A stretch of DNA of 64,000 nucleotides from Owenia fusiformis (Eukaryota > Annelida > Polychaeta > Sabellida > Oweniidae): positions 23,297,564 through 23,361,563 of the forward strand of contig CAIIXF020000007.1 in assembly GCA_903813345.2 (NCBI GenBank), given 5' to 3'. Positions within the stretch are counted from its first letter, which is position 1. Each line of letters starts with the position of its first letter. The notes beneath the pieces are model-generated. The model saw nothing but the letters and a program-made list of their open reading frames with translations, did no database searches and was not told the origin of the DNA. Positions 1 to 64,000 of this stretch are shown here, in pieces. A program made the position numbers and the translations under genes.

Positions 1-1876
1 CCATTCTTATACTCACAGAATGGTTGAAAGTGATTTCAAATCATTGTTTGCCCTACGCAGAACGAAAAAAATCGATTCTGTTCTCAAATTCTGCTAGAAT
101 ATTGGTCTCTGGCCAACTAGCAGACAATTTTAGGCCTCATATTAAGGTATGAGTACCGTAATCCAACACCAAATTCGAAAATTCATAACAATACTTTGCA
201 CATATGGCGTTCGTGACCAACTATAAAACGCTTACCCCCCATAGTGTTATATATCAAAATGTATCTGTTCATATAGGGGTTCGATTGATCTACATCATAT
301 TATAGGGAGTCAGGTTACTTTTTGAGATATCAGCGTCCATTTATTGTGACTCGCGTTTGCTACCACTTCCTCAATTCTGATATGCCGGGCAAACGCGCAG
401 TAAACACCTTCACGTCGGAACTATTTTTGACCTACATCGCTATTTTCGTAATTCAAATGAAAGTTGAACTCCTCCTCTTTATTTTGATACCAAATAGTGG
501 CATACTAGGTACCCTAGAAGCAAACTATGGCGTTATTTAGAACAATACCACGAGTTTTTAAATGGACTATATAGGGGTCATACCTTTTGGCGGATGGATA
601 TGGAACCTCATACCTTAATGTGTTATGACATCACACTGATTTTTGTCTCTGCAACTTTTTTTGGCAGAAAATATCATTTTTAGTTCAAAAATGCATAAAA
701 ACGTCGGAACTGGCTGAATATGTGAAAAATTTATCCATTTAGGCTAGAAAGGGTTAATTTGCCCTACCCCAAATACGTCTAAATATGCTAGTCTAACTTT
801 GCCACTGTGACGTCACAAATCTAACCTGACTATCTCTGAGTTTATTGAAGAAGATGATACGTCTGACAAACAGCTTTCATTCCCTATATGGCACACCTTC
901 TACTAAGAGTTGCACCATTGACTAAATCTAAGACAAAGGCCCTGTGTCCCGAGGATTTTGACTGAAATTTGGCCATTTTCGCCCAAATCTAACTAAATTG
1001 CAGTTTCCCTCACACCTGTATTTTGAAATAAATATTGCTACAATGTAGCAATTTAAAAATCACACATGATTACTGTTTCTGTCGACCTGACACGTGTATC
1101 TAGCCTGTAAAAATGAAAAATCGCTACATTGTAGCAATTTCACTGAGATATGGGCCCTGAAAATCATGTAATTTTAGCAAAAAATGAAGAAATAACCTGC
1201 AATTTTGACGGAATTTCAGAGGGCTCTCTTTCATCCATGACCCTCCACGGGCCTCTTATGACCATTCTTATACTCACAGAATGGTTGAAAGTGATTTCAA
1301 ATCATTGTTTGCCCTACGCAGAACGAAAAAATCGATTCTGTTCTCAAATTCTGCTAGAATATTGGTCTCTGGCCAACTAGCAGACAATTTTAGGCCTCAT
1401 ATTAAGGTATGAGTACCGTAATCCAACACCAAATTCGAAAATTCATAACAATACTTTGCACATATGGCGTTCGTGACCAACTATAAAACGCTTACCCCCC
1501 ATAGTGTTATATATCAAAATGTATCTGTTCATATAGGGGTTCGATTGATCTACATCATATTATAGGGAGTCAGGTTACTTTTTGAGATATCAGCGTCCAT
1601 TTATTGTGACTCGCGTTTGCTACCACTTCCTCAATTCTGATATGCCGGGCAAACGCGCAGTAAACACCTTCACGTCGGAACTATTTTTGACCTACATCGC
1701 TATTTTCGTAATTCAAATGAAAGTTGAACTCCTCCTCTTTATTTTGATACCAAATAGTGGCATACTAGGTACCCTAGAAGCAAACTATGGGGTTATTTAG
1801 AACAATACCACGAGTTTTTAAATGGACTATATAGGGGTCATACCTTTTGGCGGATGGATATGGAACCTCATACCAT
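1..1876. repeat. 1.26-kb tandem duplication (satellite-like), cut by window edge
   Basis: Bases 1-616 recur almost perfectly at 1262-1876, with a period of 1260-1261 bp. The differences I see are one extra A in an A-run near 70 and one base near 531/1791. The segment 617-1261 lies between the copies and is present once here. Similarity ends sharply after the string ending cctcatacc. The small open frames inside (322-540 and 1582-1800) start at TTG and match only because the DNA is duplicated. The near identity points to a recent duplication or an active satellite array extending left of the window. Confidence 0.85.
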
Positions 1877-2964
1877 ATTGTCGTCTGAACTGAACTTTGC
1901 ATGCGCACTAATGATGCGCAGTCGTTTTCCTGGGATTTCAATGACGTCATCGGTCATTAGTAGCTTTAATCTTCCCCGTAATCTGCGAAAGCGGGGATTT
2001 AGTACTTTCCAGGGAATTAGTCTATCTATTTCATATCATGTGACCATGAATTGACCAATAAGCGTATAGAATTTACATATGAGGTATGTAATAATAAAAC
2101 ATAGTACATACCTGCGTGAAGTCCCTTATTTGTCCATGATTTTTTGATTCAGTCGTATAATAAGAATAGTTATCTCTTTCTGCATACCTAAAAGGATAAT
2201 TTAAGAAAATCGTAGCCATTACCGTCATCGAGCGACATGTTCCCAAGTATTCAGAAATCTTTGTTTACCTTCTGGCAGCTTGTCATTATGGGAAATATAA
2301 AATTGAAATTACACTGGACAAGCTCACAGCCGAGGAATATGCTTTTAAGATTGCAGTGGACGAAGTCACGGTCGCCGGGGAATATTATGAAAATGTTTCA
2401 TACTATCGACGTCAATACCTGTTCATCTCAATGCTTTTAGCAAGGTGTATTTCCCGAAGAGCCAGGGAATTACTACTTACAGAATCATTGAAAGTGCAAC
2501 AGGTATGCAATAGGAAAATAGTAACTTGTGTAGCTTTACAGATTCACCTGCAGTATATGGCATACTCACGAAATACGAGAACGCAAAATTGAAGTATACA
2601 ATTGTCAGTTGCATCGCTTGAACGAACGGGTAAAATGTCTTAAGTTAATAATAATTACTGAATCAACAGTACGTGTACAGTACATTGAATATTTCAAATA
2701 ATACCGTTCAATAACATACAAAAGTACCTGTATTGTTTGAAGTTATTTTACAGACTTTATGTATGTGTTAACATATACACACTTCAAGGGAAACATCATT
2801 ACACATAAATAAATAAAACTACGTTCGTGGAGCTTATGGCTGACTTTTTACCAAATCAAGATTGACATTGTTTTATTGGCAATTACGATAATCTCATTTT
2901 TGATGCTTTAAGAAGTATCATTCAGCAATTACACGTAATTAAATTAATCCAGGATTCATATATC
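1877..2964. other. Intergenic, no gene seen
   Basis: Short open frames occur here (2237-2440 and 2356-2592), but none shows a recognisable domain, splice context or signal peptide. The missing 3' exon or exons of the CAP gene were looked for on the minus strand and not found. Confidence 0.4.
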
Positions 2965-3775
2965 TATACTCCCCTCCATAAGTTTGGCAACTTTACCTCC
3001 CCCATTGAACTACGTGTTAAAGCCTCTTTACGTTTGAATTTTTGTTTACTTAACATGCGATGAAAATACTTATAATATTGATGTAAACGTAACTTTACTT
3101 TATTTATTTATACCTCCAAATTTTCTCAATTTTTTCCTCAATGACAATAGGTCAACAATAGATGATAAATTTGATGAATTTTGAAAATCGACATTCCCGT
3201 GTTAACCAATAAGAAATGGTAGGTTTGCTGCAAGTCATTTGACAGAATGTCCATCCTTGCAAAAATATAATTTAAGTAGGCAATTGAATTTGCTAACTTT
3301 ATTTAACAAAAAATTGATACGTTTCTTCAGGTTCAACAAAGTTATAGGTCTTTAAAGTCAAAATTGTTTTTCAAAAAACTAGATTCCATTGAAATAACAC
3401 AGGAGGCGAAAAATGAGTTTCAAAAATGACTTTGAAGCTCTGTAACTTTAGTATTCATCGAGTAAACCAAATACTTGGTGTACAAAAAAGTTAGTCAATT
3501 CAATTTTCTATATTAAAATATTTTTTGCTGAATCTTTTACTGAATAGATATCCTGATTTCTGATTTACCCCGAATCCACCATTTTCCATTGGTTTACATG
3601 GGAATGACGATTTTCAAAAATTCATCAAATTTACCATCAAATTTCGACCTATTGTAATTGAGGAAAAAAATTGGGAAAATTTGAAGGTATTGGAAATAAA
3701 GTCAAGTTACGTTTCCATCAATATTATAAGTTACTTCATCACAGGTTAAGTAAATAAAATTAAAACGTAAGGGGG
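2965..3775. mobile_element. Tc1-type MITE, right end truncated
   Basis: It begins with tactcccctccataagtttg, the same terminus found at 8112, 29813 and (inverted) 36742. The inner parts of the two long inverted repeats are present: the left arm around 3000-3200 matches the reverse complement of 3580-3775. The outermost right terminus is missing after about 3775. There is no coding capacity. It is a non-autonomous element of the family whose complete copy is at 29813-30691. Confidence 0.7.
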
Positions 3776-3928
3776 CATTAACAATAACAATATCGGTAAT
3801 CCAGCGTAGTTTTACAATTCTTTTGACCGATCAAATCGGAGGTATTCTGTATCTCGTTTTCATCTGCAGTATATGGCATATTCCGCAGGTGAGTATGATA
3901 TACAGTATTCCGCAGTTGAGCATCAGAG

Positions 3929-4956
3929 GCCTTATTCATGAAGCCATCGTAGTTAATACGTATGACGTAAACAAATACGAACCCGCAAACCTGTCGTAAC
4001 GCATACGTTTGCGATACGATACTGTCTTATTCACAAAACTATGCGCGCCAAAATACGAACACGAACCGATCGTATCATGTTGAAAACACATGTTAGCCAC
4101 ATGGGCACCTGTAAATGTCAGTGTTACATTGTGAATTTACACTTTGCTGGCCAATGCCCACACATTTGTGAGTCAGAATATGAAGTTCTTTAAAATTTAT
4201 TTTGATATTAAGTCGACATTTTTGCGTAACATAGTAAACAGAGGTTCAATCAATATTGTTGTTTGGTTTATTTGGTTAGAAATATCACATACATGTACAT
4301 TTGCAAATGACCAACTGCCCCAGCCCTACATCTAGGAATAAGGTCATCCATTTGGAGTCGATACCGTCTTATAACTTCGTCAAATCTGTCATGAAAGATC
4401 CTATCATGTTTCGCCTTCTCCGAACAACATCATTTTGCAACAGCAGCAATGCCATTTCACTCCTTTTAATCCGTTCATGGATGACCTATTAATATGACGT
4501 CAAAGTCAAATTTGAACGGATTATTTATCAACGAAGAAGTGCAATGCGATGCCCATACGCACAGATCGTAACTAATTTATCCAAATCGTTGGCATATGAA
4601 AATAGAAAATCAGTGAATTATTATTTAATCCACGATGCTTTAAATTCTTCAAAAACGAATAAACTAAATTGGATCGTGATCGTCTACATACTTTCTAAAC
4701 GCCTATATATTAAAACATTTGAAAATATAAAGTTTTATTGGTAAACTTTTGAGTTAAAAATGGTACGTTTATACGCACTGGTTGAGCATGGTCTGGAGGT
4801 GACGCGTAAATTATGGTTAATTTTACGAAGATCGTAAAGTGATCGTATGACGGCATACGAGTGCGCGAGCTTACGTAGCCTTCATGAATACAAAAAAGGC
4901 GGTCACGCATCCGTTACGTCAGGTTCGTGGCCATACGTACGCTTCATGAATAAGGC
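3929..4956. mobile_element. 1.03-kb TIR element, non-autonomous
   Basis: The left end gccttattcatgaagc is repeated in inverted orientation at the right end (gcttcatgaataaggc). The inner arms are also related, with repeated tacgta/cgtaacg strings. No transposase frame was found; the 60-66 codon frames inside look like noise. A target-site duplication could not be fixed with confidence. It lies just 3' of the last recognisable exon of the CAP gene, probably in an intron. Confidence 0.65.
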
Positions 4957-5134
4957 TTCAGGTATTCACTGAAATCAACGTATCGCATACTCACTGCATA
5001 AAGTACCATATACCGCAGGTGACAAGCACAGAAAAATGTGTATAGCATTGCGGTAAATACTTTTGCATCTTGGGCTAGTGGATTACTTTTCCTAAATTGA
5101 TAATGTGAAACTATTTGCATTGTTCTGTTCTTAC

Positions 5135-8100
5135 CACGTATTGACAGCCGAGCTGCATGGATCATATTTAGAAAGGCTCGTCGAGTATAAGTTCTCTCCA
5201 TATGTAGCGTCGTGAACGCTATTTTGAAGCTCCCCGATTAGAGCCGAATGATCCGCCCACTGTTGTGCCGACTTTGCGAGGTCATCATTGTACGTTAGAG
5301 CAGGTGTATCTTTATGCATGTTTCGAAATGTGTTGTGTGCAGTCAGACAGCTTTCCTTAAACGCTAAAGATACAGATCAGTGATGATTCAAACATATGTT
5401 GAATCAATATTTACGAGAACATGGCTCGATGGAAATGCATTTATCGAATTATAAAAGACATGACAGCATACTATGGTGTTTAAACTGCTTCTTTATTCGG
5501 TACATTAATATTCCATAAATACCAAATAAAACAAACAATTAACCAAACCTTTACCCAATCTATCGAAAGTTTTTTTATTTTATCAAATGTAATAATCTAT
5601 ACAATTTATATTCGCTAAATAGTTTCACTTGTTCTTTGTATTGACATTCACATTTGATATTTATACATGTGTTTGTGTGATGCAGCGAATCAATTTGTTT
5701 TCCTTAACGCACGTATAATTCAATTAACTATTTGTACATTCGGTATTTAAATTATTTATATTCGGTAAATACCGAATGCCACATTCGATAAATTTCGTTA
5801 TTTTCGATAATTTACGAGACTTTCAGTCGCGTGATATATTTGTACGATGTAGAATAGCTGCGCGGCCATTTTGCAAATCTCGAAGTCACGTGACAAAATA
5901 TCGAACAACAACGCAAGTTATCGAATGTTACTTTATTTCATTCGGTAAATAGCAAATTAGCTTTCGGTAAAATGCATTAACCATGTCATACAAAAATAAA
6001 CCATTTGGTAAATATAGGCAAACTTATTTCGGTAGGGTTCAAATAGAAATTCAATATTATGCATATAATGTGTTACTCTTAAGGAATACCATAACAATTT
6101 ACGCAAAAATATAATTTAACGAATGAAATATGTAATTTAATGCATAAAGTATTAAGTGATTGGCTATTTTGAAAACTTAATTTGCTGTAACAAACATATA
6201 AACGTTTTTACCGAATGGAAAAAAGATTTAGCGAATATAAATGTTTCATATATCGAATATATTTGAATTTAATGAATAAAGAAGCAAAAATAATGCCATA
6301 GACAGCTTCACAAGAACAATGAAGATAATTACAGGGTGGTATTTTGTAAATTGTATGCAGAATATTTATTTATCATCTCAAATTTACTGAGTATAGTTCA
6401 TTTAATTGTGTATCAGCTGTAAAGTTTATATAGGCAATCCACAAAGTTAATGCATTTATCTAGCCAAATTTTCCTAAAAAATACACTTGTCAATTTTGCC
6501 CTACTTTTTCAAATAATCTAACTTTGGTGAACATGATGATTGCCATACACATTTTATGAAATTCAAAAATGTCATTAAGTTGAAAATATGGATTTACTTA
6601 TATTGTTTAGTCAAAAACTGTTGTGTTAATGCTGACTTAAAAAATACCCAAAATTATATATAACAGTAAGGAAGAGGGAACGTGTCAGAGGTGAGCATTT
6701 CCATAACCCACAAACACTGCGTGAAATATGGGATTCCAACTCAAGTCTAAGCATTGTTCCCATTTTTCAATAAAGCCAAAACTGATATACCAGTTATCAA
6801 GATTTCAAGATCAACTCTACTCAACTATGATATTATTGGTGTTCTGAAAAATCTAAAACCTCCCGGGACAAGTTTCAGTATACTATAACTGGAGCAAAAA
6901 AATGTTCAAGAGAATTCAACTCTTGATAAGCTGACGGGATGCGAGATTAAATACTAATTATAAATGATTTCCACCATTAAATATTCAAGATTAAGCCTAC
7001 CTGATAGATCATTTTTGAAATCTCCAATAGAAATCTTGTTTTGCAGGTTGATCAAATTATCACACATATTGACACAATATTATAACAAATGATAAACTTT
7101 TTAAATGAAAATAAAGGAGACAGTAAATTGTAATTGTTGTAATGAAAATAAACTTCGATGATTTAACACAGATTGGTAAAATGTAATTTTATTCCCGATA
7201 TTGAACTTTATAATAGATAATTGTCATGTAAGTTTAAATGAAAAAAATATCAAAGAAGGCATTTTAGCTCATAATCAAATAATACATTATTGGTTGCAAA
7301 GTGGACAATTCACAAACAAAAGCTGGATTTGTACTAGTATGACAACATTTTACATAATTTTAAACTAAAGCTTATTAAAAAAAATATTGTAATTGTAAAA
7401 CTTTTAAAAAATGTGATGGAATAAATTTTAAATATGAAAAAAGTGATTCCATTCTTAATTTAGATTTTGTTTTCGGGGAAAGGACGATTGTCAACGTATT
7501 TGTGATATCGCTCTTTATAATTTTAAAGTAGATACATGATTTTTATTTGCTTAACTCATGGTTTCTTTTTAATTTTTACTCAAAAATGCTTAACAAAAAT
7601 GTTATGTCATAATAATAGATTACATAACATTATGTCATATTTATTGAATCCGACCCATATTTCAATTTGTCAAAATTGGTTTTTGTAATCTACTCAGTAT
7701 GACGAACAATTTGATACCCATGATGACATGTTATACCGGATCGCTATTTATTGCGACGTTTTCATTGTTGGAAAATACTTGTATCGAGTTTCGATCCTGG
7801 GAGCCAATCTTCCTTGCATTTATACCTGGTTTTGGTCCACATTGCAACTTTTCTGGATACCAAGAGTTGGTCGAGCATGTATAGTACGCATCTCTGGCCG
7901 AGTTAACACACTTCCATAGCTCATAACCTCCACTAATTTTTGCCTGTAACGAGGCATCCGTGGGAGTATTGGCTTCATCAAGACAGCTTTCTATGAAAAT
8001 ATGATTTTGAAGGTCAAAAAATCACAAAATGAGTTAACGAAACTGTTTCTGAAAGTTCGAAATCAATATTTTTAAAGTTATTGTGAATTGTGATTGCATC

Positions 8101-8975
8101 ATTCATGTACATACACTGCCCTCCATAAGTTTGGCAACCTTAGCTCCCGTTGAATTACGTGACTGTTAAAGCCCCTTCACCTTTGAATTTTTCTTTACTT
8201 AACATGCAATGAAAATACTTATACTATATTTCCACTACCTCCAAATTTTCCTGATTTTTTTCGTCAATTATGATAGGTCGAAAATTAATGAAAAATTTGA
8301 TGACTTTTGGAAAATCGACGTCATTCCCATGTAAACCAATGGAGAATAGTGGGTTCGGGGTAATTCAGAAATCAGGATATCTATTCAGTAAAAGATTCAG
8401 CAAAAAATATTTTGATATAAAAAATTTAATTGTCTAACTTTTTTGTACACTTAGTGTTTTGTTTACTTGATAAATACTAAAGTTACAGAGCTTCAAAGTC
8501 GTTTTTGAAAATCATTTTGGCCTCTTGTGTTATTTCAATGGGGTAGTTTTTTGGAAAACAATTTTGACTTAAAAAACTTTATGGAACCTGTAAAAACGAA
8601 TTCATTTTTTTTGTTAAATAAAGTTAGCAAATTCAATTGCCTACCTAACTTGTATTTTTTGCAAGGACTCGGATTGATGGATATTCTGCCATGTGACTTG
8701 CGGCAAACCATTTGCCATTGGTTAACATGGAATGTCGATTTTCAAAAAATCATCAAATTTATCATCAATTGTCGACCTACAGGGTACTTTCTACAATACC
8801 CGCCATGCTATCTGACCCGAACGAGCCACCTGGTGGTGAAACTGGTAACTACCTACTCGCATTTGCATTTTTGCTCACTCTAAATTCGATGGTATTCATT
8901 TTACTTACCCTCACTGGCAGCAATGTCTCCGAGGAATACTATGAACAGCACAAAAACGCCAACGTACATGTACAT
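5135..8975 (-). CDS. Secreted sushi-like + CAP domain protein (3' end not seen)
   Basis: Three exons join in phase. Exon 1 (8975-8909) encodes a signal peptide beginning MYMYVGVFVLFIVFLG, with donor G|GTAAGT. Exon 2 (7990-7826) has four Cys and a Trp between the last two (YYTCSTNSWYPEKLQC), like a CCP/sushi module. Exon 3 (5363-5135) opens the CAP/SCP fold: AHNTFRNMHKDTPALTYNDD, then WADHSALIGELQ and YGENLYS. Junctions 1-2 and 2-3 are phase 1. Exon 3 ends in phase 2 inside the conserved AVNTW. The second half of CAP (the family's GHFTQ-type motif) is absent, so a further exon must lie left of 5135, possibly outside the window, or the gene is broken. CAP proteins are secreted Cys-rich proteins of varied role; the function here is unknown. 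The CCP call is weaker than the CAP call. Confidence 0.75.
5364..7825 (-). other. Intron 2 of the CAP gene, very AT-rich
   Basis: About 2.5 kb of AT-rich DNA between the sushi-like exon and the CAP exon. The strings ttcggtaaat, tcggta and cgaat recur between 5490 and 6260, suggesting decayed repeats. I see no further exon. The phase 1 donor at 7825 and the phase 1 acceptor at 5364 match directly. Confidence 0.5.
8112..8780. mobile_element. Tc1-type MITE, truncated at right
   Basis: Starts tacactgccctccataagtt, one mismatch from the family terminus. The two arms match in inverted orientation around 8250-8340 and 8700-8775. The right terminus is replaced at about 8780 by a different repeat. 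The 118-codon plus-strand frame at 8527-8883 crosses this boundary and is not a gene. The element lies in intron 1 of the CAP gene. Confidence 0.65.
8781..8880 (+). repeat. Dispersed 90-100-bp repeat, copy 1
   Basis: The segment with gagccacctggtggtgaaac and taactacctactcgcat recurs inverted at 22826-22916 and again in plus orientation at 50850-50955. It is probably one end of an unclassified transposon family. Confidence 0.65.
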
Positions 8976-10412
8976 GATTGAATGTTTGCTGTGAATAATG
9001 ATTGTAAAATAATGCCCTCGTTTCTTTTATTGTAAATGTCATTGATCGAGCCAGAATTGTTATGAACTCAAATGCATACATCAATAACTTCGCTGCCTGA
9101 TGGTTGTTTTGGCAAGATGCCTTATATGGTATACATGATAAAGTCTACATTATTGAAATCCCATTTTAATTTTCAGAGCTTTCAATAACCCGATCAGTGA
9201 TATAATTGATTATTCTGATGCAGATGTTTTATTTTCCAAAACATATTTATTCTTTCTGATAGCTTTATTCATACTCCCAGGTCTATTACTACCACTTTAT
9301 TGAAATGGAAAGGTATTTTCCACTTGTGAATTATGACATGAGGTCCCGTGCGATGTTAATTAGGATCTTATTATACATCGGGATATGTCAAATCTGCCAA
9401 TATTCAATCACTTTATTTATTCACTGCAGATGTAAATAAATGAAATGCTGAAAATTGAATTTCTATGTGTTTATCCAGCATGACATTAAGAAAAAACAAT
9501 AAAATAGTAGTCTTGCAGAAACTTGGAAGCTAATCGGAAGCTAAACTTTTCATCATGAATATAGGTTTTGGCCCCCCAAATCATCGCATACCCGAGCAGC
9601 ACCCTTTGGCAACTCTCTACAGAGCATTTCTTATACCCCTCTGATAAAATATACAGGGAGTACAATAAGACACCCTCATATCTCAGACATTAATAAATAT
9701 ATTAACTTGAAATTTTCAGGAATTAATCTTCATATTATGCATGCATGTATGACAAAATTCAAGAAACAATATTAATATTACTATAGAAATAGTAACAGAA
9801 CACTATTTGTTACCGTAGAAATGCATTTTTTGCTGATTTTCATCATTTTCTTCATATTCTTGATTCTTAGACTACCTGAAGAATAAAGCATGTATTGACT
9901 AGAAGTGAACATGAAATGATTCATCATATGGTTTATGTAATATATCAAACATATGGTAACATCAGTTGATAATCAGGTTTTTTCATTTCACTTTCTTTTA
10001 ATTTATAATGAGTAAGTAAGTAAAAAGGTGTTCCAAAATAACATTTCTTTGAAAGGTTGTACTCCATGGATAAAAGAAAATGCTGCTTTAGAGATAATAA
10101 ACAGTCACATGATTTTTTTAAATATATCTTAATTTTACCCGCTCCTAATTAACAGCTCCCTTTGACGACTTGGTGAAAACTGACAAAAAAACATTCATTT
10201 TATAGGTTCATATTAAAAAATGCACTGGAATGCAATGCTAATTAGTATTTTAAAACATCAGCTAACTTTGCCTGATATAACAGCATAAAGATTTTAATTA
10301 TGAGACAATGCCAACCAATAAAAAAAATGTTGAAAGGTACATGTAGATGTGGTCATTTTTATCGTTTTGCAGCATTAAAAGTTAGAAATGTATCAAACGA
10401 AAACAAACCTAA
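8976..10412. other. Intergenic between the CAP gene and a TIR cluster
   Basis: No exon or long frame is visible on either strand. Near 9649 a string starting tacagggagtacaataagac resembles a mariner-type terminus, but I could not pair it with a second end. Confidence 0.35.
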
Positions 10413-11746
10413 CCCTACTATCACACCAAACTAGTTCTCACTACGTTCTCGAAAACGGGCTTAAACTGTGCACGAACGGATTTGACGTACTAAGAACCAA
10501 CTAGGAACCGTTTGGGATCTGTTTACAAACTTCATGAAACTACTAGAACGAGTAGGTCCTCCAGAACTTAGAGCATGCTCAAAATTTTCTGGTGATCGTC
10601 AAAACGTTGCCGAATCGGTTTTAAACTGTGTGCGAACTGAATGAACGTATATACAACGTTCTACGGTCTGTTTTGAATCGATTCAAAATTCGATGGCGAC
10701 CATGCCGTTCTGTAATCAGGTCATGATGACCTTCTAGACTAAGGGACGGTTTATACTACGTTGCACACCGACATGGTGCGACCTGAACGAACTGCTAATA
10801 AGATGGACTGTTTATGAACGAAGTAGCTAATTATTTTAGACATATATCCCGACCGCAGACAGATTGAGCCCGTTTTACGACATTTTCGTAGGACTGGCAA
10901 GAACGGGTAAGAACTAGTTTGGTGTGATAGGGGGGTAACCCTACTATCACACCAAACTAGTTCTCACTACGTTCTCGAAAACGGGCTTCAACTGTGTACG
11001 AACGGACTGGACCTACTAAGAACCGTTTGGGATCTATTTACAAACTTCATTGAACGTACTCGAACGGGTAGGTCCTCTAGAACTTAGACAATGCTCAAAA
11101 TGTTTTCGTGGTCGTCGCGTTCTACAATTAGAACGAGTGACAACGTACTAACGACGAGTTGGACGTACTACGATCGGAACCGTCGTACTTCAATCCTACT
11201 AGGGACGTTTTAACAACGAGTTGAACTGTCCGAGGACGTGTTGAGAACGAGGTAGAACTAATTGCAAACGGGTTTAAACTGATTAAGAACGTATTTAACA
11301 CTGCTGATGAACGAGTTAGCAAAAATATAGCTATCACACCAAACAAGTTGCCACTGCGTTCTTCAAAACTGGTCTTAAACTGTGTGCGGATGGAATGAAC
11401 GTAGCTGCAACTTTCTAACGTCTATTTACGAACTTTATGAACGTTCTCAGACGGGAATGTGATTTTAGAATTTTGAATCGATTCAAAGTTCGATGGCGAC
11501 CATACCGTTCTGTAATCAGGTCATGTTGACCTTCTAGACTAAGGGACGCGTTCTACTACGTTGCACACCGACGTTGTGCGACCTGAACGAACTGCGAACG
11601 AGATGGACGTATTGAAGACTGTTTAAGAACGAAGAAGCTAATTATTTCAGACATATTTCCCGACCACAGCCAGATTGAGCCCGTTTTGGGACGTTTTCGT
11701 AGGACTGGCAAGAACGGGTAAGAACTAGTTTGGTGTGATAGGGGGG
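10413..11746. mobile_element. Two related TIR elements back to back
   Basis: Element A (10413-10935) and element B (10939-11746) both start ccctactatcacaccaaact and end in agtttggtgtgatagggggg, so each has inverted termini. The last ~270 bp of A (from cgattcaaa near 10680) recur near the end of B from about 11468. B also carries an internal copy of the end motif near 11335. The two are separated by only taa. Neither has a plausible transposase, and the 72-codon minus-strand frame in B is noise. Confidence 0.75.
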
Positions 11747-12282
11747 TTAGACATTAAAAACTTAAATGTGACATGTTATTGATTCATGTATTTATATTAC
11801 TTTATTTGTACATATTCTATTTGGTTATGGTATCATAATGCATGAGAAATTCACTGCAATCATGTAGTAGAGACTAGAGAGGTTAACATATAGTCTAGAC
11901 ATTGGAATCCTTTATAACCCAGAATCATTTACAAAGTACAAATCATGGCAAAAGTCCCCTTAAACTCTAAGATGGCTTTCCTTCGGTCAACCAAGCTGCA
12001 ATATGCATAAAGGTTGACCAGGTTTGCCACTTGCTCATAGCTACAAGCATGATGTATGTACAGTTGCAGCCAACACTTACTTCTCATCATTCGTGGTCAG
12101 ATCGTCAACTTGCCACTAACTCCAGATACCACTAACTCCAAACGATATCACAGATGGCGCCTTACATGCGCACTCTTACACATAACTACTCGGTCAGATT
12201 TCATTCCATATTGGAGCAATTTTTAGCTACCTTTCCAACATCTGGAACTTTTTCATGATTTGCACACTGTAAATGATGCTGA

Positions 12283-12900
12283 TTGTTCTTGTGCATGATG
12301 ACGGCAAATATCTGGCTATCAAAGGAGATGGTATACTTTATGCCAAGGTCTAGATTATGCCAACATCTTAATGTTTACATAAGATGGCATTATTCAAGAT
12401 ACATTTTTTATGAATATATAGAATTGTGCTTGTGCATATTGATTGATGACCACAGTACAGTCTGATTGGACAGATGTCTAAAAAATACATACAAAATTGT
12501 ACATGTACATGATAACCTGTAGTCTGATTGCTCAGATGAGGAAAACGAATGCTTAGAATATTTAGACATTATGGCAACGTCTAAACTATGCCAACCTCTC
12601 TATTGTATGGTTATAGATTTCATGATGATAAATGTACTTAACATAAAATATACATATAAAATTGTACTTGTATATGATATCCACCATAGTCTGATTACTC
12701 AGATGAGGAAAATTAATGCTTATTATACTCAGACATTATGCCAATGTCTAGACGATGCCAACCTCTCTATTGTATGGTTAAATTAGACATCATGATGATA
12801 TGTATATTAAATATAAAAGTGACGACATGTTACATATTACTTGTACATGATAACCACCATGGTCTTATTGTTCAGATGAGGAAAACTAAATGGCAATGAA
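12283..12900. repeat. Imperfect tandem repeat, period about 170 bp
   Basis: The block containing ctcagatgaggaaaa recurs at about 12530, 12698 and 12871. It is accompanied by tgccaacctctctattgtat (near 12590 and 12757) and by catgatgata. About three to four diverged copies are present. The short frames here follow the repeat and are not taken as genes. Confidence 0.7.
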
Positions 12901-13580
12901 CCAATCAACATACTTTTTCAAAAATGTTCTAATTTTCACAAAAATGCAACCTTTTATTACATCGTTGAATGCATAATTAGAATGTGCTTTGAGACATGTT
13001 CTATTTCCTAAGAGTGGATCGCTCCAGGGACTTTAAAGATTCTGAATTTGGATGACTAAAATGAACTGAAAGCAATGGATAGCATGAGCTTTTTCAATGG
13101 GGAAATAACATGGGGAACACTCATTTTAAAGCAATTAAGTTTTTCTTTCAAGATATATTAAGATGAGGAATATTAATGCATTAAACAAAGTAAAAATTGA
13201 TTGCATTTTGGGTGAAAATTAGGTCAACATCTTTGAAAAGTGTGTTGATGGGTTGATTGCTAGTTAAATATCTCCGAGTCTGTTCGACTTTATTATTACT
13301 GTATACAATTTTATTTTGAGATAATGAATGTATCTAAAAGACAAATCTGTTTTCATTGTCAGAAAATAGTCATAGTCCAATATATAATCTTCTGAAAATG
13401 TTTGCGATAACCTACGTGCTCTTTTTTCGGGTGCGGTTGTCACGGTCTGCAATTAGAACGAGTGGTAATATACTTTAGACAAGCTTCACGTACTACGAAC
13501 TAAATTTCAAAAATTAGGTCATCTCAACTCAATATTCTTCTCCTGGATATGTCCTTAATTCAGAACCAGAGCTAATCTTG
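12901..13580. other. 3' flank of the LU gene, no gene seen
   Basis: AT-rich DNA with no supported exon. A short frame at 13264-13452 on the minus strand shows no domain. Confidence 0.35.
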
Positions 13581-13586
13581 AAATCA

Positions 13587-13592
13587 GTTTTA
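13587..13592 (-). terminator. Candidate polyadenylation signal AATAAA
   Basis: On the minus strand the stop codon of the FU-LU gene is followed at once by AATAAA (TGAATAAAAC). This fits a very short 3' UTR, though a more distal signal may be used. Confidence 0.5.
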
Positions 13593-13593
13593 T

Positions 13594-16500
13594 TCACTGT
13601 GGTATTTTCGTTGTATACATAGTTATCACCCCAATAATAATCAAGACGATGTAGTGTTGTGTTATTTGCTCCCCACCATTATCTGGACCTTGAGATGTAC
13701 CCGTTAGTATTCCACCATTGCATTGGCTACTGTCACAACATAGGCTGCATGTCTAAAATTAGCAAATATGTACAATAAACAATATGAGCTTATACAGGGC
13801 GTTCAATAAGTATTGCTAATTTTGCTATAACTTTTGTTCTGTTTGCTTTTTCTTCATGAAACTTTCACAACATAAGATACATATATCTGACTTTATTCTA
13901 TGAAATAAAGACAATCGAATCAGTATTATTAAAGTTATGGTTACTAAGGTAACCAGTATCATGGATATGCGGGGCAAACTTCTGACGTCACTTTGGACGA
14001 CATTTTGAGCGTTGAAAGCACTAACATTTAATGCCGTTTAACATTTGGGATATGCAGTGCAGTTAAAAATAATCCATTCCAGAGTCACTTCATGATCCAT
14101 ATTAACTTCATGAGGTGCTCAAAACAGGCAAGCACCCCTAACTTCAATGCACAGTTGCTGTCTGGCGACCCACTCGTGGTACACAATTTTAAAGCCACCC
14201 TTAAAGTGTGTGGCTAGGGAGGTGTTCACTGCAGACATCAGCTGATTGAGATTCTTGTGCGATATTCCTCTCAAATCCCTTTTCACTGAGGCGAATACAA
14301 CAAAATAAAGTGTGGCCTTATCTAAAACATATGCTGCGTGAGGATGCTTCCATGCCAAGCTCTGTTATAATTGTATTTAAGAGAGTAGAGGATCTGTGAG
14401 CAGGGGCGTTATCTTGGTGGACCGTATATGTCGATGTTGCTCTTTGAGGACGTTGAAGTGTGTGGCTAGGAATGTGCAGTGTTCACTGCAGACATACGCT
14501 GATTGAGATTCTAGTGCGATATTCCTCACAGATCTCTTTTCACAAATAAATATTTTTTACATATAATTTAAACTGACAACATCACGATTTGACCATATCA
14601 ACAGTTTTTATTTATCAAAGTGTTTATTTGATGTATAACAATAATTCATTATGTAAACCCTTGAGTTTGCCCCGCGTATCCGTGACATTGGTTACCCTAG
14701 TAACCATAACTTTGTTAATTATAAGTCGGTTGTCCAGAAATTTGGATAGAACAAGGTCAGATGTGTGTTGCTTATGTTGTAAAAGTTTCATGGAAAATAT
14801 GCAAGATAACAAAAGTTATAACAAAATTAGCAATACTTATTGAACGCCCTGTAATACCGTATACTATATGATATAATACAATTAATATATTTTCGTCTTA
14901 CAGCCATAGTGTATTTTCACTAATACCCAGTTGGCTTTTCGACTAATGTTATTTTGACGCATTTTACATATTTCCACAGTTTTATTGATTTTGATGATGT
15001 TACATTTATTGATAATATTTTACTTCTTAGTAAAATGTTATTTGTTCTATTCTTTTTGCAGTAATGTTTAAAAAGTCACATACGTTTAACCTCATATTTA
15101 TTTTCTTAAATTTTTCAAAAATAGGCTGTATGTAGAGGCTGTACTTAAACACTTCTATTTATAGCATACTCATTACTTATTTAAAAAATTCAAGAGTTCT
15201 GAGACACTCTGTATTTAGAGGAGCAAGACCAGTTGCAAGCAAAAGAAACCTCAAAATGTATAACACTTCAACAACCCACCAAATATATAGTTAAATATTC
15301 CCAAATCAAAGAGCGAGGAAATTGACAGTGAATGATACAACAAATCTTTTATTCACTTTTCGGTGCCCGTGTATCTTTCACAAACAAAATGTATCCCTAG
15401 CCCGACGCGTTTCCTCGAATACTTGTGAAATATACCTTTGGTATAATATAATATTATAATGTCAATTTAATATAATATAATGTCAATACAATACAATACA
15501 ATACAATACAATACAATACAATACAATACAATATAATATAACATAACATAACATAACATAACATAACATAATATTATATAATATAATATAATATAATATA
15601 ATATAATAGTAATATAATATAATATAATGTATTTGTAATATATTTCGATGTTTAAGCAGTTAAATAAAAGTCTGATACCGTATGTGTTGTCGAGTGTCGT
15701 TCACATGTTTCATACATGCTAAATCTGTCGCACTTTTTCTGCTCACAACCTCTGGCGTGTGAAATGGCTGAACTGTCTGAATATTGATGTGTCTGAAAAG
15801 TGTTTACTAACCTGTACTTGTATGTAGATTTTACTATGCGGTTACTATGGTGTTTTACCAGAAGTTAACATTATTAGTAATAAAATTAGTCATCTCTGAT
15901 GCAGGGGATTATTTTACGTTTGAATTGTACATTTGATCAGTACGGGATATCTCAGCTTTAGATATCTTAATGATCTTTAAACAATATTAATACACAAAGG
16001 TCACCAATTTTGTCAATTTTTACATTCTATGAGTGTTGAAATATTACCCAGCAGGCATATCCATTATTAAAATCACATTCTTCATAAGCATCAGCTCTTG
16101 TCTGATTATCGTTACAAGTCGATGTATTCGAACAACTGAAACACGTTGCTGAAACATGAATAAGTGCATAATGTTTATATTTGCAATACTAAATGAAAAA
16201 TGTAGTTTTACCAAAATAATTCGTTCACGCACCATGTCATTGTGTAATTCTTCATTGAAGTCTAGACTTTTCTAAATCCAGATTTGTCACTTAATGATAG
16301 AAGTACTTAAGGCGTCACGAATCAATGGTATGGTTATGAATATATATAAATGTATATAGCTATATTACAATACTCACTCAGGCAAGCAGTTGCATTTAGT
16401 TTTGAAGTAAATCCATAAGAACACGAGGTGCATTTTTCAATGGGGTCTACACAAGTGGTGCAATTCGAAAGATCACCACACGCTGCAATACACAGACTTG

Positions 16501-19500
16501 TACTCTAAATGTCCTTATATTATTTAAATACATGGTACTTACTCGAATCGGAACGTCATTAAATTCAATATAAATGAAAGTCTGCTGGTTCTACCATGTT
16601 ACGTTAAAAATTCAAACAATTAAGCAATTTAAACAAATTTTAGCATTCGCACCTTTACATGAACTGCCATCGAATGCTTCTGTAAAACCACTGTCACATT
16701 CGAGGCATTCTGGGAAGTTATCATTATCATTGTCGTTACATGACAAACAATTTGAAATCTTGTTGCATCCTAAAAGCAATAAAAATATATTTATTGTATA
16801 TTGAAATTTGTTTTTATAGATTTCGAATAAACTGTATAATTCGACATTAAAGACAAATTATTACTCACTAACGCATGATGTTTTATCTCCACGAAGACCA
16901 TACCCTGCCTGGCAAGATGTACATTCGGCGATTCCATCATTGTCGCTATCTTCACAGGAAGCACAGTGTGTCAAAAACTGGCATGCTAGAGACAAAGACA
17001 AACACGATGGTACAATAAATAACAACTCAAATCAACTAGGTAACGGTGCGTTTAGGGTGTCACCATCCTAAAATGTAATGTGTTATGTACTACATATATT
17101 TTATTTTAAGTTTATATAGGTACATACTTGAGAGTCAATTATATGACTGTACTCACTAAAACAGCCAAATCCATCTTGTGATAACCCAAAACCATGGTTA
17201 CAAGCGGTACATGTGTCGGCGATTGCATCACCTGTTGACTCTATACATTCCAAGCATTCGGGGTGTACAGAAGAACAACCTTAGGAAATAAAGTAAGAGT
17301 ATGTTAGTCTTCTCAATTTTTATCAAAGAATTAGATATTTTCAAAATGGTACTGTGATTAATGATTGTGATTATTCCTGATTATTCCTGGTGGTAGTGGG
17401 GGTGTTAGACATTGTGATATATGTGTAAATTTGATCATGGTTTCGCATATTGGATGTTTGTTTTGTTGAATGCTTTTATCTTTTGTTGTCGGGTCGTGTT
17501 TGCTCTATTTTGTAATACTTTTGGCCTTTTCTCTTTTGTATTTTATATATTAAATAGTTGAGTAATTTACATTTTCATATTATATTTTAGAAACGTCGAT
17601 ATACATAGTATGGCATTATTGTATAAAATAATGTTGATATGTACTTATACATGAAGAACCATCTGCCTTTGGAGTATTTGCCTCTTCGCATCGCATGCAA
17701 TGGTCCGCAATTTCATCATTATTCTTATCCTCGCAGTGCGTACAATTACCTATCGTGGAACAATCTGAAAATTAAGAAAATATTTTGGTTACTTTACTCA
17801 TACAGACAGTGTTACTTAGAAATAGTTTCCTCATTTCTGAAAACGACCGTCTCACCTACACACATGGTCCTATCCTGACTAAGTCCCATTGTTGAATTGC
17901 AGACTAAACACTCGGCGATACCATCGTTATTGCTATCTTCGCATACTGTGCAATTTTCTGGACACTCTAAAAAGAATTGGTATTGGGAAAAGTATAATTT
18001 AATGGAATACGAATATCACACTACTATACCCCCATACTGTATCCTGTATTCCTTTAACCCTTTGCCTCCCACATTGTTTTTAGCAAGGTATTTCCCATAA
18101 CCGCATTGTTTTAGCAATTTCAGAGAAAAGGGTAAAAAAATTGATAGAAAAACTAAATATTGAATATCTCAATAAGTTTTCGTCTAATTAATGTGAAATT
18201 TTCAGGAAAACATTATTAGGTGTTACTTAACTGATTCACATGTACTGGCGTTACGTGGCATAGGTTTTGCTATTATGACATCATCACAATGGTTTGGAAC
18301 AGAATATAAACAGAATAATAGATGTCTGAGTTCTGATTATCTACTTCTACATTATAATTTCATGGTAAAATAAAAGCACGAATTGAAACTTTACGGGTTT
18401 GTTTTGACTACACAGATATTTATTATTTTTTATACAGAATAAAAGTAATGCAAACATCATGATAGCGAAATAGTATTGCTACACTAACAGAGTGATGCAA
18501 CTACTTACCGCTTACTGAATTTTAGAGCAAAAAGTCTGAAATTCTAAAATATTGAATATCTTAAAAAGTTGTAGTCAGTGTAAAATGTACAGGAAATCAT
18601 AACTTTGTGTTACTTGTTTTAATGTGGTGCCTCGCCAGGGTTTAACTTGACAGGTTATAATATTACATAACAATAAGTGAAAATAGCACTGGAACTATAT
18701 GAATTTTGCCCAAGACAAGAAAGTGTGCACTAGAATGCACTAATAAGAATATTGTACAGGCTACAGGGAAGTTGCAAATGGAGGACGTTTGTTTATTTCC
18801 ATAGTTCTGAATGTATACTAGATTTTACACATATTCTAAGTGTTCTACTATACATTGTATAGATTCATCGAGCAGTTTGCAACGTATTATTACCAGAAAA
18901 GCCCAATGAACAAAGATAGAGAATACCCGCTCCATTTGCAACTTAACCGTACCCTGTATCATTTTTAAATGTGGTCACGTGGTAGGGTAGTGTGTATATG
19001 CGCATTATATTTCTTCATAATACAAGTATGTATAGATGATTTAAAATGCTAAACCAGATGCTTATACCTGTACAGGTGAGACCATCTTGACTAACACCAT
19101 AGTAAGGCAAACATTCTTGACACATTGATTGTCCAAGTGGGTTACCGAGACACGTTGAGCAATTTCCAGGACACTCTGAAATAAGAGATAAGTTCAATTC
19201 ATTCTAGTCAATATTCAGAAACTCCAGACCTAGGTTGACGTATCCATGCTTGAATAACAATATTTGTTTCAAATAAAACGTTTAACCATTACCTATACAG
19301 CCACTCGTATCGAACAGAATACCGAAGCCATCTTTACACTTTATGCAAACGTCTGTTGTGTTATCGTTCGTTGTTTCCTCACATTCTGTACAGTTCGTAT
19401 CCAGGCTTGCACATGCTACAACAACAGGAGAAAGTTATGAAGTGTCTGAGTAACACGGAGGCAAAATAGATAGGATAGACTAATATCGAATATCATTTTG

Positions 19501-22500
19501 ACTAACATGCGAAAGTACCAACAGAATCACACCGTTGCACTAGAGAAACTAGATTTTGGAACGAGCTTGCGAACAAAATTTCAAATCAAAATAATGCAAT
19601 TAATACGCCCAATGTAGGAAGGATTTTACCAACACATTCTCGTCCGTCAAGTCGAGGTGTCTTCCCTGGACCGCACTGATAGCAAATATCAGCAATGTTG
19701 TCGTTCGTTGTTTCCTCACACACGTTGCAATCTGCTATTGTGTAACACTCTACAAAACGATAATACTAATTGCTCAGTTATAGTTAGTTCTAAAAAACTT
19801 CGAATGTGTCCCGGTGTGAATGAAATGATGGTCCCCCAGGGATTATGGTCACCTTTCTTAACGGCCCTTACTGGCCCTGATTGCGTATAATATAATGAGA
19901 ACAGGATCTTAAGAGGTTCTGGACAAATCATTTGATTCTGGACTTGTCATATTTTTTTTTCAACGAAATCACATCCAAGGGTTGAATTTTTATTAGCTAT
20001 TTAGAGAGTGAGTCCTGCCTAGTATTAATTTCAATAAAAAAAGTTAAAATAGAACCCTATTTGAGAGTCAATCTAATACTTACATTACATTGATAAATTA
20101 AGGCAAATCCTGAAATATTTTTAAAGTGCATTTTTTTATGAAATATTATCCAGCAAGTATTTAAATGAAACGGTCTTATTCAAATACAAATCATAACATG
20201 ATATTTTTCATGAAACATTTTTCAATGAAATTCAATTGAAGGGTCAAGATAAAACGAGCTAATTTAGGTGAAAACCCTTACATGATGATGTGTTTTCATA
20301 ACTTCTTTCATAAAATTCCATCAAGGGGTGAAGATAAAATGATCGAATTTAAGTGATTTAAGGATCACGAGAATATGTTTTCTTTGATATTTTCTATGAA
20401 ATCCCATCCAATGGTCAAGGTAAAATTTTGATTTTGATTTGGTCACGTGTTCGAAAGATCCATATAAGGCCCATAGAACCATATAGGAACGTCATTTTGA
20501 ATGTCACGTGATAGATCCATATAAGGCTTTTAGAACCATTTATGGAAAGATGAGGGAAGCCCCTGACCCCTGTTTCACGATTTTTATGCACTTCATTATT
20601 GTACCGAAGTTTGCCGATTCGATTCGTCGTATTTCGGAATCCTGGTGACAATTTTATACTCCATTGGAGTATTTTTGACCTACTTCTTATGACGGAAATT
20701 CCCGAACCTTGTTCGGATTAATCCGGATTTTCTGACCTACTTTATCTACCGAGATTTCACGAGTTAACATTCGTCTCATTCCGGAATCCTGGTGACAATT
20801 TTATACTCCATTGGAGTATTTTTGATCTACTTTTTCTGGATTTTGCCCTACTTATTATATCTTGACAACAAGCAAATCAAAAAGTTCGACATGAACGGGT
20901 CTCGATCAACTAACCTAGACTATGGAAGCCAGGCACGCTAACCATTAGGCCAACGAGCTACCGATATGAAAGAACAAAAGTATTATACATTTATACCGAG
21001 CGTCAATTCAAAATGATCCTCACTTTTGTCTCAACTTAAATACGACTCGTCAGTTGTATCCAGAATAGTAGAACGCCTATGGCGCTAGTGAATGACCAAG
21101 TCCCAGGTGAGTGGTTCGTATCCCTCCGTGATATACTATTTTTGTTTTATTAAATACGACAGAAAGGAGCAAGGTGTAGGTTGAAAACAAGACGTTAGTT
21201 TGTTTCAAAACAGTTTGGAAACATTAATCTCTGATAATTTAAGGTTTTCCACTCCTGAAGGGCCTCTAGATCTATGAAATTCAATAATCCACTCAGTAAA
21301 AATACGATTTCTCTGCAACCTGATGTCCAATCAAGATCATTCAAATATATATGTGTTCCTGACACGTTTGGGCGTCCGGGAATAAAATTGCTTGTGAAAA
21401 CTATTTACAAAAGTGTTCCAGAGACCCTTATCTACTTGGCTAAGGTTTTATTTGAAGATACATTGCCTTATTAGCAGGTAGAGGGGCATACAGAACACAG
21501 AAGCAAATGCTATGTTGAAAATTTTCTATATTTCAATTTGAACCTGTGTTTACATGTCACGTAGGCCAGTGTTTTATATGGGGATTATATGTACTTTCCT
21601 TGTTTACATGAACGTAAATCATTACATGAAATCTGCATTCTTCTGGGTTTCATCTGGGTTTGTATTGTCTTATTGGGGCTTTTCGACTTTAAAACAAACC
21701 CTACCTAAATGGATTGTTACTCGGGAACGTTTTTGTAAATAGTTATTATAAACAATTCTGAAAGAATATCACATATTTTTGTCTTCCCGATTTCAGTCAT
21801 GAATTACGTCAATTTCTCGTGCAAACATTGGGTAGACGTTGTCATAACCGGATGCCCGAACGTGTCAGGAACATATAGATACTCGAATGATGTTGATTGA
21901 ACATCAGGGTTGAGAGAAATCGTAATTTTACTGAGTGGCTTCACGAAAAAAAGCAGCACTTTAGGCCACCTAAATACAACTCGTCAGTTGTATCCAGTTG
22001 GAATCCCAGCGTAATGTTTTTAATTATATGGTTGTGCTTTGATTTTTCGCTGAAAACATTTATAACTACGTCAACTTTATATTAAAACATTTATTATCTT
22101 TTCAGTTGTATTAAAATGTAAAATATGATATATGTCAGCTTATTGCTTTCTGGAGAACAGTCAAGGTTTAAATTTGGTACAATGAATCGGACACTCATGT
22201 AAATCGACATGGTTATAACATTGAACTCAATGCAGTAAATTAGTTATTTCTATGAATCACAGCGGGATTGGTTTCATTTTATATGATTGCCAACTCTGGC
22301 GGTTTTTTTGTAAATGCTTTTGACCGCTGTAAATGTGAAACTGATACAGTATTATTCAATTGTTTTATGTCTTGGTCACATTTGCTCCGATTTTCACTAC
22401 GGCGCCCGGCCGATTGAGTATTGTGTTCAGAAATGTATTCAATTTTGAACAAAATACTCGCAGCAAATGTGATCCAGGCATTACACAGCGGTATTTCAAA

Positions 22501-25500
22501 CATACTATTGTTGCTTAACCACGACCTAGCCAATTTTAAAATCATACTCCTTAATTATTTAAATCCCAGTAAACGATCAATGTCTAGGTATTTGGCGTTT
22601 GATGATACTATGGCCCTTGGCGAATTATGATTAGATGAACCGAGGTCAACATTAATGTTTCTTGTACAAGGTCATCCCAAGGTCTAAGATAAATATTTAG
22701 GTATTTTACGTTTCAAGACCTTTGGACAAATTCGATTCAACGATGTATTAAAGTTAAAATGTATACAGAGATAAAATAGGTTATCTCCTATCGTTTCCTT
22801 GTGTATACGTTTATGTCTCTGCGTAATAACGCAGATGCGAGCAGGTAGTTACCAATCTCACCACAAGGTGGCTCGTTCGGGTCAGATAGCATGGCGGGTA
22901 TGGTAGAAAGTTCCCTTTAAATTTAAGTACATCTGTTTTCGTGGTTCAATTTTCATATCACCCTTAAAATGTATCTAATAGCAATGCAATTAAAATATGT
23001 CCAGTGAACGAAAATGCAATACAAGAATAGATATTTCACTTTTTGTGATTTTGTAACAATGGGGTTATTTTTTGTATATGTAACATGGTCATTTTCACAT
23101 TTTATATTATTACTGTTCATATTAATCAATCCCTATTCATCTCAATATAACAGGTCCCTAAGTAGGTTGTTTGCAGTTTTACTCTTTTAATACCATGTTC
23201 ACTTTTCACCTTGAGTTATTCAACTATGCAAACTGTGTCAGTTTTATATATCTATTGTTCCCCTATATGGTCTTTCTCACTCACATGTAGCTGAGTTTGC
23301 ATTGGGTGTTGGCTTGTCAGTAGTTGCTGTAAGAGTTCATGTTGTACATTACAGAGCATTGTATTTTAAACATTGAAGTTTGAAATATACTATTTTATAT
23401 ATATTTTAATTTGAAGTTCGAGTTATTTTATTGCCACCCACGGGCCTTCCACACGCCCATTAACATATAACGCTTTGAAACAACTTTAAAAAGTGAGCAA
23501 TGTCAGTGTTGTGATAATAGAGAATTTTCGTTATAAGTTGTTTCAAAAACTTATACGTATACTTATAGTTTAAAGGGTCTTGTCGAACTAAAATCAATTC
23601 AAATTGATTTTCATAATCTGTTCCAAGTGGGGCATAACTATTCCCGATATAGTCAAGCTTCATCATCAACTAGGGACTGCGAATACAATGTCCTTTGCTA
23701 GTGTCAATTATGAACACGATAAACTAAATTCTAGTTGACGGGTCCTTGTAGTGTACGATAAACAAGACCCTTTAAAGTGAATCACTACACGAACGAGTCG
23801 ATCATTTCAAAGTTCTCATGAAATTATAAGGTCAATTTTTAAGTTTTTACGTATAAAAGGGCCTTTATACGCAGATTATAAACTTACAGAGTTGGATCTC
23901 CGCATAGTATATGTGTGGACCTACTGACCAGAATGGCTTATTAAAATTAATCGGCTGAATAGGCATAGTATCCAATCAAATAGCTCGACTCATTCATTAG
24001 CTGAACTAATTCTCCCTTCGTTATTTATACAAGGTGATTCAAAACGATCATCTACAAAAATATATTTGAGAGTAGATAAATCTGTAAAACCCGTGTGCTA
24101 TATCAGCCTATTTGATTCTAGAAAACACATATGACACAACTAAACATGCTTTACATCAAGGGGGTACGGATGGTATGCCATTGGCCCTTTTTATTACCGT
24201 CCTAGGAGATATTTCCCGACGAATTAGGAAATTATGAAACACCTTGTTTATTGGGTTTATAAGTATAAGTATACGTATAAGTTTTTAAAAAACTTATAAC
24301 GAAAATTCTCTAATAACGCCCCTCATACCTATTTATTACAGGTCGTGTAGACCATTGTTGCCTGATTTATAGCAAAAACATTGACTTTTGCACGTTGATG
24401 ATGATGATGATGATGATGCGCCTTTTATAATAGATCTCATATCTTAGAAGCGTATCAGTTCAAAAAATACTAGAAGACCTTACATATTTTGTCATGCACT
24501 GCGCCTATTCATTTGGCAATTCAGTTGTAAATTTTATCTTGAAAAAAATAAATCTTCCAAATTTGTTGAGTTTTCTTGCAGAAATCGCCTACCCCCCCCC
24601 CCCCCCCCCTCCATCCATTTTGTATGATCACAAGGCGTGATTTAAGCTGCTGATATTCTTCTTTAAACGAGTCGGATTTTCAAAATCTATAAGTTGGACT
24701 CCCTTTATAGTAGTTCAACAAGTTAAACCCAATACCACGGCTTTCATTTATTAATCTGAATGTTCTTGTTGCCGTGGTTGGGTTTAACTTCCGTGCTATG
24801 CTTTCATTTGTTGCAAATTCTCACTATCAGTTATTAATTAAACGCGCATGGAATTCCATGCGGTACCATAGGCCACCATTAAATTTTTTGCATCAAGGGC
24901 CGAATAGGCACGGACGTTAAACCTAGGGCGGGCCACAAGATATGTCAGATAAGAAATAAGGCCCAGACTAGGTTTAACTTGTTGAACTACCTTTATAGAA
25001 GCTTTGAACTGAATTTGCACTGCTTAATGCTGAAATTTTATTGTTTATCCATACATTTTAAGAAAAAATGTATAAAAAAAGATGTTAAAGCCAAATGTTG
25101 CCCTAAAAATTCAGAAAATGTAAAAAATTTCGAATTTTCTATGTACAGGCCTTGTTGCCCCTTTAAGAAGCTTAATATGTAAATTATCCAATCAAACACT
25201 TCGTCCACCATTTTGAAACACTAATCAATCCAATCTGTGCTAGCGATTCATAGGGCGAGCCAGTGGGATATTTCCAGGGTTCATACACACCTGGAAATGT
25301 CAGGGAAATTGACTTGATTTTCCAAGTGCTGGAAATGTCAGGTAATTTTAAAATTAGGTCAAAAGGGCCAAAGATGACCGGGAATTTTGAAACGGTAGAC
25401 ATGTCAGGGAAATGTCAGGGAAATTTGTATCAGTGTTGAAAAAATAATGTTCCAGAGATTAATGTTTCCAAACTGTTTTGAAACAAACTAACGTCTTGTT

Positions 25501-28500
25501 TTCAACCTACACCTTGCTCCTTTCTGTCGTATTTAATAAAACAAAAATAGTATATCACGGAGGGATACGAACCACTCACCTGGGACTTGGTTATTCACTA
25601 GCGCCATAGGCGTTCTACTATTCTGGATACAACTGACGAGTCGTATTTAAGTGGAGACAAAAGTGAGGATCATTTTGAATTGACGCTCGGTATAAATATA
25701 TAATACTTTTGTTCTTTCATATCAGTAGCTCGTTGGCCTCATGGTTAGCGTGCCTGGCTTCCATAGTCTAGGTTAGTTGATCGAGACCCGTTCATGTCGA
25801 ACTTTTTGATTTGCTTGATGTCAAGATATAATAAGTAGGGCAAAATCCAGAAAAAGTAGATCAAAAATACTCCAATGGAGTATAAAATTGTCACCAGGAT
25901 TCCGGAATGAGACGAATGTTAACTCGTGAAATCTCGGTAGATAAAGTAGGTCAGAAAATCCGGATTAATCCGAACAAGGTTCGGGAATTTTCGTCATAAG
26001 AAGTAGGTCAAAAATACTCCAATGGAGTATAAAATTGTCACCAGGATTCCGAAATACGACGAATCGAATCGGCAAACTTCGGTACAATAATGAAGTGCAT
26101 AAAAATCGTGAAACAGGTGTCAGGGGCTTCCCTCATCTTTCCATAAATGGTTCTAAAAGCCTTATATGGATCTATCACGTGACATTCAAAATGACGTTCC
26201 TATATGGTTCTATGGGCCTTATATGGATCTTTCGAACACGTGACCAAATCAAAATCAAAATCAAAATTTTACCTTGACCATTGGATGGGATTTCATAGAA
26301 AATATCAAAGAAAACATATTCTCGTGATCCTTAAATCACTTAAATTCGATCATTTTATCTTCACCCCTTGATGGAATTTTATGAAAGAAGTTATGAAAAC
26401 ACATCATCATGTAAGGGTTTTCACCTAAATTAGCTCGTTTTATCTTGACCCTTCAATTGAATTTCATTGAAAAATGTTTCATGAAAAATATCATGTTATG
26501 ATTTGTATTTAAATAAGACCGTTTCATTTAAATACTTGCTGGATAATATTTCATTAAAAAACGCACTTTAAAAATATTTCAGGATTTGCCTTAATTTATC
26601 AATGTAATGTAAGTATTAGATTGACTCTCAAATAGGGTTCTATTTTAACTTTTTTTATTGAAATAAATACTAGGCAGGACTCACTCTCTAAATAGCTAAT
26701 AAAAATTCAACCCTTGGATGTGATTTCGTTGAAAAAAAAATATGACAAGTCCAGAATCAAATGATTTGTCCAGAACCTCTTAAGATCCTGTTTGAGGGAA
26801 AGAGTTGTATTTAAGTCACCATATATATAAATCAATGGAGAGTAGGGCCATACTAGTAATTTGATAGGACCTCCTACCCTTTTACACCGGGTATGCCCAA
26901 ACTGACAAAAAGAACTAAAGATAACCAGTGCAGTCCAAACTATTATCAGTGGTATATTGGTTATACTGAATTACAAGCACTGCTTCTATGGTATGCATTG
27001 ATACGATAGTTAATATTTACCGACACATGTCCTGTTGTTAAGCCTTGGGGTCCTTCCAGCAATACAACCCAAGCAAGTATCAGCCACTCCGAATCCCCCA
27101 CTGTCTGTACATTCAATACAGTTTGAGATCACCGTACAATCTTAGATCAAAAACATTAATTTAATAAAATATGTTCTCTATATCAGTGTAAAGAGCAAAA
27201 GAGGGGAAATGAAATTGAATTTTTGGACGACACAGAAACATCCATAACGCTCGTAAACTTAACACAAAAGATAACACAATAGAACAAACGAGTTAAGAGG
27301 TCTGATAAACATACTTTGTAAACGTACATGTAATAAAAGTTGCGCTTACGGTATCCTTTTTACATTTATAAAAATATAACAATATACACATTTTTACATG
27401 AATAGAAGACAACGCGTAGAAGATAAATCATTAGAGATTGCTCACAATGATTAACAAATAAATCATCTATTATTAACTAAAACCGTTTTTTCTTTCTCGT
27501 GACAAATCTCAAACGAGATTAAGTTTATTTACGTAAGATGAACATTAATTTCAATTCCTACTTACCAACACAGGTGAGTCTATCATTACTTGGACCAAAT
27601 CCAATGATGCATTCAGTACATTCTCCAACCCCGTCATCATTTCCATCCTCACATCGTGTACAGTTTGTTGGACACACTGCAACAAAAGGCCGCATTAAAA
27701 TCACATATAAACTCCTTATTTCGAGCTTTGCATTCGTAATACTATTTAGATGGTTTTGGGGGTTTGTGAATGTTGTACACAAAAACTATATAATGCGCTT
27801 CGAACCCTCTATCATGTTTTGAGGCCTCTACAGATATCGAGTATTTGTAGTAAATAGGCAATTTATAAAGCCAACGTTTTAAAAGATGTATAACACTCAT
27901 ACATTTAGTGTCGATATACCTCAAATATTTACGTATCTGAGCGCATTTACCAGCTAAACTATATTGAGAATACATGGAATAGAAGATACTATTTCTGATC
28001 ACGCACCTACACATCCTGAAGAATCACTTGTTAGTCCATAGCCGCTTTCACATGCAATACATTCAGACAAACCGTCACTGTCGCCATCCACACAAGACAT
28101 GCAGTTCATGGGACAAGCTGTGGTGAACATGAAACATGGGGAATCGTGTGCTTCTCATAAACTTCCATTGGTTAAACTTGTAAATTAATGCTTCTTGATA
28201 ATATTTTACTACATTGATGCTAGTCTGGTCATTTCGATAGATTTAGTTTTGTTGTCCAAGCCAAGAAGTTTATACATTTGGTAATAATGTATTTTCATAC
28301 TATCAGTATTGTTTTAGAATACATCTAAATGGATAAATGAGATCACACAAAAATGCCTACCGACACAGCCTTCGCCATTACCCTTGGGCCCATAACCAGG
28401 AAGACACGCTTTACATTGAAAGTCTTCCTTGGTACAGTTGTCGCAGTTAGAGATGGAAGTACAAGCTAGAAATGTTACAACATGAATAATAATCAACGAA

Positions 28501-28750
28501 GTGACAAAAAACCATCTGATGCAGCAATATACTTAATTTAGGTAAACTTCTACATTATACTTTGAGTTCTATCCCATTGAAGTGTCTTATACTGGACAAG
28601 GTACGTCCATATACTTTGAAAAAGATGTTTAAAAGGTAAACTAAACAGTAATAAGACTTTACCCGTATATTGAAGAGATGCCACATTGTTAATCGGGTAT
28701 GTACAGAGGACGAGAAGAGTTTCAAGAGATAAAAGATGAATCCACTTCAT
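13594..28750 (-). CDS. 13 furin-like Cys modules + Ly6/uPAR domain, GPI-type surface protein
   Basis: Seventeen exons, all in frame, predict 650 residues. CDS exons: 28750-28663 (signal peptide), 28465-28361, 28117-28007, 27676-27566, 27140-27021, 19749-19630, 19415-19293, 19175-19068, 17966-17856, 17764-17645, 17279-17157, 16985-16869, 16769-16653, 16482-16378, then LU exons 16148-16048, 15792-15679 and 13752-13594. Exons 2-14 each encode one 35-41-residue module, roughly C-x2-7-C-x2-C-x(6-15)-C-x2-C-...-C, like furin/growth-factor-receptor repeats. They are bounded by phase 1 introns; the two introns inside the LU domain are phase 0. The tail is hydrophobic. The start ATG follows an acceptor at 28760, so a 5' UTR intron is likely. 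Inferred: a modular GPI-anchored cell-surface protein. I do not know a named family with this order of domains. Exon chaining is firm; the ligand and role are unknown. Confidence 0.85.
13793..14853. mobile_element. 1.06-kb mariner-type relic
   Basis: Ends are tacagggcgttcaataagta and its inverse, extending about 45 bp inward, with TA at the outer bases. The minus-strand frame at 14119-14358 contains EWVARQQLCIEVRG, reminiscent of the C-terminal end of mariner-family transposases, but it is short and broken. An internal block of about 85 bp (14208-14290) is repeated at 14456-14545. It is inserted in the last intron of the FU-LU gene. Confidence 0.75.
15437..15635. repeat. Pentanucleotide microsatellite tract
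   Basis: Consecutive runs of ataca-, ataac- and ataat-type pentamers (for example aatacaatacaatac) cover nearly 200 bp within the intron between the last two LU exons. Confidence 0.9.
16378..19749 (-). other. Furin-like modules 5-13 (nine exons)
   Basis: Modules 5 and 6 (19749-19630, 19415-19293) share CEETTNDN, which suggests a recent exon duplication. Modules 8 (CEDSNNDGIAEC) and 11 (CEDSDNDGIAEC) carry acidic loops. Module 12 has CNDNDNDNFPEC. Module 13 (16482-16378) is the shortest and lacks the acidic loop. Donors of modules 9, 10, 11 and 13 end in A|GT rather than G|GT, but the phase is kept. Confidence 0.85.
17967..19067 (-). other. Intron between furin-like modules 6-7 and 8 region, no exon seen
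   Basis: About 1.1 kb between exons 19175-19068 and 17966-17856. Donor and acceptor phases match directly, and I see no further Cys-rich module or element ends. Confidence 0.5.
19900..21233 (+). repeat. Left terminal inverted repeat of the 6.9-kb element
   Basis: It pairs base for base, with few differences, with 25452-26791 on the other strand. It carries both tRNA-like segments described for the right arm, in opposite orientation. Confidence 0.85.
22826..22916 (-). repeat. Dispersed 90-100-bp repeat, copy 2
   Basis: Reverse complement of the repeat at 8781-8880, with gatgcgagcaggtagttacc and ggtggctcgttcgggtcaga. It lies inside the 6.9-kb element. Confidence 0.65.
23520..24310. mobile_element. 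0.79-kb MITE with ~50-bp TIRs and 5-bp TSD
   Basis: The ends are gagaattttcgttataagtt and its inverse, extending inward through cttatacgtatacttata. Both flanks carry taata (23515-23519 and 24311-24315). There is no coding capacity. It is nested in the 6.9-kb element. Confidence 0.75.
24399..24418. repeat. (GAT)n microsatellite
   Basis: Six to seven consecutive gat units. A long C-run of about 19 bases lies nearby at about 24592-24610. Confidence 0.85.
24711..24989. mobile_element. 279-bp MITE with perfect 9-bp TSD
   Basis: Ends tagttcaacaagttaaacc and its inverse are flanked on both sides by cctttatag (24702-24710 and 24990-24998). A second internal ggtttaact pair occurs near 24780. A 9-bp duplication is typical of Mutator-like and some other superfamilies; the class is not certain. 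Confidence 0.75.
25556..25630 (-). promoter_or_regulatory. Second tRNA-like segment, facing the first
   Basis: On the minus strand, gcgctagtgaataaccaagt is followed by gtggttcgtatccctc, a good B-box match. A copy is at about 21060-21125 on the plus strand in the left arm. It may be a tRNA relic or SINE fragment. Confidence 0.35.
25727..25802 (+). promoter_or_regulatory. tRNA-like segment with A-box and B-box matches
   Basis: tagctcgttggcctcatgg resembles a tRNA D-arm and pol III A box. gatcgagacc, about 55 bp later, resembles a B box. The mirrored copy is at about 20885-20962 on the minus strand in the left arm. It looks like a tRNA-derived (SINE-type) promoter carried by the repeat rather than a functional tRNA gene, because I could not fold a full acceptor stem. 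Confidence 0.4.
27021..28465 (-). other. Furin-like modules 1-4 (four exons)
   Basis: Exons 28465-28361, 28117-28007, 27676-27566 and 27140-27021. Characteristic pieces are CKACLPGYGPKG, CMSCVDGDSDGLSEC, CTRCEDGNDDGVGEC and CIECTDSGGFGVADTC. Modules 2 and 3 hold an acidic DxDxDG-like loop between the third and fourth Cys. Introns are short (about 240-450 bp) except for the next one, which carries the 6.9-kb transposon. Confidence 0.85.
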
Positions 28751-28759
28751 ATTTTAATT
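28663..28759 (-). other. Signal-peptide exon of the FU-LU gene
   Basis: An acceptor (ttaatttcag) precedes AATTAAAATATG. The ATG at 28750 opens MKWIHLLSLETLLVLCTYP, a hydrophobic leader of about 25 residues, and the exon ends G|GTAAAG in phase 1. A possible non-coding first exon ends at 28996 (ATAAG|GTAAAT on the minus strand), which would place transcription start a little above 29000. Confidence 0.7.
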
Positions 28760-28996
28760 CTGAAATTAAGAAAATAACTTATCTAGTATTACCTTAACGT
28801 AATATATGACATTTTTTATGTAACTATATCATAATTTTCCACTGGTAACAAAAATATTGTTTGAGACGATGTTCTATGAACATCACAGTAACTATGGAAT
28901 ATAAAACGAGATATTGTGTAGAACATGACATGAAATAAAATAAGCATTCAATTGGGATTACAAAACTCATAAGATCAATTTGAAATTACATTTACC

Positions 28997-29812
28997 TTAT
29001 AATCGCTCCGATTTGAAAAATCCTAGTATCTACTTGATGCGTACACGTTTAGTGAACTGCTCTTCATGTTCAGCCTTTCGTTTTCTAATAACTAAGTGAG
29101 ACTTAAGAATCTGTCCCATTTAAATCAAATTGGTCAATTGTTGAGATAGTACGTTTTAAGAACTATAGTAGCGACTAACAAACAAAACAAATTGTTAAAC
29201 AATGCATTGATTTATTACATCCTATCCCATTGTTGTGATTAGCTTGATCAACAAACATTTTTCGGAGAAGACAAATCAAAGTTTACTTTTTTCAGTTGAA
29301 CGTTATTTGTATTTCATTTAGGTGTACACATGTGTAATTCTGATATACATGTTCGAGACGTATACGTTTTATTTTTTCACTGCAATCTTCACTGCTTAAA
29401 GCAAGTCCATTGTAAGAGCGAGTCGTTCACATAAGTAGTTGATATACCCCAAACACTAGGCACATGACCCAAGAACTAACGACTACCCTCGATACCGCGT
29501 TGGTCTTGTCTGAAACGAAATGTCATAAAGCAATTAAAATGCATATTCATTTAGCAAAATGGAGTCGGCGATGGAAATGTCCGAACCCCGGCCTACACGT
29601 ACTGAATTAATCTGTTTCAGAAGCAAGAAAAGGTACATGCACTAGGGTTGATCACCAAGTGTTTTGCACTGTTTGCTCAATATTTTTTTAATGAATATTG
29701 TTCATATTTTATCTCAACCATGTTTATGTAAAAATGCACAACACGATTTACATATTAGATGTCGCATCGTCTCGAGTTTTTGTGTTCAGTCGTATCACAT
29801 TGTATTGTAATG
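28997..29812. other. Intergenic, possible promoter of FU-LU gene and 3' end of VWC gene
   Basis: No long frame. On the minus strand a possible tiny terminal exon of the VWC gene could start at 29391 (phase 1, stop at 29371-29369, overlapping AATAAA), but this is weak. The FU-LU promoter should lie near 29000-29200; no clear TATA box was seen. Confidence 0.2.
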
Positions 29813-30691
29813 TACACTCCCCTCCATAAGTTTGGCAACCTTTTTTCCCCCATTGAACTACGTGTTAAAGCCTCTTTACCCTTGAATTTTTATTTACTTA
29901 ACCTGCGATGAAAATACTTATACTATTGATGGAAACGTAATTTGACTTTAATTCCAATACCTCAAAATTTTCTCAATTTTTTTCCTCAATTACAATAGGT
30001 CGAGAATTGATGATAAATTTGATAAATTTTTGAAAATCGTCATTCCCATGTTAACCAATGGGAAATGATAGGTTTGCCGCAAGTCATATGACAGAATATC
30101 CATCCATCCGAGTCCTTGCATAAAATACAAGTTAGGCAGGCAATTGAATTTGCTAACTTTATTTAACAAAAAATTGATATGTTTCTTCAGGTTAAACAAA
30201 GTTATAGGGCTTTAAAGTCAAAATTGTTTTTCAAAAAACCTCTCCCATTGAAATAACACAGGAGGCGAAAAATTATTTTCAAAAATGACTTTGAAGCGCT
30301 GTAACTTTAATATTCATCAAATAAACTAAACACTTAGTGTTCAAAAAAGTTAGACAATTCAATTTTCTATATGAAAATATTTTTGCTGAATCTTTTACTG
30401 AAAAGATATCCTGATTTCTGATTTGCCCCGAACCCTCCATTTCCCATTGGATTACATGGGAATGACGATTTTCAAAAATTCATCAAATTTATCATCAATT
30501 TCCGACCTATTGTAATTGAGGAAAAAAATTGAGAAAATTTGGAGGTATTGGAAATAAAGTCAAGTTACGTTTTCATCAATATTATTAGTTATTTCATCGC
30601 CGGTTAAGTAAATAAAAATCCAAACGTAAAGAGGCTTTAACACATAGTTCAATTGGGAAAAAAGGTTGCCAAATTTATGGAGGGGAGTGTA
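29813..30691. mobile_element. Complete 0.88-kb Tc1-type MITE
   Basis: Starts tacactcccctccataagtt and ends in the inverse, with a few mismatches, near aggggagtgta. Inverted arms extend about 260 bp inward, and TA is at both outer ends. No transposase. The same terminus marks the broken Tc1 transposon ending at 36742, which is probably of the family that mobilised it. Confidence 0.85.
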
Positions 30692-30699
30692 ATGTAATG

Positions 30700-31010
30700 T
30701 AGTGTGCAATACAGGATATATTCTGCTCGAGAAATTCCGTATTGGAACGAGACGAAGTCGAGTGCCAATACAGAATATCGAGACAGAATATATCCTGTAT
30801 TGCACTTTAAATCATTCAATAACGTTTTTATTGTGTGATCCTCTGTATTGCTACTGAGATCGTTCCCTCCGTACCGATATTTTCTGTATTGCGACGGAGA
30901 TGATCAATGGGAATAATCTCAGTAGCAATACAGATTGGTACAGCACAAGAACTGACCAATCAGAAGGCTTCATTTTACAGAGCATACGATAATGTGTTAT
31001 ATTGTATAAT
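30700..31010. repeat. Inverted-repeat cluster around gcaatacag motif
   Basis: gcaatacaggatatattctg (30706) is inverted at about 30780-30800. ctgtattgctactgagat (30844) is inverted at about 30918-30938. It is likely a small foldback element in the intron after the last recognised VWC exon. Confidence 0.55.
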
Positions 31011-31044
31011 ATAGCAACGACATGCTTGACAAAGATAAACGTAC

Positions 31045-33952
31045 CCAATTGACATTGATTTGTGTCACATTTCATTCCATCTGTATTGCACGAGCAGACA
31101 CCACATGGCCCAGTGTTATCCATTTGCCACTGTGAACCCAACGGATAAGTCCTACCAAGGTACTTACATTGCGGAGTACAGTTGATGTTACTGCACACTG
31201 GTCCATTTAGGGTACACAGACAGCTATTACAACCATCCTCAGCCAAGAAACGGTCCCCATACTTGTAACCTTGGGCGTTATAGCTACAGTCTCCCTTTTG
31301 AGAGGGATCTTTTGGTGTCGGCCGAGCTGAAGGAATCGGGTCAATTATTGGTTCATCTGTAGGATCAGGTGGACCTGGAATAACAACGTGTACAGTGGAG
31401 CTTGTGTTAAGGGGTCTTGCGGCATTCTGATTTCATCTATTATCTATTTGAAAATCTAGCATCATATTATTAATTTTACCCCATGGATAGCACGGTCCAT
31501 CTTTCACATTGCCGTTATAGCAGCAACGACATTCACCGTCATCCAGCTTTCTGCATTCTCCTTCCTTCAACCATTCGTTAGTACATTGTGGACTTGATGT
31601 AGGGCCTCTTGGTGTCGTCCAGCTAGGTTCAGTGTTGGCACATTTTGACTTTGAGCAAACAAGCTTGGCATTCTCGAGACACTGGCATGTTTTACATCCT
31701 TCAAGTATATCGAATTTCGTACCGATCTTGTAGAATTTACCATCATATTTACAAACCTTTGGAAACGATAGTTTGCATTCTATACCTGTTTTCTTGCAAT
31801 AGCACACTTTATTCTTATTGTCCGTTTCGATAATATCTCCGACTTTGAATTTTCTGTCACCAAGTTTGCAAACTTGCTTTTCACAATCGTCCTTTTCGGA
31901 ACATTGAATACCCTCCTCCGTGCATTTGCATGAATAACAACCATCTCTCCCCTTGAACACGTCACCAATCGCATACTTTTTGTCCTCATGCACGCACGCT
32001 CCACAGTCAACGATATCTTCACATTTCACTCCCTCCGTCGTACATTCACACTCGGCGCAAACATCTTTGAAGGTGTCCCCTACTTTGTAATCCTTGTCGC
32101 CAATTGTGCACCCTTTGCAATATTTCTTTGTGCAGTAAAGTCCTTCTTCAGTACATTTGCAAGTGTTGCAATTATCGCCCATGGGGAAAACGTCGCCAAT
32201 TTTATATTTCTCGTCTTCATATATACAGTATTGTGGCGATGCCTCTGTTGTCTTCTTACATATAACCCTTTCGATACACCTTACCCCTTCCTGTGTACAT
32301 GTACATTCACGACACTCACCCATGTTGAAAGAAACTCCAAGTTCGAATTTGCGGTCCCCGACTTCGCAATACCTTCGTACCTGGGTTGTTGTTTCACAAA
32401 ACCTTTTCGTACAGATTACTCCTACTCTTTGGTTATCTACATATCTGCAGATACACTCGTTGCAACCATCTTCAGCAGGGAAGCTGTCTCCAACTTCGTA
32501 AACGTTGTCGTTATACATACATACGGGAGGTCGTCGTGTGGTCTTCATACAATCAATTTCTGTACAACTTACAGATGGTCGATTGTGCTCATTTGCTTCG
32601 CATATACACTTATTGCAACCATCTTCGGCGGGGAATCTTTCTCCAACTTTATAAACTTGGTCATTGTACCTACATAAAGGAATTTCATGCGTTCGGCGCG
32701 TGGTCTTCATACAAGCCATTTCTGTGCAATGAACAGACGGACCATGGTGCTCATTCCCCTCACATGTACATTCATTGCAACCATCTTCGGCGGGGAATCT
32801 ATCGCCAACTTCGAAGTTTCGGTAGTTATATCTACAGAATTTTGGCTTATTGGTCGTTGAAATTGCGCATCGGTTTTTTCCACAAGTCACAGTTGGTTGA
32901 TTTTCATCACTCATCAGACACTGGCATTTGATACACCCCTCTTCAATTTCGAACTCTTGACCTAGTCGATATAGTCTACTTCGGAATGCACATTGTCTGG
33001 GAGCACAATTGTTATCTGTGCATGCAACACGGACTTGTCCCCTGGCTTCTACGCATTCACATTGACCACAACCATCTTCTGGAGGAAACGTCTGCCCGGG
33101 TTGGTATTCACGCCCGTTATACTCACATACGGGTAGAAGGCGCGGCTCTAAATGTAGAGGTTTAGACATTAAAACATAAAATGCTATACTAAAATGGTAT
33201 TTTCATTCAACAGTTTTTATATAGTATTTGTGGGTGTAATACGTATACATACATTGGGCTTTATGTAAAATCAAAATGTATATATAACCCTCTGGGTGTT
33301 TAGCAATGGGTTTCCATATGTTTTCTGAAAACTAAATACTTTTTCTAAAATGAGAACTCTCTAAAACTCTTCTTGATGATAATTTAGAATGTAAAGATTA
33401 GAAGGAGAATGAAAGAAATGTAAAGAAAATAAAAAATACATTGTAACATTTTGATAGTACAGCTATGCTCATTTTATTTCATGTAAACGTTTCCAAGAAA
33501 GTATTTGTAAATTGCATTACCGGTCGGATGTGGAGGATCGATGCACGGTTCTTCGTTGCAGTCGCTCCCGTGTGTTGTACATATGCATATGCTACAACCG
33601 TCCTCTCCAATGAAGTCATCTCCGACGTGGTACCCCTTTCCTCCAGAGTAACAGCGCTCGGCAGCTGATGGCAGCGCTACAGCTACATACATATTGCACA
33701 TAGTTCAAATTACAATAATGAACGGTAATCTGGCAACATAACAATGGAAACAGTCAATGCCATCTATTTTGCAAAGTATAGATTATTCGAACAAGCACAA
33801 ATGTTTCAAATAACTTATCAGACTCACGAAAACAAATCGGTCTGTCTCCTTCTTTAATGATTCTGCATGTTTCTGATCAAACCGACAATAAGTGAAGAAG
33901 AAAATCATTTACCTGACAAAGCTAATAACCAGTAACGCAACCACCTATTCAT
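31045..33952 (-). CDS. Secreted VWC/pacifastin-like multi-repeat protein (last exon uncertain)
   Basis: Four exons, all phase 1: 33952-33913 (MNRWLRYWLLALS leader), 33682-33521, 33147-31480 and 31374-31045, giving about 733 residues to the last donor (G|GTACGT). About 14 six-Cys repeats follow the pattern C-x(8)-Y-x-(V/I)-G-x2-F-x3-(D/E)-G-C-x2-C-x-C-...-C-x4-C, for example VYKVGERFPAEDGCNKCIC. Eleven lie in exon 3 alone. Near the end of exon 3 is a different Cys cluster (GECRCCYNGNVKDGPC), then a Pro/Asp linker (PPDPTDEPIIDPIPSARP) and two more repeats. This resembles single-VWC or pacifastin modules; secreted VWC repeat proteins often bind growth factors, and pacifastins inhibit serine proteases, but neither role is shown. 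The final coding exon has not been fixed. Confidence 0.8.
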
Positions 33953-34222
33953 CTTAAAAGTTGTCGTCTTAATAACAATTTAAAGCTTTGGCAGATGGTC
34001 TTATGTTTTCTGTCAGCGAAGAGGTTTTGATAGGACAAGTACCTGTTATACCAGATAAAATTTGTCAATGAGCATCTTCAATAGCTGTGGCTCTGACATT
34101 GTGCCATTTGTTATCTACTCTGATATCCAATGGACATTGTTCTGTTATTCACTGGTGTCATCATTTTGCATATTGTTTGTATTTTTAATTGACATTTTAT
34201 TGTATAACCTGGCACGTTGGGA
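33953..34222. other. 5' flank of the VWC gene
   Basis: No TATA box of good quality and no frame seen. The promoter is presumed here but not located. Confidence 0.25.
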
Positions 34223-34431
34223 TACTGTATAAGTGGTAATTTTGCCTAATCATTTCATTTGCCTATTTCCTAATTTTTGCCAGGTTCGGAAAATTAAATG
34301 TCGGAAATATTGTCTTTATAATGTTATCCAATGGGAGGTTTCTTGTCAATAGGAAAATTAAAATTAGGAAAATGATGAAATTTGACCATTCGGAAAATTA
34401 ACCACTCGGATTAAATACCACTTATACAGTA
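34223..34431. mobile_element. 209-bp MITE
   Basis: Ends tactgtataagtggta and its inverse, with TA at both outer ends (mariner-like). The arms contain repeated ggaaaattaa strings. No coding capacity. Confidence 0.65.
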
Positions 34432-35207
34432 ATCAAATGGCAGCGCTTCAATCAGGATCATTGAAGCTGCTTTTAAATGAAATAGCAAAAGTTTTTTAAG
34501 GTAACGGTAAAGGTAATCAAAAGTACGAAAATGGTAGCCATATTTTTTGATAAAGTCACAAGATTTTGTATATGTTTTCCTTGTATGTGAATGTATTTCT
34601 TTGACTAAAGAGACATGTCAAAGTGAACATCACATTTAAAGGCACTTTTCGTAATTATGGATTGGATGTGCATGGGTCCACAAATCTTGCATGGAGACTG
34701 TGAAATGAGGCCAATTTTTGGAAGTTTCAGGAAGTAGCCTTGTAACAGTCACACATTTGCAAGACACATTCCATGCCCCTTTGGTGTTCCTTGGTAAGAT
34801 AAGATGATTTGTGGAAATTTTGAATTCTTTCAAATGTGACACTGAAGCACTCTTACTCTTTGACGTTTTCAAAAGTTAACCTCACTTCACAGTTTTCATG
34901 TTAGCTTTAGGGGCTCATATCTACAATTCTCGTGTTCCATTACACAATTTTTGATTGAGTCACAACAAAAGCGGGAATTCCCTTCCCTCTCAATTCATTT
35001 TTAGTTTTGCAGAAAACATGGCCATGTCACCCAAACTGAGGAGAAGGAATAGTAGGATTTAGATTCCAAGAGAAAAGCAAGCTTCAGTACTGTAATTAGA
35101 TTTTGTGTGATCAACATTTCAAATTGGAACTTTTGAGAGAACGTTTTGCCATATAGTTTCACTAATATGTAAAGTCATGAAATCTTTGCATTATGTTTGT
35201 CTGATGT
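34432..35207. other. Intergenic, no gene seen
   Basis: The minus-strand 78-codon frame at 34636-34872 shows no recognisable domain and no splice context. Confidence 0.35.
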
Positions 35208-36742
35208 TCAACAATCTTTACGTAGCGTTGGAATTGTAATTAAAATGTAAAAGAGTCTCCTGATGTACTGCCCGGGGATTTGAACCCATGCTCTATGGAC
35301 GGCAATTTCCAGCTCGCGGAGGTTGTTAGTTTGGAGATTCTGTATCTGGCGATCAATATAATGCCACATATTTTCAATAAGTGATTGGTCTGCGGAATAT
35401 GGGGGCCATCTCATTTTGTTAACGTCGCTTTGAAAGAACCACTCTTCAACTTGATTCGCAGTATGAACGGGAGCGCTGCTCTCTGTCACCGAATATCTAT
35501 TCAATGGATGGTAGAAGGTTCTCCTGCAAAATATCTATATATACCCTCCCGTGATGACTCCAGGGACCGTGACTAGCTCCCTAACACGATGATACCCGAC
35601 GCACCCCCAAAACATGAGACCACCTCGTCTTACAGTTCGTCCCATGTCGAGGCACTCTGGGTTGTATTTCTCAGCATTTGTGCGCCACAATATTGTATCT
35701 CGTTTCATCAGAAAAACTACTTTACACCAATGAGTATTAACATTCCAAAGCCGGACATTTGCCCATTCCAATTGTCGTTGTCGTATGATGGGGGAAGTAA
35801 TAGGCTTTGTCTTGGCTATTCGACCTTACAGACCTCTGTTATGTAACTTGAAATATTAAAGACATTTTATAGAGCATATAAAACTTTAAAACAAAACCAG
35901 TATTGTCGGCAATAGTTAGCAATAATTGCGTAAAGTTGATGAATATTTTCGAGAAGTTCGTCAAAATTAAAGTATGAAAGATAAAAAGTGACAATATTGC
36001 ACCTTCTCCTGATAGTAGAGTAGCTTGCACGTATGTTAAAGTTCATCTGCCAGAAGGTTTTCAGTCTTGGGACTGTTGTCTTACGTTCAAGCCGGGTATG
36101 GTGGACAAGGGGGCGGTCCTATCTCAATGTAGAAATGTAACGCCTTCCAGAGCTGTGTCCCTCCCTGTTTGACCCTGTATTTCGAAATCGGTTGATGGTT
36201 TTTGATATTGTGCCCTTGCAGCGATTCAGTGTTAGACCAATATATCGCAACGTCCGACCCTCATTGCGGAGGGCAATAACGGTTGCCCGTTCATCACGAG
36301 TAAGCTGACGTGCAGACCCCATGAGAAATGAGCGAAATGTCAACGCATGTTTCATGTGTCATAGGTGTATCAAGACAGTGATCAAATCACTCATTCACTG
36401 TCATGCATCATTGAATCAATTGTTCAGAACTCATTTCACCAATAAGGATCAAAATAATATATCTCACCAAACCGGTATTCTATTTTAAAAAAGGGCACTC
36501 CAAATTTGTGACCAAATCATGTATCCTCGTCATAGCGAACGAAATAAACCATACAAATGCACTAATGCATTCAATAATTGTAGTTTATAAAGATTACTTT
36601 ATATATCACACATCCATCTTTTCTAAAATATCATGAAAAAATTATTTTTTGAAAAATACTGATTTGATTCTTCTACCATCCGGAAATTGTTTGATGAATT
36701 TACATGTATAAAAAGATTGCCAAACTTATAGAGGGGAGTGTA
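35208..36742 (-). pseudogene. Broken Tc1-family transposon
   Basis: Three minus-strand fragments in different frames match the order of a Tc1-type transposase. 36355-36119 is the N-terminal helix-turn-helix region (SARQLTRDERATVIALRNEG, then NTGSNREGHSSGRR). 35771-35535 is the central catalytic part (RTVRRGGLMFWGCVGYHRVR). 35504-35208 is the C-terminal part (APVHTANQVEEWF, MRWPPYSADQSLIENMWHYI). The family's D-N-A-P-H-T and S-P-D-L-N-P-I-E-N motifs are degraded here. The 5' terminus is present at 36742 (gaggggagtgta) but no opposite terminus is visible, so it is frameshifted and 3'-truncated. Confidence 0.85.
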
Positions 36743-37674
36743 GGTCCAAATAACTTTTGCTTGGCAACTTTAAGTTGAATAATGCATATCAATCACTTGT
36801 ACAAATGGGTTATCATATTATTTTAACATCCAATCAAATTTAGCCTGTTGATACGTTTAATCAATACGTCCATCCATTATTTTCATGTTATATTAATGTT
36901 AATAGTATTTAATGCAGTAATGTAGATATAGTTTTTCATTTATATACACTATAGACGTCGCTTTTATCTGGGAGTAAAACCTAAAAACTAGGAAATCAAA
37001 TACCATGCCTTATTAGTCGTTTTATAGAGATGCTTATTTTAACAAAAATAAATTGCAAGCTAGCACTACAGAAAAAACTCGCTTTATATTGAATCTTCTT
37101 CCACATGGTCATGCAAAACAATTGATCACGTGGTATAAGGGTAGTGGACAACAACGTAAATCATAAAATTAAAAGCAAATCAATTGTGTCATCTAACTGC
37201 TAAGAGCACAGTTTGAATCACGTTTTTCTACTCATGATGTATCGGAGAACCTGTAGTGCCTCTGTCTATTCCTGAATGATGTTTACATAACAATTCAGAG
37301 GGAAAGGAAATTAAGATATAGCACTTTTGAAAAACGGAATAAGTACAGACAGACCCAAAAACTAGTTCAGCAATCTTTTCCAGATGTAAAACAAAAATAC
37401 ACCAAACAAGTCAATATATAATCTCAATGGTTGGTTTTGTATTTTGATCAATCAAGTAAACCACAATTATAGTTAGTTCAATCCGAATTAATGCAGCGTC
37501 AAACGATCTTACTTAACAATAATATGAGTGCAGTTGTTCCTTAACTTATAATTAATATAAAATGGTATAATTTTTCAACCATCGTGCGCCATACTGTTGG
37601 CTGATATTCTATGGATAATTAAAAACTATATTAATGTGCTGCTCTTTCAGATTTCACGTAAACAGGTACACGAG
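36743..37674. other. 3' flank of the SPRY gene, no gene seen
   Basis: AT-rich, with no supported frame. A canonical AATAAA close to the SPRY stop codon was not found on the minus strand. Confidence 0.35.
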
Positions 37675-40600
37675 TTAGACATTAAATGAGCTTACAGGCT
37701 GGGATCTATAACTGTTGTCTAATGATGGTTCGTATTGATTACTCCTGTTGACAACTGGTCTCAAAGCACCTTTTGACTCTGAATAATCACTTTGCGTGTA
37801 TGATGGTGAGGAGCTGTTAACTTCTCGTTGACCGTGATTGCCGTATTGTCTTGATGAATAATTTGTTTTATAAGAGGAATTTGTGTATGAATTAGCGCTC
37901 TCAGATCTTGATGTATCGTTTGAGTACCTTGTTAGTGTGTCGTTTCTACGACTTGGTCGAATGGGGTCACCTGGCCCTGTGTTGTTATTATGTCCACTTA
38001 ATCCAGATTTGTGACTCTGTTGTTCGATGGTATGATGGTCCCTATAGTCGGGTGACTGTCTTTCATGTTTCGCTCTACTCGTTGGTCTCGATGGATTCCT
38101 TTGTTCATCAAACGCGGAGTCGCCTTCGTGTATCATATGATGTGTACGTCCACCCGCATTATATTTTATAGTCTGTTTGTCAAATGTGTCTATACTTTCG
38201 GGGTATCTAGGGGCGTCATACCTCGGTGATATTCCTTGGGCTCTATCAGCAGATCGGGGTGTAGGCACATCTCTATTATGGTTGTGCTCATTGTAGAAAA
38301 CAGCATTTTCCTGACCTGAAATGATCAAGTTAATCATAAGACTGGCATGCTGTCATATTTAATTTACGTTAAAATGACCCGATTGCGTTCATCAGCAGGT
38401 ATGGCTAAAATCATAGGAATGATATCCATTTTGAGGTCTACAATTGACCTGAGGTCATTCTTGTTCTTTGAATGAATTCATGATCTTTGGCGTATCCTCA
38501 CAGATAGAAGTCAGATTGGGACACTTTGAACGACGTGTGCGGGTTTGCCTACAGCGCAATATTTGACACTGAAGCATATTCTTGTAACATTGTTTCTAGG
38601 CTTGTAGGAAATATGTAATAAAGATCAAGGGGAAATGACCTGAAATGACAACGTAATGAAGAAAATAGCGGCAGGGTCTCCATTTTTACTACCCTGTACG
38701 TGCCATAGTGGTGGTATCGAGTGACGTCTCTATTTTAAAAATACGACATGACATTTCAAAGACAACAATCTCAAAATAGCAAACAATCAAAACATGTTCC
38801 GCTGATGTGCAGACTGCTATACTGATTCTTCTTCCCTGTCACACTTACAGGGCTGCTTTCTTAGAATGACACGTACTGTATTCACGTCAACACATATATT
38901 TGACAGAGTAAATCCTGTTTACTCTGAATGAGTGAACATGATCATGAGACACAGATCTCAGTGTACACCATCATATACATCAGTGATCCAAAGACATGGA
39001 TGATTACTCGCTAAAGATTTGAAATGTGGATAAGTTTATAATTTAAAGGATAAAACGGCTCAACTCACAATTGAGGAACTAATTTAAACCCTTTCAAAAT
39101 TATAATGATCCATCTATGTTATCTATCCCAGTGATGCAAAATGGAAGAGCATTATTGATATTCCATTTTTCAGTAATTTTAGTTATGATCATACTTGAAA
39201 ATATAAATTTCTAATTCATATTTCTGCTAAAAAATTAAAGCACGGGGTATTGAAAGCTGAAAAGTTTAATATCAGTATGAAATTATTGTTCCGAATTTTA
39301 TCCTGACAACTGTATATTTTCATTAAGACCCCTAGTGTATGTTCACATTTTTGTTTAGAAAACCCTTCACATTTATTTCTTGGCTCACCTTTTATACAAG
39401 TATATTTAATACAGGGTGTTCCATATGTTTCAGGAATGATGCTGTGTTTTATTGGTTGTCTTTTCAATCTAACTGATTTTTTGACACAATGTGTCTAAAC
39501 ATGTTTTGAATAAGTTGGGAAAGTTTCATATCGTGAAGTTCAGTAGTCTTAATTATATGGTTGCTATAGTAACCTAGGGGTTGGGTAGGTGGAGCAGGTG
39601 TAACAACGCGCAAAATATATGAAATATTTATAAAAATAGTTTTTTTTGTACGAAGTGTGACTAAGTATTAGGTTGTCAGAGTTGGATCAAACTTGTCGGT
39701 AATTAAACAAAAATGAAGGTGGATTCCAAGAAAGTAAAAAAAATGTCACCACCCTTGATCACATCACAATTTAAACACCTGTCATGTCATGAGTCACGAA
39801 GGAGAATAAACACAGGTAATTTTGGACGAGCGGCCATCTTGAAAAGTGAAAAAGTCATTAGCAAAGGAAAACCTTCGACTTAGGCAACACACAACAATCT
39901 GTGACAAGACATGACATGTGTGAATAACAGTTTTCTGCAGCAGACATAATTAAATTCCGAACGAATGCACCTGGGGACTCAATGATGGTACCCTCTAGAG
40001 TGTATGAGTGGTACAAGCGGTTCAAATCTGGAAGGGAAACTGAGACCGATTATCCAAAATGTGGACATCCGAGAACAGTGAGAGCGATAACTAATGCGGA
40101 AGGGATAGGTGCTGAAATAATGATGATGGTTAATAAAGGGTGTGATCATTTTTAATTTCCAGGAATCCACCTTTATTCTTTTTAATTTCCAACAAGTTTA
40201 ATGCAACTATGACAAATTAATACTTTGAACACTTTATACAAAACTACTATTTTTACAAAAATGTCGCGTTTTGCGCATTGTTACACCTGCTCCACCTACC
40301 CTACCCCTAGTTTACTATAGCAAACATATTATTCAGTCTACTGAGTTTCATGATATGCAATTTTTCTAACTTATTCACAACATATTTGGACACATTTTGT
40401 CAAAAAATCAGCTAGATTGAAAAGAAAACCAATAAAATACAGCATCATTCCTGAAACACATGGAACACCCTGTACATTAAATAAGTGGAATAGACAGCTT
40501 ATTTCAAAATATGAATGTTACAGCATAACCATGCCATATGAGACAGACGCTGCAAGATTATAAAAAATCTAAATTATAAGGTTCAATTGTGAAAATTGGT

Positions 40601-43600
40601 GTTGCAAATCTTTGGAGGGAGTGTTGTTGTATTCCTCTATATTTATACGTTTGAGTTAAATTACCTCTTTGTGGGTTTGATGTTCGATGATCTCTTTGAT
40701 TTTGAGCATGAATTTCAGCAACAGAAACTGTCTCCGGGTATTGCTTAGGGGAATACTGATTGTATCGTGCTGTTAAATTAGAAATAAAAATATATTAACC
40801 ATTATAGTTAAATAATTTGCAGTCTAGTCTTGTAAAATGTCATCTTTAATTTTCACCGCAGATGATTTAGGTATGAATGATACTTCATAAATAATACGTT
40901 TTCTTTGGATGTAAGGGAAATTATGTAAGTGATTTAGAATAATGATCACGGCACATCCATTAATGATAGGCCTTTAACATGGTGTAAGTAACTTACGTGG
41001 ATTGAGGTTCAATGTCGTCGTTGTGTCACGCTGATACAAGTGTCTTCGTGGATCTCGTCTCATCTGATAGCTCGAAACGTCACCGATAGTAGACACGGGT
41101 GTATTAGCCGGTGATTGGGGGTATTTCTTTTTTCTTTTGAAAGAACGTCTTATTGATTTCATTATTGAGCCAGGCGTAATGCTAGGTTCAAACTTTGCAT
41201 TAGGGGTTCGATTGACAGCTTTATGTGTTGTATAAGCAGTTATATTCCCCGATGTCATTTCATTGTGATTTGAAGGTACTGTAGCTTGATGGGAGAGACA
41301 CGCTGGAATCATAAATAGACTAACATGTTGTTTTAAGACATCGAACCAGAAGTTTCGGAAAACAGAAAGAGAATAGCGATTTAATTTATAAGTATGTCGC
41401 CAAATATGTCCAGCTCAATTATTAACCTATTTTAGTTACAAATAAATCATTTAGATAAAGTTTCGAATTGCTTTTACGACTATTAAACATGCTCATGACG
41501 ATATCTACATGGTTGTAGCACCTCCCTACCTGAACCAATATATCTAATCGCGACTCTGACATCCAATGACGTTGTACTGATCATTGGAAATAAAGGTAAT
41601 CGTCCTCCACCGAGGCCCTTGAAGGCAACACCGTAACTCGACTGATAACTTCCAAATGACAACGTCCCTTTCTCCATATCGAGGGATACAATAAGTTGAT
41701 CGGGGATGTTTGGTTCCTGTCCTTGGAGGTCAGGGTATTTTTTGATGGTTCTATTGTTATGTATAAGATTTAAGTTTTTTATGTTCCAGCCCCAGGACTG
41801 AATATTGAATCCAACCAAATCCAATAATCCTCGATTGTACAATGGGGCTTGGTAGGTACCAACTCCGATGCTGGAGTGATTATCTCGACAATCTCGTGGC
41901 CATGTGATTTCCCAAACATGGCGTCCGCGGAGGAATCCGAGGTTTGAACGAGCGGCATGAGTTCCTGTAAACTGGTGAGTGATGAGGACTATAGTGTTGG
42001 CATCTTCTATTGTGAAACCTTCAGATGAACCTTGTCTTGACCAACAAAACTCTTCGTCGGTGAATGCCTTTGTTATGGCCAGTTCTACAGTTCCGTGATC
42101 GTCATCTGAAAAACGTAATACCCTATTTTTAAACTAACCTTGTTTATTTTAGTATAGCCATTACGAGATTTGATTGTGGTGTGATTACTTGATAACATAA
42201 TTCTTATCCACTACATGCATTAATTAATTTGAATATACGATTTTATCCTCAAATATGGATCTGTCCATAGATAGTAAAGGCATTCAAGATTAAAAACAAA
42301 CACGCCATCTTTAAAACTGTCACGTGGTACTAACCATGATGATCAAATGGGCAGTACAAAAATTATAAAACAATATCAATTTAACTTTCATTTTCTAATT
42401 GTAATTATGGTGCTAGTCTATCTATATTAGTTTCATGTTTCAATTAAACCCGACATTACAATTTGACTTTCAAATGAATGCCCGTCGGTAATACTGTTAT
42501 CAGCAATTATGTTTGGTGGAAATAATCATATAACATTGGTTATCATTGTTTGTATGTCATATTACACCAGAAATACAACATATATGCAAACGCATATTTT
42601 ATATAGATAGCTCATTCTTTCCTTCTCACAGCGTATGCAAGGCTTTACAATAGACCCAAATGCATCAATAAGTGTAACATATTATCATAAAGATAATATT
42701 GTTAAAGAGACAAAACAAACCAGTCGAATGTTTAAAAGTTTGAACATTGCCTTGACAAATGAATGCGAGTGTTTAGACTTTTAATTATTTTGTAGAAGGG
42801 TGGGCCTTTTAAAGGCCCCATTTAAAGTTTGGAAATATGTTATCTTTAATTTACTATTTTCAGGCCTTAAAACGTTATTTTAGAAATTTGAAACAATATA
42901 TTTTGAAAAAGAAGTTGTCAGCTTTATATTTCTTAATAAATATTCAAATTTCCCGCCATTTTCAAATATATTTTTAATCATAAAATATTCCACTGTTCAG
43001 CGCAAAATAATATTTTAACACAAATGAAAAGATTGAACAAATATATCAATCAATCAATAATAAAATGTCTAATGTCATATCAATTATATTATTAAAATAT
43101 TTTGCCACCAACGTGACATCATCGTGACATCACTCAGGTGGACACCTTTTTTGTCAATCTTTTCTAAATGTTCTAAACTTCACAAATAAAACAATGTTGA
43201 TTGTCTAACCAACCAGGTTGAAAGGAAGAATGATTTGTTTTGAATATCATTGTGCCATTGGTTTCTACTAAGATTTTGACATGAATTTTTCTTTGAACCA
43301 TTTCATTTCTCGCTTATTTATGAACCTATTTTCTTGATTTTTACGGCAAAAATCACGTGAGGATGATTGCTATGCATCGGTGTGATGCATTTCCTTCCTT
43401 ATCAATAACTTATTCAAAATAGACCAAGATGTTACCCTGAGCGCAGAGTCTAGTTATAAATACGAAGCTCTCTTTTAAGAAGCAAAGTCGACGAATACAA
43501 AGGCAACCAAGATGCATGTACTGCTATAAATCCTTGTGCTTAATAAGACAACATTTTATTTTAGATAACATAAATTCAGATATTAGTACTTTTAGTACTA

Positions 43601-43851
43601 CGGTTACACGCGTGTACCCTAGGATTGATATAAGATTGATGGATCAAATCGCGTGAGAAAAGATTGTATTCAATGTACATTTAAATCAATCACTAATACA
43701 ATTTACCTTCATTCGTTACTTCTTTCTTAGCTGGGCTCATGTAACGTTGTAGTTTTCTTTGATTCATACGACAATAGCAAATTGCAAACAGGAGAAGGGC
43801 AGCAACGACAACTATTCCTATCACTAGTATCAATATAGAACTTGGTTCCAT
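37675..43851 (-). CDS. Single-pass membrane protein with SPSB-like SPRY domain
   Basis: Five CDS exons, all phase 1, predict 590 residues: 43851-43707, 42105-41530, 41302-40997, 40769-40665 and 38315-37675. The start ATG has a good context (A at -3, G at +4). Residues 6-27 form a transmembrane helix followed by CRMNQRKLQRY, so the bulk should be cytoplasmic. Exon 2 is a SPRY domain close to SPSB proteins: RGRHVWEITWP, QSWGWNIKNLNLIHNN, IPDQLIVSLDMEKGTLSF, GVAFKGLGGG, VRVAIRYIGS. No SOCS box follows. Instead there is a basic stretch (RRSFKRKKKYPQSP) and a long Ser/Asn/Tyr-rich tail with about 15 Tyr, ending SSFNV, which fits a class II PDZ ligand (F-x-V). Inferred: a membrane-anchored adaptor. 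The substrate is unknown. Confidence 0.85.
39410..40474 (+). mobile_element. 1.07-kb mariner relic in SPRY intron 4
   Basis: Ends tacagggtgttccatatgtt and its inverse, with arms matching about 110 bp inward. On the plus strand at 39984-40155, VYEWYKRFKSGRETETDYPK followed by CGHPRT matches the N-terminal DNA-binding region of mariner-type transposases. The frame stops soon after, so only this fragment of transposase remains. Confidence 0.8.
42106..43706 (-). other. Intron 1 of the SPRY gene
   Basis: AT-rich, with one recognisable repeat fragment at 43432-43505. Donor AAG|GTAAAT (43706) and acceptor TTTTTCAG (42106) are clear, and no further exon is seen. Confidence 0.6.
43432..43505 (+). repeat. 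Dispersed ~80-bp repeat, copy 1
   Basis: gcagagtctag and acgaagctctcttttaagaa recur at 53098-53172 (plus) and inverted at about 50323-50415. The element type is not recognised. Confidence 0.6.
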
Positions 43852-45254
43852 CGTTGCCTGCTGACGCACGTGTTTGTGTGTGTGAAACTCGGGGTGAAAC
43901 TTCAGGGTGTTCACACCAAACCGATGTTAATGAGTCAGTAAGTCATTGAGCTTGGATCCTCTGGACATCATGCTGCTGAAGGTTCTTGTGTAGTACCTCG
44001 TTTTATCCACACACTCCTGAATGTTTGCACAATACGACTAAAATATAAAAGTGTGGATTTGTCACAAGCATCATATCTATCATATGTATAGCCCACTTAA
44101 TATGTACTTTTATTTTACTCACAAACACAAAGCTAGCTGGTATTTTAATACATCGCATAGCATACTTTAATTTACTACATTGTAATTTCCGTATTAAACA
44201 TTATTCGTCGTACTTCATATTAACCAATAAAAACATTGATTTGCAGTACTGCAAGGGCATACTAACTATAGAAACATATATTAAAAATACGTAGTTTAAT
44301 ATCAAATCACTTCGCATTCATGTGTGCATCTTTACTCTTTATACACCCTCCGTACACAAGGCCATGACATTCAAAATTATATGTTCCTATTTGAGCAAAG
44401 TCAAAGAAATAAATGTCTCTTCAAATAATTGGGACACGTTTTGATAAGTACAATACCTACATTAGTCCACGGTATGAAATTTCTAGGACGTCTAATTAAG
44501 GAGTTGGTGGCACCATATCTGCATAATGACATTTGAGCTTATATTTAGATACCTACATGTGTCCCGCGTTTTATTGTTGTATAGCCGTGATAAATACGGC
44601 GGGCTTTTAGGCCGAATAATGCATGTCATTATCAGGGGTCAAAAAACGTGTAAAACGTTTTTCGTATTTTTTTTCATAATTTAAAGTACAAACATTAAAA
44701 GAAAATCACATGAAAATATTTTTAATATATACATCAAGTTTCTTGGCTATAATTTTGCGGTATGTGTTCCTTGAAATACCTTATATATAAAAAATCAAGG
44801 TTTCAACATTTTATGTCGTTTTGGAGATATTGGTGAAGCAATCAATATATTGGCACCTTTATTACCTGTGAATAACATATGGTTATAATATGTCAGTTTT
44901 TTACTAAATTAGTTGTAATACATTTTGAGATATGGACAGCCGTATTCAGGGGTCAATTGCCAATAAAGGGAGACTCGTTGTTCTTCCTTGTCTTATACCG
45001 TCTGCGATTGAAAATTGTTGCATATGGTTGAACATGAATTGGTTGCTTATATAAGGACCATATCTTAAACATTTGACTACATGGATCTTTGAGAAATGTC
45101 GGCAATAATGTAAAAATGAATCGATGTAATGCATCGCAGTGACAAATATAATTGTTGTTATATTATACTGTTTGTTACACATTAATAAAAAATCAGAATT
45201 CTGAAGTAACAAAACATGAACGCACAAGTGGAAATGGAAAAGGCATAGCAACAA
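43852..45254. other. 5' flank of the SPRY gene, no gene seen
   Basis: A minus-strand frame at 44946-45311 (121 codons) has no domain and overlaps another frame. caggggtcaa recurs at 44634 and 44947, a hint of repeat content. Confidence 0.3.
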
Positions 45255-45551
45255 ATGGAATGTGTTCAAGAGTATACTAATATAAGGAAATATCAAAGCA
45301 TTAACATGCAAAATGCCAACGCATATTCGTTACATACACCGAGCGCCGAATATGTACTGTCAATGGACTTTATGTTGGAAACTATAACAATATGTCATAC
45401 CACTCTTGGTGGTGACATAAGAAACACTAGCAATCCCAAAGTCAAACGTCTACCAACCCCTCCCGACCCACGAGCTAAGTATAAACATCATTCCCAGACC
45501 ATTACACCAAGTAGCACCCCATTATACTCGAGTCATTACAACACAAATTGA
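45255..45551 (+). CDS. Unrecognised 98-codon open frame
   Basis: A plus-strand ATG frame rich in Pro, Ser, Thr and Tyr toward its end (VKRLPTPPDPRAKYKHHS), followed directly by AATAAA overlapping the stop codon. It could be the last exon or cytoplasmic tail of a plus-strand gene, but no upstream exon was identified. The basic, Pro-rich end is unlike random AT-rich frames. No family is recognised. Confidence 0.2.
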   Translation: MECVQEYTNIRKYQSINMQNANAYSLHTPSAEYVLSMDFMLETITICHTTLGGDIRNTSNPKVKRLPTPPDPRAKYKHHSQTITPSSTPLYSSHYNTN

Positions 45552-45829
45552 ATAAAAATACAAATTGTGAGCCAATACTCATAACAATACTAATAGTATA
45601 TTAGATAACAATATTTAGAATTTGGTCTTAATGCTTTGAGATAGATATTATAATTCGTTTAACGTTTAAAGGGTCAGCATCCCACTGCAAACCTAAAGCC
45701 TTCAGTTTTAGCAATTTAATTGACAATGCCTAAAATAATCCCCACATCCTTCAGCATCTCGAGTACATAAACTTAAACGGTCGCAAAATCCAGAAATTAT
45801 TTTACAAAAAGGAACACTGTTCATTAAAC

Positions 45830-46130
45830 AAAACAAAATACCTCAAATAAAAATCAGTGACTATAGCATTTGGATTCACTCGCATAAACCAATCCTCTCA
45901 TGAAAGCTCTTATATAGAACTAATAATTCGTTTATAAATCACAGGTTATATTGCCTAACATAATGCATTCGCAAAAAAGTAACATCTCACATGAAAAATC
46001 AAAAACATAATAGCCTCATGAATATAATCACAAACACGAATACCTCACATATAAATCGTAACTGATATAACAACTTCTTCAGCATAGTATATTCCTCGCT
46101 TATTATGTGGTACTGTATAAAATGCATTAA
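45830..46130 (-). other. Cluster of very short exon-like segments
   Basis: On the minus strand several 20-60-bp segments are bounded by AG and GTGAG-type signals. One at about 46060-46110 encodes YYAEEVVI, echoing FYAEEVVKK of the candidate gene exon at 47382-47289. These may be extra small exons or decayed duplicates of that gene; the chain of phases is not unique. Confidence 0.25.
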
Positions 46131-46150
46131 AAAAACCTCATACTCCACAT

Positions 46151-46558
46151 CACGCGGTACTAACTTCGACCGTTAATTTGAATTTTTGACCTACCAGGTG
46201 CTTGAAAATCAAGGATTGCGAGTCTCATACTGCACCGTTTTTCTTCAAACTTATACCATTAAAAGCAAAACAAAATTGCCTTTCTGTCGGTGCATTACTT
46301 GATTGTAAAGAGTCCCTCGTTCACGCAGCGTTTTGGTCCCCAGCTGTCGGAAGGCCTTCTTACAGCTGGGGACCAAAATGCCGCTGGAAGTAGGGTCTCT
46401 TATTAAGAGAATAATGTACCATCAGAAAGGGATTTTTGTTATGCTTTGAATGGAACAAGTTTGAAGAAAAACGGTCCAGAATGAGACTCATAATCCTTGA
46501 TTTTCAAACATCCGGTAGGTCAAAAATTCAAATTAACGGTCGAAGTTAGGACCGCGTG
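46151..46558. mobile_element. 408-bp foldback MITE
   Basis: Near-palindromic: cacgcggtactaacttcgac at the left is inverted at the right with one change, and the arms run almost to the centre (ccccagctgtcgg...agctgggg at 46338-46375). Flanks carry cacat on both sides. The 63-codon frame inside is noise. Confidence 0.75.
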
Positions 46559-46671
46559 CACATTAAAACTTGGATTAATCAAACGTTATAGGATGCGCCT
46601 CACATAAAAAAAACAATATAGCATCACAGAGTACACTATTTGAAAGGAATACCTTTTATAAAATCTCAAAT

Positions 46672-47219
46672 ATTATCACTACTACCCACCTAGTTACACA
46701 GACGTATCGTCAGTGTATCATGGCTGAACTACTTCCGGGATTTGAATTTGGTAAGATATTTTTATTTCTCGATTTACATCTACTTATAAGTCACGATGTG
46801 GATTATAATTTGGCTCGAAGTTATGGGAGATAATTTAGTTTGAGAATGTGTCGATGGTTTTAGGTTTGGTATGTTAACGAAGACGCATTTCACATATTTA
46901 GTCCCTCGCTTTTGTTACACTGACGACTGGCATTAATATTGCCAATATTACACTGATATTGGTTGTTCGTCAGTGTAACAAAAGCGAGGGACTAAATACC
47001 TGAATTGTGCCTTTGTTAACATATAAAACCTAAAACCATCGACACATTCTCAAACAAGACTATCTTCCTTAACTTCGAGGCAAATTATTATCCACAACGT
47101 GACTTATAAGTAGGTGTAAATCGGGAAATAAAAAATCTTACCGAAACTTAGTCCCGGAAGTAGTTCCGCCATGATACACTGACGATACGTCTGTGTAACT
47201 AGGTGGGTAGCAGTGATTA
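46672..47219. mobile_element. 548-bp foldback MITE
   Basis: Arms ctacccacctagttacacag and inverse extend through most of the element (tcgtcagtgtatcatggc, acttataagt), meeting near 46945. No coding capacity. It lies just 3' of the candidate gene exon at 47382-47289. Confidence 0.75.
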
Positions 47220-47288
47220 TACAGAATATAGAATGAAGTTAAAAGAAACTTGTACTCCCCTAAAATAAAGTGTATGGATAGTACTCAC

Positions 47289-48160
47289 AATTAGCAACGA
47301 CCCAGGGACAATGACTACCACTCCACATAAGACATTAACAATGATATTGAACTTCTTCACTACTTCTTCAGCATAGAATTTACTCAAAAATGAGTAATAC
47401 ATGGTATTCAAGTATAAATTAAATTACCTCCTTCATATGTGACATATAATTTCACCCAGAAACTAGTTTTTCTAGCAATACCCGATATAAAGACAAAAGA
47501 GATATAGCCTGGGAGTAGCCATTTTGTCCCAAATTCTATCCAAAATGTCATGAATATGTACGCACGAGTGCCAAATGCGAAAGACCAAAAATGACAAAAC
47601 ATAGCAGGAAAATGAAATGTCTAAGATCTCATTGCCAAATGGAAAGAAAATTCAACTATCCCAAATCAATATACAACGTGAAAGGAAAATGAATCTTACA
47701 ACACTCACAACAATTCGTAAAAGTGCAATTCGCATGGCTTTGGCGACATAAAGTTTGTGCACAAATGAATAATGCCTGATTTGATAAAAAGTTACAAATT
47801 ATAAAATGAAGTATGGCTTCCTAAAACTCGAATGGAAAGATCGGAAACGAGAGATGTTGGATTGCTGAAAAAATTGAAAGAACCGGTCTTACAAAAATGA
47901 TTCGATGTCGTCTTTAAATATCTGAAAGATTGGATGTGTGCAACACTATAAATTTCTCCCAATTCCAATCGGGACTTTGCACGCGATGGGTGAGTTGATA
48001 TGATTGATAGGGTCACACCTTGGAACAACGATACATATCGTGAACACAGATGATAAAATATAGATAGTCAATGAAATAAAATATAAATGAGTACCTTTAA
48101 TTTCGTATAATTCACAATCTCGCCCTGCTGAATGAAATCGTCTCTAATGGTGTCACTCAT
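47289..48160 (-). CDS. Candidate small multi-exon membrane protein (partial)
   Basis: Five short exons can be chained: 48160-48095, 47921-47893, 47775-47709, 47627-47482 and 47382-47289, giving 134 residues to a GTGAGT donor. Phases agree at all four junctions (0, 2, 0, 2). The start is MSDTIRDDFIQQGEIVNY. Exon 4 carries hydrophobic segments (ISFSCYVLSFLVFRIW, PRLYLFCLYIG). Exon 5 gives KFYAEEVVKKF followed by the transmembrane-like NIIVNVLCGVVVIVPGSLLI. Introns are only 80-175 bp, and the exon 4 acceptor (GAG) is poor. No family is recognised. Later exons may lie in the 45830-46660 region. The chain may be partly coincidental, so confidence is limited. Confidence 0.4.
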
Positions 48161-48312
48161 CCATCACGAATGTTGGTTTCTGGTTCTTATTAATGACAGT
48201 ATGGCTCTCTTATAAATTTACATTTAGAATAGAACGAACATTTGTCAAGTTATGATCGAAACAAAAACTAAATCTTGTCTTCGCAAGGGACAGTTCAAAA
48301 AACTAAATTACT

Positions 48313-48440
48313 ATCTTGAATTTCACAAATCTTGCTCTACTGCATCAAATCGTCCTGAATATAGTCACTCGTCAACCACGAAAGTTGATTTCTGGTTTCT
48401 TAATCAATCATTCTAGCGTTCTCATTTATAAAACAATCGA
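48313..48440 (-). pseudogene. Broken duplicate of the candidate gene's first exon
   Basis: About 120 bp resemble 48100-48230 at an offset of roughly 210 bp (shared strings include gtcactc, atcgtc and tttctggtt). In the frame matching exon 1 this copy lacks the ATG and has an in-frame TAG after about a dozen codons. Confidence 0.35.
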
Positions 48441-50322
48441 TAATTAAAACTGATTTATATTATAATGCATTCAATGTTTACTTTCTTACAACATTGCATG
48501 GTTATTTTATTGTGGGAGCACAGCATTGTGACACTATGATATTTGCGACGCATTTGACTGCGCCTTCTTTATTCCTCGATGCAAATCATCTAGTTTAAAA
48601 ATGTAAACATTCCAATACCAAAATTAGATTAATTATTTAAATGATACATCCTTTATATTTTTATTTGATTACGTTTTGAATATCATTAACAATAATCCGT
48701 TGTATGACCTTTGAAAACGCAAGAAATATTTCCGTGAATATATTGTTTCTATAAGTACAAAACTAATATGTTACTAATTATAGATTTTCTGAATATTTCG
48801 CATAATTTGGTCACATCTGCTCTGTCTTATTTTTTTCTAAATAATAAAACGTTGAAAAGTACCCTAGTGCAATGCACTAATTGAAAAATGACATTTACGT
48901 TAAAATAGTATTATATTTCTATGTAATCCTAATCCTTTAAATTATATATAAGTTTCGATTTACAATTTGAGTCTCATAAAATGCACTAAAATGCGCATGA
49001 AAAGTTTCACGTTTTTTGACCTCTTGTGATGACAGACATAATGCGACCCAAAAGCCTTAATACTTTTTACCAAATGGCATTTTAAAAGCATAAGGACATA
49101 TGCCCCTCCCTAAATATCGGTTCAAATGTCGTTATGCATATATGGTGCCACGGATTTGTAATATCTATGAGCCATACCATGGACTACATGTTCATGTACA
49201 TTTGGAAGGTCTGCAATGTGTAACCAGAATACGATCGATTCGCGATGAAATGATGAATTCGTTCCAAAGCGCCCCTTGGATTGCTAGCCCGGTTGACTGA
49301 ACTAAAACCACTGCTTTTTGTGACATTGAGATTATATGTCAACAATACTTGCCAATGTATATACAAAAGGATACACTTGTAGCTCTCGAAACATTTCAAT
49401 TGTCATCCATGTATAAAATATAGGTTTAAAGCCAATGTTTGCCCAATTTCGTTAAATTGATCCACCTAACCATTCACTATATTACTTAACATTATATATT
49501 AATGAAAATATACGGAAACAACTTACCAGTAAAATGAAAATGGCCTACATTTAATATATCGTACCTCACTTTAAACACGGACTTTAACTTCATTACTAAA
49601 AGGTGAGATCACAGGTAAATAAACAAATGAACTTAGTTGAATACTTTAACTGAAGTGACTTTAATCATACTAATTAAGTTAAATATTAACTATCATTAGT
49701 GTAACATCAGCATTGTTTCATTATAATTTGTCATGATTGCCTATCTGTTTGAATTATATTGGGTTTTTATTTGAATGGACTGTGTACGTAGGTCAATTCG
49801 GAAATTCTTTCTCATAATTACTGAAACTGATAACAGACGGACTGTATGTCATGGCATTTATAAAATATAAAATTAGACATAATGTTAAGAGATGACTTAA
49901 CATTAGGAAATGTTATGTTACTTTGGCGACAACTTTTGTAATCAATAAAAGAGTAGACAGTCATATTATCCTCATATCTGTGAATAAGCCAATCTTGGTA
50001 ATTTTGAAATTTTAAAATGACGATTGTGCCAATTTGGGGGAATACTTACACGAGGAGAAACAACGATTTTTATATCATGGGGGTCTTAAATATTCATTAT
50101 CTCTGCACAATATATAAAAGGTATTTAATAGATATATTGTACGCCTCTGCCATGTCCAACCATCTAATTAAGTAGACTAAAGAAAATAAGTACATACATA
50201 TATTTAGAGTTTGTGCCTAGGGAAGGATTGTACGTTAGATTTATCCTGGGAGAGGGACCAAGTGAAGATAAAATATCTTCTTGAAGGATGCAACACAAAT
50301 AAACCCCCACCGGAATGAGATA
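48441..50322. other. Intergenic, no gene seen
   Basis: AT-rich. Short frames at 49100-49300 (plus) and 49184-49399 (minus) overlap and have no domain. Confidence 0.35.
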
Positions 50323-50415
50323 TAATACCCTTTGCATTCGTTCGACTTCATTTCTTAAAAGAGAGACCCGTTTTCTTTTTCCGGTAGTTTAAAACTAGAC
50401 TCTGCGCGCAGGCTA
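50323..50415 (-). repeat. Dispersed ~80-bp repeat, copy 2
   Basis: Inverse relation to 43432-43505 and 53098-53172, with cttaaaagagag and actagactctgcgcgc. Confidence 0.55.
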
Positions 50416-50849
50416 GAGATCTAATGAATCATGCTACGATAAAAACAAAATTTGAAGTAAAAAGTATTTAGTAACTAAAAGATAGGTACGTTTTTCAAAT
50501 CAATAAAATAAAATTGAATGATTATCTCAAAGATATCTTGGAACGATTGGATGAAGAGCAGACAAAATGTTTCAAGAAGCAAGCCCAGTGTCTATTCTAT
50601 TCTTACTTATTAGCAATACTATCCAACATGAATATTCTTGTCGAGACTCGATCAACTTGAGTTCTTCTGGAAAAATGAGGATTTCAGCAAGGATGCATGG
50701 CTTAAATATTATATTGGACAGATTATATTTTATTTTATTTTACTTGACGTATTTATTTATGTTTAACTATCAGATGCATAAGGGTAATATGAAAATTGAA
50801 CCACTAAAACTGATGAATATTCAAGTGTTAGAGAAATTTCTAATACCCT

Positions 50850-50955
50850 GTCATGTTATCTACCCCGAATTAGCCACCTGGTGGTGAAAATAGTAACTAC
50901 CTACTCGCATCTGAGATATTACATGTGTAATGTCTCACATGCGAGTAGGTAACGT
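50850..50955 (+). repeat. Dispersed 90-100-bp repeat, copy 3, with palindrome
   Basis: tagccacctggtggtgaaaa and taactacctactcgcatctg match the repeats at 8781 and 22826. Here they are followed by the inverse (cacatgcgagtaggtaacg), forming a hairpin around 50885-50955. The 106-codon frame at 50567-50887 runs into it and is not credible. Confidence 0.6.
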
Positions 50956-52559
50956 TTCAAGTCAATAGCACCAGATTTATATTTTTCAACTGAAATATCA
51001 ATTAATAACCGATGTGACCACCGGAGCTGGATGAAAAATCGTCTCAGCATGTTTTCAAGTAGCAAATTCACCTGAGACTAACCTTCCTCTCTGAAATACA
51101 AGTATTCCACCCCTATGCACGACTGTTACCAGCAAACCAGCCAAGATTTTGAGGTGGAGGGTCTCGCTGACGAAAGGTATGGTCAATCACCTCGATCATA
51201 CATGTATGTTTTTATTGGACTCAGTCTCGTTTGGACTTAGTCGGAAAAAATCGGGGACATGGACACTAATCTATCAACCACCTGGTTAAATTACGAACAT
51301 TGCAAGTGTGAACTTTAAGTATGGCTCAAATAATCACTGAGTCGGGTCACCATGGGTGGCGCTGGTGTCGATTTCACCAAGGACATTTTAATAAACTCTA
51401 GAACTGAAAATAAGCCTTACACGAATAAACTAAATGTATCCATGTGGGAAAGGGACGATCGTAAATTCTTGAGGTGAATTCCTTTGTTCAAGAAGGCCTT
51501 AAACTCAAGTTCGATCAAATAGCTGGTTGATGAGACATCGACTACCAATAATGAAGATATCTTGATCCATTGACCCACTTTTTCAAAACCTCCAGTGCAG
51601 CTGAACTTATTGTGAGGCGTATGTCTGCTTACAGTTACCAGGTAGAGGGTCGACTGCATGGGTCTTTGCAAAGCGGACCAAGTTCATCAGCATTTCAGTT
51701 ATCACTGAATGGCGTTAAAGACATGGTTTAAGGTTTCTTCAAACTTCATATCATTGTTTTGGATGCTAGGATGTGTTTCACTGTACGTGACTGGTTGTTG
51801 ATGCCCCTTTGCCCAATCGGTCTCCTCGTTTTATGCTTGTGGTTGCCTTGAGCTACATGATTGTCCAATATTTCGAATCTTATCTTTCAAAGACAATAAC
51901 TCCACTCTCACTAAACTGACCGGTTAAAATGTTTAACCTATAAATTGGCTTCTGCTGGGGGGTATATAAAATGACACAAATTCAATAATGCATGTATAGT
52001 AGTGTTGTATGAAATGTTAACTTCTCGTTTACCTTTACTCTGTACAGGATGTTCAATAAGTATTGAAAATGATTTTTGCTGTTTCATATTTTTATGATGT
52101 ATACTTAAAGTATAAACGTTTCTGAAGTCTACTCAGAGTCTACTTAAAGTGTGAGTGAGTTAGGCTCAAGTTGGAGGTGGTTGAAACACCGAAAAGGACT
52201 GCACCTTACATAGATGCTCCTCGCATATATTCTTTTATAACGATGTTGAGTTGCATCAAGTGACAACTTAACTTCTGTTAAAAAGTGTCGTTACATTTTG
52301 ATTTACAGACATGCATTGAGAAGTGTCACCCAGTCATGTTACTTTTGGAACACATTGTATTCTTGGTGTGATACAGTAGCCTAAATCCAAAATCGTTTTT
52401 ATAGTGTTAGTTCTTGAAAAGAAGATTATAGTATGTATACGCACCTCGGAGTTTAACTCGATCCTCTGTTGATCTAACACAACACAACATCACTCAGAAA
52501 ACAGGAATTCCCAAATTAAACATAGATGCAAATACTACTTCTCATTGTTAATTTTATCA
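50956..52559. other. Intergenic with one solo mariner-like end
   Basis: Near 52045 tacaggatgttcaataagta closely resembles the terminus of the relic at 13793, but no partner end was found. No gene is supported. Confidence 0.35.
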
Positions 52560-52772
52560 AAGACAATAGCTAATTCCCTCCTTCTTAGCCCTCTCTAGTA
52601 TCCTCTAGTCCCGTCACCTTGCCCTAGTCCAAGACCCTGCCTGCTCTGCCACTTCTACTTCCACCTGCCCCCTATTCTTATATAATGCCATTGTGGCGAT
52701 TTAAGAATTTACATGTCTGTGTATTTACATTTTTTGTATTCTATTGAAATAAATTTATTAATAATAATAACT
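52560..52772 (+). mobile_element. Probable 3' end of a retrotransposon with TAA-rich tail
   Basis: A C/T-rich stretch (about 52578-52672) is followed by tatataatgccattgtggcg, attgaaataaatttatt and a tail of aataataataa. This is the usual look of a LINE or SINE 3' end. There is no coding portion here. Confidence 0.45.
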
Positions 52773-53097
52773 CAGAGCAGTCACAGCTGAATGAATAGTT
52801 CACTTCATTGAATGAATTTACCCAGATATATTGTGACTTTTGTACTTATTGAATTCCATAAGCGCGTTGTTCACATTATATGCTAGCGGAGCAAGGCTTC
52901 CACTAACACACTAGTACAATGATTTGCGAATTTGGGGGGTGTAGGCCAATAATAAAATAATATAAACTCAAAATTACAGGTATATGTACAATGAAAAGGT
53001 ATATTGCTATAATCGTAATGAGATATGATGTGCAACACATAAAGAAGAAAACATTGTACTGTAGTGTAGCCCGGATGAGGCAGCCTCGTCGCCTTGA

Positions 53098-53172
53098 GTA
53101 CCCTGCATGCAGAGTCTAGCTGAAGACGAAGCTCTCTTTTAAGAAGTGAAGTCAAACGAATGCAAAGGGTAC
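53098..53172 (+). repeat. Dispersed ~80-bp repeat, copy 3
   Basis: Contains gcagagtctagctgaagacg and gaagctctcttttaagaagt, matching 43432-43505. Confidence 0.6.
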
Positions 53173-53465
53173 GCTTTGAGAAACATTCCTCTATCAATGA
53201 TGAGTTGTACAAATAAATGTATAACTTTTATCGATGTTTAATCTTAAATTATCAATTTTTATTTCAATTGTGCACAATCTCATCACGCAAGGGTTACCAT
53301 GGTGTGTTGCCATAATCCAACTAAGTACATGTTTTAATGGCCTTTATAAGATTATTAGGACTTTGAGTTCATATATCCATGGAATAATTTACGTTCGTAT
53401 TTCTAACGGCAAAATAAGCTAGGAGAGTCAATGCTGTGGCGAATCACCCTTTTTTCACAAAAAAT

Positions 53466-53869
53466 GAAAGGACGATTCTCGGTTTGGAGAACGAAGTTCA
53501 TCAATCTAAATGAGCACCATCCCTGCTTCGGACAAATTTGATATTTTTACATAATATAGATTTGAATGTTTTCTTTTGAATAGTCATACTTTAATTTGGG
53601 TAATATTTCTAGACTTTTCGCAAAAAAATATTAGCGCAGTACACTGATGAACTTCTTTCCCCAAATCGAGACTTGTATTTTATTGAATCGGTCTAATTGA
53701 GCGTTATCCCTGCTTCAGACCAATTTGTTATTTTTACATCTTGTAGATTTAAATTTAAATTTAGTCCTCTTTTGAATATTCATAGTTTAATTTGGGTAAT
53801 ATTTCTATATTTTCATGAAAAAAATTATTAGCTCAGGAGACTGTTCTCCAAACCGAGAATCGTCTTTTG
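53466..53869. mobile_element. 0.4-kb TIR element with internal direct repeat
   Basis: gacgattctcggtttggaga at the left is inverted at 53841-53864. Within it, a ~150-bp block (ccctgcttc, tttaatttgggtaatattt) occurs twice, starting about 53518 and 53709. No coding capacity. Confidence 0.7.
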
Positions 53870-54905
53870 TTAATTAGAAGTGTTATTTCAACATTTTAAC
53901 CTATAACTATTTTGATTTTTGAGCAACGTGTATGTATTCTAAACTAATGTGCAAATATCTACAAAAATAATCGATAATAATTTGTAATAATGACAATGCT
54001 AACCATGCGTATGGTTCTAAACAATGTTATTCATAGTCGTAGTCTAGAAAGACGAGCAGAAAAGTTGTTGACAATTTGAAATTACCAATAGTAGAGATAA
54101 TGACAGCATTTATGTGAATTCTTTTGCTCTTGATAACCTGCTGTTAGATCGGTGGTTATGGCGGGCCGCTTTATATTTTGGGCCTTACAACTCGCTATTA
54201 TAAGATGTATGGTATATGTGTGTTTATTCTGTTATAACATAACATCAATGCCATGAGAAGCGTAACTGATATATACATAGAACAAACTATACGAACTATC
54301 ATATTGGATTTCGTCACCAATGATAGTCAATAATGTGCTGAACAAAATAATTGATCTGAATTCATTAAGGTGTTAGCTAGGGGTCAGGTTCCATTATATA
54401 TATCCATTGTAACTCTTAACACAACATTTTTAGGTTCAATAACTATAAGACATATTTAAGACGATTGCTTATAAAATTATGTGTGTTTGTGCATGGGATA
54501 TTTCGGCAAAATAAAATAAATACTCAGCTATATCAATTATTTGTGATGTTTTGAGTGAGCCAAATAGTTGATCTCTAATATCAACAATTGCATAACAGTA
54601 GTTTATGACTATGAGTGAATTATTTAAATAGTAGAAATAAATTCTCTGTTTGGGCTCCCTGGTAGTAGATGCCTATGTTGTGTATATATAAGCGCTGAAC
54701 AAACCCATTTCTCAGACGCTACTTCACACTTTTGTGTATCAACCAACAGTTTTACTGAATGCATTTGTAGGAATGCCAACACATCAATACTTATGGTGTA
54801 TAGGTTACAATTGTCTTAGTTCCGTTGTAAATTAAACCCATGGGAAAACATATATGCAGTTTTCCTTTCCCGTGCTGTCGATCCTGCTCTGAGGGGTCAC
54901 TATTA
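53870..54905. other. Intergenic, no gene seen
   Basis: AT-rich. No supported frame, repeat or signal on either strand. Confidence 0.3.
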
Positions 54906-54959
54906 TCATCGATAAATATTTGAGACCATAATAACATTAACACTACAACGTTCACCTAT

Positions 54960-55146
54960 TGGAAAGTACCAATCGTCTTTGAATGTATTGTACTGCAGTG
55001 GCTGAAACACGTTTGGGATTAGTTCCATCAAGAAAATTGGTTGATTTGGAACTTCGATGTAGATACGGTATATATGGAGGCCAATCGTCAACACAGTGAG
55101 CCATATGAGATACTACTGTCACCGCTCCTTTGTCTATGAAGGCCAA
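54960..55146 (-). CDS. Unrecognised exon-like open frame next to minisatellite
   Basis: The minus-strand frame reads MAHCVDDWPPYIPYLHRSSK through VQYIQRRLVLSN and meets a donor-like AATAG|GTGAAC near 54957. Its first codons are the same DNA as the 62-bp minisatellite unit. Codon content looks less random than its surroundings, but no family is recognised and no partner exon was found. Confidence 0.2.
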
Positions 55147-55942
55147 TCGTCAACACAGTGAGCCATATGAGATACTACTGTCACTGCTCCTTTGTCTATG
55201 GAGGCCAATCGTCAACACAATGAGCCATATGAGATACTATTGTCACTGCTCCTTTGTCTATGAAGGCAAATCGTCAACACAGTGAGCCATATGAGATACT
55301 ACTGTCACCGCTCCTTTGTCTATGAAGGCCAATCGTCAACACAGTGAGCCATATGAGATACTACTGTCACCACTCCTTTGTTTATGAAGGCCAATCGTCA
55401 ACACAGCGAGCCATATGAGATACTACTGTCATCGCTCCTTTGTCTATGAAGGCCAATCGTCAACACAGTGAGCCATATGAGATACTACTGTCACCGCTCC
55501 TTTGTCTATGAAGGCCAATCGTCAACACAGTGAGCCATATGAGATACTACTGTCACCGCTCCTTTGTCTATGAAGGCCAATCGTCAACACAGTGAGCCAT
55601 ATGAGATACTACTGTCACCGCTCCTTTGTCTATGAAGGCCAATCGTCAACACAGTGAGCCATATAAGATACTACTGTCACCGCTCCTTTGTCTATGAAGG
55701 CCAATCGTCAACACAGTGAGCCATATGAGATACTACTGTCACCGCTCCTTTGTCTATGAAGGCCAATCGTCAACACAGTGAGCCATATGAGATACTACTG
55801 TCACCGCTTCTTTGTCTATGAAGGCCAATCGTCAACACAGTGAGCCATATGAGATACTACTGTCACCGCTCCTTTGTCTATGAAGGCAAATCGTCAACAC
55901 AGTGAGCCATATGAGATACTACTGTCACTGCTCCTTTGTCTC
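55078..55942. repeat. Minisatellite, 62-bp unit, 14 copies
   Basis: The unit starts aggccaatcgtcaacacagt and recurs exactly every 62 bp from 55078 to 55884, with only scattered substitutions (for example caccgctcc versus cactgctcc). The unit length is not a multiple of three, so the array is not a protein repeat. Its first unit runs into the frame at 54960-55146. Confidence 0.95.
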
Positions 55943-58900
55943 TCTTCTGGGTAAGTGAAATGACAATCGATATTAATGCAAAACATCTTAACCATCAACG
56001 CAAACCACTCTCATTTAATCATTGTACTACTTGGTATTTCATTTTTTACATTTGCGATTGTCTACTCATGTTATCGTATGCCAATAATAGGAATACAAGG
56101 TGATATCTGGATGTAATAGTTCATCTCGTGGGTTTATAAATATATACTTATATTACACGAGGGATACGATTGGATTTCAATCACATGATGGTCCATATCA
56201 CTGAAATGGGTGTAAGAAGACCTTTTGATTTTATCTTTCTTACAGAGAACAGTATTCATAGAAATTATTACACATTTATATGACACAGTACAAGTGGAAG
56301 TGTGACCTAACTTCCCCTATGATGGTAGTCTAAATTTGGCAAAAGACGAATACGATAAAGAGCAATTAAATGGTGTTAAATGAGTTTTGTGAATAAAATC
56401 AATTGGAAATTACCCTTATCCGAAATTTATTTCAAGAGATAAGCACAGTTGTGGTATTTTACATTTCATGTGTTTCGCTTATACTGGTTCAGATAGTAAA
56501 AACATTAGCTTAATTATAATAACTCATTCAATATGATAATATTCATATGTTGGGTAAATATTGTTTAAAAACTTTCATAATAACATATTATTATTGATTG
56601 AATACTATGTTTGTTGTAATTTTATAACGCGGTAAATAATGCTTAGAGCACAGCCACTGTGACAAGTACGTAAGCTTTGTAGTATTCTTTGTGCAATTAA
56701 TAGATACATTTAAAAACGTTCATTTGGCACGTCAAGTGCCTTTTATTTTTAAATTCCAATTACTCACTTATTTTGTAAGAATTTATTTCAAGTTGTTAAA
56801 TCATTGAATAGTATTTACTTTTTATATTTCAAATAGTTAAATACAAATACTTTCACAAAGTAATATTTCCAAGAACCTGGATGTCTAATGGATATTTAAT
56901 TTGTGAAAAAACACAAGTACTGATCCTAGATACAATGAAATAATTGTAATTCACCGTTATATTCTTCACTTCCTGATTAGGTCACTTCTAAACAATAACT
57001 ACTCTAAACTAAATAGAGATGTGTTTCATATGTAGCCTCCAAATACAGTTTATCTTTTCAACATTAATCATAATAATTTTACTTCATGTAGTACCGCGTG
57101 TATTGTTTTAACTTTCGGTAAAAAAAATTCGAATCGATTCCAACGAAGTCGAATTTCAAATAAATAGATAAAATATAAATAAACTAAGTATGACATAGAT
57201 TATAGCCGACAGGGGCAATATTGCAATTCGAAGATTTTCTTTAGAATGGGTGTACGTGTGGTTGGTTGGCTTTCACTTTAGAGGTAGGGTGGAACTACAC
57301 GCCCTTGATCAAATCGTCACTAGCGCCACCTTTCATGCTCTGATTCATGGATTACCGATGCCCTTCGAAATACTCGGCTTTGAGAGATATTTGAAATACC
57401 ATCATCCCATTCTGAGCATTTTTCATATAATAATCTCTTGATTAAAAGTTGAAATTTAGTTTCGATATATACCGTTACAGGCACCGTAAAAATGAATCAA
57501 ATATAATGAGCAACGGTGTAGAAAAGGAAAGATGTGTATGGGAAGAATCAGACTCCAAAATCCCAAGCTGAAGAAAGCTCTGATATGAACCAACGTTGAT
57601 ATTTAGAAAACCATGTTTTATAATGTCATGTGTTCATGAACTTCAGTGATAAGCAAGACAATTGATAGCCGTCGGTTTTGATCTAATCGCACATACATAT
57701 CTTATCTGATATAAAACTATACAACCATTTCATCTTTAGATTCTGAGGCTTCATAGGCTGTACATCCGATCATGCTTGAAGGAGTTTACTAAGTGACTAA
57801 GAAAATAACTATTTGACGTGCATGATGTGTATTATTCATGTTTCATTTATGTTTTGCGTTAATCTTTCCGTCACAAATAGATTAATTGAAATTTTGTGTT
57901 TAATTACATGTTTTGCTCATTAACAAATAAAATGCCTCTTTTGACGTTGTCGTTTCTCCATCTAGTTCCCCTCATTCCCACTGGCCACTCCGCTCACTTA
58001 GTCTGGATCAGTTATTAGGCAAATCCCTGACATTTAACAAACAAACGCAAAAAAGCAAAAAGGTATGTGAATCTTCGTTTCAAAATTGATTTGCTTATTT
58101 CTGTTATTAGTTTAATCTATGAGCCAATGCGCATTCTTGCACACGCATTTTACCAAATGAATATATTGTACTGGAGAGCGATGAGTTTTGGATGCTTAAA
58201 GTTCATTTCCTCCAAAACTAAAGAGTATGGTGATTGAATAGTGAATACAAAGAAAAATAATAATTTTACAGTTGAAATATAAAGTGTAAGCTTGTTTTAA
58301 TGAAATAAATTTAAAAAATGTATCATAGACCATTTACCTTACATAAGAGTTTAATATATAAGGATTTCTGTCCTGGGCCACCTAACAGTCGGTACTCATG
58401 GTTAATCTATTAAAGAAATTATAAACATCATATCATTCGAAGTGTGTTTAGAAAGTTTTGAATCTGGCATTGTGTTTTCGTCTTTGACCAATCAGCAACG
58501 GTGGTTATCTCTATATAAATTTTCATTGAAAATATGGTAATCTCTGGACCCTGGGGTATCCCCCATTTAGGCCAAAAATGCTCCGGAGCAACTTCAATCA
58601 GTTTAATCAAAATTATTTTTTAACATTGGGGACCATGGAAGTGAATTCTTTGCAAAGTCGACACATTTTCATGTCGTATGCTCGTGAGATCAAATACCTA
58701 GATCTAGGGTCTATCGGAGAACGCTGCTAATGGACTGGCAATATATAGGAATTATTGAGCGGTTCCGTACCACTTTTAAGACGTTTACTCACGGATCAAA
58801 AATCAACTGATTCAATTTGATATGTAATTAAAGTAAGGTGGTGAGGTGTCGTTTATCGACTGTTCACACACATGGGTCTATTTATGGAAATACCTTGAGA

Positions 58901-60746
58901 TAAGCAAGTATTGTCATAATTACTGCTTTGATGCAATGCAACGGCTAATTGCTATTGTTTATAGCGGTTTTCAGTAGTGGAATTACTTTTATTACACTAA
59001 CATATTTGTTCGTAGTGTCATTATCGACGTTTGAATTTGTAATTTAGGTAGCATTTGCGAATTCAACTGCCTTACTAAGGTAGCATTAACGAAATTTAAC
59101 TGCCGGTTGTCGTTTAACGGTTTAATTTGCTTTTTATGGCCAACTCGTTTAAATATTAATATGAATAGATCCAGATACTATATTAAAGTGGGTTGGACAT
59201 AGAATAGCAGATTAAACCGTCACCCGACAGTTGGCAGCTCAATTCACATGCTTCCTTAGGAAGGCTGAGATTGAGATCAAATTATACCCACCGCAAAGAA
59301 CGACGTTTGATGGATGAGTTTTTTGTAAAATATATAATTCTAAAAATATGCTTTTCCCATGTCAATATCCTGATAAAACACGTATTACAAAATTGTGTTA
59401 GTCTTGGTAGGCGTTTATCTGACAATGTGTCTAGAAGAATCAGATTATCTGTATGGATATGAATTCTTAGAAATTAACTAAAATAGCTATAATAGTAAAT
59501 TTCAGAAAATCGCATTAAGATCATAAGTAAGTTTGCTTTTAACCACGTCATGAATAAAAAAATGCCACTTTGATGAAACAGATATGAGCTCTTCTTAACC
59601 TCCAATTTAATGATTTTCTCTTGTCCAAATCAAGGTCACTGACTTAGATTGCCCCATATTACTTTATGAATACGTTATTCTTGAGACATTAATCGGGAAA
59701 ATAAATGAAGTCCCTTTAGACGTGTGAACATGAAACCTGAGCGTGACTGTAAAACCTTCCCATATGTTCATGATCGTATAGAAAATAACAAGGTCAGAAA
59801 TGAGGAACTAAATATTATATCATATGAAATTTAATCACTCATAATGATGTGATATTTGTTTGATGGTGGTTGGCCATAATGACAATGGTATCAATAATAA
59901 CCATTTCCATCGTCTGATGCAGCGGAATGTGACACTTAGCACTGAACCAATATCTGCGTACGAAATAAAACAATGGGCAAAAGTTAAAATATCCTGTAGA
60001 GGCTCGATAGTTTATCGGCATCAATTAGTTAGAAGTATATTTGGATACCAGTCCTATAGGACCTTATATAATGCTTGATGTTCTCTATCAATAATTGGAG
60101 GAAGGTCTATAGGTTTCTTAGTGTTTAATTGATCTCCCTGAAGCTTTCTCATCTTTGCATTGTGTGAATTTCAGCAACAGAAGCTGACAAGGCCTGAATC
60201 ACAAAGTGACACTCAGTCTCCGAGGAAGTCGTTCTGTCGTATTATTATATCTCAATCGCCATGGTATAATAGCTGAAAAGGATCCAGGTGAAAAAGATGA
60301 GCATATAGTCCTTTGGGCTCATCATTCATGTTTCGACTGAATATGATTATACAAGATAGATGCGTACAATCAAGGATTAAGAGATAAAAAGGAGCGAAAC
60401 TATCAGATAAAATAAGTAATTGACTTTCACTGTACTGAAGCTACAAACGAGAAACTGTATTATTAAAAACCAATTCTAGTTTCTGTTTCTGCATTTGACA
60501 GTTGAAAAGCATCACGGCACTGCAAAGAGCAATATTAACAATTTGAATTTTATGACAAAAATGTTGCGTCCTTTATAGAAAAATAAATGGCAGCGACACA
60601 GATATGACCAAATTAAACGTGATTATCGGATGATATCGAAAATCATTCCGACTCAGTAATTTAGTGTCATTAGATCTATAAAAGCATCTTAGACACAATT
60701 ATAGTAGTTGAGAAACCCCAATGGAATTATTTATAAACCTGAGGAT
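55943..60746. other. Long stretch without a supported gene
   Basis: AT-rich. Frames at 57250-57441, 58428-58610, 59271-59462 and 59839-60078 show no domain or splice context. An imperfect inverted repeat lies at about 59100-59238 (ctgccggttgtcgtttaacg versus its inverse gtcacccgacagttggcag). Confidence 0.35.
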
Positions 60747-60755
60747 TATAAAATA
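60747..60755 (+). promoter_or_regulatory. TATA-box candidate
   Basis: TATAAAATA lies about 115 bp upstream of the signal-peptide ATG at 60863, at a distance that would give a 5' UTR of roughly 85 bp. In AT-rich DNA such strings are common, so support is modest. Confidence 0.35.
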
Positions 60756-60862
60756 TATAAGCGAGGACTCAATGTACAGGAAGTCACGAGAATTGGAATA
60801 AAAATTACTGGATATGCTTTTTAAATCACAAAATGTGGATTAACGGCACGATTTATGAGATT

Positions 60863-61544
60863 ATGAAGAAATTGCCTCTGCTTGTTTTTCTGGTCTTGAC
60901 GATGATCAGCGGCACAACAGCTGCGGGAAACGGTACTTCGGCAAAAAAGGTGAGAGATGTACACATTACATAACATATAAAAATCCCAGTCTCTTCTTTA
61001 TATGTATTGCTGTGTATTTTGGTTTTAGCTCTCAACTGACCAGGTTACATTTTAGTGTACGCGTTAATTGATAAAAAAACTCGTCCATCAGCATTATCGT
61101 AAATCTGCCATCCTTGAAAAGAGAGCAAAACCAATATGTTAAACAATATCAACCAGGTAATTTTATTTCAGAAGCTAATTGTACATATGCTGATTCTGCT
61201 CAAAGAGAACAAATCACCAGGATATTTTTGAGACAAGTGTTTTTAAATTATTTGAAGGGCGTGGATGATATATCCCTTTAAATATTAGTGTGAAAAACAA
61301 GTTCTACCTGTTTCTCCGATTGAAAAATAGGTAGTTAAACACCTTTATCACTTGTCCATCCTTCTATTTATAAATGGACAATTAGGGTTGACACATAGGT
61401 TCGTTAAGTATTGACACCTTTTAGTTGTCAAAGAGTATCAAAGGTGTGAGTTCAAGTCACATTGTAAAGACGGTCTCGGAGAACACAACTCCAACGTCGA
61501 TCCCAGTTCCAACTTGTTCAAAATTAAAACGTTCGCGTTTGTGA
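60863..61544 (+). CDS. Small secreted protein: signal-peptide exon plus possible second exon
   Basis: Exon 1 (60863-60949) encodes MKKLPLLVFLVLTMISGTTA followed by AGNGTSAKK, a classic signal peptide with a likely cleavage site after TTA, and ends at a good donor (AAAAAG|GTGAGA, phase 0). A small upstream frame (ATGAGATTATGA) overlaps the start. A possible second exon, 61425-61544 (acceptor ccttttag), continues in phase 0 with LSKSIKGVSSSHIVK to a stop, for a 68-residue product. Exon 1 is well supported; exon 2 is a weak guess, since another frame of the same stretch is also open. No family is recognised. Confidence 0.45.
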
Positions 61545-63652
61545 TTGGTTTTTGATCACGTGGTGTGTTTTGTTGAGCTAATTAGAATCATCGTTTAGGT
61601 TTGATATCTTGGAAGTGAGTCCACATTTCCTGTAAATGCAATCTCAGGTTGGGATTAAGACGCATGAAGTCCAAGATGCACGTTGAGTATGATAATGCTT
61701 CATCCCATCCTCGTAACTGATTGTCGACCCGATCTGCAGAACCTCAACTAGCTATTGGTTTGCGGTTATGCGATTTTGTGACCCATCATTAATTGAATAA
61801 GCCGCACTTATCCGTGTTTTTAATTAATTTTTAAGCCCGGTTCATAAGAAATAATGACTATGGTTCATATTTAGCAGTTTGGTAATGATACGCACATTCA
61901 CATTACATTTATAGTCATAAAATGTGATACTTTGCATGAATATTGAAATGAACATAAAGAAGGTAGATGTAGATTTAATTAACAAGGTGTATGCGAATCT
62001 TTTCAGGCCTAAACCGGTAGGTCGATGTTCACGTCTAGCGTCCAATTTACATGATTTTTAACTAAATGTATTTCAAATGCTCAACGACACAGGAGTTTGA
62101 CTGTAGCAATTAAGTAGTTCCTCGTTCATCAAACAAAGCTGTGGTTCATCCAACATATTAAGAGATCTCAGTTTGGAACAGAGGGACCTGGCTTAAGTTA
62201 GAATCATATTTAATATCAACCACCGTATTCAATTCTTCGAATACAATTATTTTGACAGCTCCAATTAAAGTATTCGCAGTGTTCTTTTCCGGAAGCTTGA
62301 CAGCATTGTTAGATCAAGAATATTCCATGTCATTTAATATACAACAAGGAAAACAGGTTGTCAAATTACGTGAGATATGGCTTCATATAAATTCACATAT
62401 TAAAAACAAGGTATTTTTATGATGTCTCCTGAATACGTGTTCATAAGAGGAAACAAAAGAAACTACGAATAGGTTAAACGGACACAGCGACAGCAGTTTT
62501 GAAGTATGACTTTCTAATGTCCTTTTTGCACCGACGCAGTTTGTTCTGTGAAGGATTGTCAATGAGTGGCTTTGCTGATAGTTGTTCCACGCCAATCATA
62601 GCAAGATCGAGTTCCACTATGTACACATCAGTTGATGTCTACAGGAATTCAACATTAAAACACCATTGGAATTAATAAGAGACCCAGCAAATAACATATC
62701 TATGTGATCTGACTTAAATGGCAGATAATTCAGTTAATGCATTAATGAAACATCAAGCGAACTTCAGCTATCTCCACCGTATAGCCCCACACAGAAACAA
62801 GGTATTCATAATCACATGTTCAGGATGAGCCTCAGAAATTTCAATATATGTTCTAATTCATGGGCGTAGCAAGCTTCCAGTCAGGGGGGTGCTATCTCCA
62901 AAAAATCAGTTTTCAGTCTGGGGGTGCATGCGATCGTGGCAAAACGAGCCAAAACTCGAGTTGTATTGAATTTTACAAAAGTCGATGTAACTTCCTTCAA
63001 CATTGAGCTAGAATCTTCAAATAAAAAGCATTCTAAAGCTATTTTTCTTCTATCCAGTGGTTTTATTTATTTATTAATAAAACTATGTAGGGATGTTTTA
63101 GATAAGACCTGGAGGGCTAGGGTATATGCTGTTAATCTGTACGACTGTTGATTGTAGGGCTTTGAACAATAGAACCATCACTGGTGATCCACTCGATTAC
63201 ACTGGTTACCGAAACGGTTCGTTTTGGTAACAAAATGTCGGAACGTCGAAGGTACGATTTTTCTTTATTTCACGCGTTGTAGGCAGAATCCCCACGACGT
63301 TTTTCTCACAAACGTATATCAGTATCATATATTTTGGAAAATGTACATATTTGCGAAAAAATAGCTCAGAAGACAACAGAATCGTCGATTTGATTCCTCA
63401 CTTAAGTTACATAAACGGTTTGGGTTAAAAGTGTAGATCTCAACTGTCTTTCGAAATACAATATGAATATAATCTTAGTTCCATGAACTAAGATTGTGGA
63501 CTGTAGGACGGTGTAATGCAGGGCAATTAGTTTGTTGGATTGTGGACTCTAGTAGTGCTGTACACTGTAGGAGCCTATAGGAAGGACATTGATCTGTAGA
63601 GATGTGAAAAAGTTATCCGATAGTTTGGTAAACCAAATCCGAGAATGAATAG
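61545..63652. other. Intergenic, no gene seen
   Basis: No supported exon. A hairpin gttaccgaaacg/cgttttggtaac lies at about 63204-63231. Around 62862-62930, atgggcgtagcaagc and gggggtgc recur in a pattern often seen in invertebrate repeats. Confidence 0.3.
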
Positions 63653-64000
63653 AAACAGCAATTTATAAAAATGCATAGACCCTGGTTGACTTCTGGCATC
63701 TTAACTTCTGCCAAAACTAAGAATAAGCTATATACCAAATATTTGAAAAATCCCTGTTGCAAAACAGGAAAAGCTTACAAGTCCTTCAACCATAAACTTA
63801 AGCACATAATTAAATACTCAAAACGTACATATTATCAAAATAAGTTTGCCGAAGTAAGTGGTAACATTAAAAAGTCTTGGTCTATCATTAATGAACTACT
63901 TGGAAAAAACAAAAGAGCTGCATTGCCATCTAAATTCACTATAAATGGAAAGGAAACAACAGATCATGAAATCATTTCTAATGGATTTAATAATTTTTTT
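63653..64000 (+). mobile_element. LINE-type retrotransposon fragment, runs off window
   Basis: An open frame continues to the window end. HRPWLTSGIL, NKLYTKYLKNP, YKSFNHKLKHIIKYSK, TYYQNKF, SWSIINELLGK and ALPSKFTINGKETTD follow the order typical of the linker between endonuclease and reverse transcriptase in non-LTR retrotransposons. An in-frame stop just upstream (about 63650) and the lack of endonuclease indicate a 5'-truncated or broken copy. The reverse transcriptase itself would lie beyond 64000. Confidence 0.75.

Follow-up and report, generated by a model that had tools for sequence, protein, structure and literature searches.

Which kind of protein is encoded where, on the minus strand of an Owenia fusiformis contig, an array of cysteine-rich modules runs into a region resembling a Ly6/uPAR (LU) domain, and does this stretch hold one gene or several? 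Within the window (the whole stretch of 64,000 nucleotides analysed), 17 exons between positions 28750 and 13594 of this strand, spliced in silico, give a single frame of 1953 nucleotides and 650 amino acids without internal stop, with an AG acceptor and a GT donor at every border. Introns lie in phase 1 after exon 1 and at both borders of all 13 module exons (exons 2–14), while the LU region (exons 15–17) is entered in phase 1 and holds two internal introns, both in phase 0. The 17 exons in consistent phase described by the first-pass annotation are supported, and so is its domain order of 13 Cys-rich modules, LU-type end, and hydrophobic tail, as predicted here from DNA alone. More fully, the predicted product starts with a signal-peptide-like segment, followed by the modules, an LU-like region ending in CC-x4-CN, a linker, and the tail. 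Its 13 N-glycosylation sequons, of which seven lie where a module has its second Cys, fit with an extracellular protein. The exons are as follows:

28663..28750, minus strand: exon 1, with the ATG, signal-peptide-like by hydropathy, leaving in phase 1; an acceptor-like AG lies directly 5' of the ATG (candidate 28759)
28361..28465, minus strand: exon 2, module 1, with a short C3-C4 loop of 6 residues
28007..28117, minus strand: exon 3, module 2, with the strict calcium-loop-like motif
27566..27676, minus strand: exon 4, module 3, with the strict calcium-loop-like motif
27021..27140, minus strand: exon 5, module 4, six-Cys module
19630..19749, minus strand: exon 6, module 5, six-Cys module
19293..19415, minus strand: exon 7, module 6, six-Cys module with C1-C2 one residue longer
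19068..19175, minus strand: exon 8, module 7, with a C3-C4 loop of 9 residues without Asp or Glu
17856..17966, minus strand: exon 9, module 8, with the strict calcium-loop-like motif; modelled with AlphaFold2
17645..17764, minus strand: exon 10, module 9, six-Cys module
17157..17279, minus strand: exon 11, module 10, six-Cys module with C1-C2 one residue longer
16869..16985, minus strand: exon 12, module 11, with the strict calcium-loop-like motif; second AlphaFold2 model
16653..16769, minus strand: exon 13, module 12, six-Cys module
16378..16482, minus strand: exon 14, module 13, with a short C3-C4 loop of 6 residues
16048..16148, minus strand: exon 15, C1 to C5 of the LU region, entered in phase 1 and left in phase 0 one residue past C5
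15679..15792, minus strand: exon 16, LU region with RGC (C6), C7, and one extra Cys, phase 0-0
13594..13752, minus strand: exon 17, with one extra Cys, CC-x4-CN, linker, hydrophobic tail, and stop, the stop codon being overlapped by an AATAAA

Exons 1 and 16 are the weak pieces of this model. The donor of exon 16 is ACG|GTATCA, and among the nine phase 0-0 candidates listed this exon is the only one with a Cys 16 residues past C5. Another of the nine, at 14199-14143 within a transposon-like element, has a gap of 17 and would not accommodate the third loop.

At the other end, the 5' border of the gene is less sure than the join between exons 14 and 15. About 2.6 kb upstream, on the same strand, lies a gene with von Willebrand factor type C (VWC) domains (Pfam VWC E 1.3e-28), and the modules could form part of it if its last visible VWC exon (ending near 31046 in phase 1) were spliced to module 1 and exon 1 were skipped. 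A possible phase-1 donor in the VWC frame, CAATTGG|GTACGT, is compatible with the phase in which module 1 is entered, and the resulting VWC-furin-like-LU protein would have the N-terminal order of FRAS1, in which furin-like repeats follow VWC (PMC10095167). How much exon 1 weighs against this fusion depends on the stringency applied. By strict signal-peptide criteria, it is one of only 3 such loci in 128 kb (both strands), whereas looser criteria find 32 in 128 kb, a rate at which about 0.6 would be expected in the 2.6 kb tested, so that a signal-peptide-like exon at this place is unsurprising. Also against the fusion, the unspliced VWC frame ends in a stop at 30851, with an AATAAA at 30832. 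On balance, the fusion is unlikely, although it keeps an appreciable chance.

The 13 modules look furin-like, as judged from their spacing and from profile comparison. Their kinship is plain: six cysteines are invariant in all 13, the C5-C6 gap is constant at 12 residues, and each of the six Cys columns contains both TGT and TGC, as expected of old copies under constraint. Furin-like repeats follow the rule C-x3-6-C-x2-C-xn-C-x2-C-x12-C, and every one of the modules has this spacing. In pairwise hhalign comparisons, the 13-module profile matched one furin-like exon in each of two further genes of the genome, with E values of 2.1e-6 and 1.2e-5, as well as a second module of one of those two genes (E 1.5e-4, 22 columns), while the EGF and VWC controls failed (E 0.13 and 0.072, respectively). 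The three partner modules were classed as furin-like by spacing, and only the third also has a furin-like name in Pfam (Furin-like_2, E 0.052, below the cut-off). Like the module exons, the two best-matching exons are phase 1-1 and start with AG|NN-TGT. The furin-like reading of the first-pass annotation thus stands on the spacing and on these three matches.

Other searches with the modules were less specific. Pfam gave none of the 13 single modules a furin-like name; the 14 families that it returned reached E 0.015 at best, and most of them were of zinc-ribbon, DUF7630, EGF-like, or similar type. Fold matches of the AlphaFold2 models of modules 8 and 11 did not tell furin-like and EGF apart. 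Sequence searches of the PDB brought up PriA at chance level (E 0.23 and up) and, with the module profile, a chromosome-segregation protein (E 0.029) and cytochromes, which were not taken as relatives. Viral and prokaryote collections yielded no relative.

A distinctive feature of the modules is the loop between C3 and C4, which is acid-rich and 10–11 residues long in 10 of the 13. The first and last modules have loops of 6 residues, and that of module 7 has 9 and lacks Asp and Glu. By comparison, the furin-like exons C9 and C11 hold C3-C4 loops of 7 residues. Asp or Glu occupies 44 of 126 positions in the C3-C4 loops versus 30 of 358 in the rest of the module sequence. The strict motif D-x-[DN]-x-[DN]-G-x-x-[DE] occurs in four modules and a looser one in eight; over 20000 reshufflings of the pooled loop residues, the means were 0.02 and 0.01, respectively, and the observed counts were never reached, although common descent of the modules may account for part of this excess. 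The loop resembles the calcium loops of thrombospondin type 3 repeats and EF-hands, a likeness which in four modules extends to D-x-[DN]-x-D-G-[ILV]-x-E with a C-x2-C behind it. Unlike in thrombospondin type 3 repeats, however, it sits within a furin-like module, and TSP_3 is not among the 14 Pfam families listed. Calcium binding by the acid-rich loop is likely, to judge from its sequence. The first-pass annotation mentions neither these loops nor that the upstream VWC gene might be joined in phase to the modules.

The C-terminal region was compared with the definition of LU domains given in a 2019 review: ten cysteines in 60–90 residues, the last of them followed by Asn, flanking introns that are mostly in phase 1, and a further intron where loop 2 has its tip (PMC6600238). 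The ten-Cys scheme is found here at positions 3, 6, 12, 25, 33, 50, 55, 77, 78, and 83, with Asn at 84, and the gaps include C1-x2-C2, C5-x16-C6, and CC-x4-CN. The region holds 12 cysteines in total, however, and the two beyond the canonical ten, which we infer from spacing, are those at 64 and 74. Its phase-1 entry and the phase-0 intron one residue past C5 are those of LU exons; four of the genome's LU genes (L019, L021, L023, and L039) have the latter at the identical place and in the identical phase, and their C5-C6 gaps measure 16, 16, 17, and 16 residues, compared with 16 here. In L020, of which one exon was read, the place or phase of the intron differs, and the weak matches L022 and L041 were omitted from the comparison because no LU-like frame was visible by eye. 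After a linker containing Gly, Asn, and Ser, a hydrophobic stretch spans approximately residues 632–644.

Contrary to the cysteine framework, sequence and profile tests gave the LU assignment no match. The Pfam search that the first-pass annotation had named as a check found no family at E<=10 with either the whole 650-residue product or the LU part, whereas two of the genome's LU genes do match LU families. Comparison of the region with LU by hhalign reached a probability of 0.5%, an HMM built from the four LU genes scored 180 of 500 shuffles with the Cys kept in place, and 49 of 500 full ones, at least as high as the region itself, and the PDB sequence search yielded no match for this part. 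These results, together with the two extra cysteines and one extra phase-0 intron, would suit a different 12-Cys domain that is LU-like at its ends only. Such a domain seems improbable in view of the C5-C6 gap, the CC-x4-CN ending, the phase-1 entry, and the intron at C5+1, all as in LU genes. On its Cys framework and gene structure, the C-terminal region is probably an LU domain. Of the full LU domain previously annotated, the Cys frame, the spacing, the terminal CN, and the intron position hold, while the profile match is missing and the cysteines number 12.

If exons 15–17 are taken by themselves, they amount to an ordinary LU gene minus its signal-peptide exon, and ordinary LU genes are present in the genome. 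Two genes, a furin-like one that stops short of exon 15 and a separate LU gene behind it, are nevertheless very improbable, since exons 14 and 15 are just 229 nt apart and neither AATAAA nor ATTAAA is listed for the gap; exon 14, moreover, is left and exon 15 entered in phase 1. Finally, a chance origin of the gene model was ruled out, because the module pattern occurs at 11 places when the window is read in six frames, each of them within this gene (modules 6 and 10 escape it by their longer C1-C2), and at none in 20 first-order shuffles; the window has a single frame in which CC-x4-CN is combined with a hydrophobic tail and a stop, and 100 shuffles of the window gave one such frame in all; and the G+C content of the 17 exons (0.38–0.49) lies in every case above that of the 16 introns (0.19–0.36).

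The single gene of furin-like modules and LU-type end shares parts with several known systems. With Ly6/uPAR proteins, it has in common the Cys framework, CC-x4-CN, phase-1 entry, the intron between C5 and C6, and the hydrophobic C-terminus, but it differs from them in its 12 cysteines, an additional intron between the two extra ones, the lack of any profile similarity found, and its long non-LU N-terminal array. According to the same review, LU domains mostly occur singly or next to further LU domains, GPIHBP1, SP-10, and the TGF-beta receptors being among a few exceptions, and their exons are argued to be phase-1 flanked yet hardly mobile (PMC6600238). FRAS1, which combines VWC, furin-like (Fu), CSPG, and Calx-beta domains with a transmembrane segment, likewise holds a tandem furin-like array, and here a VWC array lies directly upstream, as a neighbour or possibly within the same gene. 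The full FRAS1 set does not occur here: Pfam detects neither CSPG nor Calx-beta in the 650-residue product, which has an LU-type end instead. Furin and PCSK5 are also Fu repeat proteins. Unlike these, the R-spondins, and FRAS1, the present modules bear acid-rich loops of 10–11 residues, and the model contains no protease or kinase part.

Further copies were sought in the genome (498 Mb, 525 contigs) by scoring the top candidates only, a scope within which paralogs may be missed. At E<=0.1, the module query found only its own 13 exons among them, and a query with module 11 found one furin-like exon at E 1.99. The LU part recovered its own three exons and two weak matches (E 0.52 and 0.97), whose frames are not LU-like by eye. 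No second gene of the same domain order was seen among the candidates scored, and with this single copy, the new family proposed by the first-pass annotation is not borne out. Furin-like and LU domains are both known types, and among the matches listed from the open-licence literature (titles and starts of abstracts), no description of a protein combining them was found.

The gene thus probably encodes a surface protein of the secretory pathway, likely GPI-linked and assembled by exon shuffling, in which 13 furin-like modules are followed by one LU-type end. A phase 1-1 furin-like exon would have been duplicated in tandem to give the array, which would have been joined, with phases matching, to a set of LU exons that is likewise entered in phase 1. 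The signal peptide is predicted to direct secretion, and a GPI or short membrane tail to provide anchoring. The 13 modules could form a long rod reaching away from the membrane, with the LU part adjoining the anchor, and calcium in the acid-rich loops would likely stiffen the middle of this rod. Such a rod would keep a binding face off the membrane, and the protein would most likely serve in adhesion or in capturing ligands at the cell surface.

A bolder interpretation, which is possible but doubtful, is that the LU domain, described as no more than a "proto-module", was here truly shuffled onto a rod of non-homologous furin-like modules loaded with calcium. The protein would then represent a new class of surface receptor, tethered by GPI and built with a furin-like variant that binds calcium. 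If transcripts confirm the model, the locus would be a clear instance of LU exons having been shuffled, in phase and as a set, into a foreign modular array, and the joined set would have an internal intron where other LU genes of the genome have one. The gene would also supply a calcium-binding variety of furin-like module that is open to testing.

The module relative found outside the furin-like/LU gene, the sole one among the top candidates scored when module 11 was searched against its own genome, lies in a gene at locus L032. Inspected by eye, this locus (4100-5700) holds another mosaic gene, in which a stretch of EGF-like and one of lectin-like character accompany two that look furin-like. 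Elsewhere in the genome, L019 and L021 are a pair of LU genes similar to each other on one contig (C1), with approximately 9 kb between them, both of the ordinary single-LU type and each with a hydrophobic tail.

Within the introns of the studied gene and around it, the following features were located:
13793-14853: element bounded by inverted ends of 51 nt (94%), intron separating exons 16 and 17
19900-26792: large insertion with inverted arms, intron separating modules 4 and 5
29842-30663: inverted repeat (arms of 259 nt, 88%), between the VWC gene and exon 1
30854-33704, minus strand: VWC-array gene, directly upstream (Pfam and by eye)
35208-36358: frames resembling a broken Tc1/mariner-type transposase
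41486-41842, minus strand: SPRY-domain frame (E 5.1e-7)

The arms of the large insertion (19900-21233 and 25453-26792, approximately 1.3 kb each) are 99% complementary in the inverted-repeat comparison of the window, and the insertion looks recent.

In the upstream gene, Pfam VWC matches fall at 31436-33169 (E 1.3e-28) and 30854-31246 (E 2e-4), while 33474-33704 was assigned to the array by eye. This gene could be spliced in phase into the furin-like array.
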